Shown here piece by piece: positions 1 through 64,000 of a stretch of 64,000 nt of DNA. The stretch is from Nitrospinaceae bacterium (GTDB lineage Bacteria; Nitrospinota_A; UBA7883; JAJDBK01), in NCBI GenBank assembly GCA_029261405.1, contig JAJDBK010000079.1, positions 62,001 to 126,000 on the forward strand, in the 5' to 3' direction. The position numbers were made by a program, and so were the translations under genes. The first letter of the stretch is position 1; the number at the start of each line of letters is the position of its first letter. The notes beneath the pieces were generated by a model. That model searched no databases and was not told where the DNA came from. It worked only from the letters and a program-made list of their open reading frames with translations.

Positions 1-337
1 AGCTGTTGCTCTCTGATATCACCCGGGCTATATCGTTGTTCCGTTGTGTCGCAAGTTCCGGGAAGAGACCACTTGCGATGTTTAGTTGCGTCTCAATCTC
101 CCACTTGTCGTAGATCAGCCTTTTCGCGGTAGCGTTGATCTTTTTCACCAGCGCTGTTTGCGCGTCCGCCAGCGTGTAGGTCGGGTCGGGCGCAATGGTG
201 TTGCCCGTCTGAACCCATTTGTCATACTCCTTGAAATCTTCGTTATCAGGATCGATAGGAATAAAAACGCCGTCACTCTGCCGGACGATGGAGTCTTCCT
301 CTTCGCCCTGTTCGTCATGTTTTTTTTCGTAACTCAT
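1..337 (-). CDS. Tail-fibre assembly-like protein (3' end beyond window)
   Basis: The ATG at 337 opens a reading frame that runs off the left edge, leaving about 112 residues. It starts three bases after the stop of the upstream fibre gene. The N-terminal part is acidic and charged (Asp/Glu/Lys). The middle carries an 'APDPTYTLADAQ' stretch followed by an alanine- and lysine-rich helix, which resembles DUF4376/XkdW-type proteins encoded after tail fibres. In phages, proteins at this position usually help assemble the fibre. The function is inferred from position and loose similarity only. Confidence 0.6.
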   Translation of the reverse strand, partial: MSYEKKHDEQGEEEDSIVRQSDGVFIPIDPDNEDFKEYDKWVQTGNTIAPDPTYTLADAQTALVKKINATAKRLIYDKWEIETQLNIASGLFPELATQRNNDIARVISESNS

Positions 338-339
338 GT

Positions 340-1803
340 TTAAAGTTCCGCCTCCAGTTGGATTGATGCGTTTGTGGTTCCGGCGACATGGCGAAGTTCG
401 CCGCACTGACCCACGCCGTATGGTGTACCGGCGACACCGGTACGAAGCCGGAAACATGTCTTCGAGATATTCGCCGCAGAAACGGACGATCCTGTATTGA
501 TACCCCCACCAACTTCTGTATCAAAAGTGTTACCCGCGGAGAGGGTGACGGTTGGGGCTGATCGCATTTCCGGGTAAAAAATATCGACATCGAGATAGTT
601 TGTATTTACCGCCGTCCCTGTGCCGAATACACCGTTCACCGCCGAAGGTTTGATGACGTTGAAATAACGTTCACACAACGCCTTTTCTACCCGGTAGGGT
701 CGTTCTGTGAATGGCGTTGCGATATTCCCCATCTCGAATTTCACCAGCGCAAGTTGGAAATTATTGGCGATGTTGTCGCAGGCGTTGACCTGATTGGCGG
801 TAGCGAAAACCGCCGAGGAGTTCCACTGATCCGCTGTGCCGTGATGGTTTGTCCCTGCGGCCAGAACCCATTTGATGGTGAGTCCGGTTCCGTTGGTGAA
901 ATCCCACGTTCCGCCGCTGTAATCGAACGGGATCTGGATAACCTTTAACTCCCATGTGTCGGCTGTGTTGACTCTGTATTCCGAGATAAACGTTCGGTCG
1001 CCCCCGGAGTTCTGGAACGCCGCGCAGTAGGTTCCGGTCTTTGTCGCCTTTACCAGGAATGGCAAGACACCTGACCTGCCGAGGAAGCGGGCAAAGTCGT
1101 ACCCTTCGATTTTGTAATCTATCGAGCAGAAATCGGTGGCGGCCATCGAGGTATCCGCTGTTGTGCAATCTGCCAGCAGGGAATATTCCGCAACCGCTCC
1201 AGCTTCCGCCACTGTTGGCACGTCGGCGGACCGGCTGACATCGTGAACCATCGTTCCCGATTTTCGATAAGCGAACCGGTCGGCTGTATATTTACCGTCG
1301 GCGATGGAGGTGAACGATGTTCCCCTGTTCCAGAATTTCAAGGCTCCGTTGATGATGGCACTCTCCCCGGCGAGAAGAGTGGAGAGAGGTGTGACCAGTG
1401 AGACCGCGACGGCGCTGATCGGGTCGGTCAACCCGGCGCTGGTGGTGACGCCATCCTCACGGAAGATGCCGACGAGGATTACCGTGGTTTCGCCTGCTGT
1501 TGTGGTGGCGCTCGATACCAGACCGATGACCGGGAGTGTCTGAGAAACTTTCACCTTTCGATCAGGGATAAAAACGGTGGTCTCCGGGACCTTGAACGAG
1601 GTCGCCGATAACCGTGTCACCGGGCCTGTGACAGCCTGCCACGGTGAGGCTGTGACACCTGCGAGCAACGCCCCTGTGCTGTCGTGAGCCTGCGCGTTAA
1701 AATCGGTCTGCGCCTTGAGCGCGTTTAAAAGGTTGTCGCCCCAGTTGCTCTCCCCCTTCTGCGGGAGGGTCATCTGCGGCGTGTTTCCGTAAGTTGTTGT
1801 CAT
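340..1803 (-). CDS. Phage tail fibre / receptor-binding structural protein
   Basis: This 487-residue protein is a virion component thought to contact the host surface. Its N-terminus is low-complexity (Thr, Asn, Gln) and names a 'NWGDNLLNALK' segment common in virion attachment regions. The middle is beta-rich. Near residues 375-390 there is an 'FTERPYRVEKALCERYF' segment of the kind seen in many phage tail fibres, followed by a beta-rich C-terminal tip. The ATG has a GGGAG Shine-Dalgarno about 7 bases upstream. It lies last but one in the visible tail operon, before the fibre-assembly gene. Receptor specificity cannot be read from the sequence. Confidence 0.7.
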   Translation of the reverse strand: MTTTYGNTPQMTLPQKGESNWGDNLLNALKAQTDFNAQAHDSTGALLAGVTASPWQAVTGPVTRLSATSFKVPETTVFIPDRKVKVSQTLPVIGLVSSATTTAGETTVILVGIFREDGVTTSAGLTDPISAVAVSLVTPLSTLLAGESAIINGALKFWNRGTSFTSIADGKYTADRFAYRKSGTMVHDVSRSADVPTVAEAGAVAEYSLLADCTTADTSMAATDFCSIDYKIEGYDFARFLGRSGVLPFLVKATKTGTYCAAFQNSGGDRTFISEYRVNTADTWELKVIQIPFDYSGGTWDFTNGTGLTIKWVLAAGTNHHGTADQWNSSAVFATANQVNACDNIANNFQLALVKFEMGNIATPFTERPYRVEKALCERYFNVIKPSAVNGVFGTGTAVNTNYLDVDIFYPEMRSAPTVTLSAGNTFDTEVGGGINTGSSVSAANISKTCFRLRTGVAGTPYGVGQCGELRHVAGTTNASIQLEAEL

Positions 1804-1804
1804 A

Positions 1805-2668
1805 TTAATCTCCCGCTTGTTCCGCCAGCTCCAGCGCGAATTGCGCCTTTGGGCTGTTGGGGTTTTTGAGTTGAGGTGGTTTTGTTATCGAGCCGTAAAG
1901 AGTGGTCCACGGTTCCGCCGCCGAACCGTAGCCGGGGTGCATGGCGATTGTCACCGGTGTTGATTGACCGACCGGGCGCAGGTTACGGAAGATCGTCCAG
2001 CGAATCTCTTCACCCACGTTGCGGAAGGTCATGGTCACCACTGTGAACCGGGTTCCGGCTCTTGCGGTCTTTACCTGTCCGGACGTGGATCTTCGCGTGG
2101 CCGCCGTGTCGATGGTCTTGATCGACCAGTTCTCCGAGAAGTTGCGGGTCATCTCGATGGCTGTGGAGATCGCCGCCACGCCCAGGTAGACATACGATCC
2201 GCCGTCAGGATCTGAAAAAGAGATTCGATACCAGTTCTCCTGCACCACTTCGTTGAACCAGATCACTGTGACCGGGCGGTAAAACGGGGTGGATGGATCG
2301 ACGTAACCCCCAAAAGTCTCCTCGCCGAAACTGCCATCACCGAAGGCGATGAGCGGGTTGTAGGCGTCCACCCAGCCGGAATTGAATGTGGGCGCGGTTG
2401 CAAGCTCCCCTTGTGTCGGGGCGGCTGTCACCCGGACCTGGCCCGATACCGAGAGGGTGTGGCCGGTGATGGCCAACGCCTGCGCCCACGGGTTGCCTGT
2501 CAGTTCGATATCGATCTCGCCAGTGGCGGCGCAACGCGCCTTTGCTGTCCGGTCCGGGTCGAGCAGGTTTATCGCCGGGTAATCTGTCGAATCTGTGGCG
2601 CATGTGACACCCTGCGCTGTCAGCGTCAGGTTGTTGAGCAATAGCCGAGCGCGATTGAATGAACTCAT
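1805..2668 (-). CDS. Phage tail tip / baseplate component, unnamed
   Basis: I do not recognise a specific family for this 287-residue protein. It overlaps the preceding hub gene by four bases (ATGA), so the two are translationally coupled. The sequence is beta-rich and contains 'NWYRISFSDPDGGSYVYLGVAAIS', which looks like the structural proteins that attach to the tail tip below the hub in D3112-like phages. There is no signal peptide and no membrane segment. Position between the hub and the fibre supports a role in the distal tail, possibly as a fibre connector. This is inference from gene order. Confidence 0.55.
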   Translation of the reverse strand: MSSFNRARLLLNNLTLTAQGVTCATDSTDYPAINLLDPDRTAKARCAATGEIDIELTGNPWAQALAITGHTLSVSGQVRVTAAPTQGELATAPTFNSGWVDAYNPLIAFGDGSFGEETFGGYVDPSTPFYRPVTVIWFNEVVQENWYRISFSDPDGGSYVYLGVAAISTAIEMTRNFSENWSIKTIDTAATRRSTSGQVKTARAGTRFTVVTMTFRNVGEEIRWTIFRNLRPVGQSTPVTIAMHPGYGSAAEPWTTLYGSITKPPQLKNPNSPKAQFALELAEQAGD

Positions 2669-3867
2669 ACGAGTGGTGGCCCTCCAAGTTTCGTCCAGAG
2701 TTTTATTTGTGTCTCTCCCCGGTTCGGGTTTTCCCTGATCTCGATGACCCGGTGATAAATCGGGGTGCCAGCTGGCAGATTTTTGCCGCCGAGCGTGAGT
2801 TTCACTGTGTCGCCGAGGTTGAACGCGAGCATCCGGGTATCGGCGTTGACTGTGGTGATTAAATGTTCCGACGAGAGGAGCTCCAGTCTTGCGTCGGCCA
2901 GATACGTTGCGTCGGTGATGCCATCACAGCCGCAATCTTTCGAGTCGCCCTCTTTCGCTGTCGGCCACCATGCGTGGCTTGTTGCGAGGTTTACGGTTTT
3001 GACCACGGAGCTTGCCCCGGCGTTGTAGAGAACCGTCTGCTGGCGGAAGACGTCGGGGAATGTTTCCACGCTTCCACCCTCGAACAGGTCATTGGCTCCG
3101 TCGAGATCGATATCGACTGTGGGCGATCCACCCAGATCCTCGAACTGTTCGGCGTAAAATAATCCATCACGCCCGATGGCGTACCAGGTGAGGGTTTCGG
3201 CGATGAGACCGTCCACGACTGAGGTGATTGGCCCTTCGCCCCACGAACCTGTGACTGTGAACGCGCCCGGTTTCCCGGCGTTGTGCCATGCGTTCCACGC
3301 TGTCTGGTCGTAATCGGTGGGCCAGACCAGACCCGCTTCGGTGAGCCTTGCCCGCACAACGTCGCCGAGGGTCTGGGCGGTGCAGGTTCCCTCTGTGATT
3401 TTTGTGGCGTCGAGTTCGGCGGTTTTTGCATCGATCAGGTCGAGGGTCATCTTCCCCTTGTCGTCTGTTTTTACCGAGTCGATCCGGGCTGAGAGGTAGT
3501 TGACCGCATCGGCCCATGCCAGCCCGGCGAAGGTGACGTAGCCATTGAGTGGCGCCCCGCGAAGTGTGGCGGAATAATCGCCGAAATATGAATCCCATGA
3601 GCCGTTGTCGATGACGCTGATCGACCCGATGGCTGTCACAGTCCGTCCTGAGAAGATGTTCTGGATTCGCCGGGTGACCACCGGCAGACCGCCACTCTCC
3701 ACGATGCCTGCGTGATGCGGTTTTGACGCGCCCGGTGTGGTGTCGAGCGGGTAGTGGCCCGGGTGCGACGCGAAATAGATGTTCTGGTCCGGCAGACGGA
3801 AAACGAAGATCGGGTCCGCATCCGCTCGGGAAGCCTCATCAAGCCATGCCTGCGCCGGGGCGGTCAT
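2665..3867 (-). CDS. Phage tail hub / distal tail protein
   Basis: This 400-residue protein lies directly after the tape-measure gene, with a four-base ATGA overlap. In lambda-like and D3112-like tails that position belongs to the distal-tail or hub proteins that cap the tube and carry the fibres. The sequence shows alternating beta segments, a 'SVIDNGSWDSYFGDYSATLRG' region like the hub domains that list strand-turn-strand elements, and a central segment 'LTWYAIGRDGLFYAEQFE' that reads as a second beta domain. No enzymatic motif is seen. Assignment is by gene order and fold style, not by a diagnostic motif. Confidence 0.6.
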   Translation of the reverse strand: MTAPAQAWLDEASRADADPIFVFRLPDQNIYFASHPGHYPLDTTPGASKPHHAGIVESGGLPVVTRRIQNIFSGRTVTAIGSISVIDNGSWDSYFGDYSATLRGAPLNGYVTFAGLAWADAVNYLSARIDSVKTDDKGKMTLDLIDAKTAELDATKITEGTCTAQTLGDVVRARLTEAGLVWPTDYDQTAWNAWHNAGKPGAFTVTGSWGEGPITSVVDGLIAETLTWYAIGRDGLFYAEQFEDLGGSPTVDIDLDGANDLFEGGSVETFPDVFRQQTVLYNAGASSVVKTVNLATSHAWWPTAKEGDSKDCGCDGITDATYLADARLELLSSEHLITTVNADTRMLAFNLGDTVKLTLGGKNLPAGTPIYHRVIEIRENPNRGETQIKLWTKLGGPPLV

Positions 3868-5849
3868 CGGATACCACTCCCGATCCCGCCAGAGTCGATC
3901 ACAGTCACACCTTTGCGGGAGAGGTTGTTTATTTCTTCGATCACAGCCTGGGCGATATCGGTGGAGCTGGCGCCATCCGATCCCTGGACGTTGATCGAAA
4001 CGCCGTTGATATTTGTTGTGCTGGAGGAGGAGCCTCCCGACTCATAAACCGATTTCGTGAAGGCCGGTTCAGCGGCTATTCCGGGATCAACCGAAGAGTC
4101 GGGGCTCCCGGTGGAGCTGTAGTTGTAAGAGACGTTGACCGCGATATCTTTCGATGATGGCAGGGCGTTGAGGTAATCGTTGAGGATGGTCACCGATTCC
4201 GCAGAGTCGCTAACGTCTTTGGTCAGGCTGGAAAAATCTCCGGTCAGTGGGTCGAGGGTGTCGCTGGCGTTTGCGGCGCTCAAACCTAAAGCCGCCAACG
4301 CTTCGGTCATATCGTCGGTTCCGGTGGTCAGGTCGCCGGTGGAGGAGTCTGCGCCATCGATGGCGCCCGATAGATTGTAGAGGGTTCCCTCCACTCCTGT
4401 GGCCTCTGAGTTTAAGCCTGCGTATTCGGCCTGAAGCGCTTCGACTTCCCCGGCTGTCATGGTGTGGGCGGAGGCCAGCAGGTCAAGAATCTCATCCTGC
4501 CGGGTGGAGATATCGTTTAATTCCGCCATAGCCGCTGATGCGGTTTGCACCTCCGCCGTTGTGAACATGGTTGAGTTGGCGAGGATCGTCTCCGCCAGTT
4601 CCAACGCCTCGCTGGTGGCGGCCAGACCCGACATGCGGTTGTCCACCTCGGCCAGTGTGTTTATCATGTCGGTGAATGTCTTTATATCCGATCCCGTCAC
4701 TGTTCCCACGCCGCCGAGGGCTACGGCCAAATCGACCGAAACTCCGGCCCACTCATCTGAGGCTTGTCCGGCCTTGCCCGCTGAGAGGGCGAAGTCGATC
4801 ACTCCCTGTGCGGTGGCGTTGATGAGCGGACCGGCCTGTTCATACTTTGCTGTGAGTTCTTCAATCGACACGCTTGCAAGCGAGCCGTTTTCCGCGCTAC
4901 CACCGAGGGCGTCGCCGAGTTGGCCGACTGATCCTGTTAGAGCGTCAAACTGGTCGCGGAACTCGTCGGGAATGTAGATCGATTCGCCGAACCTGTCGAA
5001 CGTGTCGGCGATCTGGGTGAGGTTGAACGCCGCGTTCTGGATGGCGCCCCCCTCGATGTAATCGACGAAGTTTTGCACGTTCCGCGTGATCGATCCCATC
5101 ACGTCTTCCCAGGCGTCTTTTACGCCAACTGTGGTCTGCGCCGCCTCGTCGCCGGTGGCGACAAACATATCCACGAGGAACGAGAGCGCCAGTGACGCGC
5201 CGAGAGTGATGGCTGAAAACGCAGTAGCCCACGCCATTTGCGTAGCCAGCGCCGCCGCTTCATTAGCTGACGCGCCCAGCGCCGCCTGGATAGCCAATTC
5301 CTGCGTGGTCAGTTCTGCGCCGATCTTCTCTTTTAACTGAATCGTCAGGTAGGTGGTGAGGCTGTCGGTCCAGATCTCCGACACGTTGGCGGACCATTTC
5401 TTCCAGATGTCCTGTGAGTCTGATACCTGACCGTGAAGAGAGTTGACCAGAACCTCCTCCATCGCCGCCGATCCGGCCAGAGACAGATCATTGTAAATCG
5501 TCTCTATCTGTTGCGCACCAGCGTCAATGAGACGCTTTTGCTCATCAGTGGAACTTTCAACCGCGCCGGTCACATCATTGAGGCTTTTGACGGCAAAGTC
5601 GCTCTTCTCTCCGGTCTTTTCGAGTTCTAGGCTGGTAAGGCTTTCGACATTTTTACCAACGTCAGATATGTACTTCTTATAACCTGTCAACTGCTTCTCG
5701 TTGGCTTCTGATCCAGCCTTTACCTGATCGTCGAGCGCCGACATAACACCATCGGTTAAATCAGAGAATCCGGTTCCAAGCCTTTCGAGACTTGTTATTC
5801 CCTCTTCTACGTTGACAGAAAGCCTGTATTCGGTTTTGTGTTCAGCCAT
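3864..5849 (-). CDS. Tail tape-measure protein
   Basis: This 661-residue protein sets tail length and occupies the tail lumen before DNA ejection. It follows the frameshifted chaperone pair, overlapping it by eight bases, exactly where lambda-type tape measures lie. The first ~170 residues are charged and helical, a hydrophobic alanine-rich segment lies near residues 190-225, and a long helical middle is rich in Ala, Leu, Glu and Thr. The C-terminus has the 'INGVSINVQG' motif often found at the end of phage tape measures. At about 0.15 nm per residue the length would predict a tail near 100 nm. It is short compared with many siphovirus tape measures. Confidence 0.85.
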   Translation of the reverse strand: MAEHKTEYRLSVNVEEGITSLERLGTGFSDLTDGVMSALDDQVKAGSEANEKQLTGYKKYISDVGKNVESLTSLELEKTGEKSDFAVKSLNDVTGAVESSTDEQKRLIDAGAQQIETIYNDLSLAGSAAMEEVLVNSLHGQVSDSQDIWKKWSANVSEIWTDSLTTYLTIQLKEKIGAELTTQELAIQAALGASANEAAALATQMAWATAFSAITLGASLALSFLVDMFVATGDEAAQTTVGVKDAWEDVMGSITRNVQNFVDYIEGGAIQNAAFNLTQIADTFDRFGESIYIPDEFRDQFDALTGSVGQLGDALGGSAENGSLASVSIEELTAKYEQAGPLINATAQGVIDFALSAGKAGQASDEWAGVSVDLAVALGGVGTVTGSDIKTFTDMINTLAEVDNRMSGLAATSEALELAETILANSTMFTTAEVQTASAAMAELNDISTRQDEILDLLASAHTMTAGEVEALQAEYAGLNSEATGVEGTLYNLSGAIDGADSSTGDLTTGTDDMTEALAALGLSAANASDTLDPLTGDFSSLTKDVSDSAESVTILNDYLNALPSSKDIAVNVSYNYSSTGSPDSSVDPGIAAEPAFTKSVYESGGSSSSTTNINGVSINVQGSDGASSTDIAQAVIEEINNLSRKGVTVIDSGGIGSGIR

Positions 5850-6282
5850 TTGATCCTGACGCCTCCCGGCAATGTGAAAATTCGCGTTCGATTAATAACA
5901 CCTTGTCAAAAACCTCCAGTGGATCATCGGGTGACAAGGCGTTGATGATCGGCCATACCGACTCCTGGATGAACCGTAATGGACGGTAGACACGGTACGG
6001 TTTGCCATTGCGTGTCTCGTCCACCTGCGCCCAGTGGTACTGCCCGGAAACTTTCAGCCATATCGACCAGGCGGTCTCGTTTCCCGGCATAAGTTTTGGT
6101 CTTCCTCTCTGGCATGGGTCGCACTCTATGAACAAGCCCCTGAACCGCTCGAAGATTTCCTTCGCCTTTTCACGGGGGTGGCGACGGAGGTCTGTACCCC
6201 AGGCGATTTCAAACTCTGTCTCGATACAGTGGCCGCAGTCGATGTTGTTTCCACTGGAATACCATCGTGCGGCCTCCCGGAG
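5842..6282 (-). CDS. Frameshift-expressed C-terminal extension of the tail assembly chaperone (GT)
   Basis: This frame has no convincing start of its own; the first ATG at 6339 lies inside the G gene and has no good ribosome site. It is reached by a -1 slip at 6282-6288, giving a 337-residue fusion: 191 residues of G plus 146 residues encoded here. In lambda the T part recruits the tail tube protein during assembly on the tape measure. The extension has a cysteine pair near its start ('CGHC') and another 'CDPC' pair, so it may bind a metal. It ends eight bases inside the tape-measure gene. Confidence 0.82.
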   Translation of the reverse strand, partial: LREAARWYSSGNNIDCGHCIETEFEIAWGTDLRRHPREKAKEIFERFRGLFIECDPCQRGRPKLMPGNETAWSIWLKVSGQYHWAQVDETRNGKPYRVYRPLRFIQESVWPIINALSPDDPLEVFDKVLLIEREFSHCREASGSNG

Positions 6283-6854
6283 TTTTTTAGTTCCGCCTCC
6301 CGCACCGCCGCCATGAAAGCCTTGACGTTGGTCAGCCATTCGTAAATCCTGTTCTGCAAGGTTAACGACGCAGTCACAAGCTGAACTATGAGATTATTGT
6401 TGACCCTTACAACCATTTCGGGATTCGAGTCGGCTAGAGGGATACCGATCTGTTCGATCCAGTCGGCTGTCACGCAAGGGTTCCCCTTGTCACTTATTTC
6501 AGGATCGCGAAGATCCAGCACGCATTCAGCAAGGATGACTGCAATATTCGTTTTGCATGTCTCAACGGAAGAACTCACTGTTTTGCTTATCCTGTCCAGA
6601 AGTTCTTTCCGTTCGTTTTCTGGAAGGCTATTCTTCCTGAATCTACCTCCAAGTTCCTCCATCACTGAAGAATGGGTGTCAAGTTTTGCCTTGCGGATTC
6701 GCTCCGTCATCTCGTCCTGATTCGGTAGCGCCAGAACTATTTCCGCGCCGAAAAGGGTAAAGACGGCCTTGATCCGCTTTTGCGAAGCGCGCTCCCTGGC
6801 TATGTTGATTTTCGATACAGCCTCGTCGGCGCCTATCGGCTCACTGTCTACCAT
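6126..6854 (-). CDS. Tail assembly chaperone, G-like (zero-frame product)
   Basis: The unshifted product is 242 residues. It overlaps the end of the tail tube gene by seven bases and precedes the tape measure, the position of lambda gpG. The protein is soluble, charged and mainly helical, with no catalytic motif. Its last 51 codons, after the slippery site, are read only when the ribosome does not slip and are rich in Ser, Lys and Arg. Chaperones of this type coat the tape measure while the tube polymerises. The family itself is divergent, so the assignment depends on the position and on the frameshift signal inside the gene. Confidence 0.8.
   Translation of the reverse strand: MVDSEPIGADEAVSKINIARERASQKRIKAVFTLFGAEIVLALPNQDEMTERIRKAKLDTHSSVMEELGGRFRKNSLPENERKELLDRISKTVSSSVETCKTNIAVILAECVLDLRDPEISDKGNPCVTADWIEQIGIPLADSNPEMVVRVNNNLIVQLVTASLTLQNRIYEWLTNVKAFMAAVREAELKNSGRPHDGIPVETTSTAATVSRQSLKSPGVQTSVATPVKRRRKSSSGSGACS
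6231..6288 (-). promoter_or_regulatory. Programmed -1 ribosomal frameshift signal (A AAA AAC plus stem-loop)
   Basis: On the minus strand the G frame reads CTA AAA AAC, placing a canonical A-AAA-AAC slippery heptamer at 6288-6282 in the correct phase. Seven bases downstream a stem begins: GGCCGCA (6274-6268) pairs perfectly with TGCGGCC (6237-6231). The inner bases CGATG and CATCG extend it after a two-base bulge. A -1 shift here enters the open frame that leads to the tape-measure gene. Site, spacing and stem match the textbook arrangement, and the gene order matches lambda V-G-GT-H. Confidence 0.9.
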
Positions 6855-8212
6855 GTGGCTATCACCACAACCTTGTTGGCAACATCGTTACCATCAGCGT
6901 CTTTGGCGAAACCGGCGGAGAAATCCTGGGATATATCCCTTGATGTACCTTCACTTAATGATGGAACCGCCAGAGAAACTCTCGGCATGAAAATCGCCAT
7001 TCCTCGGTCATTGGCTGACATTTCGTATACTTCCGGCTGGTAGTCCTCGTTCTTGCCAGAGCGTAGCCATTTAAGGTCGAGTTCACGAAGATGCAGGGTT
7101 CTTGATCCGGTCACCTTGCGTGCGCCACCAACAGCGTATGTCGGTTCGCTTGCGCCATCCTCGTCATTTATCAACCCAGAACCGGTATCCAGAACAAACG
7201 ACCTGGAAACCGCCGGAATCGACACCGCATCGCCGTTATCGTCGCCACGCAGAGCGCGACCCGACCTGCCATGGGCCGGAGAGCCTGTTACGGTTCCACC
7301 TGTCCAGGAAGGAGAGCATACGTCGCCGCTGGTATGGGCGGAGGGGCTTGTTCCCCGCGTTACGGTTATCTGTTTGTTGACAGTGTCTACCGCCAATACG
7401 GCAATGGATGTCTCGCCGTTTATATCGAATTTTGAACCAACCTCGAAAGCGTGCGGGTTGTCTATGTCAAAAGTAGCAACGGCGCTACCGGCGACATTGG
7501 CGGAGAGAACAGCCCTGCCGGTTATAACCTGAGAGGATAACGAACCTGTCAGTTTCACTTTCACCGGGTCCTTGCCGGACGAATCGAAAGAGAGCGACTT
7601 TACGACTCCACCAGCGCCTCGCAACGTCATCCAGTCGTACTTTGCGTCGAGACCGATTGTCGGCTGATCGTCGGCGAGATGTATGGTTCTGGTCTTGCCG
7701 ACAGCGGCGCCGACAGTCGGTACGGTGAGCAGAGGTGGCGCCACGGTCAACTCGTTTGCGCCTGTATCAACCTTCGAGACAAAAGCTGTCTGCCCTTCTA
7801 TCCTTACGCCGTCAAAGAGCTGGTGGGAGCTTGCGTCCGTAACTTTTATCACAGATTTTGTGGAACCTGCAAGACAGGTCTGCCCTGCAGGCGTAACCCT
7901 GGCCGAGGTAGCTCCCATGACAGCCATGATTATGGTTTCAAGCGAAGAAGCGACACCCGCCGATGGCTGGGTCAATGCGTAAGATTCTATGGTGAATGGG
8001 ATCTCGCCACTCCTGCCGTAAATAGGATCGCCCGGATCCCGTGAATCGTTAACGGCTTCGGAATCGTGAAGCTCCTGTTTTTGAAACTCCACTACAGACC
8101 CTGATAGCGCTTCTATCAGCGTTGACGACGACTGTGTTACTCCATCGCCAAACTGGCTTTCCACCGCAAGGTGAAACTGTTTTACCCGTCCTGCGCTAAG
8201 GTTGTTGCTCAT
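6848..8212 (-). CDS. Phage major tail tube protein
   Basis: This 454-residue beta-rich protein lies directly upstream of the G/GT chaperones, the place of lambda gpV. The N-terminal 'GRVKQFHLAVESQFGDGV' and the 'GEIPFTIESYALTQPS' segment match the type of tail tube proteins that assemble hexameric rings. A repeated beta domain, rich in Val, Thr and Gly, spans roughly residues 100-330 and could be an inserted Ig-like decoration. The protein is longer than a minimal tube protein, consistent with such an insertion. No tail sheath gene lies next to it, which supports a non-contractile tail. Confidence 0.75.
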   Translation of the reverse strand: MSNNLSAGRVKQFHLAVESQFGDGVTQSSSTLIEALSGSVVEFQKQELHDSEAVNDSRDPGDPIYGRSGEIPFTIESYALTQPSAGVASSLETIIMAVMGATSARVTPAGQTCLAGSTKSVIKVTDASSHQLFDGVRIEGQTAFVSKVDTGANELTVAPPLLTVPTVGAAVGKTRTIHLADDQPTIGLDAKYDWMTLRGAGGVVKSLSFDSSGKDPVKVKLTGSLSSQVITGRAVLSANVAGSAVATFDIDNPHAFEVGSKFDINGETSIAVLAVDTVNKQITVTRGTSPSAHTSGDVCSPSWTGGTVTGSPAHGRSGRALRGDDNGDAVSIPAVSRSFVLDTGSGLINDEDGASEPTYAVGGARKVTGSRTLHLRELDLKWLRSGKNEDYQPEVYEMSANDRGMAIFMPRVSLAVPSLSEGTSRDISQDFSAGFAKDADGNDVANKVVVIATW

Positions 8213-8264
8213 AGTTCTATCCTCAAAAGGTTATCTTTATCTATTGACTCTTGGAAAAGACCAG

Positions 8265-8711
8265 CTATACCGGTCTTTCAAAATTTACCGAAAGTTCCAT
8301 TGCGTAGATCGAAACGGAACCGGTTACGCGAACCAGGTATTCCTCCAGCGCCGATACAGGCTCCGAAAGGTTTAGTCCCAGATACTGGTTGTTTAACAGG
8401 GGACGCGCCGAATCGAGCAGATCAGCCGTAGCGTCTTCTGTGGCCAACTGGCCTGAAAGATTTTTTGCGGCGAATATTACGGCGAATCGCATGTTGGGCA
8501 TGTCGGTGGTCTCGTCGAAATATCCGGGTCTGCCTCTCAGAAACGATACCAGCACAGCAGGAAAGACCAATGCGCTTCGCATCCTGTTTGCGTCCTCGAC
8601 GCCATCGAACTGCCCCGAATAGGGCGCGATGGTTTTAACACCGTCCGAAGAGCGGAGAGGCTCCAACGCCTCCATGATTTTCGAACGCACGGTTTTTATT
8701 GAATAACTCAT
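8265..8711 (-). CDS. Mu gp37-like protein (DUF1834), tail completion
   Basis: A 148-residue protein with the layout of the DUF1834/Gp37 family found in Mu-like phages: an N-terminal helix, a beta hairpin around 'ALVFPAVLVSFLRG', and a conserved 'FAVIFAAKNL' strand. In Mu-like genomes it lies between the virion morphogenesis gene and the tail tube or sheath gene, as here. A tail terminator or head-tail joining role is inferred. Its ATG overlaps the upstream stop by four bases, so translation is coupled. Confidence 0.7.
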   Translation of the reverse strand: MSYSIKTVRSKIMEALEPLRSSDGVKTIAPYSGQFDGVEDANRMRSALVFPAVLVSFLRGRPGYFDETTDMPNMRFAVIFAAKNLSGQLATEDATADLLDSARPLLNNQYLGLNLSEPVSALEEYLVRVTGSVSIYAMELSVNFERPV

Positions 8712-9130
8712 AAGCTCGTCAGAAACTGATGAAGGATATCGTCCATGCTCTTCTCATCCTCCTGCGTTACACCCAGAAACGGGCGGGCGGGGATGGGTAC
8801 AGCGCGTCCGGCGATCCCTCCAAATTGATGGATGGAAGAATAAGGAATGTCGGAAAAAATGGAGACACCGCTCTCATCGGACGTAAAAGCAATTGAATCT
8901 TTCAAAGCGCCAGACTCGATAAGTGGTCGTGAACTCCCCTTGCGCCGTATGGTGGATAAAGCCAGAGGCGTCCACTTCGGATCACCACCTGTCTCAAAAC
9001 GACGGCGCGACTCTTTTGCAAACCTCTCGCCCATCAAACCCATCGGGACAGACAAATCCTTCAAACTATCGATAGCCCCGTAGATAAATTCTTCCGGCGC
9101 CGCAGAAAATTCCATCTCCATGCTTAACAT
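8708..9130 (-). CDS. Phage virion morphogenesis protein (Mu G / P2 S family)
   Basis: A 140-residue protein with the features of the phage virion morphogenesis family (Pfam Phage_tail_S): a helical start, 'ESRRRFETGGDPKWTPLALSTI', a 'GALKDSIAF' strand and the family's typical 'YSSIHQFGG' and 'PARPFLGVT' motifs near the C-terminus. These proteins act in head completion or head-tail joining. It sits between the gp36 and gp37 homologues, as in Mu-like genomes. The ATG at 9130 is two bases after the previous stop. Confidence 0.85.
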   Translation of the reverse strand: MLSMEMEFSAAPEEFIYGAIDSLKDLSVPMGLMGERFAKESRRRFETGGDPKWTPLALSTIRRKGSSRPLIESGALKDSIAFTSDESGVSIFSDIPYSSIHQFGGIAGRAVPIPARPFLGVTQEDEKSMDDILHQFLTSL

Positions 9131-9132
9131 CG

Positions 9133-9564
9133 CTAGAATCCCTTCAGGGTTTCACGGGAGAACGCTCGGTCATCAGCGCTAAAATCCGCCACCGAACCTG
9201 TGGATGGTGAAGGCTCGGCTGTCACACCCTCAAGATTGACCGCGCCCGCCGCCACCTGGCCGAGCCAGGAGACAGTATCTTCAAACCTGCGACGCCATAA
9301 ATCGGGATCAAGACCGCGAAAAACATGCAGGTAATAGATGGCCACTGTCGCGGACGCCTCCCGCGCCATCAAGGGAGTCGGGATGAGCGGAACCATATAT
9401 CGTTTCGACACATAAGAGTCGATCAAAGCGTCAGCATCCTGAATCGCACGGTCCGTTTTCACCGTATCAGCGGTGGTTGGCGGATTGTTGGTTGTGTCGG
9501 TCAATTCAACCAGGCGGTCCGGGTCAATCTTCTTCTTCAGGTCGTCAAGGGCGCTGTACGACAT
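9133..9564 (-). CDS. Mu gp36-like protein (DUF1320), head-tail connector
   Basis: A 143-residue helical protein of the DUF1320 family. Diagnostic segments are the N-terminal 'ALDDLKKKIDPDRLVELTD', 'AIQDADALIDSYVSKRYMVPL' and the 'YYLHVFRGLDPDLWRRR' helix. Members are found just after the major head gene in Mu-like phages and resemble adaptor proteins of head-tail connectors. Order with the neighbours is the standard one: major head, small basic protein, gp36, morphogenesis protein, gp37. Confidence 0.85.
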   Translation of the reverse strand: MSYSALDDLKKKIDPDRLVELTDTTNNPPTTADTVKTDRAIQDADALIDSYVSKRYMVPLIPTPLMAREASATVAIYYLHVFRGLDPDLWRRRFEDTVSWLGQVAAGAVNLEGVTAEPSPSTGSVADFSADDRAFSRETLKGF

Positions 9565-9567
9565 TTT

Positions 9568-9834
9568 CTAACCTGCCTTTCTGGCGGTTTTTGGTTTGGC
9601 GCGTCTGGTCTTCCTGGCGGGAGGTTTCTCCCCTTTTTCGCCTACACTCCATGTAATAACCGCGCCGCCGTCCGGATCGTAAGGTTCGACCTTTACGCCA
9701 CGTTTTCTGAAAACAGCAATCTGTTCGCTGTCGTAAAGATCCGCCGATACGATCTTCGTTATCCGTTTTCTGGCCACACCATAACGGGCGTGGTAACCCT
9801 CCGGATAACTTAACTTCAGGTATCTGTTCAACAT
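9568..9834 (-). CDS. Small basic phage protein (Mu gp35-like position)
   Basis: Taking the ATG at 9834, which has an AGGAG ribosome site 8 bases upstream, gives 88 residues; a longer frame reaches 9873 without a better site. The first ~60 residues form a compact beta/alpha domain ('KIVSADLYDSEQIAVFRKRGVKV'), followed by a strongly basic Lys/Arg/Ala tail. The position between the major head protein and gp36 is that of the small Mu gp35/HI1506-like proteins. A role in capsid or connector assembly is likely; nothing catalytic is seen. Confidence 0.65.
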   Translation of the reverse strand: MLNRYLKLSYPEGYHARYGVARKRITKIVSADLYDSEQIAVFRKRGVKVEPYDPDGGAVITWSVGEKGEKPPARKTRRAKPKTARKAG

Positions 9835-9894
9835 TTTTTCTCCTTCCATAGACCCGGCGAACCGCCTCAGCACAGCTCGCCGGGAGTCATATCA

Positions 9895-10818
9895 TTAAGC
9901 GGAGGCCCGGGCCTTCACGATAAGGTGGGGAAGACCGTATCCTGCGGCGCCACGATAATCGACACCGTAAAGATATTCATCCTTGAAAAAGACATTCGGG
10001 TCGTCCGGATTATCCATAGCCTTCAACTCCACCGCTCGTCTTGTCTGGAAAATAAACGGTTTGAACGGCATCTTGAGGGAGGCCAGATACCACTCGCCAG
10101 CCTTATTGGAGAGCCTCGGTTCGACGATCAGATCAGCGGAGCCATGCCATACGTTCGACTTTGATCCGCCCGCTGTGCCATCTCCGATGATAGCGGTGGA
10201 GTTGAGAATCTCCCGCGCTTCCTTTTCGAGCTGGGGTGGCACTACCAAAGTATCGGGAGGAAGACCGAGAGAGTCGCCCGACTCGGTCACATAACTCATC
10301 ATCAGCTCACGGGCCGATTCGTAGTTCGTTGCGGAAAGGGGCGAATTGTCCAGCAGATTGCTGAAAACACCCTGATCGCCATTCGGATGCTGGGTATCAA
10401 AAAACTCGGCGCCATCGTAACAGGGTGTGGTCTCCCCGTCTTGCAGAAGACTTATAAGAAGTCCGCCGGGATGTCGCCGCGCAAGAGCCGCCAACATTCG
10501 GACCCTCGGCTCGTACATGCCGATCCGGTCATCCTCAATATCCTCACGCGAGACGGCGATGGTCTTCTCGAATTTCTTGTTCCGAAGGGTATATCCCTCC
10601 ACGGCCAACTGCTCCACATGGCGATCTCCGATCCACTCGCGCAGTTCGGTCATTGCCTTGAGCCAGCCATACTCTTCCATGTAACTTGTCGATGTGACCT
10701 GCATGGAAAGGGCCATGATCGCAGGCTCCATCGACTCGAAAGCCTTTTCGAATACCGCTTTGAAACTTCTGTTGAGAGTCTGCAAAGTGGCCTGATTTAC
10801 CACCGCTCCGGCTATCAT
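9895..10818 (-). CDS. Major head (capsid) protein, Mu gpT family
   Basis: The protein forms the icosahedral shell. From the ATG at 10818 it has 307 residues, very close to Mu gpT (about 305), and begins like the family ('QATLQTLNRSFKAVFEKAF'). Further family features are 'YGWLKAMTELREWIGDRHV', 'YTLRNKKFEKTIAVSREDIEDDRIGMYEP', 'FFDTQHPN' and the C-terminal 'LYGVDYRGAAGYGL'. The frame stays open to 10920, but the extra 34 residues are hydrophobic and unlike the family, and an AGGA site lies about 8 bases before 10818. It follows the decoration gene. Confidence 0.92.
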   Translation of the reverse strand: MIAGAVVNQATLQTLNRSFKAVFEKAFESMEPAIMALSMQVTSTSYMEEYGWLKAMTELREWIGDRHVEQLAVEGYTLRNKKFEKTIAVSREDIEDDRIGMYEPRVRMLAALARRHPGGLLISLLQDGETTPCYDGAEFFDTQHPNGDQGVFSNLLDNSPLSATNYESARELMMSYVTESGDSLGLPPDTLVVPPQLEKEAREILNSTAIIGDGTAGGSKSNVWHGSADLIVEPRLSNKAGEWYLASLKMPFKPFIFQTRRAVELKAMDNPDDPNVFFKDEYLYGVDYRGAAGYGLPHLIVKARASA

Positions 10819-10962
10819 CAGATCCTGCAGGTGACTCGACAAAAGGACGGGTGTTACGCCGCTTAAGCTCGACAATACCGCAACCGTGAATATGGTTACG
10901 ATGGTTAACATATGAAACATGGTCTCTTATTCTCCTGATTGTTTGGTTTACGTCTGATCTTC

Positions 10963-11616
10963 TTACTTGCGTGTGGCGCCACTTATGTCTACCCACACCG
11001 AAGAGGCGGTCTCTGTCGATTCGCACACTCCGGCCCTTACATGACGAAGCTGGATAGAGTCGTTCTGGTCGGAAACGGGAAGGGATCCGGCGGTCACTTC
11101 GGCTATGATCTGGTTGCCGTCCGTCCCGGTAAGAACAAACGTACCGGACCCGGAAACATCGACGGCGGTTCCACCTCCGAAGGCAAGGGTGGTACCTGTA
11201 TTTGTGTAAACCAGCGTCACGCTTGCGGCGCCACGGGTTGATGGAGCCCGCTTTAGAACAACACCTGTTACATTCACAGGCTGGGCCACAATACCCAGGC
11301 CTACCGTCTGGTCGTCAACCACATAAAGGTCGTCACCTACGTTGCCCTGGTCAAGACCATTTGCGGCGAAAAGGAATACTCCATCCCGTTTGCCCTGGAT
11401 CGTCAGATCGCCGTTGGCGCCTGTTACGTTGTCAGCCTGCTCGCTGGCCACTCCCATAAACATATGGCTGACGGTATCGCTTGCCGGGGTGGCGTAGCCG
11501 TTTACGTCACGGTTGACCATGGCGCCGTTATAGATCGTTTTTGTGGCCGCCACAGAATGAGCGAAAAGTCCGCCCTGTTTAGCCTTTGTGTTTCTGTCTT
11601 CCGTTAACGCAGTCAT
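10963..11616 (-). CDS. Head decoration / cement-like protein
   Basis: A 217-residue beta-rich protein between the protease/scaffold gene and the major head gene, where Mu-like phages encode a small structural head protein. The N-terminal half ('GALFAHSVAATKTIYNGAMV'-like layout, then short strands) resembles DUF2190-type cement or decoration proteins. The C-terminal half is an extra beta domain rich in Gly, Thr and Val that may project from the capsid. The residues after 'QLRHVRAGV' look like the final strand. No start ambiguity is apparent; the ATG lies shortly after the upstream gene. Confidence 0.6.
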   Translation of the reverse strand: MTALTEDRNTKAKQGGLFAHSVAATKTIYNGAMVNRDVNGYATPASDTVSHMFMGVASEQADNVTGANGDLTIQGKRDGVFLFAANGLDQGNVGDDLYVVDDQTVGLGIVAQPVNVTGVVLKRAPSTRGAASVTLVYTNTGTTLAFGGGTAVDVSGSGTFVLTGTDGNQIIAEVTAGSLPVSDQNDSIQLRHVRAGVCESTETASSVWVDISGATRK

Positions 11617-11653
11617 TCTTCTCTCCTTGGGGGTGATTGCACGATGAACCTGT

Positions 11654-12166
11654 TTATTTTATTGATAGATAATCGTCAGTGGTGACGGTGCTGAACATGT
11701 CGAGGATCTCCTTTTCAGCTTCTGAAATGGAGCCTGATCCATTGCGATGTTTTTCCGTTACCGAAACAGATATCGGAACGGCCAACGCATTTTGCAGATA
11801 GTTGGAAAAGCCGGTCTTGTCGCTTGCCGCATAATCGATGGCCCACTGCTTCTGGTAGGGGCTTATCTTCCCTTCAGACAGAGCGTTGTTTACAAGCTCT
11901 ACTGTTTCGCGGTTTTCGTAATCTTTGAGCTTCTCTCGCAACAAAACTATTTCGCCCTCTGACGCCAAAGGTGGCTTTGAGAGCTCTGTAATTTTCCTCG
12001 TGGCCTCGGTAAGGTTGTTGACGGCCAGTTGACTGAACAGACCGTTCATCGACAAATCCGTTTCCGACCTCTTCTCCAGTAGCCCCGATATGGCCTTAAA
12101 GACATCCTCTTCCGTGGCGGCTGAATCAAGTTTCAGTAACGCCACGATCTTTTCGAGAAGATCCAT
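11654..12166 (-). CDS. Nested in-frame head scaffold (Mu gpZ-like)
   Basis: Inside the protease gene, the in-frame ATG at 12166 (residues MDLLEK) is preceded by a perfect AGGAGG at 12175-12180 with eight bases between. This is a far stronger ribosome site than most in the operon. It would give a 170-residue, highly helical, acidic protein without the protease domain. Mu gene Z and lambda Nu3 are nested scaffolds of the same design. The seen part is the start site; expression is inferred from that and from the precedent. Confidence 0.78.
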   Translation of the reverse strand: MDLLEKIVALLKLDSAATEEDVFKAISGLLEKRSETDLSMNGLFSQLAVNNLTEATRKITELSKPPLASEGEIVLLREKLKDYENRETVELVNNALSEGKISPYQKQWAIDYAASDKTGFSNYLQNALAVPISVSVTEKHRNGSGSISEAEKEILDMFSTVTTDDYLSIK

Positions 12167-12670
12167 TCTTTTTTCCTCCTGTGAATCGTTTAGTGGTTTC
12201 ATATCCCCTATGTTCGGGTTGTTGGTGAGTCCTGCGTTGACGAGCCTTTTGATCGATAGTTCGCCTTCAGCCGACTTTTCCGGGTCAAACTCGAAAACCG
12301 GAGAGAGGTAGCGATACTCACCGGAGCCGATCAACCGTTCCGCCTTGCCGGTCCAGCGGATCACAGCTGTAATCCCTTTGGGAGTCACACGAGCTGTGGA
12401 AGGTTTTATCCAGCCTGCGGCCCTGGCGGAACCTGACGAAGTGGCGGTATGATCCATGGAGCCATGATCGTAATCGACCACAACATCCTGCTCTCTTGAT
12501 CGAAGGTCGGTTAATATGCGTTCCAGCGCGGCGTCATCGACCACCTGCATTCCCAGCCGGTGGGGGAACCGGCCTTTCGGCGCCACAAGGGATGTTATAT
12601 TTCCACCGATCCTGTTTAGCGTGACGTGCAGACCGTTTCCCGGCTGTAACGAATAATCGCTGTTATTCAT
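11654..12670 (-). CDS. Prohead protease, Mu gpI family
   Basis: A 338-residue protein. The N-terminal ~165 residues are the Mu I protease domain: 'GRFPHRLGMQVVDDAALERIL', 'VVDYDHGSM' with the conserved His/Asp region, 'AAGWIKP', and 'YLSPVFEFD' with the serine expected in this family. It matures the prohead by cleaving the scaffold and itself. The C-terminal half is helical and charged, and is also made alone from an internal start (next entry). The gene overlaps the portal gene's end by eight bases. Confidence 0.9.
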   Translation of the reverse strand: MNNSDYSLQPGNGLHVTLNRIGGNITSLVAPKGRFPHRLGMQVVDDAALERILTDLRSREQDVVVDYDHGSMDHTATSSGSARAAGWIKPSTARVTPKGITAVIRWTGKAERLIGSGEYRYLSPVFEFDPEKSAEGELSIKRLVNAGLTNNPNIGDMKPLNDSQEEKRMDLLEKIVALLKLDSAATEEDVFKAISGLLEKRSETDLSMNGLFSQLAVNNLTEATRKITELSKPPLASEGEIVLLREKLKDYENRETVELVNNALSEGKISPYQKQWAIDYAASDKTGFSNYLQNALAVPISVSVTEKHRNGSGSISEAEKEILDMFSTVTTDDYLSIK

Positions 12671-13874
12671 CGTTGTCTCCTTTTTTTGTTTCCGGGGCTG
12701 GAAGGCCGGTCAGCTCCCTTAACCAAAGCTCCGACACTTCAAGACCCAGCTCTTTCATCTTCATGGCGTTATCGAGGCTCTCGCCGATATCGGCAACCTC
12801 GGATGTCTGTATGACAAGGTGCGGATAAATATCGCGAGGGCCGAAGTTGTGATAGACCAGAGGCCGGATTACATCGCGGGTGATCGCCTCGGAAAGTCTC
12901 CTCGCGTCAGCTTTCAGGATGTCCTTGCGCACATCGTTGTGGACCCGCGCCTGGGCCAGTGATCCTGAAGCCCCCTGCTCTGTTGTTAACGTCTGACCCA
13001 ATGTTCGTTTCGATTTTTCCCGATTAAAAAAGTCGAGGGTTTCGGCGTATGGAGCGCCACCTCTCGATTGGGCCTGAATAAATTCGATGGTCGATTCGTC
13101 GTCGATTACGGCGGCGGCGTCGGAGCCGAGTTTTTGCACGGCGTCACGGACGGCTCGTCGCTCCTCGTCCGAAGCGTTTCTGCCGTACCTGCCCACCCGC
13201 AAAGGCGAGCCGTAAAGTTCGTTGAACGAGAGCCAGTCCTTTACCGTATAGCCGGAAAAAAGCCACAGCCACACAAGACCTCGATACAAACCTGACCGCA
13301 CAGGATGCCGTCTGCCCGATAGTGGTGAGAAGAAGAGAAACCTGCCACGGTCCAAAGTTACGCCATTGGGATTATCCCGTGTTACCCAGCGGGGAAAATC
13401 GACCAGACCGGCCGGGTCTGACAGATCGTCAAACCTGAGCCACCTGCAATCCCGTACCGCCAGACGGTCTATTACGACCCGGTCATTCCGATGCGCCCAA
13501 TAGATCTCAGACAGAGCCGCGCCGTAGCCAAGTCCCGTATGCAAAAGGTCGGAGAGAGAGGCGTATACGTCGGGAATGCTCCAGAAAATTTTCGATACGG
13601 TTTCGGCGATCTGTTTTTCTTCCTCGCTTTCGTCAGCTGGATTAATGGTCATCTCCATGCTCATCACGCCCGACACACGGGTCTGCATCACCGCCGAAAG
13701 GTGAAAATCCTTCTCTTCCATCTCGTCAAAAAGCTCCGAGGCGGAGAAAAAATCCCCTGCGTCAAGCGATCTTAAAGCTACAGCTACCGTATTGGCCTTT
13801 ATCAAACCGCTACGGCTGGCGCTATATACGGGAGACAAGGTCTGCTCTTTTGCCGGAAGTCTGGTTTTCTTCAT
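12663..13874 (-). CDS. Portal protein, Mu gp29 / DUF935 family
   Basis: A 403-residue protein forming the dodecameric channel through which DNA enters the head. Family features include 'ELFDEMEEKDFHLSAVMQTRVSGV', 'GYGAALSEIYW', 'RFLFFSPLSGRRHPVRSGLYRGLVWLWLF', 'DWLSFNELYGSPLRVGRY' and the 'QTLTTEQGASGSLAQARVHNDVRKDIL' region, all typical of DUF935. It follows the large terminase by 28 bases and overlaps the protease gene. It is slightly shorter than Mu gp29. Confidence 0.92.
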   Translation of the reverse strand: MKKTRLPAKEQTLSPVYSASRSGLIKANTVAVALRSLDAGDFFSASELFDEMEEKDFHLSAVMQTRVSGVMSMEMTINPADESEEEKQIAETVSKIFWSIPDVYASLSDLLHTGLGYGAALSEIYWAHRNDRVVIDRLAVRDCRWLRFDDLSDPAGLVDFPRWVTRDNPNGVTLDRGRFLFFSPLSGRRHPVRSGLYRGLVWLWLFSGYTVKDWLSFNELYGSPLRVGRYGRNASDEERRAVRDAVQKLGSDAAAVIDDESTIEFIQAQSRGGAPYAETLDFFNREKSKRTLGQTLTTEQGASGSLAQARVHNDVRKDILKADARRLSEAITRDVIRPLVYHNFGPRDIYPHLVIQTSEVADIGESLDNAMKMKELGLEVSELWLRELTGLPAPETKKGDNDE

Positions 13875-13902
13875 TTCATGCTTTCGTTAATAGTTGTTAC
13901 GT

Positions 13903-15456
13903 TTACGCAAACCCGGTCAACCTGCGGCGCGATCCGGTACCCGTGTTTAATCCGCTACGTCTCTTGCCGAGGGATTCATAACCGTTCCTGGTCGATTTCA
14001 TCATTTTCGATAACAATCGGTTCGCCCCTTCGAGAGCGTCAGGCCCGTCATCGTGAACCGAGGGGCTTTCGAGATAAATCAGTTGTTCGGCGAGAACCGA
14101 CTGGTCAGGTTTGTCGATGTTAAAGCGGATAAGGCCCCGCTCAACAGGTGATGAGAGAGACTCGATTCTCATCATCTTCGAAACACTGTTTGTAACCAGC
14201 GTGAGCGGGAGACGACAACCGCGATTGCCCTCCTCGACTTCGTAAGCCCCTTTCAAAACGGACTGAAACCCGTTGGCTTCAAAACCTACTATCATCCTGG
14301 CCTTCGGATAGAGGCGGCAAAGATCTTCATAGAGGTCAAATACGCCGGTTATCATCGCGGTAACACTCTCTTTTCTTATCCTGGCGCAGAGCACATCGTA
14401 ATAATCGCCAACCTTCGCCAAAGCTATCGTCGCCTTGTAGTCGTGTCTTGACGTTTCGCCCACCGACGGGTCGGTGTATATAGATATGGCGGTTACGCTC
14501 TGTTCGTTGTGAGCGTTTGTCGGCCATTGGGTCAACCACTCCTCCTTGATGACACCTTCGTCATCTTTCGGGTCGTTCATATACTCCGCGTTAAAAGCGC
14601 GCGATCCGATCTGTGTTTTCATCTCCTCCAGATACGCTTTCGTAAAACGCTCAGGCCATAATGGTTCTCCGTTTCCGTCAAGGGCCCTGTAGGTTTTACA
14701 CATGTAGAGCGACAGACCTGTATCGGGATGTTTTTCGTCGGCAAGAATCGCCAGGGCGGAGCGTTTGGAGATGAGCGTTCCAACGATCACACAACTCCAC
14801 CCTTTCGGATCGAATGAAGGGATCACGACCCGCTTTACCCAATCGATGGTCTTTTCCACCCTGCGCGGATTCTGCTGTTCGGCGTCGTTCTCCAGGTCGT
14901 CACCGATAAATGCGTCCGGTCTGTGATGACCGTTCCTTAAACCACGCATCGACTGGCCTTTTCCTCTGGCGACTATGCGGACACCATTTCTGGTCGTCAG
15001 ATCACCCTCCGCCCACGAACCCGGATTTTCCATCTCTCCGAAATCGCGTTTGATCCTTTCGTTATCCTTAAGCTCGGCTTTAACAAACTCAACCAATGTT
15101 CGCGCCTGGGTTTCGGTATCGGAACCAACGATTATGAAATTCCGTTTTCCGTAAACCACCCAGTGGATAACCTTTAACAGCGCAAAGAACGCGCTTTTGG
15201 CATGGCCTCTCGGAGCCGCTATCAGGACTACCCGGTTTTTCACCTCGGCAAGATGGTTCCACTCCTTATGAAAATGTGGAGTTGTGTCACTAAAATAGTG
15301 AGGCAGATATATAGATGTGAATCTGAATGCGTCACGTCCGCTCTCGTCCTTCCGGGTAAACGAAGCCTTATCAGAATCGTTGGCAAAAGGTGTCGCGTAA
15401 CTTTTGCGCCGCCCGGCAAGCTCTTTCAAATGTTTTTTAAGCTCGGACTTTGTCAT
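13903..15456 (-). CDS. Terminase large subunit, Mu gp28 type
   Basis: A 517-residue DNA-packaging motor. The ATPase half has a Walker A-like 'APRGHAKS' at residues 81-88 and a Walker B-like 'AFIGDDLEN' near 182-190. The nuclease half carries the expected acidic residues in 'YTDPSVGETSRHDY' near 330, 'VGFEANGFQ' and 'DDGPDALEGA' near the C-terminus. The gene starts inside a TGATG overlap with the small terminase and is followed by the portal. Packaging by headful from an integrated copy is the Mu habit, but nothing here shows the mode. Confidence 0.92.
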   Translation of the reverse strand: MTKSELKKHLKELAGRRKSYATPFANDSDKASFTRKDESGRDAFRFTSIYLPHYFSDTTPHFHKEWNHLAEVKNRVVLIAAPRGHAKSAFFALLKVIHWVVYGKRNFIIVGSDTETQARTLVEFVKAELKDNERIKRDFGEMENPGSWAEGDLTTRNGVRIVARGKGQSMRGLRNGHHRPDAFIGDDLENDAEQQNPRRVEKTIDWVKRVVIPSFDPKGWSCVIVGTLISKRSALAILADEKHPDTGLSLYMCKTYRALDGNGEPLWPERFTKAYLEEMKTQIGSRAFNAEYMNDPKDDEGVIKEEWLTQWPTNAHNEQSVTAISIYTDPSVGETSRHDYKATIALAKVGDYYDVLCARIRKESVTAMITGVFDLYEDLCRLYPKARMIVGFEANGFQSVLKGAYEVEEGNRGCRLPLTLVTNSVSKMMRIESLSSPVERGLIRFNIDKPDQSVLAEQLIYLESPSVHDDGPDALEGANRLLSKMMKSTRNGYESLGKRRSGLNTGTGSRRRLTGFA

Positions 15457-15890
15457 CAGTCGATCACCTTGTCCGCCGCCGCTTCCAGGTATCCGGCTAC
15501 GATTACCGCCGTTTCAGGATGTCCTTCGTTTTCCAACATGGTGACAAGAGCAGAAGAAAATTCGGCTAAAACAGTTCTGGGGTCCTGGGAACGTCTCAGC
15601 TCTTTTTGCGCGTTTAAAAGTCCGGCGACCGCCCTGACATCACCCTCTTTCGCTTTTTCGCCGAGCGCTTTTAACGCTTCTACCAGATCCTTGCTGATTC
15701 CACGTTCCACGGAGAGCCACGATCTTCGGTCAGCGTTCCATTTCTCTTTATCCGCCCTGGCCTCGATCAAGGCGACATCGAGTCCGGTCTTCTCCGATAT
15801 GGTCTCAATTGTTCTCTGACCGAAAACGAACTGACGGTAAGCTTCTTCATAAAGGAAGTCATGCGGCTTTTTAGCGTTACAGGAGGTCAT
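15456..15890 (-). CDS. Terminase small-subunit-like protein (DUF1804 type)
   Basis: A 144-residue helical protein with an N-terminal helix-turn-helix-like part ('EEAYRQFVFGQRTIETISEKTGLDVALIEARADKEKW'), the usual DNA-binding start of phage small terminases and of Mu gp27/DUF1804 proteins. The 'YEEAYRQFVFG...IAEKTG' pattern and the 'EKWNADRRSW' stretch match that type. It overlaps both neighbours (4 bases upstream, 1 base downstream), so it is coupled to the large subunit. DNA recognition at pac sites is the inferred role. Confidence 0.75.
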   Translation of the reverse strand: MTSCNAKKPHDFLYEEAYRQFVFGQRTIETISEKTGLDVALIEARADKEKWNADRRSWLSVERGISKDLVEALKALGEKAKEGDVRAVAGLLNAQKELRRSQDPRTVLAEFSSALVTMLENEGHPETAVIVAGYLEAAADKVID

Positions 15891-16486
15891 CGGTGCGAAA
15901 CTCCGATATCAAACTCATCCCCAGCCAGAATGTCGCATCCTTTACTGCTGATCTTTGCAGTGTAGTTGCTTGCGGAACCGATCCTGATGGTCTTCATTTC
16001 AATAGCGCCCTTGCCTGACAAATACCAGAGTTGGTACTGAATCTCCGGGAGATCTACATGAAAGAAACCATCCTCTATAAATTGCTCAACAAGATCGACA
16101 TCCTCCATAAATTCACCCGGCTTCTCGTTTAAGTGAGCAAGAATTCCCCGGCGAATGTCTTTTTTGAGCGGAAGATTCTCCACAACAGGATCACCACTTC
16201 GCACACCGTTCACATTCGCGGCGCCTGTAAGAAGATCGACACCCGATGAAGTTATCCTGGCGGTCCACATGTCGTGTTCTTCTAACTTTTGCACATTGAG
16301 AACCGCCGACAATTTTTCACCCTCGATCCTGGAGAGGTACTCGTACTGTCTCCGAATATCCGAAACTGATAAACGAAGGTGAAACTTGCCAAGGGACTCC
16401 TTCATATGCCTGTCGGAGATGGTATGAAGGTACAGATCGTTGGCGACCTGAAGAATATGGCGACGGACTGTTCTTAACGACAACAT
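15887..16486 (-). CDS. Phage protein with duplicated winged-helix-like domain
   Basis: No named family is recognised with certainty in this 199-residue protein. It contains two related halves. Each ends in a similar strand-turn segment: 'ARITSSGVDLLTGAANVNGV' near residues 75-95 and 'AKISSKGCDILAGDEFDIGV' at 176-195. Each half is preceded by helices and a 'YLSRIEGEKLSAVL' or 'YLSGKGAIEMKTI' wing-like turn. That pattern suggests tandem winged helices, as in Mu-like proteins encoded just before the terminase (gp26-27 position). A DNA-binding role in packaging or late regulation is inference. Confidence 0.6.
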   Translation of the reverse strand: MLSLRTVRRHILQVANDLYLHTISDRHMKESLGKFHLRLSVSDIRRQYEYLSRIEGEKLSAVLNVQKLEEHDMWTARITSSGVDLLTGAANVNGVRSGDPVVENLPLKKDIRRGILAHLNEKPGEFMEDVDLVEQFIEDGFFHVDLPEIQYQLWYLSGKGAIEMKTIRIGSASNYTAKISSKGCDILAGDEFDIGVSHR

Positions 16487-16491
16487 TTCAT

Positions 16492-16815
16492 TTACTCTCC
16501 CTTATCTTCCAGACGCTCGAATCTTCGTCTCAGATCAGCCATGGCTATGCTGTATTCCCGAACGGAAACAAACCTTTCACCCGCATCGATGTCGATTTTT
16601 CTCATTGCGGCAAGGAGCCTGCATTCCAGAGCCAGATCCGATTTTTCAAGTTTCAGAATGGTTTCATTGATCTTTGCGCTTCCTCTTCCGGCGCCATAAA
16701 ACGATCTCTCCAGGCTACCTAAAGTCCGCCATACGAAGGCAAAACCACCTGTGACAAAAAGGGCCGAAATGATAAAGGCCAACCCAAAACCGAACGACGA
16801 TGAGACTGGATTCAA
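16492..16815 (-). CDS. DUF2730-like (Mu gp25) small membrane protein
   Basis: A short protein with one N-terminal transmembrane helix ('FGLAFIISALFVTGGFAFVW') and a charged helical tail with regularly spaced hydrophobics ending 'ADLRRRFERLEDKGE'. This matches the Mu gp25/DUF2730 type found just before the packaging genes. The frame can start at TTG codons from 16833 on; the TTG at 16815 has a GGAG site about nine bases upstream and is preferred, giving 107 residues. Start choice is uncertain because no ATG precedes the membrane helix. Confidence 0.6.
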   Translation of the reverse strand: MNPVSSSFGFGLAFIISALFVTGGFAFVWRTLGSLERSFYGAGRGSAKINETILKLEKSDLALECRLLAAMRKIDIDAGERFVSVREYSIAMADLRRRFERLEDKGE

Positions 16816-17067
16816 CTGCGTGCACTCCAACAAACGTTATCGTTGCGCCGACACAAACTGTGACGACGAAAACGATTCTGAACCCGGGAGGCGGTTCTGT
16901 CATCGTCCAATACGAGCCTGTAAATGGACTTGCGCCGAGTTGGAAAGAGTGGTATAGAGAGGAAAATAAAGAGGGAAGCGACTGCTACTTTAAACGAAAC
17001 TCCTGTAGCGGAGGGTAGTGTAGACCGGAAACAGCTATTACCAGATAGAGCGGATAAGCAACAGCCG

Positions 17068-17796
17068 TCAGACGCGACGGCCGATCCAGACTACCCTGCC
17101 AACCACCCGGAGCAGTTCGGTCGCCTCGCTCGGCGGTGATATATGGTCGCTATAATTCGGATTGTCGCTCTTGATACAAACTCCCCCGTTCAACAGCTTC
17201 TGCAACCGTTTAACCATCAGCGTGTCATCTATCCGGATTACATATATTGCGTCATCCTCCACAGCGTTGACTCCATGATCCACGAGAAGGGTATCTCCAT
17301 TGCTGATCGTAGGGGACATGCTGTCACCCTGCGTGCGGATCAGTTTCAGACTTGCAGGGTTAAGAGATTCACTTTCGATCCACTCACGACTGAACGCAAG
17401 ATGACCCACAACACTCTCCCGATCAACAAAACTGCCAGCGCCACTACTGGCAAAAACGTCGTAAAGCGGCAACAGAAAAAAATCTTCCCGAAGAGCGCTA
17501 TCATCGGAACTTACCTTAAGAGGAATTGCGGGACCTGCAACCGTATTTGAACTATCAACGGAGTTATTGGAGCCAACAACACGACCCGACACAAGCCAGT
17601 TGATATCCCGACCCGATTTTTCGCAGGTTATCTCGATTATACGATTCAGCTTGTCCAGGCCAGGGGTCACCTCACCCCCTTCATAACGGGAAATCATGTT
17701 CTGACTTACTCCTAAAAGCAGGGCAAATTCTTTCTGGTTCATTTCCACAGACTTCCTAAGTACGCGAATTCTATCGCCTACAGCTATATTATTCAC
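17068..17796 (-). CDS. Phage repressor, XRE HTH plus S24 (LexA/CI-type) autoprotease
   Basis: A 242-residue repressor that should hold the prophage silent. Residues 5-60 form an XRE helix-turn-helix ('NQKEFALLLGVSQNMISRYEGGEVTPG'). The C-terminal S24 domain has the catalytic serine in 'GDSMSPT' (Ser159) and lysine in 'MVKRLQ' (Lys196), with a plausible Ala-Gly cleavage site at 120-121. This layout implies RecA/SOS-induced self-cleavage, unlike the Mu c repressor. The start is GTG at 17796 with AAGGA eight bases upstream, inside a palindrome that may serve autoregulation. The late genes lie downstream in the same orientation after a 250-base gap. Confidence 0.9.
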   Translation of the reverse strand: MNNIAVGDRIRVLRKSVEMNQKEFALLLGVSQNMISRYEGGEVTPGLDKLNRIIEITCEKSGRDINWLVSGRVVGSNNSVDSSNTVAGPAIPLKVSSDDSALREDFFLLPLYDVFASSGAGSFVDRESVVGHLAFSREWIESESLNPASLKLIRTQGDSMSPTISNGDTLLVDHGVNAVEDDAIYVIRIDDTLMVKRLQKLLNGGVCIKSDNPNYSDHISPPSEATELLRVVGRVVWIGRRV

Positions 17797-17804
17797 AATA
17801 ATAT
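17786..17804. promoter_or_regulatory. Candidate repressor operator (palindrome over repressor start)
   Basis: The sequence ATATTATTCACAATAATAT is a perfect dyad with 8-base arms and a 3-base centre. It covers the GTG start codon of the repressor. Together with the second dyad 35 bases away it frames the divergent control region. Autorepression is inferred. Confidence 0.5.
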
Positions 17805-17824
17805 CCTTTTAAACTATTTTTATC

Positions 17825-17852
17825 TTGACTCTTTATTCATTATAACTATAAT
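17825..17852 (+). promoter_or_regulatory. Rightward sigma-70 promoter of the divergent HTH gene with overlapping operator dyad
   Basis: A -35 TTGACT (17825-17830) and a perfect -10 TATAAT (17847-17852) are separated by 16 bases and drive the HTH gene at 17901. The dyad ATTATA-AC-TATAAT (17839-17852) overlaps the -10 box. A repressor bound there would block RNA polymerase, as expected for the phage lysogeny switch. Confidence 0.65.
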
Positions 17853-17900
17853 TCAAAGTCAGGGCTATCAAAAAACAATGGCAACTCAGCAGGAAAATTA

Positions 17901-18332
17901 TTGAACCCGAAATTGACGGAAACAATGGAAATAGCCATGTGTACCGAAGAGAAAAAGAAACTTGCCGAAATGATGAATGATTTAAAGGGAAAAATGTGTT
18001 CCAACAGTTCAAGCCGTGAGGAGCTTGCCGACTGGTTGAGCGAAAAGCTCGGTGTTCGTGTCACTGTCAGCACTATAGACGCGTGGTTCAAGGAATCCCG
18101 GCCCGACATGTTTCCATCTTTCCTCGCCATCCTTTATATCTGCGTGTTCGTAAGGAGTTTTGCCCCTCTCAATAATGTTCTGAACGGATTCTCCCATCAT
18201 GTAATCACCAGAGACGAGTTCAGGCTGATGAAGATTGGTGGTAAATGGGAGGAGTTTCGGGGTTTCCTTCGGGAGGATGGAAGTTCGATGAAAGAGGCTT
18301 TACATAAAAAAACTTTCGAGTCCCACCCCTGA
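17901..18332 (+). CDS. Divergent phage HTH regulator (Ner/Cro position)
   Basis: A 143-residue protein divergent from the repressor, where Mu carries ner. The central part 'REELADWLSEKLGVRVTVSTIDAWFKESRPDMFPSFLAIL' resembles a helix-turn-helix found in small regulators of Mu-like phages. The TTG at 17901 has AGGA seven bases upstream; ATG codons at 17925 and 17937 are alternatives. In an intact phage the transposase genes would follow. Here the next gene is chromosomal and opposite in direction. A role in the switch from lysogeny to early expression is inferred. Confidence 0.65.
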   Translation: MNPKLTETMEIAMCTEEKKKLAEMMNDLKGKMCSNSSSREELADWLSEKLGVRVTVSTIDAWFKESRPDMFPSFLAILYICVFVRSFAPLNNVLNGFSHHVITRDEFRLMKIGGKWEEFRGFLREDGSSMKEALHKKTFESHP

Positions 18333-18346
18333 CTATGGCCATAGTC
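18331..18346. repeat. 16-bp perfect palindrome at prophage right boundary
   Basis: GACTATGGCCATAGTC is fully self-complementary and begins at the stop codon of the HTH gene. It sits at the junction between phage and chromosomal genes. It could be a binding site, a recombination relic or part of a terminator; nothing in the sequence decides this. Confidence 0.6.
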
Positions 18347-18361
18347 GGCTTACTCTCCGTT

Positions 18362-18395
18362 GCCGGAGACCTGTACCCCCCTACGGGTCTCCGGC
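18362..18395. repeat. Strong stem-loop in the phage-chromosome junction
   Basis: GCCGGAGACC (18362-18371) pairs perfectly with GGTCTCCGGC (18386-18395). The inner TGTA and TACG add a U-G wobble and three pairs, leaving a C6 loop, so the stem is 14 pairs long. No T-run follows on either strand, so it is not a classical terminator. The 18396-18537 stretch beyond holds no further gene that I can support. Confidence 0.6.
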
Positions 18396-18537
18396 CCCCT
18401 CCTTGCTGGCTCGTTCATCGACATCGTTTGTTGCGCGATAATCAGAAGTTTGATAGTCGAGCAAAATATTCACTCGCTAATAAAGACGGGATATTGCATG
18501 AAGCCGAATCACCGATTCGCCGCGACGAAACCTTGTG

Positions 18538-19497
18538 TTAACCCTTGGTCACCTGGTTTCTACCGTTTTCCTTGGAGCGATACAAAGCGGCGTCAGCTTT
18601 GTCAATGAGAGCCTTATAACCACTCATACCTGTATGGCGTTGCGCCACACCGATGCTGATCGTAACACCAATCTTCTGTTTATCGTAATCGACAGGCTCA
18701 GCCCCAACAACTGAACAAAGTTTTTCAGCGATCCTGAAAGCCCCATCCATCTCCGTTTCCGGGAGAATCACACCGAATTCTTCACCCCCGTACCGACCGA
18801 ACACATCGGAACTGCGCAAGGTCTCCTTGGCTTTGGCGGCGACTTCCTGCAATACTGTGTCTCCGGCAAGATGCCCATAATCGTCGTTCACCTTCTTGAA
18901 GTGATCGAGGTCAAACATGAGATACGCGAGATCTTTTTTGTATCTCATGGCCCTTTTGAACTCGTCTTCGAGCCGCTCTTCCAGGTGGAGCCGGTTGAAT
19001 ACACCTGTCAATCCATCGGTATGGCTAAGTTCTTTCAGGTAGACGATTACATCGTTCGCGTCCTTCAAAGCGTTCTGGTATATGCCCACATCGGTGACAT
19101 CGGAGATGGTCACACAGACCGCTTCCACTTCACCTGCGTTATCACGAAGAGGTATGAACGTGACATCCTGGAACATATACTCGCCCGCGCCGGTTATCTG
19201 CCGGTTATGTTTAAACTTGAAAAGAAAAGGGCGCTCCTTCCAGGATGAATAGGATCGGTTTTTCAGAAGAAAAACGTTTTTCACTTTTCGCCTGACCCAG
19301 TCGGAAGGAAGTTTCGGGAATAAATCGAACAGATTTTTTCCTACAATTTCAGCAGGTTTTATACCGCTGTTTATCTCCATGAACCTGTTCCATAGCTGAA
19401 CTGTTATAGAGCGGTCGAGAACCATAATACCTATGTTTATGCTCTCGAAGAGCGACTCTGAAAACTTGATTATTCGTGAGCTGATTTGATCTTGCAT
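18538..19497 (-). CDS. PAS-GGDEF diguanylate cyclase
   Basis: A 319-residue soluble enzyme that should make cyclic di-GMP from two GTP. Residues ~10-125 form a PAS domain ('INIGIMVLDRSITVQLWNRFMEINSG') with a PAC-like end. Residues ~155-318 form the GGDEF domain: 'HTDGLTGVFNRLHLEERL', 'FDLDHFKKVNDDYGHLAGD' and the active-site 'GGEEF'. An RxxD inhibitory site ('RSSD') lies five residues before it, so product inhibition is expected. It is the last gene of the chemotaxis operon, one base after cheC, which suggests the pathway output reaches c-di-GMP. Confidence 0.93.
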   Translation of the reverse strand: MQDQISSRIIKFSESLFESINIGIMVLDRSITVQLWNRFMEINSGIKPAEIVGKNLFDLFPKLPSDWVRRKVKNVFLLKNRSYSSWKERPFLFKFKHNRQITGAGEYMFQDVTFIPLRDNAGEVEAVCVTISDVTDVGIYQNALKDANDVIVYLKELSHTDGLTGVFNRLHLEERLEDEFKRAMRYKKDLAYLMFDLDHFKKVNDDYGHLAGDTVLQEVAAKAKETLRSSDVFGRYGGEEFGVILPETEMDGAFRIAEKLCSVVGAEPVDYDKQKIGVTISIGVAQRHTGMSGYKALIDKADAALYRSKENGRNQVTKG

Positions 19498-19498
19498 A

Positions 19499-20140
19499 TC
19501 AAGAGTTCTCGATCATCTCATCGAGTTTTTGTAGCAATTTTTTAATGGACGGCTCAGAAAGAAATATCAACAGGTCACAAACGAATTTTCTATCCTCAAG
19601 GCTGAATGTTATCTTCATGAGAAGTGTCTTCAGCCAACCAATTTTTTCCCGGGAAAAAATTGCGACCATCACTCTTGTAGAGTCCATGTTATGGCAGAAG
19701 ATGGAAGGTCGGGCCACATTGATTTCGCCCTGAAGCTCCTCACCAATTTCGTAAAGGCACGCTCCGACGATTATATTGCTGATATCGAGGAGAAGCTCTC
19801 GTTCCCTATGGATATCTGGCTCCGGTTGCTCGCCCATAATATCCGAAATGGAAATGATGGAGTCCTCTCCGAATATAACCAGAGCTTCGCCGGTAAGATA
19901 ATTCTCAAATCCCATCCTGACAATAGAGACCTTGCTTGTACTGCTGGGACACGAGGAGAGGGGTTGAATGGAGTTGACGACATCGGTAGCTGACACCATC
20001 TGGATTTTCGGCACTTGAAGTTCCACGAATTCGTCCAGGACTTTTGCCAGGTCCGCGCCCGCCTTACCCATGGCAAGGTTTGCCGTTTCCGCCAGCAGGT
20101 CCAGTTGATCCTCGCTAAACTCCATATCCTTGATATTCAT
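19499..20140 (-). CDS. cheC: CheC-family CheY-P phosphatase
   Basis: A 213-residue protein of the CheC type, which dephosphorylates CheY-P. The first half has the catalytic signature 'DLLAETANLAMGKAG', with Glu and Asn in the ExxN pattern. The second, related half has 'LLLDISNIIVGACL', where Asp replaces the Glu (DxxN), so that site may be weak or inactive. It overlaps the upstream receiver gene by four bases and abuts the cyclase gene. The pairing with a receiver immediately upstream suggests that this receiver is its substrate. Confidence 0.85.
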   Translation of the reverse strand: MNIKDMEFSEDQLDLLAETANLAMGKAGADLAKVLDEFVELQVPKIQMVSATDVVNSIQPLSSCPSSTSKVSIVRMGFENYLTGEALVIFGEDSIISISDIMGEQPEPDIHRERELLLDISNIIVGACLYEIGEELQGEINVARPSIFCHNMDSTRVMVAIFSREKIGWLKTLLMKITFSLEDRKFVCDLLIFLSEPSIKKLLQKLDEMIENS

Positions 20141-20505
20141 ACGATTCCGAGTTCTTGTAGAACTACTTCGATTCTCTCTTTTTTAACAGGTTTTTCGATG
20201 AACGCCAACGCTCCCGACGCAAGAACACGTTCCTTGGCTTTAGGTTGGATATTGGCCGACATAACCACTATTTTAGTCTTGAGACCCTCGTCTTTCAGCC
20301 TTTCCAAAACATCAAAACCGGTAATATCCGGCATGTTAAGGTCCAGCGTCATAAAATCAAACTTCCCGGAAAGAGCTTCGATGACCGCATCCTCACCTCT
20401 GGAGACCTCAGTAAAGTTAATATCCTCAATCAGCCCCTTCAGAACATCTCTGGTCATTCTGCGGATCAGGTTCGAGTCGTCCACAAGCAATACTTCAAAC
20501 GCCAT
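20137..20505 (-). CDS. Single-domain response regulator (CheY-like)
   Basis: From the ATG at 20505 (AGGGA six bases upstream) the protein has 122 residues; an upstream extension to 20532 is less likely. The receiver fold is complete: acidic pair in 'LLVDDSNLIRRM', phospho-acceptor Asp in 'FMTLDLNMPDITG', the switch Ser in 'VVMSAN' and Lys in 'FIEKPVKKE'. It lies between the HPt-like gene and cheC, four bases overlapping cheC. It probably receives phosphate from the CheA of this operon. Confidence 0.9.
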   Translation of the reverse strand: MAFEVLLVDDSNLIRRMTRDVLKGLIEDINFTEVSRGEDAVIEALSGKFDFMTLDLNMPDITGFDVLERLKDEGLKTKIVVMSANIQPKAKERVLASGALAFIEKPVKKERIEVVLQELGIV

Positions 20506-20565
20506 GTTATTCCCTGTAAAGTAGTTCCACAAAAAACAGTGTTACCGGTCTATTAAAACGTGGTC

Positions 20566-22116
20566 TTATTTCGAGATACGTTCACCATCGAAAACAATCA
20601 TCTTCCCGCCAGGGTCAATACTCTTGATCTTTTCCGAAATAACATCAGGCGTAATGGAGGAAGTGAGAATAAATTCAAAATAAGTACGCTCTTCAAAAAA
20701 CACCGACCTGCTGGTAATAGGATTCGTATCTTCATTCAGCCAGTTAACAAACAATTCTGTTACCGTTTCGTCAGACTCCAAATCGGCGAGTATAGCGTAG
20801 ATATGCTCACCCCTACTGAGTGAAACCATCAGATCCTTGCAGTTCTCTGTGGTAAGTAACTCCAGAAATTTCTTCTCCACACCCAACCCGGACAGATATT
20901 CGATCATCTGATCGTAGCTTTTCTCCCTGACCCCAACGTTCAGGTTCAGGATAACCTGCTTCAAGTTCTCGGTCAGCTCACTAACCTCATCGTCGAAATC
21001 GCTCTCACCATACAGGAGAAGATCGCCAGCGCAACGCTCCGAGAGCTTTATCGCCTTGACGGCCAACGGCGCCAGCCTTTCGTCACTACCAAACTCGCCA
21101 TGAGCGATTCTGCCAAAAATATCAATCTGGGTAAGAACAAGATTATGAAGAGATGGGTTTGGAGCTATCAGTTGAACTTGTACGTCGATAAGTTTCAGAA
21201 GCTCTACGACAGATTCAGCGCTTTCCTGTTCATTAATATCTGAAAAATCGCTGTCGCGATGACGTTTGATAGCCGGAATCGCCTTTTCAAACAGCTTTTC
21301 GAAATCATTGAGAAGAACCGGCTGAAGGGACTTTATGAATACAGCGGAGCCGACATCAATGTCCATGTCCGCCTCAATCCGGTCAATCATCGATTTGACG
21401 AAACCGATGTTGGTAATGTAATTATTTCGGGCCGATTCATCCAGAGAGCCTTGTTCTGGCAAAAGTTTTTCAAGCTCCTCCATCGAATGGCTGGCGTTTG
21501 CAAAGCCGATCCCGTCGGCGGCTTGTCTGAGAGCCTCCAAAGCGGTGGAAACCCTGGACCTGTCTTCGGTCGAGCCAAGATACCCGGCGTCCAACGCATG
21601 CGCAACATGGGGTATATTTTCGCTGATAATACTACCGAAAAAAATCAGAAGCCCCGGATCCGCCACGGCGTGATCCGAAACATCCGTGGCCGATTCTAAC
21701 CCCGGCTCCTGTTTTTCTTCATGTGCAATGTTTTCAAACCTTCCCCCGGCTTCTTTTATAGCCGCAAGCAAGGGTTCGGGAGGCGCAATGTCCGCCTTTT
21801 GCCCTACAACATCAGGAAGTGTATTCTTTATATGGGTGACCGCCTCAAGAAGAAGACCAGCGGTTTTCTCGTCAAGCGGCTCACCGGAGTTGTGGAAGGC
21901 GGCCAGGAGTAGAGCGCTTTCACCCGCCAGAGTTGCGGTTCCACCGATTTTCATGGCTTCCGACAGTTCTTTGATAAGCCCCAGACAACGAAGGCAATCC
22001 CTGGCTCCTGTTACCGAATCGGCGGGAGTATCAGCAAGGCTCGCCTCAATGGCGTCGACACACACCGTTGTTTCATCCTTGTAGTGAGTCCAAAGCTCTT
22101 CCGTAAACTCGCTCAT
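20566..22116 (-). CDS. HPt-like helical protein of the chemotaxis operon, unnamed
   Basis: A 516-residue soluble protein that I cannot name. It is helical and acidic, with two or three segments that look like HPt bundles (around residues 1-100, 150-235 and 260-390). None contains the HxxKG phosphorylation motif seen in the CheA of the same operon. The last ~110 residues form a separate alpha/beta part ending 'PGGKMIVFDGERISK'. It may be a non-phosphorylatable scaffold or a phosphatase-like partner of the flanking receivers. That is inference from neighbourhood and helix pattern. Confidence 0.6.
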   Translation of the reverse strand: MSEFTEELWTHYKDETTVCVDAIEASLADTPADSVTGARDCLRCLGLIKELSEAMKIGGTATLAGESALLLAAFHNSGEPLDEKTAGLLLEAVTHIKNTLPDVVGQKADIAPPEPLLAAIKEAGGRFENIAHEEKQEPGLESATDVSDHAVADPGLLIFFGSIISENIPHVAHALDAGYLGSTEDRSRVSTALEALRQAADGIGFANASHSMEELEKLLPEQGSLDESARNNYITNIGFVKSMIDRIEADMDIDVGSAVFIKSLQPVLLNDFEKLFEKAIPAIKRHRDSDFSDINEQESAESVVELLKLIDVQVQLIAPNPSLHNLVLTQIDIFGRIAHGEFGSDERLAPLAVKAIKLSERCAGDLLLYGESDFDDEVSELTENLKQVILNLNVGVREKSYDQMIEYLSGLGVEKKFLELLTTENCKDLMVSLSRGEHIYAILADLESDETVTELFVNWLNEDTNPITSRSVFFEERTYFEFILTSSITPDVISEKIKSIDPGGKMIVFDGERISK

Positions 22117-22172
22117 CCGCTATCCTTAACCGTGTTGCAGTAAGAAACGCCTGGCAATGTCACTACGCCGTA

Positions 22173-22586
22173 TCAGCTTCTGTTGGGCAGACCGCAAGCC
22201 TTGCGAACCGCCTTTACGATTTCATGACCCCTCTTCCGTTCCAGATCAAGGCTGACTCCACCCGATGGTTTCGGTATTACATCGACCGCCCCCAACTGTC
22301 TGACCTCTGTGGAAACCGAACTTCCGGCCTGGGTCAGGGAGGAGAGGACCACCACTTTCGCCTTGCTGATAAGTTTGACTCTTTTGAGAAACTCCACACC
22401 GTCCATTACCGGCATCTCAATATCGAGCAGGATAATGTCAGGATTCAGCGACTTGGTCTTCTGTAACGCTACCTCACCATTATTGGCGTCACCAACCACC
22501 TCGATATCGGGATCGGAGCCTACGATATCTTTCACCATCTTTCTCATCATCATCGAATCATCGACAACCATTACTTTAATAGCCAT
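22173..22586 (-). CDS. Single-domain response regulator (CheY / CheB-receiver-like)
   Basis: The ATG at 22586 has GGGAG six bases upstream and gives 137 residues; a TTG at 22598 is open but poorer. The receiver has 'VMVVDDSMMMRKMV', phospho-Asp in 'IILLDIEMPVMDG', 'VVVLSSLTQAGS' and Lys in 'VIPKPSGG'. The 'SSLTQAGSS...AVDVIPKPSGG' part resembles the receiver of CheB, ending in what looks like a cut-off CheB linker. It may have come from a duplicated cheB that lost its esterase half. It follows the PilB-like ATPase gene. Confidence 0.88.
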   Translation of the reverse strand: MAIKVMVVDDSMMMRKMVKDIVGSDPDIEVVGDANNGEVALQKTKSLNPDIILLDIEMPVMDGVEFLKRVKLISKAKVVVLSSLTQAGSSVSTEVRQLGAVDVIPKPSGGVSLDLERKRGHEIVKAVRKACGLPNRS

Positions 22587-22628
22587 AATTACTCCCAAGG
22601 ACGTATTTCATCGCCGGTTGAACGCACA

Positions 22629-24854
22629 TTATCCCACAGCAACCTTGCGTAGCTGTGAAATATCACTGTGTCCCTTAATTATCTTTAAGATACCATCTTG
22701 CATGAGCGTACGCATCCCCTGCTTTATACCCATCGCCTGAATTTGGGCCGCAGTCGCTTTTTGATGGATCAATGTAGCTATTTCAGGAGTGCTGACCAGC
22801 AACTCGTGGATGCCTGTGCGCCCTTTATACCCTGTTCCACCACAGGCTTCGCACCCGTTGGGGATAAAAAGTTTAAAACTTCCCCCTTTTAAACCGATCT
22901 CATCGAAATGCTCCTCTCCGTAGTACATTTTCAGCATCGCCAATTCGTCCCCGGTGGCGTCGTACGGTTTCTTGCATTTTTTGCACAATGTCCTCATCAG
23001 ACGTTGAGCCAGCACTCCGAGAAGGGCGTCCGAAAAGTTTATCGGGTCAAGCCCCAGCTCCAGCAGTCGTGTGACCGTCTCGGCGGCGGAGTTGGTATGG
23101 AGAGTCGAGAGAACAAGATGCCCCGTTAGTGAAGCCTCCACCCCGATAGTGGCGGTCTCCTCATCACGCATTTCTCCGATCATGATGACATCCGGGTCCG
23201 CCCTGAGAAAGGAGCGTAATGCGCTGGCAAAATTAAGCCCGATCTTTGAGTGCATCTGCACCTGGTTTAATCCCTGCTGGGTTATCTCCACCGGATCCTC
23301 AGCAGTCCATATCACTCTTTCCGGAGTATTGATATGGCCAAGAACAGCGTGCAGGGTGGTTGTCTTCCCGGAGCCTGTGGGGCCAACCACCAGAAAGATA
23401 CCGTGAGGCCGGTCGGCGAGTTTAATGGTCTCTTTTAAGTTCCTGCCGCTCAGATTGAGGTTTTCAAGCGGCATAGGTTCGCTTGACGCAAGGATACGCA
23501 TAACAACGTTCTCGCCAAAAACGGTGGGCACCGTGGCCACACGAAACTCCACTCGTTTCCCCTCTATGTCGGTAAAGAATTTTCCGTCTTGCGGTTTTCT
23601 ACGTTCCGATATGTCAAGACGGGACATTATCTTTATCCTGGCGGCGACCGCCTGGGCCTGTTTTGCCACGATCTTCATGTTGTCGCGACAAGCGCCGTCG
23701 ATTCGGAACCGAACGATGGTAGGGCTGTCGCCTCTTCTGGTCTGGATATGGATATCGGACGCTCCGGCGTTATAGGCTGTAGCCAGAATAGAGTCCACAA
23801 GCTTTATAACATCTTCGCTGATGTCATCCTCATCAGCGGTAACTTTCCCCTTTTTGGCCATTCCAGCGCCGACCAGGGGAGCCTCCTGAATTTCAGGGTC
23901 TTCTTTATCTTTCAGGTCATCCTTGCGGACGCGTTCGGCGTTGTCTATAAAGCTCAATATTTGTTCAGGCAAACCGACCATGAAAGCGTAGTTTTTTGCG
24001 CCTAACAGCCCCTCTATCTCCATTATTCTCTGCATATCGGTAGGGTCGTCGATAAGGATATAGGCTTTATCTTTATCGCCTGAGATCGGAACCCATGTAT
24101 TGGAGCGCATATAACTCTCTTTAACATTGCTCACAAGCTCCGCCGGGATTGACATGGATGGATCATATTCCATGAACGGCACCATGTAATACCGTTCCAG
24201 CGAAATGGCCACATCCTCAAAAGGGATCTTCCCTTCCGTTATCAGTACTTGTGCGATGGAAGAGCCAGATTTGTTGGCCATCAATGTATACTGTTTAAGC
24301 TCAGCCTGAGTGACGCTTTTCATCTGAATCAGATGCTCGAAAGGGGCGGTTGTCGCCTGCATCTCCGTGTGAACCTTGCCGCCTATGGTTTTACCTATAC
24401 GTTGCACGATGGCCAGATCGTTTTTTGTAAACGCGCCTCTCCTCTTATTGAACACAACCATGACACCGAGCGGCACTGCGCCAGGTTTAATCGGAGCGGC
24501 CAACATGGAAGTGACTTTAATATCCCTCTGGTCGGTGTTGAACTTGAGGTGAGCGTGGATTTTTGTAAGCCCGTCGGCGTCACCAACATCAGCGATGGCC
24601 AGCGGTTTTTGGGAGAGGGCTACGATACCGGGAATCGAAGAGGTGGAAAGAGGAAGCCGTCGGCTTTTGAAGATGGTATGAGTAGCGTATTTCTGAAGGA
24701 TGGCTTCACCACCGCTCTGCCGCTCGTACAAGATAAACCCTTCCACCCCAAGAACTGTAAGAATTGAAGATTTCACCTTGGGGAGAGCCACATCGAGGGT
24801 ATTGGTGGCTTCTATCTTGCGACAGATATCGAGAACCGCTTTTTGTAGATCCAT
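22629..24854 (-). CDS. GAF-MshEN-PilB/GspE-type ATPase
   Basis: A 741-residue hexameric-motor ATPase of the type II secretion / type IV pilus extension family. Residues ~5-165 are a GAF domain, ~170-305 an MshEN (T2SSE_N) domain, which binds c-di-GMP in MshE, and ~340-735 the motor. Walker A 'GPTGSGKTTT' lies at 491-500; the Asp box and 'IMIGEMRDEETA' Walker B and 'LTGHLVLSTLHTN' His box follow. Two CxxC pairs ('CKKC', 'CEAC') form the zinc site of extension ATPases. Inside a chemotaxis operon it suggests pilus-based motility under signalling and c-di-GMP control. Confidence 0.9.
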   Translation of the reverse strand: MDLQKAVLDICRKIEATNTLDVALPKVKSSILTVLGVEGFILYERQSGGEAILQKYATHTIFKSRRLPLSTSSIPGIVALSQKPLAIADVGDADGLTKIHAHLKFNTDQRDIKVTSMLAAPIKPGAVPLGVMVVFNKRRGAFTKNDLAIVQRIGKTIGGKVHTEMQATTAPFEHLIQMKSVTQAELKQYTLMANKSGSSIAQVLITEGKIPFEDVAISLERYYMVPFMEYDPSMSIPAELVSNVKESYMRSNTWVPISGDKDKAYILIDDPTDMQRIMEIEGLLGAKNYAFMVGLPEQILSFIDNAERVRKDDLKDKEDPEIQEAPLVGAGMAKKGKVTADEDDISEDVIKLVDSILATAYNAGASDIHIQTRRGDSPTIVRFRIDGACRDNMKIVAKQAQAVAARIKIMSRLDISERRKPQDGKFFTDIEGKRVEFRVATVPTVFGENVVMRILASSEPMPLENLNLSGRNLKETIKLADRPHGIFLVVGPTGSGKTTTLHAVLGHINTPERVIWTAEDPVEITQQGLNQVQMHSKIGLNFASALRSFLRADPDVIMIGEMRDEETATIGVEASLTGHLVLSTLHTNSAAETVTRLLELGLDPINFSDALLGVLAQRLMRTLCKKCKKPYDATGDELAMLKMYYGEEHFDEIGLKGGSFKLFIPNGCEACGGTGYKGRTGIHELLVSTPEIATLIHQKATAAQIQAMGIKQGMRTLMQDGILKIIKGHSDISQLRKVAVG

Positions 24855-24892
24855 TTTACCTCTGCGTTAACCGTTTAAAGACGCTGGTTTTA

Positions 24893-26017
24893 TCATTCTC
24901 TTCCCAGACTGCCAATAGTAAGACTTTCGGACCAGTTTGCCAATATTTTGCCTATATCGGCAATATCAAGCGTCCGGCTTGCCACACCTGCTTCGATAGC
25001 CGCCGTCGGCATCCCGTCCACAATGCATGTTTCAGGTTGCTGGACTAAAACAGGAAAGTTCCTCTTTACAAATTCTTTGGCGCCCTTGACACCGTCATCT
25101 CCCATACCTGTCATTATCACCGCAACCGGGCTTTTGGCTACAGCCGCCGCTGACATAAAAAGCAGATCAGCCGAAGGTTTGTAAGGGGTCTTCGGCCCCT
25201 CCCTCACCCGGAGGACAAACTGCCCTCTGCCGTCTTTTAATATCGTCAGGTTCTTCTCACCCGGGGCGATGACAACCTCCCCGGCGCAGAGAACCAGCCC
25301 GTGCCTCCCTTCGACGGTGTTTACTCCTGTCCAGTCGGTAAGATGGACCGCAAGACTGGCGGTGAATCTGGCCGGCATATGCTGGGCTACAACCATGGGA
25401 CAGGAGAGGGCGCCTGCGCTCGAAAGCAGTTTCGCCAAGGCGGTCGGGCCACCTGTCGAAATCCCTACCACCACAAGGTCAAGCGGCTCTGCAGGCGCTA
25501 CCGTAACTTCTGAAGAAGTAGCCGTTTCGCTCTCTTCAATACCGTTTTTCAGTTCCTCTTCTTCCCGGGCGTTATCGGTATCAACGCTCTTCTTCTCAAT
25601 TTGCCGGCTTATCAACGGAACCTTCCTGGCGCCCCAGTAGTGAACTTTTTCCAGCAGTTCGTTGTTTACCTGGGACAACGAAAGCTCCGCCATCGACGAT
25701 TTCTTCGATATTATGTCTACCGCGCCATTCCTCAGAGCCTGAATCGCCGCTGAGCTACCCGTCTGCGTATAACTGCTGACCATGATAATGGGTCTGGGTG
25801 TCTCCCCCATAATCCTGGTGACAGCCTCAATGCCTCCCAATACAGGCATTTCCACATCCATGGTGATGACATCGGGTCTCAGTTTTCTGGTCATTTCAAT
25901 CGCTGATTCCCCGTTGACCGCCTCCCCGATAACCTCTATTTCAGGGTCTGGCTCCACAATCGAACGTATTGCGAATCGGAAAAATATGGAGTCGTCTACA
26001 ATCAGAAGCCTAATCAT
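24893..26017 (-). CDS. cheB: Chemoreceptor glutamate methylesterase CheB
   Basis: From the ATG at 26017 this is 374 residues beginning at the receiver domain; the frame is open to an ATG at 26041, and neither has a strong ribosome site. The receiver has 'LLIVDDSIFFRFA' and phospho-Asp in 'ITMDVEMPVLGG'. The esterase domain has the catalytic triad Ser in 'GISTGGPTAL', His in 'VAQHMPARFTASLA' and Asp in 'MTGMGDDGVKGAKEF'. It removes methyl groups from receptors to adapt signalling. No cheR appears in this operon, so methylation must be encoded elsewhere. Confidence 0.93.
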   Translation of the reverse strand: MIRLLIVDDSIFFRFAIRSIVEPDPEIEVIGEAVNGESAIEMTRKLRPDVITMDVEMPVLGGIEAVTRIMGETPRPIIMVSSYTQTGSSAAIQALRNGAVDIISKKSSMAELSLSQVNNELLEKVHYWGARKVPLISRQIEKKSVDTDNAREEEELKNGIEESETATSSEVTVAPAEPLDLVVVGISTGGPTALAKLLSSAGALSCPMVVAQHMPARFTASLAVHLTDWTGVNTVEGRHGLVLCAGEVVIAPGEKNLTILKDGRGQFVLRVREGPKTPYKPSADLLFMSAAAVAKSPVAVIMTGMGDDGVKGAKEFVKRNFPVLVQQPETCIVDGMPTAAIEAGVASRTLDIADIGKILANWSESLTIGSLGRE

Positions 26018-26065
26018 CGCATAGATCCAGGCTTCTCCCATTTACACAGGGGAACAGAGTGCGGG

Positions 26066-29000
26066 TCATGACCCGATCCTCTCCGACCCGGAGATGGTCT
26101 TCAGCAGGTTCTCTGCGTCAAGTTTTACCAGAAAATGATCCACGCCAGCTTCCAACGCAAGGGAGACGTTTTCTTCACCTGAGTAATTTGTAAGCATTAT
26201 TACCGGTTTATTCGGATATTTCCCTTTTACCCAGGTGGTAAATTCATAACCGTTCATATCTGGCATATCAAGGTCGGTTATTACCAGGTCCACATTTGCG
26301 ACATCTTTCATTCCCGCCTTGGCCCCATCGGCCAGGGTCACCTTGTAACCTGCGTCTGTGAGCAGTTCCCGCATGACGTTTCTGTGGGTCATGGAGTCGT
26401 CCACCACCAGAACCTTCAGAGCTTTTCCCATGGTGGTTTCTGTGGGAGCGGGGGCAATGGTCGTCTGGAAACTGACGCTCCTCTTTTCGCTGGCCGAGTC
26501 GATAACCTGCCCCAGGGATATGATTATGGTCACCTGATCCTGGATAATGAGAGCGCTGTCCATATCCAACCTGCCAGCGCTCTTCTGCAGGTCTTTTCGT
26601 TTTATCTTTCTTAACCCGCACAGCTCGTTAACCAGAAGACCAGCCTTGCGACCTTCGTGAGAGACAACCACCAGATAAAGTTTATCCTTGTAGCTCGGAT
26701 AGCTGAATCCTGTTATGTACGGAATTCTGGTTATCGGAAGTATCTCGCTGTTGTATTTGACCACCTCCTGACTTCCGACCCGTTTTACATGCCCCTCCTC
26801 AATAATATCTATATTGTTAATCCCTTTTAATTCAATGCCGTATCTTTCCACACCACCATCGTCCAGAAGAAGAATCAACTCCTCTAGCTCCAGACGGCCC
26901 GCCTTCTTCTCAACTTCAGAGACCTCCAACTCCATGAGTCTGGCCTCTTTCATTATCTGCGCTACGTCGAGAATAAGGGCGATGGCGCCATCTCCCAGGA
27001 TGGTGGCGCCGGAGAGAAACGCCGGCTCGAAGATATCCTTGAGCACGTCGAGCGGTTTTATCAGCACTTCCTCCTGACCAATGGTCCTGTCCACTACAAG
27101 ACCGACCTGCTTGATACCGATCTTTAACACCACCACATCCTGCTGATGCGAGGAAGCGTCATCGCCGTCATCGTCGAGAGCCAGCAGTTTTCGCAAAAAA
27201 ACCACCGGAAGTATCTCGTCTCTCAGGCGAACCACAGGCGCTCCACTGATCTGTTCTATACCGTTGGCTTCTATTCTTATGGTCTCCATGACGGAGAAGA
27301 GAGGGAGCGCAAATCGTTCATCCTTGACCTGGCAAAGCAGGGTCTGCATGATAGCCAGGGTCAGAGGAATCCTTATCTTTACTCCGGCGCCGACACCCAC
27401 CTCCGACTGAAGGTCGATCTGTCCTTTTAGTTGTTCTATATTTGTCTTTACGACATCCATTCCGACTCCACGGCCCGATACGTCGGAGACTTTTTTAGCG
27501 GTGGAGAAACCTGGATGAAAGATCAACGCCAACTTATCCGCCTCGCTTAACCCCTCTGCGGCCGCAACATCGAGAAGCCCCTTTTCCACCGCCAGTCGCT
27601 TGATGACTTCAGGATCGATACCCCGTCCGTCATCCGTTACCTCGATTATGATCGAGTGACCCTCCTGGAAAGCGTTGAGCTTGATCGAACCCCTCCCCGG
27701 TTTACCCGCGTTCATTCGGTCTTCGGGCGACTCGAGACCGTGATCCATGCAGTTACGAATGATGTGCATCAGTGGGTCGGATATCGCCTCGATCAGGTTC
27801 TTGTCAAGCTCCGTCTCAGCGCCGCTTATGATCAGGTCCGCCTCCTTGCCCAAGGCTCTGCAAAGATCGCGAACCACCCGATGAAACTTGCTGAAAATAG
27901 CGCCGACAGGTTGCATTCTTGTGCGCATGACAGCCGACTGTATGCTACCGGTAACCATGTCGAGCTGACCTGCGAGACTGTTAAAGTCGGAAATCTGCTT
28001 TTCTGTCCCCGCCGCTTTAGCGAACCTCTGGCTCAACTGGTTGTACCTGTTGCGCAGAAGGACAAGCTCACCAACGGAGTTCATCAGGTCGTCAAGGCGT
28101 CTGACATTTACCCTGATCGTTGTGATTTTTTCCGTTACGGAAGCTATCGACGCAACCTCCTTTGCAGGCTCGGTCGATGGTGGCTTCTGTTTTGCGGGAG
28201 CGCTTCCCCCTTTGGCGACCGATTCTATCCTCTCGATAAATGTGGAGGTTTCGATATCACCCTCGGTCATGTCCGATTCGAGGTTTTTCTTAAACCTGCG
28301 GAGGATGTCGGTGAACTCGAAGAATAGATCGATAATTCCTTTCGGAAGCGGCTCTTTTTTCTCCCGGTATTTAACCAGGGCCGTTTCCACGGCATGGCAC
28401 AAACCGCCAAGCCGCGAAAAACCGAGAGCGTTGGACATCCCTTTCATATTGTGAATCTGCCGAAAACAGGTATTTAACTCATCGACGTTGGCGTGATCTT
28501 TCTCCAGTTTCAACGTCGATACGTCGAGAACCTCTATATGCTCCCCATACTCCAGAAGGAAGTCGGGCATATAGTTCTCAAGCATCTGTCTGCGCTCGTC
28601 ATCCATCTCCAAAGCCTGCGATTCGGCCTGGGCAGGTTTCTGATGCAACTCCATCAGTTTTTTCATGAGAGGCCCCGTTTCGATATCACCCTCGGTGGCG
28701 GTGTTTTCGAGGCGTCCCTTAAAGTCGCGCAACATATCGTTGAATTCGAAAAAAAGGTCGATAAACTCCTGATTTACAGTGGCGCCACCATCCCGAAAAT
28801 CGGTCAGTGTGGTTTCAGCCGTATGGGCCAGTGTGGAGAGTCTCTCCAACTTCAGGGAGTTTGAGATACCCTTCGTGTTGTGGATGATCCGGAAGACCGC
28901 GTTCAACTGCTCCCCCTCCTCCGGCTCTTTTTCGAGTTGAAGAAGGGCGCTGTCCATTATTTCTATATTTTCACCCAGCTCCTGCAGGAAAACAGCCAGC

Positions 29001-29749
29001 AGTTTAGGCTTGATCGGCTCGGTCTCAACCGGCTCTTTTGATCCTTGATCGGGAGGGTTTTCATTTACCACAGCCTGAATACGCTCCACTATGTCACCCG
29101 TATCCAGCCCCTCATCCGAACAGCTCTTTTTGATCTCATCCCTTCCGGCCCTGAGCAGGTCATTGAAATTAAACAGTGCGTTTATGAGAGCTTCGGGGAG
29201 TTCAGCCCTGCTTTCACGGTAACCTGCCAGGAGCGACTCAATATCGTGACACAGCCCTGAAAGCCTCTCAAACCCCATGGCGTTTGAGATCCCTTTAAGG
29301 TTATGGATCTGTCTGAAACATGTGTTCAGTTCCTCATAAGCCTCCGGGTTGGCTTCAAGCATCAGCAGGGACGAGTCGAGGACTTCCACATGTTCGTTAT
29401 ATTCGAGGAAAAAATCCTCAAGATATTCTTTTATGCCGGGACCGTCTTCCGATGCGGTATCTGAGGTCGATTCGGATTCTTCAGCGGGTTCGGCCTCCGC
29501 AACCGGATCAGTATCCTCGAACTGTTCTGTATCCGCGACAGGCATACCCTCCTCATCAGGTTCGGTCTCCATGACAGGCTCTGAGATCTGCGCAGGCGCC
29601 TCTTCAGTTCTTAAATCCTCGCCGACAGTCTCTGGTTGTCCGGTTTTGTCATCAGAACCGCCACCTGAATCGTGGGTAAAGAACCTGTCAAGGATCTCCT
29701 CGTGGGTACTGAAAGGGTCACTGAACCCCGGTTTTTTCTTTTTAGCCAT
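26066..29749 (-). CDS. cheA: Hybrid CheA with three HPt domains, two CheW-like domains and a receiver
   Basis: The 1227-residue core kinase. An acidic tail (~30-100) precedes three HPt domains with HxxKG motifs at His149, His290 and His433. The first and third are closely related ('NTCFRQIHN..KG'). Dimerisation helices start near 541, then the ATPase ('RNCMDHGLE', 'DDGRGID', 'GRGVGMDVV'), then two CheW-like domains (~780-920 and ~950-1090) and a receiver from 1111 with phospho-Asp about 1159. It overlaps the ParA gene by eight bases. The plan resembles the ChpA/FrzE-type kinases used in surface motility. Confidence 0.95.
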   Translation of the reverse strand: MAKKKKPGFSDPFSTHEEILDRFFTHDSGGGSDDKTGQPETVGEDLRTEEAPAQISEPVMETEPDEEGMPVADTEQFEDTDPVAEAEPAEESESTSDTASEDGPGIKEYLEDFFLEYNEHVEVLDSSLLMLEANPEAYEELNTCFRQIHNLKGISNAMGFERLSGLCHDIESLLAGYRESRAELPEALINALFNFNDLLRAGRDEIKKSCSDEGLDTGDIVERIQAVVNENPPDQGSKEPVETEPIKPKLLAVFLQELGENIEIMDSALLQLEKEPEEGEQLNAVFRIIHNTKGISNSLKLERLSTLAHTAETTLTDFRDGGATVNQEFIDLFFEFNDMLRDFKGRLENTATEGDIETGPLMKKLMELHQKPAQAESQALEMDDERRQMLENYMPDFLLEYGEHIEVLDVSTLKLEKDHANVDELNTCFRQIHNMKGMSNALGFSRLGGLCHAVETALVKYREKKEPLPKGIIDLFFEFTDILRRFKKNLESDMTEGDIETSTFIERIESVAKGGSAPAKQKPPSTEPAKEVASIASVTEKITTIRVNVRRLDDLMNSVGELVLLRNRYNQLSQRFAKAAGTEKQISDFNSLAGQLDMVTGSIQSAVMRTRMQPVGAIFSKFHRVVRDLCRALGKEADLIISGAETELDKNLIEAISDPLMHIIRNCMDHGLESPEDRMNAGKPGRGSIKLNAFQEGHSIIIEVTDDGRGIDPEVIKRLAVEKGLLDVAAAEGLSEADKLALIFHPGFSTAKKVSDVSGRGVGMDVVKTNIEQLKGQIDLQSEVGVGAGVKIRIPLTLAIMQTLLCQVKDERFALPLFSVMETIRIEANGIEQISGAPVVRLRDEILPVVFLRKLLALDDDGDDASSHQQDVVVLKIGIKQVGLVVDRTIGQEEVLIKPLDVLKDIFEPAFLSGATILGDGAIALILDVAQIMKEARLMELEVSEVEKKAGRLELEELILLLDDGGVERYGIELKGINNIDIIEEGHVKRVGSQEVVKYNSEILPITRIPYITGFSYPSYKDKLYLVVVSHEGRKAGLLVNELCGLRKIKRKDLQKSAGRLDMDSALIIQDQVTIIISLGQVIDSASEKRSVSFQTTIAPAPTETTMGKALKVLVVDDSMTHRNVMRELLTDAGYKVTLADGAKAGMKDVANVDLVITDLDMPDMNGYEFTTWVKGKYPNKPVIMLTNYSGEENVSLALEAGVDHFLVKLDAENLLKTISGSERIGS

Positions 29750-30482
29750 TTAACGCTCTATCAACTATTTTCATGTAATCTTCCGCGCCATACGATTTTG
29801 GAGCGTAGGTAAAAATATCCTGATGGGCGCCCACAGACTCGGCAAGAGTCACGTTCTTTCTCACCGGAGTAGTCACCTTGTCACCGAAGTGTCGAGACAG
29901 GGTTTCGAGCACTTCCTGACTCTTCCGATCCCTCTTATCATAGAAGGTAGGTATTACCATCGAAACTTTCACCTCATGCCCCATTTTATCCCTGACCCAG
30001 GTAAGATTGTCTATCACCTCTCTGGCGCCTACCAGAGAGAGATAATCCATGGAGACCGGAACCACCGCTTCGGTCGAATAGAGCATTGCGTTGAGGTTGA
30101 TAAGATTCAGGGAAGGCGCGCAGTCGAGGATCACAAAGTCGGCGTTGCTGACAGGCGCCAGAGCTTTCGACAAAACTTTCTCCCTCCCCTCCCCCATGCC
30201 GGCCATGACGATTTCAGACTGAGCCAGGGTTTTATCGCTGGGTGTCACCAGCAGGTTGTTGTTTAGCGGGTAGGAGCATTCGTCAAACCCGGCGTTCTCC
30301 ACAAGCAGATGGTAGAGGTTTTTTTCGTAGGGAATGTCGAACCAGACGGCGACGTTACCCTGCGGGTCGAGATCCACGAGAAGTACTTTTTTGCCTTTGC
30401 GAGACAAACCAACGGCCAGCATAGCCGCCGACGTGGTCTTTCCCGCCCCCCCCTTCTGGTTTATGACGACTATTTTTCGCAT
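29742..30482 (-). CDS. ParA/MinD-family ATPase of the chemotaxis operon (ParC-like)
   Basis: A 246-residue Soj/ParA ATPase with the deviant Walker A 'KGGAGKTTSAAML' at residues 10-22, Walker A' 'VDLDPQGN' and Walker B 'VILDCAPSL'. In Vibrio (ParC) and Rhodobacter (PpfA) such proteins inside che operons place the chemoreceptor arrays in the cell and in daughter cells. It is coupled to cheW (1-base overlap) and cheA (8-base overlap). No ParB partner gene is present, which fits this role rather than chromosome segregation. Confidence 0.9.
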   Translation of the reverse strand: MRKIVVINQKGGAGKTTSAAMLAVGLSRKGKKVLLVDLDPQGNVAVWFDIPYEKNLYHLLVENAGFDECSYPLNNNLLVTPSDKTLAQSEIVMAGMGEGREKVLSKALAPVSNADFVILDCAPSLNLINLNAMLYSTEAVVPVSMDYLSLVGAREVIDNLTWVRDKMGHEVKVSMVIPTFYDKRDRKSQEVLETLSRHFGDKVTTPVRKNVTLAESVGAHQDIFTYAPKSYGAEDYMKIVDRALNG

Positions 30483-30967
30483 CAGTCGCGCCGGTTTGAC
30501 CCGGCGTCCGCAATGGGATCGGCCTTCAATAGCGTATGACCGGTGTCAAAGATAAAACTCTTGATATCCACAAGAACAACAAGAGCGCCAGTCTCCTTGA
30601 AAACACCATGGATATGACGCAACTCAATAATGGTTGTTTCCGAACGGACCGGCTCAATCTTCCCTTTCGGTATTTCGATAACGTTGGCAAGGGAGTCGAT
30701 CAGAACCCCTATGACCCTTGTCTCGTCAAGTTTACAGATTATTGTGCGCGAATTTTCCCCGATACTGGTCCTCGCGAAACCGAGCTTCACGCTAAGATCG
30801 ACCAGGGGAACGATCATGCCTCTCAGGTTTATCACCCCCACCAGAAATTCGGGAGCGTTTGGCACCCTTGTGACCCGAAACTCTCCGGGCAGAACAATCT
30901 CCTGAACCGTGAGAATATCGATTCCAAAAAGCTCGTCTTCAAGGGAAAATCTTATATACTTCGACAT
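30482..30967 (-). CDS. cheW: Chemotaxis coupling protein CheW
   Basis: A 161-residue CheW from the ATG at 30967 (a TTG at 30976 is also open). It links receptors to CheA. Typical segments are 'YIRFSLEDELFGIDILTVQEIV', 'FLVGVINLRGMIVPLVDL' and 'IGVLIDSLANVIEIP'. The core ends near residue 140, followed by a short tail. It is the first gene of the minus-strand operon and is divergent from the receptor gene, with about 275 bases between. The shared intergenic region could coordinate receptor and pathway expression. Confidence 0.93.
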   Translation of the reverse strand: MSKYIRFSLEDELFGIDILTVQEIVLPGEFRVTRVPNAPEFLVGVINLRGMIVPLVDLSVKLGFARTSIGENSRTIICKLDETRVIGVLIDSLANVIEIPKGKIEPVRSETTIIELRHIHGVFKETGALVVLVDIKSFIFDTGHTLLKADPIADAGSNRRD

Positions 30968-31086
30968 TTTTACCAATCAAGAGCGTGCATGGCAATTCAA
31001 ACTTGGGAATAACAATTTAACGCCGTTTTTGACTAAACTATATTATCATTGTAAAGGTTTGATTGAAAAAACATTAATAAAACTTT

Positions 31087-31152
31087 TCCGGGGCGCGGGG
31101 TGGGTATGGAGCCTGCGGACTGTCAGGTTCGATCTTTCCAGGGCGCCCCGGA
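31087..31152 (+). ncRNA. Candidate structured RNA in the leader of the receptor gene
   Basis: TCCGGGGCGC (31087-31096) is perfectly complementary to GCGCCCCGGA (31143-31152). Between them GAGCCTG pairs with CAGGTTC around an eight-base loop, leaving G-rich and pyrimidine-rich single strands in the junction. It lies about 90 bases before the receptor ATG. It does not match the c-di-GMP, preQ1 or M-box riboswitch signatures that I know. Fold and position are seen; a regulatory function is inference. Confidence 0.4.
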
Positions 31153-31242
31153 CAGAAGAATGATTTGCGCCGACACAGCGCTTTGTTATACGTTGGTCTG
31201 ATCGGGAACCCTGGAATCTCAACTCACATTAAACGAAAATTG

Positions 31243-32829
31243 ATGAAAAACTTTATACGTAGCGCAAAGTTAAACAAGGCGTTATTTTTCAACAATCGGA
31301 AGTTGGGAAAATCGCTTGAGGTCCAGGTTCTGGGCCTTATAGCGATCGTTTTTACTCTCTTTTCCGCATTCAACGTATACGTCTCCTACCACGAACAGAA
31401 GGTCCAGGCGCTCAACCAGGCGAGAAGGCAGGCTTCCGCCATAGCCGACTCCGTTTTCAGTTCTCTGAACTCCCTGATGGTTCAGGACTCCATGGACAAG
31501 AGGAAGTTCTACCTGAAACTGCTAAAACTTACCACCGGAGACCTTGATCACCTGCGTGTTTTCAGGAGCGATTCGGTGGTCACACAGTTCGGCCCCGGCC
31601 TTCCTGGAGAACAGCCGATCGACGAACTCGATTTCGAGGTTCTCAGAACGGGAAAAATGGTCACCAGACTTCTGGAGAAAGAGGGAGGAAGAAAATTAAG
31701 GTTCGTTGTGCCTTTTCTTATGTCCGAAGACAGGGGAGGTGTCAATTGCCTCGAATGTCACAACGGCAAACCGGGAGATGTGAACGGCGCCATCAGTATG
31801 GTCCTGTCTCTGGACAGCATGGATACAGCGGCTTTCAACGGTTTTGTCAAACTTGTCATTCTGAACCTGGCCGGGCTTGTGATCATGTTGGCGATGGTCA
31901 TGTATGTGCTCTACCGGCTTGTCCTCACCCCGCTCTCGAAACTCAGAAAAGGTATAGAAACCATCGAAGTGGAGTCTAACCTGGGTAAAACTATCGACGT
32001 GGACTCCGAAAACGAGGTTGGGCTTACCGCCTCGGCCTTCAACAAGATGATCCACAAGTTTCACGGAATAATAAACCATATGGCAAGCCTGGCTGACCAT
32101 CTGGCGGCGGCGACGACCGAACTATCGTTCGCTACGGAACAGAGCACCGGTCAGGCCGAGGTCCAGTCCCGAAAAGTCACCGAGATGTCCGGCTCTATCG
32201 AAGAGGTGAATAAAGCGATATCGAGCATCGCCGGTAACGCCGTAGAGATGGCCAAGAGGACAGAGCTTACCCGGCGTAACGCCATGAGTGGCGGGAAAAT
32301 CATCTCCGGTAGTTCCGCTGACATTGAAAAACTCTCCCACTACTCGCAGAAGATCGGCAACATTCTTCTGGTGATCGACGACATTGCCAAAAAGACCGAC
32401 CTTCTGGCCATCAACGCCGCTATCGAAGCGGCGAACGCCGGGGAACAGGGGAAAGGATTTGCGGTAGTAGCCGACGAGGTTCGCAAACTTGCCGAACGGA
32501 CTACCAGCGCCACAAGCGAGATAAGCCTTATGATTCAGGATATCCAGCAGTTTACCAACACCGCTTCAGAATCGATGAAGGGGAGTAGCAATGTCATGAA
32601 CAAAATTATCGTAGACACCACCAAAGTGAACCAGATGGTTGACCTTATTGCCGTCGCTACGGAGAAACAAGCCGGGATAATTAACGAAATGCTCGGCGCA
32701 GCGACTACCGTAAAAGAGTATAGCGAAGGTTTTGTGCGCTCGGCGGGGCAATCGAGAACCGTCGCCGGCGAACTTAGCGATCAGTCGATCAAACTTCAGG
32801 AAGTGGTCGATCAGTTCAAGACAAAATAG
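31243..32829 (+). CDS. Methyl-accepting chemotaxis protein with periplasmic heme-c motif
   Basis: From the ATG at 31243 the receptor has 528 residues; the frame opens at 31165 but the extra residues are not receptor-like. TM1 is near 27-47 and TM2 near 203-227. Between them the periplasmic sensor carries CLECH at 169-173, a c-type heme site as in Tll0287/DUF3365-like sensors and the Geobacter heme receptors. HAMP follows TM2, then the coiled-coil signalling domain with the hairpin '[43 protein letters not shown]' region. It may sense redox state, oxygen or nitric oxide and feed the divergent CheA. Confidence 0.93.
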
Positions 32830-32872
32830 CGAGTAGCGCGGCCACAGCGAGTAGCGCGGCCACAGCGAGTGG
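32829..32872. repeat. 18-bp tandem repeat after the receptor gene
   Basis: The unit GCGAGTAGCGCGGCCACA occurs twice in a row (32829-32846, 32847-32864) and a third copy is partial. It starts in the last base of the receptor stop codon and fills the gap to the convergent dCTP deaminase gene. The unit shares the 'GCGGCCACAGCGA' style with the palindrome patch near 51.85 kb. Confidence 0.75.
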
Positions 32873-32915
32873 AGCCGCTTCTCTAACGAACTTCCAGCTC
32901 TGACAAACTCCCGGA

Positions 32916-34109
32916 TCAACCCTTCGTTTTGAACAGCTTGGAGAGTTTTAGCGATTGGTTGTGGTAGTTGGACCCTATCTCTGCGCCGTAATATATCTCC
33001 GGTTTCGACCTCATCGGCTCGTATTTCATTTTGAAGAGGATCTGGCCGCTCTCTATAATGAACGGAACATCATGCGGCCGCACCTCCAGCACCGCCCTGG
33101 TCCCTTTAACTTCTCCGTTCAGGCCGTACCCGAATCCGGGATCGAAAAAACCGGCGTAGTGTGTCCGCAGTTCACCACTGCCTGCGTCAAACTCCACCAT
33201 CTCCGCCGCATAGTCCAAAGGAATGCGGATCAGTTCTTTTGAGGCGAATATATAAAACTCCTCCGGTTCGAGGATCAGCCGCCCGTTTTTAGGTGGGTGG
33301 ATCGTTTCCCAGAAATCATCCGTGTCGTATTCACCAACTCGCTCAAGGTCGAGTACCTGACTGTTCTTCTTTGTTTTATACCCAATGACACCGCCGTTCT
33401 CCAACGAAGAGTCGAGGTTCACGCTCATAAGCAGTCCGTCCCGCCCGATATGACCATGGTGATCCCCTATGAAATGACCGTTACCGTCGTAGAGAAGCTC
33501 CTCTTTCCTGTACAGACCCCTGAAGTCCGATCCGTGAACATAGCGCCTTCTGGTAACGAGTTCAGATTCAAATATTTCCCGCTGATCGGGCGCCGACTCC
33601 TCCGGGGTGACATTGTAGAGCCTCAACTGGTTAAGGCGCTGACCTGTTTTTACTTTTATGGTGAACGACCGGGGGACCACCTCAAGGTAGAGACCGCCAT
33701 GGTACCCGGGAGTGATCTCCTCAAATCTTTTCGCATGGTCTGATATCACACGGGTAAAGACATCCAGCCTGCCGGTGGAGCTTTTCGGGTTGGTCTTCCC
33801 CATAAGGTAGCTTGGCAAGGAGAGCTGTTCCATCAGGGGAATAAGGTAGACAGCCCCCTTTTCGAGGATGCCACCAGACCTCAAATCGACCTCGTACATC
33901 ACAAGCTCGCTCATCCGCTCTTCGACAGCGCCATTCTGTGGCAGAAAACTCGATTGGATTCTGTAACCCACGGATCCCAATGTAAGATCGATGGAGGCTG
34001 GTTGCAGGATGCCGACAGACTCCGCAGGGGCGCCTGTTATTACACCCCGCCCGATCAGGACCTGTAACTCCTGGGAGGGTAGAACCCCTCCGTGAAATCG
34101 ACTATTCAT
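32916..34109 (-). CDS. dcd: 2'-deoxycytidine 5'-triphosphate deaminase (double-domain type)
   Basis: A 397-residue protein of the long DCD family, about twice the length of E. coli Dcd. It converts dCTP to dUTP for thymidylate synthesis. Both halves contain a dUTPase-fold repeat: the first has 'ILQPASIDLTLGSVGYRI' and 'MGKTNPKSSTGRLDVFTRVISD', the second 'EEFYIFASKELIRIPLDYAAEMVEFDAGSGELRTHYAGFFDPGFGYG'. The substrate serine-rich 'NPKSSTGRLD' loop is intact. The gene is divergent from ilvB. The same family occurs in alphaproteobacteria and some other phyla. Confidence 0.88.
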   Translation of the reverse strand: MNSRFHGGVLPSQELQVLIGRGVITGAPAESVGILQPASIDLTLGSVGYRIQSSFLPQNGAVEERMSELVMYEVDLRSGGILEKGAVYLIPLMEQLSLPSYLMGKTNPKSSTGRLDVFTRVISDHAKRFEEITPGYHGGLYLEVVPRSFTIKVKTGQRLNQLRLYNVTPEESAPDQREIFESELVTRRRYVHGSDFRGLYRKEELLYDGNGHFIGDHHGHIGRDGLLMSVNLDSSLENGGVIGYKTKKNSQVLDLERVGEYDTDDFWETIHPPKNGRLILEPEEFYIFASKELIRIPLDYAAEMVEFDAGSGELRTHYAGFFDPGFGYGLNGEVKGTRAVLEVRPHDVPFIIESGQILFKMKYEPMRSKPEIYYGAEIGSNYHNQSLKLSKLFKTKG

Positions 34110-34149
34110 ATAACTTCAGTATATTTGTTTATGGTCAAGAATCTAGAAT

Positions 34150-34178
34150 TTGACTAGCGAAGCGACGTATTATATTAT
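34150..34178 (+). promoter_or_regulatory. Sigma-70 promoter of the ilvB operon
   Basis: A -35 TTGACT (34150-34155) and a -10 TATTAT (34173-34178) are separated by exactly 17 bases. Transcription would start near 34185, about 40 bases before the ilvB ATG. The leader is too short for a classical ilv attenuator peptide, and no T-box is seen. Confidence 0.7.
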
Positions 34179-34225
34179 TTCCAATTCACTTTGGATTGCA
34201 AATATATCAAAGGATAGCTGTTTAT

Positions 34226-35914
34226 ATGGAGTTCACCGGAGCGCAGATTTTTGTCAAGTCACTGCTGGAGTTGAAGGCCAAAACGATCTTCGGCTATCCG
34301 GGTGGCGTGGTTCTGCCGTTATATGACGAGTTGTTCAAAAACCCGGAACTTCGCCATATCCTTGTCCGTCACGAACAAGGAGCCGTCCATATGGCCGACG
34401 GTTACGCAAGAGCCACCGGTGATGTGGGCGTGGCCCTTGTAACTTCGGGTCCAGGCGCAACGAATGCCGTCACCGGTATTGCCACCGCTTATATGGATTC
34501 TGTGCCAATAGTGGTTTTTACAGGTCAGGTACCCACAGCCCTGATCGGAAACGACGCTTTCCAGGAGGCGGATATAATCGGCATCACCCGTCCCTGCGTG
34601 AAACACAGCTACCTCGTAAGAAACGTCAAGGATCTGGCGCGAACCATAGCCGAGGCCTTTTACATCGCATCCACCGGAAAACCTGGCCCTGTAGTGGTCG
34701 ATCTGCCGAAGGACGTGATAACGACCTCGTGCGAATACCATTTTCCGACAAAAGTATCGATCCGCTCATACAGCCCCACTCGTGTGGGTCATCCGAGACA
34801 GATAGCGAAACTTGCGGACATCCTGTGTGAAGCGAAGAACCCGGTTCTCTATGTAGGTGGGGGCGCCATCGCCTCAGGAGCGTCAGAAGAACTGGCGAAA
34901 CTTGCCACAATCACGAAAACCCCGGTTACAGAAACCCTCATGGGACTCGGATCGTTTCCTTCGGATCACGAGCTTAACCTCGGAATGCTCGGCATGCATG
35001 GAACGTACAGGGCCAATATGGCTATTACCGACGCCGACCTCATTGTGGCTCTTGGCGCCCGTTTTGATGATCGTGTCACAGGCAAACTGGACGAATTCGC
35101 TCCCAACGCCACCATCGCCCAGATCGATATCGACCCGACCGCCATATCGAAAAACGTCAAATGCCATCTCCCGGTGGTGGGAAACCTGAAAGAAAACCTG
35201 TCGAAACTAAACGACATTATCGCAAAACGGACCATCGACTGGGATAAAAAAGGAGCGCCATGGCTTGCCACAATAGCGAAATGGAAAGCTGAAAACGCTC
35301 TGAAATACTCGCAGAAAAAAGAGAGCATCAAACCGCAGTTCGTTCTTGAAATAATCAACGAAATAACCGGCGGTGACGCCATCTACACCACAGAGGTGGG
35401 GCAGAACCAGATGTGGGCCGCCCAGTACCTGAAACTGAATGAACCGAGGACGTTCCTTACCTCCGGTGGGCTTGGAACTATGGGATTCGGTTTCCCGGCG
35501 GCCATTGGCGCCCAGGCGGCGTTCCCGGACAAGGTGGTAATCGGCATTGCCGGAGATGGTTCAATCCAGATGAACATGCAGGAGATGACAACGGCGGTGC
35601 AGAGCAGGTTGCCTGTCATAATCGTTATCCTCAATAACGGTTTCCTCGGCATGGTGCGGCAATGGCAAGAGCTTTTCTACGACGGCAGGTACGCCTACAG
35701 TTGCATGGAGGCGCAACCAGATTTCGTAAAACTGGCGGAAGCCCACGGCGCCCTCGGATTCCGTGTCACGAAACCTGCCGAAGTCAAACCGACCATCGAA
35801 AAAGCCATAAAGGCGAGACGACCGACATTAATAGACTGCGTGGTTGACAGGGAAGAGAACGTATACCCGATGGTGCCAGCTGGCGCTCCTATCAACAAAA
35901 TGTTGCTTGCGTAA
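34226..35914 (+). CDS. ilvB: Acetolactate synthase, large (catalytic) subunit
   Basis: A 562-residue ThDP enzyme that joins two pyruvates (or pyruvate and 2-oxobutyrate) in valine, leucine and isoleucine synthesis. The ATG at 34226 has AAGGA about eleven bases upstream; an in-frame start at 34196 is less likely. Features are 'FGYPGGVVLPLYDEL', the catalytic Glu in 'RHEQGAVHMADGYARATG', the 'GARFDDRVTG' FAD region and the ThDP motif 'GDGSIQMNMQEMTTAVQ...LNN'. Length and motifs match the IlvB/IlvI family. It starts the ilvB-ilvN-ilvC-psd-pssA-mgtE run. Confidence 0.96.
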   Translation: MEFTGAQIFVKSLLELKAKTIFGYPGGVVLPLYDELFKNPELRHILVRHEQGAVHMADGYARATGDVGVALVTSGPGATNAVTGIATAYMDSVPIVVFTGQVPTALIGNDAFQEADIIGITRPCVKHSYLVRNVKDLARTIAEAFYIASTGKPGPVVVDLPKDVITTSCEYHFPTKVSIRSYSPTRVGHPRQIAKLADILCEAKNPVLYVGGGAIASGASEELAKLATITKTPVTETLMGLGSFPSDHELNLGMLGMHGTYRANMAITDADLIVALGARFDDRVTGKLDEFAPNATIAQIDIDPTAISKNVKCHLPVVGNLKENLSKLNDIIAKRTIDWDKKGAPWLATIAKWKAENALKYSQKKESIKPQFVLEIINEITGGDAIYTTEVGQNQMWAAQYLKLNEPRTFLTSGGLGTMGFGFPAAIGAQAAFPDKVVIGIAGDGSIQMNMQEMTTAVQSRLPVIIVILNNGFLGMVRQWQELFYDGRYAYSCMEAQPDFVKLAEAHGALGFRVTKPAEVKPTIEKAIKARRPTLIDCVVDREENVYPMVPAGAPINKMLLA

Positions 35915-35933
35915 CTTACTTGCTAGATAACTT

Positions 35934-36422
35934 ATGAAACATACAATATCTGTCCTGGTCGAAAACAAATTCGGTGTTTTAGCCAGGGTATCAGGGCTTT
36001 TTTCCGGGCGTGGATTCAACATCGAATCCCTCGCCGTCGCCCCCACCCTCGATCCGTCCACGTCGAGGATGACCATTATCACCCGGGGAAGCGACGCGAT
36101 AATAGAGCAGATAACCAAGCAGTTGCATAAACTGATCGACGTTATCAAGGTTGTGGACCATACAAAGGAAGAACATGTGGAACGGGAGATCGCTCTGGCG
36201 AAAGTCAATGCGGAACCCTCCAACAGAGCTGAAATACTCCGCATGACAGAAATTTTCCGGGGAAAGATCGTGGATGTCTCATCCAAGACCTACACCCTGG
36301 AAGTCACAGGAACAGGCTCGAAGATCGACGCCTTTCTGGAGATGTTAAAACCATTGGGAATCCTTGAGATTGCGCGGAGCGGCAAAGTCGCCATGACACG
36401 CGGCAGAAAATCACTCGGATAA
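35934..36422 (+). CDS. ilvN: Acetolactate synthase, small (regulatory) subunit
   Basis: A 162-residue subunit that stimulates the large subunit and confers valine feedback inhibition. An ACT domain fills residues 3-75 ('[31 protein letters not shown]', the glycine-rich effector loop). The C-terminal half ('[29 protein letters not shown]') matches the ALS_ss_C domain. It follows ilvB by 19 bases and precedes ilvC by 28 bases. Length agrees with the ~160-residue IlvH/IlvN family. Confidence 0.96.
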
Positions 36423-36444
36423 CCGATTCAATTCAATCAGGTAG

Positions 36445-37455
<1,011 letters not shown>

Positions 37456-37456
37456 T

Positions 37457-38119
37457 ATGCGCCTCCCGTTCGCCAGAGAAGCAATACCGTTTGCCCTCCC
37501 CCTGGCCCTGCTCGCCCTCCTCTTTTTTGCGATCTGCTGGGGAAAATCGGGGTGGATAACTCTCGCGATTCTCTTCTTTGTACTCTATTTTTTCCGCGAC
37601 CCGATACGGGTCTCGCCGGTGGGGGACGACCTTATCGTCTCCCCGGCGGACGGAAAAGTTTGCAAGATCGACACCGCCTACGAAAGCCCCGATCACCCGG
37701 AGGGATCGATATGTATATCGATATTTCTCTCCATATTCAACGTTCACATTCAGCGGGTTCCCCTCTCCGGTAAGGTTGTAAGGAAGCATTACAACAAGGG
37801 GAAGTTTCTCGCGGCCTGGGACCATAAGGCAAGTTTAGACAACGAACAGTGCATTGTGGCGCTCGATACGAAAGTTGGCAAAGTGGCGGTCAAACAGATT
37901 GCCGGCCTTATCGCCAGACGAATCATCACCTGGATCAATCCGGGTGATGAAGTTCAGAAGGGAGACAGGCTCGGGCTTATACGTTTTGGCTCCAGGGTCG
38001 ATCTGATTCTCCCCGGCTCCGTAAAGATTAACTGCGAAGTTGGCGATGTGGTAAAGGGGGGGGAAAGTATAATGGCGAAAGTCGAGCACAAGGTTAAGGG
38101 CGATGGAAACACCGAATGA
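37457..38119 (+). CDS. psd: Phosphatidylserine decarboxylase, archaeal-type short form
   Basis: A 220-residue precursor that makes phosphatidylethanolamine. A membrane hairpin lies in the first ~50 residues ('FALPLALLALLFFAICW...WITLAILFFVLYFF'). The core has 'VVSPADGKVCKI', 'FLSIFNVHIQRVPLSGKV' and the self-cleavage motif 'RFGSRVD' near residue 184, where the serine becomes the pyruvoyl cofactor. Short forms use FGS rather than the E. coli LGST. The ATG is next to the ilvC stop with GAGGAA upstream. It overlaps pssA by 17 bases, so the two phospholipid genes are coupled. Confidence 0.95.
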   Translation: MRLPFAREAIPFALPLALLALLFFAICWGKSGWITLAILFFVLYFFRDPIRVSPVGDDLIVSPADGKVCKIDTAYESPDHPEGSICISIFLSIFNVHIQRVPLSGKVVRKHYNKGKFLAAWDHKASLDNEQCIVALDTKVGKVAVKQIAGLIARRIITWINPGDEVQKGDRLGLIRFGSRVDLILPGSVKINCEVGDVVKGGESIMAKVEHKVKGDGNTE

Positions 38120-38939
38120 GAAACAGGATGAAACTGCGGAGAAGACTCCGGTAAGAGGTCCCCGTCTTGAGCGTTACGGCGCGATAAAAAAGGGGATCTA
38201 TATTGTTCCGAGTCTAATAACCTCAGCGGCTTTATTCTCCGGTTTCTACGCTATTATCGCCAGTATCAACGACCAGTTCTACATGGCCGCCTGGGCTATT
38301 TTACTGGCGATATTCCTCGACGGCATGGATGGCAGGGTGGCGAGGCTCACAGGCGCCACCTCCCATTTTGGCGTGGAGTACGATTCGCTATCCGACCTGG
38401 TTGCGTTTGGCGTCGCTCCGGCGATCATGATGTACAACTGGGTTTTGCAACCTTTCGGAAAGATCGGATGGATGGCCGCTTTCCTCATGGTTATCTGTGC
38501 GGCATTGAGACTCGCAAGATTTAACACCCAAACAGTCGAGGTTGCAAAGAACCGGTTCGTGGGACTCCCGGTTCCTGCGGCGGCCGGATTGCTCGCCACG
38601 ATTATTCTGCTGACACGAGGATCGCAGGAGCTTGACGGGGTCACAGCTATTCTGGTTGTGATTACCGTATATTCAGTCGCCCTCCTGATGGTCAGCAATA
38701 TCCCTTACACAAGTTTCAAGCATATCAAACTAGGCCAGAAGAGACCTTTTCATAAAACGTTGTGGGTCATTCTTATTGCATTGATGATCGCCATGTTCCC
38801 CCATACGATCCTCTTCCTCCTCGGTGTTGTATATGTGGGCCAAGGACCTTTGGAATGGTTGTGGAACAGCAGGAACCTTACGCTTCAGCAGAAGATGTGG
38901 TCACTACTGGGGATTTCCGAACCGACTCAGGATCAGTAA
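38103..38939 (+). CDS. pssA: CDP-diacylglycerol--serine O-phosphatidyltransferase
   Basis: A 278-residue integral membrane enzyme that makes phosphatidylserine, the substrate of Psd. The CDP-alcohol phosphotransferase motif is complete: 'DGMDGRVARLTGATSHFGVEYDSLSD', with all three conserved aspartates. Six to eight hydrophobic helices follow an N-terminal ~35-residue charged cytosolic tail. It is longer than many PssA type II enzymes at the C-terminus. Overlap with psd and the pathway order confirm the role. Confidence 0.95.
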   Translation: METPNEKQDETAEKTPVRGPRLERYGAIKKGIYIVPSLITSAALFSGFYAIIASINDQFYMAAWAILLAIFLDGMDGRVARLTGATSHFGVEYDSLSDLVAFGVAPAIMMYNWVLQPFGKIGWMAAFLMVICAALRLARFNTQTVEVAKNRFVGLPVPAAAGLLATIILLTRGSQELDGVTAILVVITVYSVALLMVSNIPYTSFKHIKLGQKRPFHKTLWVILIALMIAMFPHTILFLLGVVYVGQGPLEWLWNSRNLTLQQKMWSLLGISEPTQDQ

Positions 38940-38975
38940 CAGGCCCGCCTTCTTACACTCCCCCCGGTAAACAGA

Positions 38976-40331
38976 ATGACACTTGAACAATCTGATGTTG
39001 AACGAATTGCGTGGGAGTTGCAGGAGGGTTCGGCCCCTGAGGATTTTTTTACCGGCGCAAAACGGTATCACCCGGCCGATATAGCTCATATCCTCGACCT
39101 TATCGATGACGAGACGAAGGTCTTTAACATATTTCTCTCCCTGGACAAAGCGGTCTCCTCCGAAACCCTGGCTTATTTAAGCGACGATAAACAAGCCTCC
39201 ATTCTTGAAAAATCCTCTCCGGGTGATATAGCGCAGGTTATCGAGGAGATGGACAGCGACGACGCCGCAGACGCCCTGGGCGAAGTCGATGAATCCGTAG
39301 CTGAAAAAATCCTCTCTGAAGCGGACGCGGAAGTCGAGGAAGAAGTCTCCCGGCTCATGGAGTTTGCTGAGGACACAGCGGGGGGAATCATGCAGACGGA
39401 GCTATTCGCAACTTTCGATACCGATACGGTCGGCGCCGCAATTTCGCAACTGCACAAGAAAACTCATGAACTCGGCGAGGTTCATAACATTTTCCTGACT
39501 GACAAATCCTTCCGACTTACAGGCGCCGTCAACATCAGAAAACTGATCCTGAATCCGCCAGACACCCCGCTCTCCAGGCTAAAGGATGAGGATATCCACT
39601 TCGTCACAGTCGATACCGATCAGGAGAAGGTGGCCGGGATATTCCAGAGGTACGACCTGATCTCACTGCCTGTAGTCGATTCGGAGAGGAAACTGCTGGG
39701 CAGAATTGTTGTTGACGACATTGTGGATGTCATGCAGGAGGAGGCGTCTGAAGATATATTGAAAATGGCGGGCGCCAATGACGAAGCCCTCATTCAGGGC
39801 CACTCTGTAGCCGAGATGGCCCGTTACCGGTTCCCATGGCTCGCCTCTTCCCTGTTAAGCGGGTTGCTCACCGGTGTTATCATCATGCAGTTTGAAGCCA
39901 CCATAGCCGAATCGATTGCGCTTACAGCGTTTATTCCGGTCGTAATGGGAATCAGCGGTAACGTCGGCGTGCAAAGCTCCGCCCTTATCATTCGAGGCAT
40001 GACCACCGGCAAGGTAAACATTAACGCCCTGAAAAAATATTTCGTGAAAGAGATAAAAGTCGCCCTGCTACTGGGGGTTTTATGCGGATCGCTGGCCGGA
40101 ATCGCCGCCAATTACTGGCAAGGATCGTTCGATCTTGGCCTCGTGGTAGGGGTCTCCATCTTTATCTCCATCCTGTTCGCCGCTCTCATGGGAACAGCCA
40201 TCCCCATCTTTTTCCGCTGGATGAAGATCGACCCGGCCATAGCCGGAGGACCAATGGTACTCGCGGTCAATGACCTCTCCGGAATCCTGATCTTTTTTGT
40301 AGTCGCCTCGGCAATGCTCACGTACCTTTAG
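38976..40331 (+). CDS. mgtE: Magnesium transporter MgtE
   Basis: A 451-residue Mg2+ channel. The N-domain superhelix (residues ~20-125) has the typical 'DLIDDETKVFNIFLSLD' and 'MDSDDAADALGEVDESVAEKIL' repeats, and the 'MEFAEDTAGGIMQTE' start of the CBS pair (~130-255) follows. Five membrane helices occupy 280-450, with 'PVVMGISGNVGVQSSALIIRG' forming the pore signature. Gating by Mg2+ bound to N and CBS domains is known for the family. It follows pssA by about 35 bases, probably in the same transcript. Confidence 0.95.
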   Translation: MTLEQSDVERIAWELQEGSAPEDFFTGAKRYHPADIAHILDLIDDETKVFNIFLSLDKAVSSETLAYLSDDKQASILEKSSPGDIAQVIEEMDSDDAADALGEVDESVAEKILSEADAEVEEEVSRLMEFAEDTAGGIMQTELFATFDTDTVGAAISQLHKKTHELGEVHNIFLTDKSFRLTGAVNIRKLILNPPDTPLSRLKDEDIHFVTVDTDQEKVAGIFQRYDLISLPVVDSERKLLGRIVVDDIVDVMQEEASEDILKMAGANDEALIQGHSVAEMARYRFPWLASSLLSGLLTGVIIMQFEATIAESIALTAFIPVVMGISGNVGVQSSALIIRGMTTGKVNINALKKYFVKEIKVALLLGVLCGSLAGIAANYWQGSFDLGLVVGVSIFISILFAALMGTAIPIFFRWMKIDPAIAGGPMVLAVNDLSGILIFFVVASAMLTYL

Positions 40332-40337
40332 GTAACA

Positions 40338-40355
40338 GTGCGTGGCGCACAGCCA
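40338..40355. repeat. Interspersed 18-bp repeat, copy 1
   Basis: GTGCGTGGCGCACAGCCA occurs here, six bases after the mgtE stop, and again at 51746-51763. The first 13 bases form a small GTGCG/CGCAC hairpin. Both copies lie in intergenic sequence, so it may be a member of a genome-wide repeat family. The rest of the gap to 40488 holds no gene that I can support. Confidence 0.7.
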
Positions 40356-40488
40356 GCGCGTTGTACACACAACCGTAAACGCTCTACGCATCCGTTCTTT
40401 GACGAGCAATTAAGAATCCCGCACACCCACCCACCACCATCCCCAAAACTACGATGGCAAAGAGATGTGGTGCGGTGAGGCCGCGCAA

Positions 40489-40506
40489 AACACCCGTAAG
40501 GGTGTT
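40489..40506 (-). terminator. Rho-independent terminator of the SspB-like gene
   Basis: On the minus strand AACACCC-TTAC-GGGTGTT is a perfect 7-base stem with a 4-base loop, ending in TTTT. It begins within the stop codon of the SspB-like gene. The T-run is short, so efficiency may be modest. Confidence 0.6.
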
Positions 40507-40873
40507 ATTTGATTAGGCGGAGGTGGGATCGGCCTTTTTTCTGTTTCGGTTCGGATTGGGTGTCTGGATCCGGTTTCGATTTTTCCGGTTCGCCCGCATT
40601 TCTGAACTGGACGACAGCGTTCTCCGAACTCATCTGAACAACCGACTCCCACGGAATTTTGCATGAGAAAAGGTTACCGGTAAAACGCATTGAAGCTACG
40701 ATGCCCCACTCGCTGACCTCCATATTGGGAGTCGGTACGGCTCCCAATACGAAACTTACGGTTTCCTGATCCGCCAGGTTCGGCGGGGCTGACACCCCTT
40801 CTACGGAAGTGTTGATGGTTACCAGGACGTCTCCATCCTCGTAAAGCAGATCGAAAACACGCACCTTGTTCAC
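40505..40873 (-). CDS. sspB: SspB-like ClpXP adaptor
   Basis: A 122-residue protein with the SspB plan. The substrate-binding domain (residues ~10-92) shows 'DVLVTINTSVEGVSAPPNLADQETVSFVLG', 'MEVSEWGIVASMRFTGNLFSCKIPWESVVQM' and 'ENAVVQF', which follow the SspB core strands. An unstructured Pro/Lys-rich linker then leads to a terminal 'SHLRLIK', like the ClpX-binding XB tail (LRVVK in E. coli). It should deliver ssrA-tagged or other substrates to ClpXP. It is a single gene ended by a terminator. The domain is shorter than in E. coli. Confidence 0.8.
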   Translation of the reverse strand: MNKVRVFDLLYEDGDVLVTINTSVEGVSAPPNLADQETVSFVLGAVPTPNMEVSEWGIVASMRFTGNLFSCKIPWESVVQMSSENAVVQFRNAGEPEKSKPDPDTQSEPKQKKGRSHLRLIK

Positions 40874-40987
40874 TAGCGGCTACCTCTAAATAAATACGTC
40901 ATGGGAAAGAAGCGTGATTTAACCAACACTTGATCGGATTATATCAGGTTGACCCGGGCTGAAGGAAAAAAAAGAGTCAGCCGCCTG

Positions 40988-42103
40988 TCACTGGTGAACG
41001 GGTAAATTCGACAGACTCCTCGCGCTCGTAACTGCATTATCAAGCGCTTGTTTTGCCGCTTTTTTCCTTTTTAACGATATGAATGTGGCGCCAAGCATAA
41101 AATAAAACGACGGTATTTTGGCTATCTCCAACGCTTCGTGAAAATAGCGTAACGCCCTGCGGTGTTTCAGAATGGATACGAAAAAAAGGGCCAGCAGATA
41201 TCTCTTCTGCGCCTTGATAATTTTATTCTCTTTTGTATCGGGGGCAAGGTCTCCGTTTAAAGCCAGATGAAGTTCTTTTCTTACCACCGCCAGGGGGCGC
41301 AGATCATATTCGGGAAGACCATTTAATTGTTCGGCTCCGATCAATCTGATTTTCTCTTCAATCTCGTCTAAGTGTCCCGGTTCAGCATTTATTATATCTT
41401 TCATGAAGAAATGACATTTGCCTGCGGTCCATCTGGTACCCCCCCCCTCATTGGTGTTGAGCCTCCAGGCGATAAGAAGCCCGATAAAGGTTATTAGCGA
41501 AATTGCGTTGGCGAAAATGAATGTGGCGAAAATCATGTTGCTATATCTGCCGCTTACCTTGCTTAACAACACCTCACCCTTTTCCAGAAGGGATTGCTCG
41601 TTCAACTGTTTCGAGAATTGTTTAACGCTTCTGTAGGCGTTAAAAGACAGGCTCTCCTCTCCTAATACCTTATGGGTAAAACCGAGCTGAAGTTGACCAG
41701 AAGGTGTGTCGCTCAATTTCACGGAGTCAATGAAAGCTGTTTTTGCGGCTTTAAAATCCTTGTTGAAAAGAAATATCAGTCCCGCCATGAACCGCCGATA
41801 ACTCTCTTCATCCGTTTGTCCGTACAACGTTTGCGTCTCGCCACGAAAATCCGCCGTTGTAGCGAACATCTCCTGATCTTCGTATATCTTTTCCGCCTGG
41901 CTGAAAAATCGGGCGACCTCGGTTTCCAGATCGTCCAGGCTCATGCTTTCTACTTTCCGGGCCAGACCAGATTCCATTGATCTACCGGCTTGATCCATCT
42001 CGACAACGCTGATGACTTTCCCCACATCGTCACCGCCGAGAACATACCGACCGCCAACCAGCAGGAGAACCCATACAACGACCATCAGATAAACTGGCTT
42101 CAT
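40988..42103 (-). CDS. TPR-like membrane protein, unnamed
   Basis: I do not recognise a family for this 371-residue protein. A signal-anchor or signal peptide ('PVYLMVVVWVLLLVGGRYVLG') opens it. Residues ~60-180 are helical with repeat-like pairs ('AGLIFLFNKDFKAAKTAFIDSVKLS'). A membrane helix lies near 195-220 ('IFATFIFANAISLITFIGLLIAWRL'), and the C-terminal ~140 residues again look like TPR pairs ('YFHEALEIAKIPSFYFMLGATFISLKRKKAAKQALDNAV'). Tetratricopeptide helices on both sides of a membrane suggest a scaffold. It is divergent from the kinase gene. Confidence 0.65.
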   Translation of the reverse strand: MKPVYLMVVVWVLLLVGGRYVLGGDDVGKVISVVEMDQAGRSMESGLARKVESMSLDDLETEVARFFSQAEKIYEDQEMFATTADFRGETQTLYGQTDEESYRRFMAGLIFLFNKDFKAAKTAFIDSVKLSDTPSGQLQLGFTHKVLGEESLSFNAYRSVKQFSKQLNEQSLLEKGEVLLSKVSGRYSNMIFATFIFANAISLITFIGLLIAWRLNTNEGGGTRWTAGKCHFFMKDIINAEPGHLDEIEEKIRLIGAEQLNGLPEYDLRPLAVVRKELHLALNGDLAPDTKENKIIKAQKRYLLALFFVSILKHRRALRYFHEALEIAKIPSFYFMLGATFISLKRKKAAKQALDNAVTSARSLSNLPVHQ

Positions 42104-42226
42104 TCCATTTCCTGCACTTAAACCAACTATTTAACCAAGTCTAAATTATTTACAGCGCGAATTTCCACATTTTTTAATGTCGGAACGTAAAAGACCTCTC
42201 TTTTTAACTAGATAGACAGTTACCTT

Positions 42227-42235
42227 TGATATAAT
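42227..42235 (+). promoter_or_regulatory. Extended -10 promoter of the kinase gene
   Basis: TGATATAAT is a perfect extended -10 element (TGn plus TATAAT). No good -35 lies 17 bases upstream, as is usual for extended -10 promoters. The start would be near 42242, only about 14 bases before the ATG. Confidence 0.55.
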
Positions 42236-42255
42236 GCGGCGGATAAGAGAAGCCA

Positions 42256-43614
42256 ATGAACGATAAAAAAGATATTCCAGAGTATTTGGGGCGCTACCGA
42301 ATGTGCGAGCAGATCGCAAAAGGTGGCATGGCAAAGATCTACCGCGCTACAGATGAGATCATCGGCAGGGATGTGGCCGTAAAAGTTACCGATCGGTCCG
42401 ACTCCACCTGGGATAACCTCGACACCACCACCGTTATGAAACAGTTTTCGATGGAGGTCCAGATATCGGGCCAGTTAAGCCACCACAGTTTCGTAACCAT
42501 CTACGACGCCGGGATGGAAGGAGAGCTTTGTTACCTTGTGATGGAGCTGATGGACGGCGTGACCCTCAACGATGTAATCCGGAAAAACAAGCTCAATATT
42601 GATACGAAGGGTAAACTCGATATTTTAGTCCAGGTGGCAAGGGCGCTACACTACTCCCACCAGAGAGGTATCATCCACCGCGACATAAAACCTTCCAACA
42701 TAATGATCCTGAAGAACGGTCAGGTCAAGGTTCTCGATTTTGGTGTTTCTTATGTTTCCGCCGGATCGACTGTAAGGATCACGTCGCCTCTGAAGGATCC
42801 GGGTGTAGGAGGCACGCCTTATTACATGTCACCTGAACAGGTGAGCAAACATCTGGTTGACGGGCACAGCGACCTCTTTTCGCTGGCGGTCGTCAGTTAT
42901 GAGTTGTTCACAGGTAAACGTCCGTTCACGGCGGACAAGCTCATCGAATTATATGAGAACATCTTGCGGCAGGATCCTGCGCCGATAAGAAGCGTCAACT
43001 CTTCCGTACCCGAGAAGGTAGCGACCATCATCATGCGTTGCCTGAACAAAGACCCGGAACTGCGCCTCGATTCGTGCAAGGTATTCGCAGACCAACTCGA
43101 TGAAATTATCAACGATAATTTCTTCGATGATGAAGGCGAAATCATTACCAACGAAACATTGACGATCCTGCGCAGGTACCGTGAGAGTTTTTCGTTCTTT
43201 TTCGATCTGGACAACCAACAGCTCTATAAACTGTTACGGGTATGCCAGTCGAAAAAATTCAGCAAGGGGGACGTTATATTCAACGAGGGGGAGGTAGCCC
43301 GCGACATGTACCTTCTGGTAAGTGGTCAGATCAAGATCTTGCGGGGTCCGGCTACTCCCGACGCTTATGTGATACATATCCTGAAGCGGGGTGATATTTT
43401 TGGAGAAATGGGGATCATTGATGGTGGGCCAAGGTCGGCAAGCGCCATAGCCGACTCCGACTGTCAGGTTTTGACCATACACCAGGTCTCTTTGTTGCGG
43501 TGTGACGAGAACACTTCCGGGAAAATATATCGCAACCTCGCCCACATCCTCTCAACAAAACTGCGCGCCACATCCTCCAAGCTCGACGATATCTCAAACC
43601 ACGCAAACCTCTAG
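42256..43614 (+). CDS. Ser/Thr protein kinase fused to a cyclic-nucleotide-binding domain
   Basis: A 452-residue soluble protein. The Hanks-type kinase domain (residues 13-290) has 'AKGGMAKIY', the ATP lysine in 'VAVKV' (Lys43), 'HRDIKPSNIM' (141-150), 'DFG' (161-163) and 'GGTPYYMSPEQ'. The glycine loop has Ala at two Gly positions but the catalytic residues are intact. After a linker, a cNMP domain (~325-435) shows 'FSKGDVIFNEGEVARDMYLLVSGQIKI' and the phosphate-binding 'FGEMGIIDGGPRSASAIA'. The fusion suggests kinase activity gated by cAMP or cGMP. No membrane segment or PASTA domain is present. Confidence 0.93.
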   Translation: MNDKKDIPEYLGRYRMCEQIAKGGMAKIYRATDEIIGRDVAVKVTDRSDSTWDNLDTTTVMKQFSMEVQISGQLSHHSFVTIYDAGMEGELCYLVMELMDGVTLNDVIRKNKLNIDTKGKLDILVQVARALHYSHQRGIIHRDIKPSNIMILKNGQVKVLDFGVSYVSAGSTVRITSPLKDPGVGGTPYYMSPEQVSKHLVDGHSDLFSLAVVSYELFTGKRPFTADKLIELYENILRQDPAPIRSVNSSVPEKVATIIMRCLNKDPELRLDSCKVFADQLDEIINDNFFDDEGEIITNETLTILRRYRESFSFFFDLDNQQLYKLLRVCQSKKFSKGDVIFNEGEVARDMYLLVSGQIKILRGPATPDAYVIHILKRGDIFGEMGIIDGGPRSASAIADSDCQVLTIHQVSLLRCDENTSGKIYRNLAHILSTKLRATSSKLDDISNHANL

Positions 43615-43632
43615 CCCGAATAATTCAAGATC

Positions 43633-44211
43633 ATGTCACTTACACCATCGACCATGCTGGAACTGGGAACTTTGGCGCCTCACTTCTCCCTGCCGGATAC
43701 CGAAGGAAATATTGTCTCCCTCGACGATTTCCCGGGAACAAAGCCGTTGCTGATGGTTTTCATGTGCAACCACTGCCCTTTCGTGATTCATATACGAAAA
43801 GCTCTCTCCACGTTTGCGAAAGAGTATTTAGCCAAAGGCCTGTCGATAGTCGGTGTCAACGCAAACGATACGGTAAGTTATCCCGCTGACAGTCCGGCGA
43901 TGATGAAAAGAGAGGTTAAACTCGCCGATTACACATTCCCTTACCTCTTCGATGAGAGCCAGTCGGTGGCCAAGGCTTACCAGGCGGCGTGTACCCCCGA
44001 TTTTTTCCTGTTCGACAAAGCGCGAAAACTTGTATACCGGGGGCAGTTCGACGACAGTCGTCCGGGAAACGGGAAAACAGTGACAGGCGCAGACCTTCGC
44101 AATGCCGTTGACGCGCTCCTTGAAGGCGCCGGGATTCCGACCGAACAAAAGCCCGGCATCGGATGCAACATCAAGTGGAAACGGGGAAACGAACCCGACT
44201 ATTTTGTGTGA
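43633..44211 (+). CDS. Thioredoxin-fold AhpC/TSA-family protein
   Basis: A 192-residue soluble peroxiredoxin/TlpA-like protein. It begins with the usual 'LELGTLAPHFSLPDTEGNIVSLDDF', followed by the redox motif 'MCNHCPFVIHI' (CxxC) near residues 41-50, 'IVGVNANDTVSYPADSP' and the cis-Pro region 'ACTPDFFLFD', preceded by a third cysteine. Proteins of this group with 'CNHCPFV' are widespread thioredoxin-family proteins of unproven substrate. It follows the kinase by 18 bases, and its 3' end overlaps the longest possible fabZ frame. Confidence 0.85.
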   Translation: MSLTPSTMLELGTLAPHFSLPDTEGNIVSLDDFPGTKPLLMVFMCNHCPFVIHIRKALSTFAKEYLAKGLSIVGVNANDTVSYPADSPAMMKREVKLADYTFPYLFDESQSVAKAYQAACTPDFFLFDKARKLVYRGQFDDSRPGNGKTVTGADLRNAVDALLEGAGIPTEQKPGIGCNIKWKRGNEPDYFV

Positions 44212-44246
44212 TACAATCGCCGACTTTACCATCAATAGAAACAGCG

Positions 44247-44675
44247 ATGATCGACATACAAGAGGCAATCCCACACAGGCCACCCTTTCTGTTTGTGGAC
44301 AGAGTGCTTGAGGTAAATGATCTTTCGATCACCGCCGAAAAGGATCTGCCACCAGACCTCGATTTTTTCAGCGGTCATTATCCCCACTTCCCCCTGATGC
44401 CGGGAGTCCTGGTTTGCGAAGCCATTTTTCAGGCCGGGGCAATTCTTCTCGCCGGGAAAATCGACAAGGATAAACCGGGAGTACCCGCCTTGACGAGGAT
44501 ACGCGACGCAAAATTCAAAAAGATGGTGAGACCGGGAGACAAGCTTACGTTGACCGCCGAAATTGAAGAGAGACTTGGCGCCGCTTTTTATATGAAAGGC
44601 AAAGCTACGGTGAATGGCAAAACGGCTGTAACCGTGCACTTCACCTGCGCCATGGTAGAGGAGGAACCTGAATGA
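44247..44675 (+). CDS. fabZ: 3-hydroxyacyl-ACP dehydratase FabZ-like
   Basis: A 142-residue hotdog-fold dehydratase of type II fatty acid synthesis, from the ATG at 44247. The family start 'IPHRPPFLFVDRVLE' and the active-site helix 'FFSGHYPHFPLMPGVLVCEAIFQAGAIL', with the catalytic His and Glu, are intact. 'RIRDAKFKKMVRPGDKLTL' is the usual substrate-side strand. It overlaps the next gene, a FabI-like reductase, by four bases (ATGA), so the two consecutive steps are coupled. It may serve a specialised lipid rather than the main pathway, since other fab genes are absent. Confidence 0.9.
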   Translation: MIDIQEAIPHRPPFLFVDRVLEVNDLSITAEKDLPPDLDFFSGHYPHFPLMPGVLVCEAIFQAGAILLAGKIDKDKPGVPALTRIRDAKFKKMVRPGDKLTLTAEIEERLGAAFYMKGKATVNGKTAVTVHFTCAMVEEEPE

Positions 44676-45469
44676 GCTTTCTTCGGTTCGAGAATAAAAA
44701 ATACCTCGTTGTCGGAATGGCCAATAAGAAAAGCGTCGCTTTCCATATCGCCAAAATTGTTACGGACGAAGGGGGTGAGGTTATCTTTTCGGTACAGGAC
44801 GAAGATAAGAAAAAGGCCGTCGCCAGACTTTTCCCCACAGCCTCCTGTTACATATGTGATGTCGCCGACAAATCCGATATCGACAGGCTCGCCGAATCTG
44901 TTTCAGCCGCCCATGGACATATCGATGGCATGGTTCACTCCCTGGCCTTCGCCAACTTTTCCAACGGCATGGTTCCGTTTCACGAAGTCAGCAGGGACGA
45001 TTTCGTACAGGCGATGAATATCTCATGTTTTTCCCTTGTGGAGTTGTCAAACGCCTTCAAGGATATTTTCAGCAAAAATGGGTCAGTGGTCACCATCTCC
45101 ATCTCCTCCACGAGAACCGCTTCAGAAAACTACGGCTATATGGCGCCGATAAAAGCGGCTCTCGATTCGTCCCTTGTATTTCTGGCGAAAAGTTTCAGTT
45201 CCTTTTCCGAGGTGAGGTTCAACGCCGTTGCGCCATCCCTGTTAAAGACATCCGCATCGGCGGGAATTCCCGGTTACGTCGATTCATACCTCTTTGCGGA
45301 AAAACTTATTTTGAGAAAAAGGGCAATCACAACAACCGAAGCGGCAAATACCGCTGTATTCCTGTTAAGCGACGCTTCGTCCGGGATCAACGCCCAAAAA
45401 ATCGTTGTGGACTCTGGAATGGGGGTAAACTCCTTCGACTCCGAAGTGGTTTCAAAAGTGGTTAGATGA
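44672..45469 (+). CDS. fabI: Enoyl-ACP reductase, FabI-like SDR
   Basis: A 265-residue short-chain dehydrogenase with FabI features. The N-terminal cofactor loop 'LVVGMANKKSVAFHIAKI' replaces the classical GxxxGxG, as in FabI. 'GMVHSLAFANF' lies after the central strand, and the catalytic pair is Tyr-x6-Lys in 'ENYGYMAPIKAAL'. It reduces the enoyl-ACP made by FabZ. The sequence diverges from E. coli FabI in the substrate loop ('PSLLKTSASAGIPGYVDSYLF'), so chain specificity may differ. After its stop the 236 bases to the next gene hold only short inverted repeats. Confidence 0.87.
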   Translation: MSFLRFENKKYLVVGMANKKSVAFHIAKIVTDEGGEVIFSVQDEDKKKAVARLFPTASCYICDVADKSDIDRLAESVSAAHGHIDGMVHSLAFANFSNGMVPFHEVSRDDFVQAMNISCFSLVELSNAFKDIFSKNGSVVTISISSTRTASENYGYMAPIKAALDSSLVFLAKSFSSFSEVRFNAVAPSLLKTSASAGIPGYVDSYLFAEKLILRKRAITTTEAANTAVFLLSDASSGINAQKIVVDSGMGVNSFDSEVVSKVVR

Positions 45470-45705
45470 AGGAATTATTTTTCCTGTTCCGCGCCATGGA
45501 CGCATACTCTTTTTGTTTGATTCAGGATGCACATCTACCTTTTTAGTGGTAGTATGGCTTTAAGAATTTTGATATTTTTTGGCGGTCCGTCATTTGGCAG
45601 GATGACTCTTTTAAACCGCTGAACTTGCGGTGGGAGTTCCATCCATCGCATATACCACCCTAACACCGTTGCCATCAAATCGGTTGTTTGGTTTTGGAGA
45701 TTGAT

Positions 45706-46104
45706 ATGAAACAGTCATTCAAGGACAGACTTTATCTGTTGATGAAAGGCGAAAAGCCATACACATGGGCGCGGAAAGTAGGAATCGAAAAAGGTCTTTT
45801 CCAGTATTACTGGCAGAAAGAGAAGATCCCGACGTATGAAAACCTCCTCAAAATCCAGCGTTACACAGGCTGTTCCCTCGACTGGCTCTTGACAGGCAAG
45901 GCTGTGGCGATAGACCAGATTGAAAACCTCCCCATGGTCAAAGAGACAAACCCGGTATATGGCCAGATGAACCTGCGTCGGGCCGAGTCGCTCGAAAAGG
46001 TCAAAAAGCTGTACGCTTCGAGAGCCACAAAAGATATCGACCTCTTCGAGGGTATTCTCACCAAGTTTGTGGAACCGGCAAAAAAAGGCGCCAAGAAGAA
46101 TTAA
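45706..46104 (+). CDS. HTH regulator, phage CI-repressor-like DNA-binding domain
   Basis: A 132-residue protein from the ATG at 45706, which has GGAGA six bases upstream. The N-terminal ~65 residues form a CI-type helix-turn-helix ending 'YTGCSLDWLLTGKAV', the same kind of ending as in phage repressors. There is no S24 protease domain; instead a charged helical tail with a Lys-rich end follows. It stands alone between fabI and leuC, with its own intergenic region. It could be a domesticated phage regulator. The target is unknown. Confidence 0.75.
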   Translation: MKQSFKDRLYLLMKGEKPYTWARKVGIEKGLFQYYWQKEKIPTYENLLKIQRYTGCSLDWLLTGKAVAIDQIENLPMVKETNPVYGQMNLRRAESLEKVKKLYASRATKDIDLFEGILTKFVEPAKKGAKKN

Positions 46105-46199
46105 CGTACCGATTTTTTTCTTCTTTTGTTGATTTTACGTCACTCGTGCGCCATCATTACATGCTTGCACCCACTTAACCTGGATGGAATAAAACGCTC

Positions 46200-47480
46200 A
46201 TGGGAATGACGATCACAGAAAAGATATTGGCCGCCCACTCAGGGCACGAAACTGTAGTACCGGGGCAGATAGTCGACTCCGATGTCGATATCGCCCTCGG
46301 AAACGATATTACCGCCCCTATCGCAATTTCACGATTTGCAGAGGCTGGCGCCGACAAGGTATTCGACACGAAGAAAGTCGTGCTGGTACCCGATCACTTC
46401 GCTCCCAACAAGGATATCGCTTCGGCCAACCAGGCCAAGGTGATGCGTAATTTCGCCAAAAACCAGAAGATAGAAAACTATTTCGAGGTCGGGCGTATGG
46501 GAATCGAACACGCTCTGCTCCCGGAACGGAACTTGACGTTACCCGGAGATGTCATAATCGGAGCCGACAGTCATACCTGCACTTACGGCGCTTTGGGCGC
46601 GTTCTCCACAGGTGTCGGCTCCACTGATCTTGCCGCCACGATGATTACCGGCAAGATATGGTTCCGCGTGCCGGAGAGCATGAAGTTCATTTTTCGCGGT
46701 GTGAAAAAAAATCGTTTCATCTCCGGCAAGGACCTGATTCTCTACGTTATCGGCAAGATCGGAGTCTCCGGCGCTCTCTACAGGGCTATGGAGTTTACCG
46801 GGCCAATGATAGATGACGCGAGCATGGACGACCGGTTCGCCCTGGCCAACATGGCGGTGGAAGCTGGCGCCAAGAACGGAATCATGAAGCCTGACTGGAA
46901 GACAGAAGAGTTCATGAACTCTCAGGAGATCTCGCCCGGCAGAGACTTTACGCAGTACGAATCGGATGAAGACGCTTTATATCACTCCGTCTACGAATTC
47001 GACGGCGACGATATAGACCTTCAGGTGGCCTACCCCCATCTGCCATCAAACACCAGACCTGTTAGCGAAGCTACCGATGTCACCATCGACCAGGTTGTCA
47101 TAGGATCGTGTACCAATGGTCGTTTTCACGACCTGAAGGTCGCTGAAGAGATCTTGCGCGGAAACAAGGTGGCGCCGGGAGTCCGCATGATAGTGATTCC
47201 GGCAACGCAGAAGATATATATGCGGGCCATGAAAGAGGGACTGATAGAGACGTTCATCGACGCTGGCGCTGTAGTCTCGACCCCGACATGTGGACCTTGC
47301 CTCGGAGGGCATATGGGTATCCTGGCCGCTGGCGAGCGTTGTGTGGCTACGACGAACCGTAACTTCATCGGCAGGATGGGCGACCCGAAATCTGAAGTCT
47401 ACCTGGCTGGTCCCGCTGTGGCGGCGGCTTCGGCTATTACAGGTGTAATCACAGACCCGACCCAGGTGGTCACTGCGTAG
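46200..47480 (+). CDS. leuC: 3-isopropylmalate dehydratase, large subunit (short type)
   Basis: A 426-residue 4Fe-4S hydro-lyase that isomerises isopropylmalate in leucine synthesis. The length is that of the LeuC2/archaeal-like type rather than the ~466-residue E. coli form. Cluster cysteines are in '[13 protein letters not shown]', '[13 protein letters not shown]' and '[14 protein letters not shown]'. '[20 protein letters not shown]' is the usual substrate region. The ATG at 46200 is used; the second ATG two codons later is an alternative. leuD follows nine bases after the stop. LeuC2 types can include homoaconitase, but the leucine role is more likely with leuD adjacent. Confidence 0.93.
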
Positions 47481-47489
47481 GAAAGCGTT

Positions 47490-47990
47490 ATGAAATTAAG
47501 CGGAAAAACATGGAAATTCGGCGCTGATGTCGATACCGATCAGATAATCCCGGCTAGATACCTCAACACCATCGACCCGGCGGCCCTTGCCGCCCATGTC
47601 ATGGAGGACGCTGACCCGACCTTCGCTGGTAAAGTAGGCGAAGGGGATATTATCGTGGGGGGGGATAACTTCGGTTGCGGCTCCTCCCGTGAACACGCGC
47701 CGATAGCCATCAAGGCCGCTGGTGTAAGTTGCGTGGTGGCCCCCTTTTTCGCCAGAATATTCTATCGGAACGCATTTAACATGGGCCTGCCGATAGTGGA
47801 GTGCAAAAGCGCCGCGGACGATGCGAATACAGGAGACGTTTTCGAAGTCGATCTTGCGGAGGGTTTTGTTATCAACAAAACTCAGGGAAAAACATACGAG
47901 TCGGCTCAGGTGCCGCCATTTATGCAGAACCTGCTAGACGCTGGTGGGCTGATCGCTTATACGAGAGAGCGGATCAGCAAGCAACCTTAA
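47490..47990 (+). CDS. leuD: 3-isopropylmalate dehydratase, small subunit
   Basis: A 166-residue subunit matching the short LeuD2 type. It has 'KFGADVDTDQIIPARYLNT', the substrate-recognition 'VGGDNFGCGSSREHAPIAIKAAGV' loop and 'FFARIFYRNAFNMGLPIVEC'. It pairs with the LeuC immediately upstream. leuA and leuB are not in this window. The gene ends convergently with the flagellar operon. Confidence 0.95.
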   Translation: MKLSGKTWKFGADVDTDQIIPARYLNTIDPAALAAHVMEDADPTFAGKVGEGDIIVGGDNFGCGSSREHAPIAIKAAGVSCVVAPFFARIFYRNAFNMGLPIVECKSAADDANTGDVFEVDLAEGFVINKTQGKTYESAQVPPFMQNLLDAGGLIAYTRERISKQP

Positions 47991-48025
47991 AGGAAAACCA
48001 CTTGCCCGGTAACCGGTATGGCGGA

Positions 48026-48433
48026 TTATCCGGGCCGGGTTTCCGGTTGTTCCTTCTCCTGTTCCGCGTTCTTCTCTCCCCCGGCTTCGCTAATGGAGAC
48101 GACGATACCTTCTTCAAACTCAGATACTTCAATCGCCGAAGTGGTGGCGTCACTCTCTTTTTTCTCCTTGTTCTCACTCGATTTCGTTGCGTGAGGTTTG
48201 GCTAGTTTACGCGGGTCTTCGTAGGTAATAGCTTTAACGCTCTTTGCCACGACCGCCACCGGTGGTGTTTTGCTCGCCATGGCGGTAAGCGCCTCTTTTG
48301 ACAACGTGACCCTGTCTACCTGGCCGACCTGGACGGTTTTTGGCAGGTGAAGCGTTCGCGATCGTTCGGCGTAATACTGCTGTTTGCCGTAAACGGCTAT
48401 GGCCTTATACGCTGGTGTTACACTTCCAATCAT
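48026..48433 (-). CDS. Small acidic-tailed protein of the fliD operon, unnamed
   Basis: A 135-residue protein that I cannot assign. The N-terminal ~60 residues are basic and contain 'VDRVTLSKEALTAMASK', a pattern common in proteins encoded beside flagellar genes (FlgM or FlaG-type segments with 'DxVxLSxEA'). The C-terminal half is disordered, rich in Lys, Glu and Ser. It follows the chaperone-like gene by nine bases. A late flagellar regulatory role is possible but not shown. Confidence 0.55.
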   Translation of the reverse strand: MIGSVTPAYKAIAVYGKQQYYAERSRTLHLPKTVQVGQVDRVTLSKEALTAMASKTPPVAVVAKSVKAITYEDPRKLAKPHATKSSENKEKKESDATTSAIEVSEFEEGIVVSISEAGGEKNAEQEKEQPETRPG

Positions 48434-48442
48434 GATGATAAC

Positions 48443-48874
48443 CTACGACTTCCTGTCGATGTATTTGGCATAGATTCTTTTCTGCATTCCGCCATAACCC
48501 GCTACTGATCTTCTACCTTGGGAAAAACCTCCCAACTCCGCCGTTATCGATCCCATAAGCGAACGGATTTTTTTCTCTCCCTCTGCTGAGACCTCGTTTA
48601 TTCTCTCCGATAATGAATCGATCTTTTCGGCCAGCTGTACGCTCCTCTCCTCTTCACCCGGGACAAAATCGCCCGGTGAATCGATTGCCTTGTCGATAGC
48701 GGAGTTTAACTGGCGCACCTGGTTCACCATCGTTTCCCGTTCAGACATGATCTTCATCGTCTGTTCGTCCACTGTTCCGCTGTCGAGCTTATCGTTCATC
48801 TCCCCTGCAAGTTTCAGAAGCTGGGCCAGAGAGTCCGCCAGCTCTTCCATTAACTTTGCAACATGTACGCTCAT
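48443..48874 (-). CDS. FlgN/FliT-like flagellar export chaperone
   Basis: A 143-residue helical protein directly after fliD. Three long amphipathic helices with heptad-like spacing ('LMEELADSLAQLLKLAGEMNDKL', 'ETMVNQVRQLNSAIDKAI', 'AEKIDSLSERINEVSAEGEKKIRSLMGSI') match the FlgN/FliT shape. Its basic end 'MQKRIYAKYIDRK' also fits FlgN-like proteins. FliT is the FliD chaperone in enterics and is encoded next to it. The family has low sequence conservation, so the call rests on shape and position. Confidence 0.65.
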   Translation of the reverse strand: MSVHVAKLMEELADSLAQLLKLAGEMNDKLDSGTVDEQTMKIMSERETMVNQVRQLNSAIDKAIDSPGDFVPGEEERSVQLAEKIDSLSERINEVSAEGEKKIRSLMGSITAELGGFSQGRRSVAGYGGMQKRIYAKYIDRKS

Positions 48875-48879
48875 TACTT

Positions 48880-50844
48880 TTATACCTTTACCGAAGTAAA
48901 AGATGGACCAGTGACACGCTTGCCCAGCGAGTTTAAGGCCGATGACGCATTACCTGTGTTGATTCCGATTCGCACGGAATCGTAATAACTCGATACCAGT
49001 CTACCGGTGTCATTCGGGTTTTTCTTGTAATGATCCACCACATGGCTTTGCATGACCAAAGAGCCGCTCGGAGTCTTTATGGCGTCGTTCACCGTAACCC
49101 GAAGTTTAGACAGAACACCATCCGGTATTTTGTTAAAAACGTCATAAACCCCTTCCGGATTCTCTGTTAACGTCTTGTTGAGTTGTTTTCTGTCTACAGA
49201 GAGGGTTAAATCGTTCCCGCTGGTTATACCGAGCCGGTCTATCCGGGCCGACAACCCCGTTAACGCCATTCCCTTTTCAGATTTATTGAATGGCGAACTT
49301 CCATTATCGCCTTCGGAGTTTAAGCGTTTGTCCATGTTATCCAGGGCGGAAACGTCCATCGGCTTGGGAAAAGAATCGTGAGGTGTCAGCCCCAGATCGG
49401 ATAACGACTGGGGGTAAGCGCCTATGGAATTTACCTTGCCGCTGGTGTTGTAGGCCATGTTCACCACCAGATCCTGAATCCTGACGTTATCCCTGACCGG
49501 TTTTTTTTTGTCGAGAGTCTCTTTATTAACAAGTTTCACCACTTCGTTATAACCGTCCACAAAAGATGTCACCTTTCCCGCCGCTTCCGTTGCGTCTTTG
49601 TAAATGGTAAGCGTAACCTCGTTAGATGAAGTTCCCTTCAGGTGGATCGTCACATTTTCCAGAACGCTGTTTACAGAGTTTCCGACGGTTGTATACTCCT
49701 TGCCATCGAAGGTGAATTTTGATGTTTCAGGCTCCGTAAAAAGCGAATTATCGTGGGATGTTTTCAGAACCTTCACTTCATCGTCACGTTTATAGTAGCC
49801 GAGCGTCTCCAATACGTTATCTGAGTCTTTCAGTGACAGGTTCGCGTCCCCACCCTGTTCGCTCTTTATGTAGAGTCTGTCCCCCTCGATATAAGCCGTG
49901 GCGCCGATACTCTCCGAACCGCCGTCGATGGCCCCGTTACCGTTGGCGTCTTCAGATGCGTCGAGGATTCCATCCTTGTCCCTGTCTTCGCTATACGAAA
50001 ATGAAGGAAGGTATCGGCCACCAACGTATACGGCGGGAGTGTAGAAAACATCAAGAGATCCGTTGGAGTTTATATCTTCCGAATACGTATCCAACACCTT
50101 GTTTCTATTCTGGTCCTCTCCGTAGTTGATAGCGTCCCGGATGTCGAACAATGTATCGGTGGTCGCAACGGTGATTGCATAACCGTTGACGGAAAACGAA
50201 CCTGAGATTCCAAGGGCGGAATTAATATTGGCAACCTGATCCGAGACTATCTTGTGCGATTGCGCAAGTCTGCTCACGGTGATGGTATGGGTATCGGCCA
50301 CTGCTCTGGTTGATGGTTCCGCCTGGGCCACATCAGGGTTGCTCGAGTTGGCCTTGTAGACGTTAAAGTCTGTAAGCTGGCTGACTCCACTGATTTTACC
50401 CTTAAGGTTTTCAAGGCCTTTCCGCAACCGGTCGAAAAATTCGGACTGGTTGTTCAAAGCCCTGTCATTCCCAAAAGCGAGTTTTATACTTAACGGTGAT
50501 GGTGTAAGCTCTTTTTCTATATCTGCGATTGTCTGTTGGGTTCTGTAGGCTGATCCGGCGTCACCACGGTTGGCAACCGCAGGTATTCCTCTACGGTTGT
50601 AGAAAGTGGCGGCGATGGCGGTTTGTTGCAACGATCTTTTTTCGTTATCCCCGATATTGGCCACAGACGACCAGTAACTGGCCGATACTGTTGTATTATT
50701 TGGCCTTTCCGCGCTTTTCCGACCGGTGTCTGACGTGGCGGACCAGTAACTTGCAGATGAAGAGTTGTTGGCGCCGTATAACAACGCCTCTCTTCCTACT
50801 CCGGCAGTCGCCGACCAGTAGCTTGCAGGTAAATCAGTAGCCAT
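48880..50844 (-). CDS. fliD: Flagellar filament cap FliD with unusual N-terminus and Ca-binding-like insert
   Basis: A 654-residue FliD-type cap protein. The core N-domain starts near residue 183 ('DTHTITVSRLAQSHKIVSDQ') and the C-domain is typical ('SFVDGYNEVVKLVNK', 'LSDLGLTPHDSFP', 'GLSARIDRLGI', 'DRKQLNKTLTENPEGVYDVFNK'). Two parts are odd. Residues 7-60 hold three ASYW repeats spaced exactly 24 residues apart, in place of the usual GSGLD start. Residues 243-307 carry four DxNxNG/DxDxDG loops (244-252, 257-265, 287-295, 299-307) like calcium-binding type-3 repeats. It precedes the chaperone-like gene by five bases. Confidence 0.88.
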   Translation of the reverse strand: MATDLPASYWSATAGVGREALLYGANNSSSASYWSATSDTGRKSAERPNNTTVSASYWSSVANIGDNEKRSLQQTAIAATFYNRRGIPAVANRGDAGSAYRTQQTIADIEKELTPSPLSIKLAFGNDRALNNQSEFFDRLRKGLENLKGKISGVSQLTDFNVYKANSSNPDVAQAEPSTRAVADTHTITVSRLAQSHKIVSDQVANINSALGISGSFSVNGYAITVATTDTLFDIRDAINYGEDQNRNKVLDTYSEDINSNGSLDVFYTPAVYVGGRYLPSFSYSEDRDKDGILDASEDANGNGAIDGGSESIGATAYIEGDRLYIKSEQGGDANLSLKDSDNVLETLGYYKRDDEVKVLKTSHDNSLFTEPETSKFTFDGKEYTTVGNSVNSVLENVTIHLKGTSSNEVTLTIYKDATEAAGKVTSFVDGYNEVVKLVNKETLDKKKPVRDNVRIQDLVVNMAYNTSGKVNSIGAYPQSLSDLGLTPHDSFPKPMDVSALDNMDKRLNSEGDNGSSPFNKSEKGMALTGLSARIDRLGITSGNDLTLSVDRKQLNKTLTENPEGVYDVFNKIPDGVLSKLRVTVNDAIKTPSGSLVMQSHVVDHYKKNPNDTGRLVSSYYDSVRIGINTGNASSALNSLGKRVTGPSFTSVKV

Positions 50845-50869
50845 GTCAGTACAAAGTTAACTTCCAAAT

Positions 50870-50896
50870 TAAAGTTAAGCAATCCGTTGCCGATAA
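50870..50896 (+). promoter_or_regulatory. Near-perfect sigma-28 (FliA) promoter facing away from fliD
   Basis: TAAAGTTA and GCCGATAA with an 11-base gap match 15 of 16 bases of the sigma-28 consensus, i.e. TAAA-N15-GCCGATAA exactly. It points rightward, opposite to fliD. Downstream there is an AAGGGGA ribosome site (50903) and a 15-codon frame, then the MITE. No flagellin or other real gene follows on this strand before 52059. Confidence 0.75.
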
Positions 50897-50919
50897 CGAT
50901 TTAAGGGGAATGATACAAA

Positions 50920-50967
50920 ATGAAAGATAAGCCGCGCGGACCTCTTCAAACGATAAAGTTCCGCTAG
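50920..50967 (+). CDS. Possible 15-codon ORF behind the sigma-28 promoter
   Basis: An ATG at 50920, about ten bases after AAGGGGA, opens MKDKPRGPLQTIKFR and stops at TAG 50965-50967, the first bases of the palindromic element. Removing the element with one copy of its CTAG duplication leaves the same stop, so the insertion did not truncate a longer gene. It may be a leader peptide or chance. Confidence 0.25.
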   Translation: MKDKPRGPLQTIKFR

Positions 50968-51131
50968 GAGTCTGTCGGACTTGGGGGTTCGTTAGCGAAA
51001 AAGCCCGGTTTTGAGTCAGATTGTTCGCTGTTTTGAGGTGAATAGTGGACCTATTCGCCAAAAAAGAGCGGATAATCTGGCCAAAACTGTGCTTTTGTAG
51101 CAGAATCATTCCAAGTCCGACAGACTCCTAG
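50964..51131. mobile_element. 168-bp palindromic MITE
   Basis: Perfect 21-base inverted ends (50964-50984 and 51111-51131: CTAGGAGTCTGTCGGACTTGG and its complement) enclose a core that is itself an imperfect palindrome centred near GGTGAATAG-TGGA-CCTATTCGCC. The whole element can fold into one long hairpin. The flanking CTAG (or TA) is probably the duplicated target. It encodes no protein; a transposase elsewhere would be needed. An 87-codon frame across it is not considered real. The remaining 51132-51324 stretch shows no gene. Confidence 0.8.
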
Positions 51132-51324
51132 TGAAGTCTCTTTCACTTACCCGCCACTCCTGATCAGTCCACCTGGAGCGCGTACATTCCCTATCTGCAA
51201 TATCGGCGGGAAACCTGAAGAACTTTAGCCTCAAACGAAACTTTTTCGCAGTTTCATAGTAACTAGTGGAAAAACAAAGAGATCTACAGCAGAAAAAAGA
51301 ATTAAAAAGGGGATTAGGGAGGGA

Positions 51325-51705
51325 CTATCCCACATTGGAAGTGAGCTTGTTAACCATAGCTATCAGGTCGGCAGGTTCGATTGGCTTGACAATATATTCG
51401 AGCGCGCCAAGGTCGTGAACAGTCTCAATAAAACTTTCCACATCAGCGTGACCTGTCAGGATTATCGCTTTCTGCCCTTTCCTGATGGCGGCGACCTGGC
51501 GGACAAAATCGGAACCGCTCATTTCAGGCATCATAAGGTCGGAAATAATCAGGTCGTACGCAGTGTCTTTTAATATATCAAGAGCCGCAACCGCTGAATG
51601 GGTAGCCAAAACGGAGTACCCCCGCTCTTTCAACAACTCCGTGGACCAGAGAAGGTGCGCCTCATCATCATCGACAAGTAAAATGTTCTTTTGCATGTTC
51701 CCCAT
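51325..51705 (-). CDS. Single-domain response regulator
   Basis: About 126 residues from the ATG at 51705 (AGGA eight bases upstream; ATGs at 51714 and 51696 are alternatives). The receiver is complete: 'ILLVDDDEAHLLWS', phospho-Asp in 'LIISDLMMPEMSG', Thr in 'AIILTGHAD' and Lys in 'YIVKPIEPADL'. The 'TGHADVES' segment and 'D-L-G-A' style resemble NtrC/hybrid-kinase receivers. No output domain is present. No partner kinase lies next to it; it could belong to the flagellar or the chemotaxis genes. Confidence 0.88.
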   Translation of the reverse strand: MGNMQKNILLVDDDEAHLLWSTELLKERGYSVLATHSAVAALDILKDTAYDLIISDLMMPEMSGSDFVRQVAAIRKGQKAIILTGHADVESFIETVHDLGALEYIVKPIEPADLIAMVNKLTSNVG

Positions 51706-51745
51706 ATTTTTCATCCTTCCGAATTCCGAACAGTATAGTCTAAAT

Positions 51746-51763
51746 GTGCGTGGCGCACAGCCA
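51746..51763. repeat. Interspersed 18-bp repeat, copy 2
   Basis: Identical to the copy at 40338-40355 (GTGCGTGGCGCACAGCCA). It lies upstream of the response regulator in a gene-free stretch (51715-52058). Confidence 0.7.
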
Positions 51764-51849
51764 TAAACGCTATCGCCGGGAGTCGAATGATTATTTTACA
51801 AGCTGTTCGCCGTGGCCTACGGCCAGGGCTTCGGTCAGTGGCAGGGCCA

Positions 51850-51875
51850 GTGGCGCGCCACAGCGAATATCGCTG
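51850..51875. repeat. Adjacent palindromes in the 51.7-52.06 kb intergenic patch
   Basis: GTGGCGCGCCAC (51850-51861) is perfectly palindromic and is followed at once by the CAGCGA-ATA-TCGCTG hairpin (51861-51875). The nearby CCGTGGCC/GGCC runs add further short palindromes. This gene-free stretch looks like a small repeat island. Confidence 0.6.
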
Positions 51876-51936
51876 GCGCTGGGAGCCGATGGTCTGGTTA
51901 CGGTCGCATCGGGCGGAGGCTCACTACAATTACCTC

Positions 51937-51981
51937 TATGATATAAATCATAACCCTTACCATCGGTCGAACGAATAGAAT
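51937..51981 (+). promoter_or_regulatory. FNR/DNR-like operator and promoter of the siroheme-protein operon
   Basis: TATGAT-ATAA-ATCATA (51937-51952) is a perfect dyad with the TGAT-N4-ATCA core of FNR/CRP-family sites. A -10-like TAGAAT lies at 51976-51981, putting the dyad centre about 42 bases before a start near 51986-51988, the class II position. An alternative reading is a plain extended -10 (TGATATAAA) inside the dyad. Low-oxygen or nitrosative control is inferred. Confidence 0.55.
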
Positions 51982-52058
51982 TAATCGCATAGCCGGTTGT
52001 ACGGCGGTATTTATGGCTGGATTACGCGGTAAGCGAAAACTATATTGGAGTGATTTAA

Positions 52059-52703
52059 ATGAGCGCATTTTTGGGACCTATTCACTATTGGCTGTTTAAC
52101 AAGATCGTAACGCTGGAGTCTCGCGCGTTTGCGTTGTCGAAAACCCTTGAAGATAATGGCGTTGACGTATCCAGTCTTACGGATCAGTACGGTAACAAAC
52201 TTGAAGGGGAAGATATTGGGGAGATCATCGGCAATAATCCGATTCACCAGTTTCTCTCCGGGCTGATAACGAGAGTCCAGGTCTTTGAAGCTCAGGTTGT
52301 GGAAAGAGCTGGAACTGAACATCTCGACAAACTGCTTGCAAGAGCGCTTCTGCATGGTAGTGAAACAGCGGCCAACGCAATCGAGAAACAGGGCGGATCG
52401 AAACCTGAAGGGCTTGGCGGAGTTGAAAACCAGATCCAGACCTTTCAGCTTGATGGAATGCCGTGCGATCCGGCTGGCGAGTTATCTCTGATCTCCGACA
52501 AGGAGCTTTCTTACTCCCACACAACATGCAACCACCTCGGCAACTGGGCTTTTACAGGTGTCGATAAGTCCAGCATGTGCAAAATCACCAATGTCTGGCT
52601 GGAAGGCTTCGTGAAAGGTCTACGGGAAAACGCCGAATATAGTGTTGAAAGCGCTATCGCCGATGGAGCGGACTCCTGTCTTGCCAAAATAACTGAAAGC
52701 TGA
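52059..52703 (+). CDS. V4R / ATC-hydrolase-like protein paired with a siroheme/Fe4S protein
   Basis: A 214-residue soluble protein that I do not assign firmly. Residues ~70-210 form a mixed domain ending 'TTCNHLGNWAFTGVDKSSMCKITNVWLEGFVKGLRENAEYSVESAIADGADSCLAKI'-style (quoted in pieces: 'TTCNHLGNWAF', 'MCKITNVWLEGFV', 'AIADGADSCLAKI'). The order of cysteines and the final 'GADSC' recall the V4R and amino-thiazoline-carboxylate hydrolase families. The N-terminal ~60 residues are helical. GGAG lies eight bases before the ATG. The next gene starts one base after its stop, so the two proteins probably work together. Confidence 0.6.
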   Translation: MSAFLGPIHYWLFNKIVTLESRAFALSKTLEDNGVDVSSLTDQYGNKLEGEDIGEIIGNNPIHQFLSGLITRVQVFEAQVVERAGTEHLDKLLARALLHGSETAANAIEKQGGSKPEGLGGVENQIQTFQLDGMPCDPAGELSLISDKELSYSHTTCNHLGNWAFTGVDKSSMCKITNVWLEGFVKGLRENAEYSVESAIADGADSCLAKITES

Positions 52704-52704
52704 A

Positions 52705-53337
52705 ATGAGCCAAAAACCCCCTCGTGATCGTGGCACATTCGCTCCCCGGATTCCGGCGGGTATCATCTCCGTCAAGGAACTGCGCAACCTGATCGATGTA
52801 GTGGAGTCTGAAGGGGCGGAGAATGTGAAATTCTCTGGAGAAACTGTCTTTGTGTGGGGTGAAGGGGAGCATCCCCCCGAAAATATAGCCGAACTTTCCG
52901 GCAAGGAAGGGATCGATTTTAAATTCGGGGGTGTCCGACCCGTAAAACTCTGTTCTGCGGAGACGTTCTGTCAAAGGTTTCAGCGCCCTGTGCGTGACTT
53001 GGCGCTGGAACTTGACAAACGGTATTACGGACGTCAGATCAACGCGAAACTTGTGATCGGAGTCGCCGGTTGCCAGCGCTCATGCTCTGAACCGGGCATC
53101 AAGGATGTCGGAGTTCGCGCCCATCCGAAAGGGTACGAGATCCTTGTGGGTGGTTGCGCCGGACTGAAACCGCGCATCGCCTGGTCTCTTTGCATCGTTC
53201 CCACAAAAGAACGGGTACTTGAAATAGTGGACGCTATCGTCGATTACTCCGAGCGGAACTGCAAAAGATCGTACCGGCTCGGTGTAACCGTAGAAAAGAG
53301 AGGCATAGACGCATTCAAAGAGGAGGTTTTAGCTTAG
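52705..53337 (+). CDS. Single-domain nitrite/sulfite-reductase-like siroheme [4Fe-4S] protein
   Basis: A 210-residue protein. It has the siroheme-[4Fe-4S] signature: Cx5C in 'LCSAETFCQRF' and Cx3C in 'GVAGCQRSCSEPG', followed by 'GGCAGLKPRIA'. It corresponds to one NIR/SIR repeat, with an N-terminal ferredoxin-like half (residues ~15-85) and the cluster domain after it. It is far shorter than NirB or CysI and resembles the small assimilatory-like proteins of anaerobes. It may reduce nitrite, sulfite or another oxyanion, or act only in electron transfer. The start at 52705 overlaps the preceding gene region. Confidence 0.85.
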   Translation: MSQKPPRDRGTFAPRIPAGIISVKELRNLIDVVESEGAENVKFSGETVFVWGEGEHPPENIAELSGKEGIDFKFGGVRPVKLCSAETFCQRFQRPVRDLALELDKRYYGRQINAKLVIGVAGCQRSCSEPGIKDVGVRAHPKGYEILVGGCAGLKPRIAWSLCIVPTKERVLEIVDAIVDYSERNCKRSYRLGVTVEKRGIDAFKEEVLA

Positions 53338-53347
53338 CCCGGATAAT

Positions 53348-54271
53348 TCAGTAACTTCTCCAGTGCATCGGTACGGAGTTGTATGTCGCATAACTTTCCA
53401 GTTTACGAAACAGAATCTCCGATTCCGCCACCTGTTTTTCCGCATTTTTCCTGGTTTCGACAATATCGTTGAGTAGTTCGCCCGAAAGATCGGTATTCAC
53501 CTCTTCATTCCTGATTCTGCCAAGGTAGTTTTTCCACCAGCCACGCATTTGCGCGAAATTGTGGAAAGTCATACGCCACCACGCCTGGTCATGCCCGCCA
53601 GGCCTACCCTTCCCAGGTGGTAATTCGTTGATAATCAATGTCCTTTTGGCTGTGTCGATCGAAAACGTATAGCTCGCCATGAAATCAAGGCCGATCAGCC
53701 CGTCGAATGTTTTCGATATCGAGTCCGTAATGGTGGTGGGAACGAAGGTGTCCTTTGCGCCACCTATGGCTACATTGTCGATGATCGTCATAGTCGCAGG
53801 AACCGTTCCGCCCAAACCGGCGGCTTTGGTTTCGATCATGCCCTGCCCCCGTTTATACAGACCGAGCCGTTTGGCAAGCGAACGGGAAATGATCATGCCG
53901 GGCGCTCCGGTATCGAGGATCATGCTGGCCTTTACAGAGTTGTTGAAAGTAACAGGAATAAGTATCCTGCGAGCGCCCCTGGAGAAAGCCTTGTAGGGAA
54001 TAACAAACTGCTTCAGACCTTTATCATTCCCCCCGACTGGTCCAGGTTTTTGGGCGCCTTTCACGGTATAACTCTTTGGCGACCCATCAGACCGCTCTAT
54101 CGGCGCGAATCTTTTTTCTTCTCTCTTCTTCTGGTAGCGCTCAGGTATCTCTTCGATGGAATCTGTGTAATGGGGTGTTCCTTGTTCATCCACCCACTTG
54201 TAATAATCGGCTGATTCCGAAGACCCGAACCAGAAGAGAGAAATCGAGAAGATAAACGCCAGATGTTTCAT
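53348..54271 (-). CDS. Retropepsin-like aspartic protease with DUF4124 domain
   Basis: A 307-residue exported protein. A signal peptide ('MKHLAFIFSISLFWFGSSESA') leads to a DUF4124 domain ('DYYKWVDEQGTPHYTDSIEEIP'). A clan-AA protease domain follows, with the catalytic 'ASMILDTGAPGMIIS' and 'GGTVPATMTIIDNVAIG', then 'GLIGLDFMASYTFSIDTAKRTLII', the pattern of TIGR02281-type proteins. The C-terminal helices may form a coiled coil. Such proteases are probably periplasmic dimers of unknown substrate. It is convergent with the siroheme protein gene. Confidence 0.85.
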   Translation of the reverse strand: MKHLAFIFSISLFWFGSSESADYYKWVDEQGTPHYTDSIEEIPERYQKKREEKRFAPIERSDGSPKSYTVKGAQKPGPVGGNDKGLKQFVIPYKAFSRGARRILIPVTFNNSVKASMILDTGAPGMIISRSLAKRLGLYKRGQGMIETKAAGLGGTVPATMTIIDNVAIGGAKDTFVPTTITDSISKTFDGLIGLDFMASYTFSIDTAKRTLIINELPPGKGRPGGHDQAWWRMTFHNFAQMRGWWKNYLGRIRNEEVNTDLSGELLNDIVETRKNAEKQVAESEILFRKLESYATYNSVPMHWRSY

Positions 54272-54292
54272 CAGTTGTATAGTGAGACTCCG

Positions 54293-54820
54293 CTAATGGG
54301 AATGAGCTTTAGCCTCGTCCTTGATGACAAGGCCGGGAAATTTTTCTGTGGCGTATTTTGAATGGCAATTCATACATGCGTCCGTTAGCTTGTAATAATA
54401 GAACGCCACGAGTTCACGGTTTTTTTTCTTTGCCACATGCGCCAGCATTCCTGCTGATTTGTGAAACTCCTGATCCAGCCCCTTGAATTGTTCAGGCAGT
54501 TTTCCTTTTAACTCGCCGATCTGTTCTTTGGTGAGTTTCTTCCTCATTATATAACTGTCCCTGATACTAAGGGCGATAGTCTCGATATTTCCCCATTGAC
54601 CCGATACGATTTCATGTATCAGCGAAGACATTCCTGTTTCCAAAGCTCGCATCTCTTCAGCCAAAAGAGCCTTTAGTTCAGGAGACAGTTTTACAGTCTG
54701 AATCCCGCAGGTTTTGTTTTCATGTTTTCCTTTACCACACGCTATCGCCGACCCAGCTATAGCCAGTGTAGCCAGGAATACCACAATCGACATCATTAGA
54801 ATAAATCTATTCTTCAACAA
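54293..54820 (-). CDS. Exported monoheme cytochrome c
   Basis: A 175-residue protein starting at a TTG (54820) with AAGGAG six bases upstream. A signal peptide ('ILMMSIVVFLATLAIAGSAIA') is followed by a helical domain and a C-terminal heme site 'DACMNCHSKYATEKF' (CxxCH). The four-helix shape with a C-terminal heme is that of the cytochrome c' group. It could act in electron transfer or NO binding in the periplasm. It lies just upstream of the protease gene on the same strand. Confidence 0.88.
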   Translation of the reverse strand: MLKNRFILMMSIVVFLATLAIAGSAIACGKGKHENKTCGIQTVKLSPELKALLAEEMRALETGMSSLIHEIVSGQWGNIETIALSIRDSYIMRKKLTKEQIGELKGKLPEQFKGLDQEFHKSAGMLAHVAKKKNRELVAFYYYKLTDACMNCHSKYATEKFPGLVIKDEAKAHSH

Positions 54821-54889
54821 TTATTCTCCTTACTTAAAAAATCGAGCATTATACCTTTTTTTGCGAGTCTCGATAGGTTTATAATAGCC

Positions 54890-54895
54890 GTCCTT
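54890..54895 (+). promoter_or_regulatory. Candidate -10 of the pyrophosphatase gene
   Basis: TATAAT at 54890-54895 lies about 50 bases before the ATG of the pyrophosphatase gene. No good -35 is placed at 16-18 bases, so the promoter may be activator-dependent. Confidence 0.35.
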
Positions 54896-54943
54896 TTTCA
54901 ATCGAAATTACATCATTTACCAATACACGGAAAGGTACTTTAT

Positions 54944-56923
54944 ATGCAAGCGCTAGTCGTTCTTGCGCCGTTTCTGGGGCTTCTCGGCCTTTACGCCGCC
55001 TATGCCCTTTATGTCGAGATCATGAAACAATCCCCCGGTAACGACCGGATGCAAGAGATTGCCGAAATGATCCACACAGGCGCCATGACATTTCTTAAAC
55101 GTGAATACACTATTCTGGCTGGCTTTGTCGGTATTGTATTTCTCCTTCTTGCGATCTTCATCTCATTTCTTACGTCAGTAGCGTTTGTGGCCGGAGCGAT
55201 CTGCTCCATGGCGGCGGGCGCTATCGGGATGCAGGGCGCTACGCAGGCCAACGTAAGGACATCTGAAGCCGCCCGTGACAAAGGTGAAGAGGCCGCCCTC
55301 TATATAGCCTACGGCGGTGGCTCCATCATGGGGCTGTCTGTGGCAAGCCTGGGGCTTATCGGTGTCGCAAGTTTCTACATCCTGTATGTAATGATCGGCG
55401 ATAACACGTTTGTCCAGCATCTGGCCGGATTCGCCATGGGCGCTTCCTCCATTGCCCTGTTCGCTCGTGTGGGTGGCGGAATCTATACAAAATCCGCCGA
55501 CGTAGGCTCTGATCTGGTCGGCAAAATTGAAGCCGGTATTCCTGAAGATGATCCAAGGAACCCAGGGGTTATCGCTGATAACGTCGGCGACTGTGTTGGT
55601 GATACGGCTGGTCTTGGCGCCGATATCTTTGAATCTTATGTCGGTTCCGTCATAGCCACGATAGCCATCGGCGCCACCATGACCCAGGCGTCGTCCCACA
55701 TGATTCTGCCGATTCTGGTCATAATGATCGGTCTGGTCGCCTCGGTGATCGGTATCGCGTCAATGACCAAAATGAAAGGTATCGACCCTGCCGAGATTCT
55801 CCGGTATACAACTTTTATAGCCGCTGGCCTGATGCTTTTCTTCTCCCTGGTCGCTACATTCATGGTGGGCCTTGGATTTGCCGTATGGGGCGCCCTTGCC
55901 ATGGGTTGTCTTGCTGGTATAGCCATCGGGCTTCTTACCGAATATTACACAGGAATGTTTGGACCTGTGAAAAAGCTGGCGGCCTCAGCCGAAACAGGCG
56001 CCGCTACCCTGATAATCAACGGATTCGCTCTGGCGTTGCAGTCAGTGGCGCCTCCGGTTGCTGTTATCGCTCTGGCTACTTTCTGCGCTAACAGCATGGC
56101 GGGGCTCTACGGAATCGGGCTGGCCGCCGTCGGAATGCTGGCTACTGTCGGTATCACCATGTCTGTTGACGCTTACGGGCCTATCGCCGATAACGCAGGC
56201 GGAATTTCGGAAATGGCCGGACTGGGACCAGAAACCAGAAAGATCACCGACGGTCTTGACGCCATCGGCAACACTACAGCGGCTATTGGTAAAGGTTTTG
56301 CCATCGGATCAGCGGCCATGACCGCCCTGGCTCTCTTCTCCGCATATATCAATGCGGTTGGATTGACATCGATAAACATTATCAACACTCAGGTCATTAT
56401 CGGACTCTTCATGGGTGGCGCAATAACCTTTGTTATCGCCTCCATGACCATGACCTCCGTCGGTAACGCGGCGATGCAGATGGTCGAAGAGATACGCCGA
56501 CAATTCCGGGAGATTCCGGGCCTCATGGAGGGTACCGGCAAACCGGACCCGGCCACCTGTGTCGATATCGCCACTAAAGCGGCCCTCAAGGAGATGATTC
56601 TTCCCGGAGCCACTGCGGCGGTATTCCCCTTGTTGATTGGCCTTCTGCTTGGACCTGAAGGGCTTGGCGGAATGCTGGCTGGCGCCACGGTTACAGGTGT
56701 TATGCTTGCCCTCCTGATGGCCAATGGTGGTGGAGCGTGGGATAACGCCAAGAAGTATATCGAACAGGGTCACCACGGAGGAAAAGGCTCCGAGGCTCAC
56801 AAGGCCGCTGTCATTGGCGATACCGTAGGCGATCCTTTCAAGGATACTTCCGGTCCCGCCATGAACATCCTCATCAAGCTGATGTCGATCATCTCGCTGG
56901 TAATTGCGCCACTGCTGATCTGA
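54944..56923 (+). CDS. hppA: Membrane-bound ion-pumping pyrophosphatase, K+-dependent type
   Basis: A 659-residue pump with about 16 membrane helices that uses pyrophosphate hydrolysis to export H+ or Na+. Diagnostic motifs are '[50 protein letters not shown]' (given here as a motif region near residues 185-235) and '[20 protein letters not shown]' near the C-terminus. Around residue 445 it has '[10 protein letters not shown]', with Ala where K+-independent enzymes have Lys; this marks the K+-dependent subfamily. Whether it pumps H+ or Na+ needs structural alignment of the gate glutamate. AAGG precedes the ATG, and a strong terminator follows. Confidence 0.96.
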
Positions 56924-56950
56924 CGAATTAACCACGATCAAGAAGAGAGG

Positions 56951-56979
56951 GCCGGGTGGAAACGCCCGGCCTTTTTTTG
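56951..56979 (+). terminator. Rho-independent terminator of hppA
   Basis: GGCCGGG (56951-56957) pairs with CCCGGCC (56966-56972) around an 8-base loop and is followed by seven T residues. It is the strongest terminator in the window and ends the pyrophosphatase transcript. Confidence 0.9.
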
Positions 56980-56988
56980 TGCGGACTA

Positions 56989-58380
56989 CTAAGAAGTGGC
57001 GTTACCGGTGGGGAGAGAGCAGACGGTAACCTGGTTTCGGCCCGCTTCCTTCGATTTGTAGAGGGCGGCGTCGGCCATTTCTATCAGGGTCGAAACACTG
57101 TTTCCATGCTGAGGGTATATAGCCAGACCGAGGCTGACTGTGAGTTTTCCGCCCGGCAGGTTCTCTTCGCCCCGAAAAGGATATAACTCCACCTCTTCCC
57201 TTATCCGTTCGGCAACATGTAGAGCTTGCGCCTCTTTTGTCTTCACCAATGCGATAGCAAACTCCTCTCCACCGTATCTTGCCACAACATCGGTCTCCCT
57301 GGCTGTTGTGACGAGAATTTTAGCGAGAGTAGAGAGTGCAATGTTCCCCTGAGCGTGCCCGCAGGTGTCGTTATACTGCTTGAAAAAATCGACATCGATC
57401 ATCAACATAGCCAGAGAGTCTCTGTATCGTTCCGCTCTTTTTACCTCCCGTTCAAGGGAGCGTGCGAAAAATCGGTAGTTATATAGTTTCGTCAGCCCAT
57501 CGGTCAGGGCCATTCTTTCGGTCTTTTCCAGCAGTAACGCTTTGTCGAGAGCGGCGGCGGCCTGAATCGCCAGGAGTTGGAAGATATCCACATCTCTTCT
57601 GGAAAACTCTCGTGGCGCAAAATCGTCCACGTAGATAATTCCCACAATCTTCCCCTCGACCTTAAGGGGCGCGGCTAACAGGGAGAGAAGCCCCATATCC
57701 AGCAGGACGCTCTGGTCGAAATCTGTCACATCACGAAGATCGTCTACGACGGTTGGCTCTTCGCTCGACAGAATGTGGCCTGTCATGCCCCCCTGCCTGA
57801 CACCCCACTTGTATCCTTCCGGTATTCGGGTCTTCTCCATTCCCATCGACATCTTGAGTTGCATTTCGCCACTCTTCTCGTTGTAGATGGCAATAGATCC
57901 TGCGGTCATACGGGTAAGTTTTAACGCTGATTCAAGAATCAGCTTGAAAATCTGGTCCATGTCGGCGGCGGAAGAGAGCATGACACCTGTATGGCGAAGT
58001 ATCTCCTGCTCCTCCACGTTGCGGGTCAGCTCCAACAATCGTTTGTCCCGCTCCTCGACCATTTTCCAGAAAAACCAGGCGTTTTTTCCGGCCAGAAAAG
58101 CGGAGTCCGATTTTTTCCTGTTCTCTATATAGTCGATAACCTCATCAGAGCCTGTGGCGTCTATAAGAAGATCGACATCATCGGAGTCAGCCAGGGTTTT
58201 GTAATCGGAATAGACCGGGATGGAGAGTTCTTTGGCAAAGTCAACGGCAGGGCGATCGGGAGACCGGCTCGAGAGACCGATCACAGTTGCGTCTGGATCG
58301 TCACGCAACGCTTTCATGATTGAACTCGCGCCGTCGCCAGCCCCGATCACACCTATTTTAATTTTCGCGTTATCGTTCAT
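56989..58380 (-). CDS. Rossmann-GAF-GGDEF diguanylate cyclase fusion
   Basis: A 463-residue cyclase with a rare N-terminus. Residues 7-110 look like an NAD(P)-binding Rossmann domain of the oxidoreductase/homoserine-dehydrogenase type: 'IKIGVIGAGDGASSIMKAL', 'VIGLSSRSPDRPAVDFAKELSIPVYSDYKTL', 'VDLLIDATGSDEVIDYI'. A GAF domain spans ~145-285. The GGDEF domain has 'LTDGLTKLYNYRFF', 'IDVDFFKQYNDTCGHAQGN', 'GGEEF' and an RxxD inhibitory site ('RETD') five residues before it. c-di-GMP output controlled by nucleotide redox state is inferred. It is coupled (11-base overlap) to a diheme lipoprotein gene. Confidence 0.93.
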   Translation of the reverse strand: MNDNAKIKIGVIGAGDGASSIMKALRDDPDATVIGLSSRSPDRPAVDFAKELSIPVYSDYKTLADSDDVDLLIDATGSDEVIDYIENRKKSDSAFLAGKNAWFFWKMVEERDKRLLELTRNVEEQEILRHTGVMLSSAADMDQIFKLILESALKLTRMTAGSIAIYNEKSGEMQLKMSMGMEKTRIPEGYKWGVRQGGMTGHILSSEEPTVVDDLRDVTDFDQSVLLDMGLLSLLAAPLKVEGKIVGIIYVDDFAPREFSRRDVDIFQLLAIQAAAALDKALLLEKTERMALTDGLTKLYNYRFFARSLEREVKRAERYRDSLAMLMIDVDFFKQYNDTCGHAQGNIALSTLAKILVTTARETDVVARYGGEEFAIALVKTKEAQALHVAERIREEVELYPFRGEENLPGGKLTVSLGLAIYPQHGNSVSTLIEMADAALYKSKEAGRNQVTVCSLPTGNATS

Positions 58381-58708
58381 CTATCATGGTTCCGTCGGGA
58401 AACTGTGTAGACCGGGTGATATCACCCCAAAAGTCTCTCTTAATGGTATGACAGGTGTTGCACCGGTCTGCGGACAAGTATGGCTCACGGGTATACTTCG
58501 GAACAACCATGGAGACGTGTTCACCCGATTCAAACTTCCTGTGGATGTGACAACTCTGACAATATTCCACAATAGTTTTTGTCTCTTCGACATAATCGAA
58601 TTTGCCGTCGAATGCGTCGTCAACAACTCTGGATGCGCAGGAGACGCACAGAAGGGCTACCGCCAGAGTGAACATAGCCAGCGCGGTTTTATTTCTTATC
58701 AAATACAC
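58370..58708 (-). CDS. Diheme cytochrome c lipoprotein
   Basis: A 112-residue protein from a GTG at 58708. A lipobox at 'VALLCVSCASRV' places a lipidated Cys at the outer or inner membrane surface. Two heme sites follow, 'YCQSCHIHRKF' and 'RCNTCHTIKRDF'. The spacing resembles small two-heme domains of multiheme cytochromes. It lies directly upstream of the Rossmann-GAF-GGDEF gene, so it may report redox state to, or be regulated with, that protein. Confidence 0.85.
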   Translation of the reverse strand: MYLIRNKTALAMFTLAVALLCVSCASRVVDDAFDGKFDYVEETKTIVEYCQSCHIHRKFESGEHVSMVVPKYTREPYLSADRCNTCHTIKRDFWGDITRSTQFPDGTMIDER

Positions 58709-58811
58709 TTGTGGAACCGAAAAATAGTTTTTTGAAGTATATCTTGGCTTGTTACGCCGGACAAGGACTCTTTACGATTGGCGCCATCGTCCCTGAGCCA
58801 TGGTGTCAGAT

Positions 58812-60722
58812 CTATTTTCCTGACATCCGGGTTCCTTTGTTGTCTACACGCCGGGTGAAACCTGTTCTGTCGAAATATTCGAGAATCTCGATAGCGCTCC
58901 TCCGGCTCCCCCCTTCAAGAAGGTCACGGAACCTTGCTGTGGTGATAGAGCCATTCCCGGCTATATCCACCCTTAACTTCTCCCTGGCCTGTTCAAGAAC
59001 GCTCTTATGCAGGGTATATTCGGGTGAAAGGGATACCAGCTCGCCTATCTGTATCAGGACGGTTATTATCCGCGCGGTCTCTTTCCGGTCGAGTTTGAGT
59101 TCGGAATGGAGACTGTTGCATCGTGGTGGTGAAAAACCGGAGTTTTGAAATCTGCGCAATATAAGGTTCTTTACAGTTTCGCTTCCGCCTGTAAAGCTGA
59201 CGTGAAACCCCGGAATTCTTATGGTCGCCCCTTTATGTTCGATCCTCTTCTCCTCGGCGAGTCTTCGTATCCAGAAAGCGGCAAGCTCCCGATCCACCCC
59301 GGGAAGAGTTTTTGCGGCTAATTCCGGTTCCGTAATACCGAGAAGATCACCATTCTCCTGATGAAACGTCTCGACGGTTTTCACCAGTCGGTCCATCATC
59401 TGATCCGCAAAAAGTTTCAGATAGGCGAACTTTTTACCTTTCCACTCGAACAGTCCGGTATCGCCTTCTGTTTTGAATAGCGCGTTTAACTCCGTTTCCC
59501 CTATATTAAAGAGGGCGATGATCCCGTCAAGAGGCGCGCCCCACGGTTTTTGCGATATCAAACCACGGATACCCGTGTCTCTCTCCCGCAAGGTTATCCA
59601 TTTAGCGGAATCCCTCTTCAGGCCACGTCGTCCGAGTATCGGCCCGCCCGGCGCCAATACGGATCCCCCCCCAAGAGTATAAGTCGCCGAAGAGTCCCGC
59701 AGGACAAACCTGTCCCCGTGCAAGAGGTGGATCGGCTCTTCCAACTTTACCGTGGCGATGCAACGTTCCCCCGGCAAAAGTCTGTCAGGGATATCCAGCA
59801 GAAGGGTAGCGGAACAGTGAGCCGTATGAACGGCCAGCAGGTATGACCTCGCGTGACTGATCGGAAACGCGCTCAGACGATGGCATAACAGGTCAGCGAC
59901 AAAGTGGGCGCTCTCAAAGGCTATAGAGTTGTGGCAAACCACCATTCCACGCTTTACGCCTCTTTTGTCGATACCGGCAAGGTTTATCGCTGTCCTGGCG
60001 CCGACTGTGGCGGTTTTGCAATTCTGGCCGTGGACCTGAGCGTTCCTTACTCTCCCCAAGCCGCCACCCGGAACCAGCGATACCTTATCGTCAACCGAGA
60101 CCTCTCCTGAAAAGATGGTACCAGTCACAACCCGGCCATGCCCTTTTATGGAGAAGACCCTGTCTATCGGCATTCGGAAATAAGAGCCGGAGTGTTTTGT
60201 TGAGTTGTTCAAAGCCATGTCGGCGAGTTCGTTTCGCAACTCCCCGATCCCCTCGCCTGTAACTACCGATGTTTCAATTATTCGGGCGCCTGCAAAAGGA
60301 GAACTGTCGATAAGTTCGCGGATCTCCTCTTTTGCGATTTCACGGGTCTCTTCATCCACGAGGTCGGTTTTGGTCAGGGAGACCACGATTTTTTTCACCT
60401 GCAACAGCTCAAGGATAGCCAGATGCTCGACGGTCTGCGGCATAACCGAATCGTCGGCGGCGATCACAAGCATGGCTGAATCTATACCGGTGGCCCCGGC
60501 GAGCATGTTGTGGATAAACTTTCGGTGGCCCGGAACGTCCACCATGCCCGCCACAATACCGTTATCAAATGTCAGCGGGGCGAAACCGATGTCAATGGTT
60601 ACACCTCGTAGTTTTTCCTCTTCAAATCGGTCGCAATCGACTCCGGTAAGGGCTTTGACCAGGCTCGTTTTGCCATGATCTATATGTCCCGCCGTTCCGA
60701 TGACACAGCCGGGCGGGCTCAT
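58812..60722 (-). CDS. selB: Selenocysteine-specific elongation factor SelB
   Basis: A 636-residue GTPase that delivers selenocysteyl-tRNA to UGA codons at a SECIS hairpin. The G domain has 'GTAGHIDHGKTSLVKALTG', 'GVTIDIGFA', 'MVDVPGHRKFI' and 'SLTKTDLVDE'. EF-Tu-like domains 2 and 3 follow ('VTGTIFSGEVSVDDKVSLVPGG'), then the winged-helix repeats from about 390 that bind the SECIS. Length agrees with bacterial SelB. selA, selC and any selenoprotein gene are outside the window. The PilZ gene lies nine bases upstream on the same strand. Confidence 0.96.
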   Translation of the reverse strand: MSPPGCVIGTAGHIDHGKTSLVKALTGVDCDRFEEEKLRGVTIDIGFAPLTFDNGIVAGMVDVPGHRKFIHNMLAGATGIDSAMLVIAADDSVMPQTVEHLAILELLQVKKIVVSLTKTDLVDEETREIAKEEIRELIDSSPFAGARIIETSVVTGEGIGELRNELADMALNNSTKHSGSYFRMPIDRVFSIKGHGRVVTGTIFSGEVSVDDKVSLVPGGGLGRVRNAQVHGQNCKTATVGARTAINLAGIDKRGVKRGMVVCHNSIAFESAHFVADLLCHRLSAFPISHARSYLLAVHTAHCSATLLLDIPDRLLPGERCIATVKLEEPIHLLHGDRFVLRDSSATYTLGGGSVLAPGGPILGRRGLKRDSAKWITLRERDTGIRGLISQKPWGAPLDGIIALFNIGETELNALFKTEGDTGLFEWKGKKFAYLKLFADQMMDRLVKTVETFHQENGDLLGITEPELAAKTLPGVDRELAAFWIRRLAEEKRIEHKGATIRIPGFHVSFTGGSETVKNLILRRFQNSGFSPPRCNSLHSELKLDRKETARIITVLIQIGELVSLSPEYTLHKSVLEQAREKLRVDIAGNGSITTARFRDLLEGGSRRSAIEILEYFDRTGFTRRVDNKGTRMSGK

Positions 60723-60730
60723 CGGCGGGA

Positions 60731-61069
60731 TTATTCATGTCCGGGAGATTCGTTCAGTAACTCCCAGCCCTTGTCGGAAAGATTATCGAACCTTATTCCG
60801 GTTTGAATAATCCCGTCATCTTTTTTTTGCAGGTGAACCACTTCACCTTCCACCGTCACCACGTCGTCTGGAAACGCCATGATTATGGAGACCCGTTCCC
60901 CGATAAGGGAGGATTGCTCTATATTGACCAGGATTCCTCCTGCGGAGACGTTGATGGTCTGCCCCACCACCGAATTTATAACCACACCATCGTCGTCGAA
61001 ACGCTCGACGACTGTCATCAGCAGTTTGCTTACCCTGTCATGGGCGCGAGAATATTCTTCCTGGTTCAT
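60731..61069 (-). CDS. PilZ-domain c-di-GMP receptor
   Basis: A 112-residue single-domain protein. The PilZ binding signature is present: RxxxR in 'SRAHDRV' and (D/N)xSxxG in 'INVSAGGILV'. Strand spacing fits the PilZ barrel. It should bind c-di-GMP made by the two cyclases of this window or others. It sits between the sensor kinase and selB in the same direction, a pairing without obvious functional logic, so co-transcription may be incidental. Confidence 0.88.
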   Translation of the reverse strand: MNQEEYSRAHDRVSKLLMTVVERFDDDGVVINSVVGQTINVSAGGILVNIEQSSLIGERVSIIMAFPDDVVTVEGEVVHLQKKDDGIIQTGIRFDNLSDKGWELLNESPGHE

Positions 61070-61078
61070 GGTACGCCT

Positions 61079-62932
61079 TCAGTTTCTGAAAGTTTCCTCT
61101 TTTTCGTTTTCCGTGAACTTATTATCCACGATGGGTAGCGCAGTCTGCAAACTTCTTCTCTTAAGAGGCAGTTTTACATAAAACGTCGATCCCCTGCCAT
61201 CAAGCCCTTTGCCAACACTTATCACTCCCCCGTGCAGTTGCACCAGGTTCATGCAAATGGTCAGTCCCAGACCGCTTCCCGGTTCAATCCCTCCGAGACG
61301 GCCCCTTATCTGTTCGAATTTATCGAACACAGAGTCCCTCTCTTCTTTTGGAATGCCCGGACCGGTATCGGAGACCATTATAACCAGTTGTTTCTCCTCC
61401 ACCCGCTTCCCGATCCTTATTTTACCCTGTTTCGGAGTAAATTTTATGGCGTTTGCGATCAGATTGTTTAAAACCTGCAACAATTTGCTCGTGTCACCTT
61501 CCATCAGGGTAGGCTCACCTAAACTGAGATCTATCTTCTGATCTTTCTCGTCGGCGCTATGAATCATGGTCATGACGCTCTCGTTTATCAGATCGTCTAT
61601 AACAACCGGGTCGTACGCGAGCATGACCTTGCCCGACTCGAGTTTCGATACGTCGAGAATATCGTTCACCAGTTGCATAAGACGGTTGCAACTACGCAGA
61701 ATGGTAGAAGTCTCCCTTTTGAATTTTTCACCCCCCTCATCTGACCGGATCATTTTCGCAAGCCCCATGATGACACTTAATGGAGATCGGATATCGTGGG
61801 AAACGACCGCAACGAATTCGTCCATCCTACGGTTCAACTCGTTTAATTTACGGTTTTTCTCCGCCAGGGTTTCTGCGTGAATCGCCCGCTCCTCCGCCCT
61901 GGCCCAGCGCCGGTTCGCCCTTGTCATGAGTGATCCACCTGCGATCAGGATGGCAACAACCACAAGAAAAAGCTGACCCGATTGCTGAAAACTCTTGTTC
62001 AGGATACCGGTCGCCTCAGACTCGGGAGCCGCCACAGCCACAGTCCATTGCCTTCCGAGTATTTTGCTCTGGGCCACCGCAACAAACCATACGTCGCCGC
62101 CAAGATCTATCTTTATATTGCGCCGGTTACTGTCGAGGTACGACCATCCCTCCTCTTTCTCTCCGGCTACAACGTTGGCAAAGCTCTCAATGAAACTTTT
62201 TGTCGGCGTTTTACCTTCAGGGTATAGACTCGATTCGAGCGGTTGGAGCCTCCGGGCGTCACCCAGAAGCAGACCACCGTCTGTCAGCGCCCAGGCTGTA
62301 CCCGATTTCGCTGGCAGAACCTGATTGATGAGACCTTCGGCAAGATCATCGGCCTTGGTAAGCGCTACCACCATTCCGGATTCGTAGATCCAGCTCGGTC
62401 CATCTTCTTTGAGGAGGGATTTTTTCATTCGTCGAAAAATTGGCATCCCTATCGCCAACCCTCTGAACGATTCGGAATTCAGGATCGTATCTGACATGTT
62501 CACACGCCATCGGGTCATCGTCTCGCTGTAAAACTCTTTAAGTTTCGGACCTAGTCCGGGGATCTCCTGTTCTTTTGTCACCATCAGTTTTACATCGGCG
62601 GTTTCGTCCAGAAGAATCATGTGGGAAATCAGCTCGCCATGATTGGAGATTATCCCGCGAAACGCCATATCGACCTCTTTGGTCTTATATTTCTTTACGG
62701 CGTCAACCTCGGTGAGCAGAATAATCTCGCTGACTAACCCTTCCATAAAAAGTTTGATCGACTTGGATGTCGATTCGGCCAGGGTTTTCAGGTTCCGGTT
62801 AAAGGAGCGTTCGTTCTCTTTCATGGCGGTCTGGTTCATCTTCACGGCGATGAAACCGACAATGGATAACGAAAGAAAAACCCCCAGCCATATAATAGCG
62901 ATATAGAGAGTCGCCTCTTTTCGCTCCTTCAC
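61079..62932 (-). CDS. Membrane sensor histidine kinase with periplasmic Cache-like domain
   Basis: A 617-residue kinase beginning at GTG 62932. TM1 is near residues 8-30 and TM2 near 320-340, with a ~290-residue periplasmic double-Cache-like sensor between. A coiled region leads to the HisKA domain with the phospho-His in 'VSHDIRSPLSVIMG', then the HATPase ('NNLIANAIKFTP', 'VSDTGPGIP', 'GSGLGLTI'). The H-box sequence and the order are those of group IA kinases. No cognate regulator gene is adjacent. It starts six bases after the stop of der. Confidence 0.93.
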   Translation of the reverse strand: MKERKEATLYIAIIWLGVFLSLSIVGFIAVKMNQTAMKENERSFNRNLKTLAESTSKSIKLFMEGLVSEIILLTEVDAVKKYKTKEVDMAFRGIISNHGELISHMILLDETADVKLMVTKEQEIPGLGPKLKEFYSETMTRWRVNMSDTILNSESFRGLAIGMPIFRRMKKSLLKEDGPSWIYESGMVVALTKADDLAEGLINQVLPAKSGTAWALTDGGLLLGDARRLQPLESSLYPEGKTPTKSFIESFANVVAGEKEEGWSYLDSNRRNIKIDLGGDVWFVAVAQSKILGRQWTVAVAAPESEATGILNKSFQQSGQLFLVVVAILIAGGSLMTRANRRWARAEERAIHAETLAEKNRKLNELNRRMDEFVAVVSHDIRSPLSVIMGLAKMIRSDEGGEKFKRETSTILRSCNRLMQLVNDILDVSKLESGKVMLAYDPVVIDDLINESVMTMIHSADEKDQKIDLSLGEPTLMEGDTSKLLQVLNNLIANAIKFTPKQGKIRIGKRVEEKQLVIMVSDTGPGIPKEERDSVFDKFEQIRGRLGGIEPGSGLGLTICMNLVQLHGGVISVGKGLDGRGSTFYVKLPLKRRSLQTALPIVDNKFTENEKEETFRN

Positions 62933-62938
62933 CTGAGG

Positions 62939-64000
62939 TTATTTGCTCTTCACGGGACGCGCTTCGTTGGTACGCCGACCGGCGGGCTTACGGAAGAGCA
63001 GTTTGATCGGGGAGTTTCCAAACCCGCACAGATCCCTTAGTTGGTTCACCATGTATCGCCGGTAGGAGTGTGAAATACCTTCCGGGTAGCTTGTCATCAT
63101 CACGAAGGTTGGAGGGTTCATTTTCGCCTGGGTGGCGAAATAGATTTTGATCCTTCTTTTCCTGTGTATGGGTGGTTCTTTCTTTCTGGTTATCGTGGCA
63201 AGCACCGAGTTGAGTTCGCTTGTGCCAATCCTTTTGCGGTATTGCCCCATGACATGATCTATACTCGAAAAGACCTTATCGACCCTCTGACCTGTCATGG
63301 CCGATACGAAGACAATCGGCGCAAACGAGAGGAATTTCAACTGCCGATATATCGACTCTTCAAAACGGAGAGTTGTCTTTTCATCCTTCTCTATGGCGTC
63401 CCACTTGTTAACCACTATTACGCAGGCGCAACCGAGTTCATCGATTAACCCTGCGATCTTAGCCTCCTGGACCGCGATCCCGTCAGTGGCGTCGATGACC
63501 AGTAGAGCCAGGTCCGCTCTTTCAATCGCCTTGATCGCCATGATAACGGAGTATTTCTCCAGTTTTTCTGTCACTTTCGCTTTTTTGCGAAGTCCGGCTG
63601 TATCGACAAGAACGTACTCTTCTTCGTTTTTTGTAAAGGCGGTATCGATGGAGTCGCGTGTTGTACCCGCTATATCGCTTACCATCATCCGCTCCTTGCC
63701 CAGGATACGGTTGACCAGCGACGATTTTCCGACGTTAGGTTTTCCGACCACAGCGATCCTTACCGGGCCGAAAGCATCCTTTTCATCCGCAGGTTCACCC
63801 TCCTCATCCGTTACCACAGGCTCTTTGATAACCTCTGTCGCGTGACCAAGAGCGGCTCCGATTCCGATGGAATGCTCGGCGCTAATGGCAAAAACGTTCT
63901 CGAAACCGAGACGGGAGAAAGCGTAAATCTGGTCGGCGGAGGATGGAGTGTCGAGTTTGTTTACCAGCAGGGAGACCTGTTTTTCCGATTTTCTGAGCTG
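62939..64000 (-). CDS. der: Ribosome-assembly GTPase Der (EngA), 5' end beyond window
   Basis: The frame is open to the window edge; the first 61 codons visible are the end of the first G domain, with 'LLVNKLD' (G4) and 'ISAEHS' (G5). An acidic linker precedes the second G domain: 'VAVVGKPNVGKSSLVN'-type G1, 'TRDSIDT', 'DTAGLRKK' and 'VNKWD'. The C-terminal KH-like domain ('GISHSYRRYMVNQLRDLCGF', 'FRKPAGRR') follows. Two G domains in tandem are unique to Der. It functions in 50S subunit maturation. Confidence 0.97.
   Translation of the reverse strand, partial: QLRKSEKQVSLLVNKLDTPSSADQIYAFSRLGFENVFAISAEHSIGIGAALGHATEVIKEPVVTDEEGEPADEKDAFGPVRIAVVGKPNVGKSSLVNRILGKERMMVSDIAGTTRDSIDTAFTKNEEEYVLVDTAGLRKKAKVTEKLEKYSVIMAIKAIERADLALLVIDATDGIAVQEAKIAGLIDELGCACVIVVNKWDAIEKDEKTTLRFEESIYRQLKFLSFAPIVFVSAMTGQRVDKVFSSIDHVMGQYRKRIGTSELNSVLATITRKKEPPIHRKRRIKIYFATQAKMNPPTFVMMTSYPEGISHSYRRYMVNQLRDLCGFGNSPIKLLFRKPAGRRTNEARPVKSK

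Follow-up and report, generated by a model that had tools for sequence, protein, structure and literature searches.

Described systems bring PilB-family ATPases together with chemotaxis-type signalling. The PATAN-CheY regulators (PixE) of Synechocystis phototaxis bind PilB1, as reported in a passage of PMC9090330 that cites Jakob 2020 and Han 2022, and in M. xanthus PilB, a pilus motor with c-di-GMP-binding motifs, lies upstream of the Dif chemosensory pathway, to which it signals apart from pilus assembly (PMC5544727). The c-di-GMP-binding MshEN domain consists of two RLGxx...G...LxxxLxxQ motifs (PMC5013675). The locus compared here with these systems belongs to a Nitrospinaceae bacterium (GCA_029261405.1; 3.27 Mb, near-complete) and lies in a window, by which we mean the whole 64,000-nucleotide stretch of DNA analysed. 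It is a ten-gene operon of three modules, A (CheW-ParA-CheA-CheB), B (GAF-MshEN-T2SSE ATPase, REC1, HPt-type protein) and C (REC2-CheC-PAS/GGDEF), running on the minus strand from 30967 to 18538. The genes and a divergent receptor gene are given below with identities to counterparts in genomes of the same order, of which we compared G004 (the closest found, 'Nitrospirae bacterium Dive96_bin4.192'), G007 ('Nitrospinota bacterium 8_1_Oct_SF_Bin59'), G002 (another family) and G008.

31165..32829, plus strand: divergent MCP with HAMP and a signalling domain (Pfam MCPsignal 1e-35); its sensor region contains CxxCH and matches Mcp40H-20 weakly.
30482..30967, minus strand: CheW, module A; Pfam CheW 5e-29, ATG at 30967, 1-bp overlap with parA, 55% to the G004 CheW beside parA-cheA-cheB.
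29742..30482, minus strand: ParA/MinD-family ATPase, module A; Pfam AAA_31 1e-41, Soj the nearest relative of solved structure (2e-36), 65% to its G004 counterpart, where the gene order is the same.
26066..29749, minus strand: hybrid CheA, module A; three HPt (all with His), H-kinase_dim, HATPase_c, two CheW and REC, 51% over 1240 columns to G004.
24893..26041, minus strand: CheB (REC and methylesterase), module A; NCBIfam CheB subfamily 333.5 against a cut-off of 293 bits, 55% to G004.
22629..24854, minus strand: GAF-MshEN-T2SSE ATPase, module B; retains Walker A/B, the His box and the CxxC pairs but not the c-di-GMP residues of MshEN, 61% to G004.
22173..22586, minus strand: REC1, single receiver, module B; scores 138 bits with the REC portion of the CheB model, 71% to the G004 receiver directly after the ATPase.
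20566..22116, minus strand: HPt-derived 516-aa protein, phospho-histidine lost, module B; about 26-27% to its G004 counterpart, which has a true Hpt domain (4e-12).
20137..20505, minus strand: REC2, single receiver, module C; Pfam Response_reg 4e-23, REC-CheC-GGDEF order also in G002 and G004.
19499..20140, minus strand: predicted CheC-type phosphatase, module C; NCBIfam CheC 2e-11, ExxN and DxxN sites, 39% to G002.
18538..19497, minus strand: PAS-GGDEF cyclase, module C; retains the GGEEF active site and the RxxD inhibitory site, 47% to G002 over 315 aa.

An earlier, sequence-only reading of this DNA had described ten same-strand genes with these domains, and this description holds in every gene: all reading frames are intact with ATG starts and clean stop codons, and Pfam assigns CheW, AAA_31, CheA, CheB, GAF-MshEN-T2SSE, two single receivers and PAS-GGDEF. 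Successive gaps from cheW onwards are -1, -8, 24, 38, 42, 56, 60, -4 and 1 bp, i.e. none above 60 bp and three of them overlaps, and a simple terminator scan gave counts close to the shuffle mean, with nothing strong between genes. From this layout the ten genes likely share one transcript. The same reading was right that the operon lacks cheR; CheB is inside it, and family searches, from which all our counts for this genome come, place CheR (five full-length matches and one weak) only elsewhere in the genome. It had also regarded the exact gene set as undescribed, and we found no description of such a system in the open-access literature searched. Each of the three blocks recurs with its order kept in other genomes, so the gene order is not due to chance, but the full ten-gene join was found in one genome only. 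Directly downstream of the operon, at 8265-17796 of the window, lies a Mu-like prophage (virion morphogenesis protein, gpT head subunit, I protein, portal, S24/HTH repressor).

Module A and its neighbour contain the elements of a chemosensory pathway, namely a CheA with Hpt, H-kinase_dim, HATPase_c and CheW domains, in which the HPt histidines and ATP-binding motifs could be read, a CheW and a receptor. The likely receptor is the divergent MCP, which starts about 200 bp upstream of the operon and carries at residue 195 a CxxCH that suggests covalently bound haem in its sensor region; the match of this sensor to the Mcp40H-20 family is weak (9e-4) and below the Pfam cut-off. In G007 and G008, too, CheA is kept along with a nearby MCP whose signalling domain matches (50-53%) but whose sensor is different and haem-less, and no ParA was recognised beside CheA in either. 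The operon ParA is of the Soj type of the ParA family and has cheW and cheA as its neighbours, a placement also found for the ParA proteins of other chemotaxis operons. As the genome holds at least three further CheA genes, cross-talk is possible.

The ATPase had been labelled a pilus motor, and this label is not sustained. Its T2SSE motifs (Walker A, Walker B/Asp box, His box) are all present and its CxxC pairs kept, as expected of a catalytically intact T2SSE motor, and its core aligns full length with the solved PilB and GspE structures. However, it scores 480.6 bits against the PilB equivalog TIGR02538 (cut-off 675.65) and 466.5 against the GspE equivalog TIGR02533 (cut-off 630.25), whereas a paralogue on contig C76 reaches 691.9 bits with TIGR02538, above the curated cut-off, and is the genome's PilB. 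In a tree with 64 relatives (a quick tree with some long branches) the operon ATPase pairs with that of G004 (support 100), then with Gammaproteobacteria, Bdellovibrionota and Desulfovibrionales sequences (100), within a 60-sequence clade to which this genome's own PilB, GspE and TfpB-like proteins do not belong. The cut-offs, the tree and the presence of true copies rule out that it is the genome's PilB or GspE. The C76 PilB (L152 9086-11305) has a C-terminal stretch that matches the cyclic-nucleotide-binding domains of cGMP-dependent kinases (about 1e-15), and two further GAF-MshEN-T2SSE paralogues (42-43%) are encoded on contigs C68 and C45 (L148, L149), the C68 copy near a hybrid histidine kinase.

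It is possible, if on balance doubtful, that the protein is an alternative type IV pilus extension motor that shares a single PilC-like platform encoded on contig C43, twitching then being controlled, as in Pil-Chp, by direct motor exchange. The alignable catalytic core and the retained CxxC pairs are consistent with such a role, as are the PilC-like and PilT-like genes on C43; the separate clade, the score below the PilB cut-off and a degenerate N-terminal region preceded by GAF or TPR argue against it. The numbers are also awkward, with several such paralogues and few platforms: eight extension-type ATPases, plus two PilT-like ones, stand against three T2SSF platform proteins in the genome (contigs C43, C31 and C11). 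The family search found no platform gene on the window's own contig, but while two GspE genes adjoin platform genes the genome's PilB on C76 adjoins none, so the missing nearby platform is weak evidence and leaves room for a pilus role.

The wider occurrence of the clade points towards signalling. Among the best 80 relatives of the ATPase in GTDB genomes, MCP, CheW and CheA lie within about 3 kb at 11 Desulfobacterota-type loci, and some loci are common to this set and to our survey of the class of strain NaphS2, where the ATPase family is present in 76 of 85 genomes. The Desulfobacteria loci surveyed include 31 of the TPR subtype for which 3.2 kb or more of downstream sequence was read. The ATPase is directly followed by a receiver(-PAS) gene at 25 of these, the cluster REC-PAS, MCP, CheW and CheA is present at 13, and no platform gene was found in the flanks read at any. 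This cluster, TPR-MshEN-T2SSE with REC-PAS, MCP, CheW and CheA, is again one for which we found no description in the open-access literature. The GAF subtype shows no receiver, che cluster or platform at 17 loci of the NaphS2 class (one histidine-kinase-like match), and in most other relatives of this subtype that were read the ATPase has no che operon next to it, being either on its own or adjacent to a sigma-54 regulator or histidine kinase. At two loci (L045 and L043) a receiver-bearing gene of sigma-54 type lies upstream of the GAF-subtype ATPase; in Gammaproteobacteria and at Nitrospirota L046 no shared partner was found, the neighbours being mostly housekeeping genes. By gene order, the ATPase clade is tied to chemosensory genes in at least two lineages, with differing partners.

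In order-mates each module of the operon stands separately, which identifies the window operon as a join of three conserved units. G004 has module A alone at L159 (cheW-parA-cheA-cheB; 55, 65, 51 and 55% identity to the window), module B at L156, with a sigma-54 regulator, the ATPase (61%), two tandem REC1 genes (the first 71%) and the HPt protein, and module C (REC-CheC-GGDEF) at a third locus, L284. In G002 module C is a compact stand-alone REC-CheC-PAS/GGDEF operon (CheC 39%, PAS-GGDEF 47% identity), and a CheA-ParA pair lies on another contig. Separate modules in two families of the order favour, among the few genomes compared, an older separate state and a later ten-gene join; one ancient ten-gene system is not favoured, given that order-mates keep three separate operons. 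The separation in G004 and G002, and the full join in a single genome, could also mean that three unrelated signalling units were joined by chance and are co-transcribed yet independent. We consider this improbable, since modules B and C contain receivers without a kinase of their own, REC1 is CheB-like, and the joining of MCP-CheW-CheA to ATPase-REC at 13/31 Desulfobacteria loci indicates a recurring functional tie.

REC1 has by far its best match to the CheB receiver (138 bits), which fits phosphorylation by CheA. It is the best conserved of the proteins compared with G004 (71%) and adjoins the ATPase in both genomes. In G004 two tandem copies lie between the ATPase and the HPt protein (L156 12923-13953). 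The following 516-aa protein has no Pfam match, but an HPt-type bundle is indicated by a profile built from two sequences and by the fold predicted for residues 1-130; the AlphaFold model, made from two sequences (pLDDT 57 overall), shows a four-helix N-terminal domain and is usable for residues 1-130 only. Its G004 counterpart is recognised by Pfam as Hpt (4e-12) and carries the HxxKG box, and at this box the operon protein reads CLGLIKEL against GMHSVKGL in G004, the histidine being lost here and kept there. The protein that the earlier reading called HPt-like cannot carry phosphate on the usual histidine, and a role as phosphorelay HPt is ruled out by the loss of the phosphorylatable histidine that G004 retains. 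A reciprocal loss is seen in the two genomes, in the HPt protein of the window operon and in the first HPt of CheA in G004 (L159, L156), which leaves three candidate phospho-histidines in each system.

The CheX/CheC match behind the CheC assignment is a weaker one (Pfam CheX 4e-7, NCBIfam CheC 2e-11, solved CheC 3e-5), and of the protein's two active-site motifs the first is ExxN and the second DxxN, against two ExxN expected. Its 4-bp overlap with REC2, and its retention with receiver and cyclase in G002 and G004, indicate that it would most likely act on REC2. The suggestion that CheC resets the receivers is therefore plausible, but is better tied to REC2, its module C partner.

The signal could in principle run the other way, the ATPase being an input to CheA whose nucleotide state reports pilus or energy status, in the way that M. 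xanthus PilB acts upstream of Dif (PMC5544727). That precedent and the sensor-like GAF or TPR N-terminus speak for such an input, which we nevertheless think unlikely, as the adjoining receiver is better explained as taking phosphate from CheA, and we identified no ATPase-CheA contact domain of a known kind. The predicted control of the ATPase by the receiver is the best-supported step of the proposed pathway, on the strength of the conserved ATPase-receiver pair, the loss of the c-di-GMP site described below and the PixE-PilB1 precedent.

The MshEN domain is recognisable (Pfam 2e-10), and the sequence-only reading had supposed that it could bind c-di-GMP, which the residues contradict. Aligned with V. 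cholerae MshE (5htl), the operon protein carries A at the Q32 position, S at R38, A at G40 and Y at Q61; R9 and G11 are likewise absent, these columns being less sure as they lie at the end of the aligned fragment. None of these six key residues is thus present, and among 81 family members 77 have none and four have one. With the R, G and Q of both motifs lost, c-di-GMP is unlikely to reach the ATPase through MshEN, and the motif loss rules it out as a direct ligand. That c-di-GMP from the operon cyclase binds this domain, an idea prompted by a Pfam MshEN match (2e-10) and a GGDEF enzyme within one operon, is accordingly very improbable given that 0/6 of the key residues are kept here and almost none across the family. 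The cyclase itself has the GGEEF and RxxD motifs of an active diguanylate cyclase, so c-di-GMP is likely made but sensed elsewhere than at this ATPase. Of the proposed coupling between receptor kinase, ATPase and cyclase, their union in one operon stands; the link from c-di-GMP to the ATPase and the pilus-motor label are unsupported.

We have about even confidence in a chemosensory pathway with two outputs, a phosphorylated receiver acting on the ATPase and a parallel REC/CheC/cyclase branch, with positioning by ParA. Around an architecture and a recurrence that are observed, we infer phosphotransfer, receiver-ATPase binding and phenotype as follows. CheA would be controlled via CheW by the divergent MCP, which is probably a c-haem receptor, and perhaps by further receptors, and ParA would position or partition the chemosensory array. 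The three HPt domains of CheA would pass phosphate to CheB, REC1 and REC2; module A has the kinase and receives signals, and modules B and C have receivers but no kinase. CheB would serve adaptation with a CheR encoded elsewhere in the genome. REC1 would be the dedicated partner of the ATPase, binding its GAF/MshEN region when phosphorylated and switching it, and so taking the place held by c-di-GMP in MshE; the histidine-less HPt protein may be a docking partner for REC1 or CheA. The ATPase would in turn modulate a shared type IV pilus machine or signal by its own nucleotide state. In the second branch, formed by REC2, CheC and PAS-GGDEF, CheC would end the REC2 signal and the cyclase alter c-di-GMP for targets other than the operon ATPase.

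The wider pattern, in which an ATPase clade has a receiver partner and a repeated chemosensory linkage, is the more interesting result. We tentatively propose, as a possibility and not yet a probability, that a widespread PilB/GspE-type clade has left pilus assembly or secretion and is now a signalling output switched by CheA-phosphorylated receivers. If this is true, the machine that chemosensory arrays drive here is a T2SSE hexamer and neither a flagellum nor a pilus, a new type of chemosensory output, and the window fuses array, ATPase and c-di-GMP branch. In many sulfate reducers and related phyla the genome encodes several PilB-like ATPases for which no pilus or secretion system is evident. 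For these orphan ATPases gene order offers a candidate regulator in the adjoining receiver, and in some lineages a candidate upstream array, so that the role of a large, unassigned ATPase family becomes directly testable.

The operon shares elements with several known systems. Compared with the chemosensory classes F4, F5, ACF and Tfp (PMC10782961), its CheA recalls F4 in its three HPt domains and F5 in its two CheW domains. In Vibrio ParC/ParP array positioning (PMC5706961) a ParA-like ATPase is likewise tied to chemosensory arrays, but a ParP-like protein was not recognised in the operon, and the likeness to ParC is one of family and location beside cheA. The MshEN ATPases MshE and PilB have the same MshEN fold and T2SSE motor as the operon ATPase, which differs in its lost c-di-GMP motif, its extra GAF domain and the lack of a pilus locus beside it. 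The Desulfobacteria cluster (e.g. strain NaphS2, L056 9551-15756) has an ATPase of the same clade with a receiver directly after it and the chemosensory core next; however, it has TPR instead of GAF and a short CheA, and ParA, CheB, CheC and GGDEF were not recognised there. In Synechocystis, to judge from the phototaxis passage of PMC9090330, a PilB-family ATPase is under the control of a CheY-type receiver that binds it directly, as is proposed here, but in the window the receiver is a bare CheB-like REC in the operon of CheA, with no PATAN domain, and the ATPase is not a canonical PilB. M. xanthus PilB/Dif resembles the window in having a PilB ATPase, MCP/CheW/CheA, and CheY-like and CheC-like (DifG) proteins in one pathway (PMC5544727), whereas the window ATPase belongs to a separate clade without c-di-GMP motifs, and ParA and a GGDEF cyclase are added.
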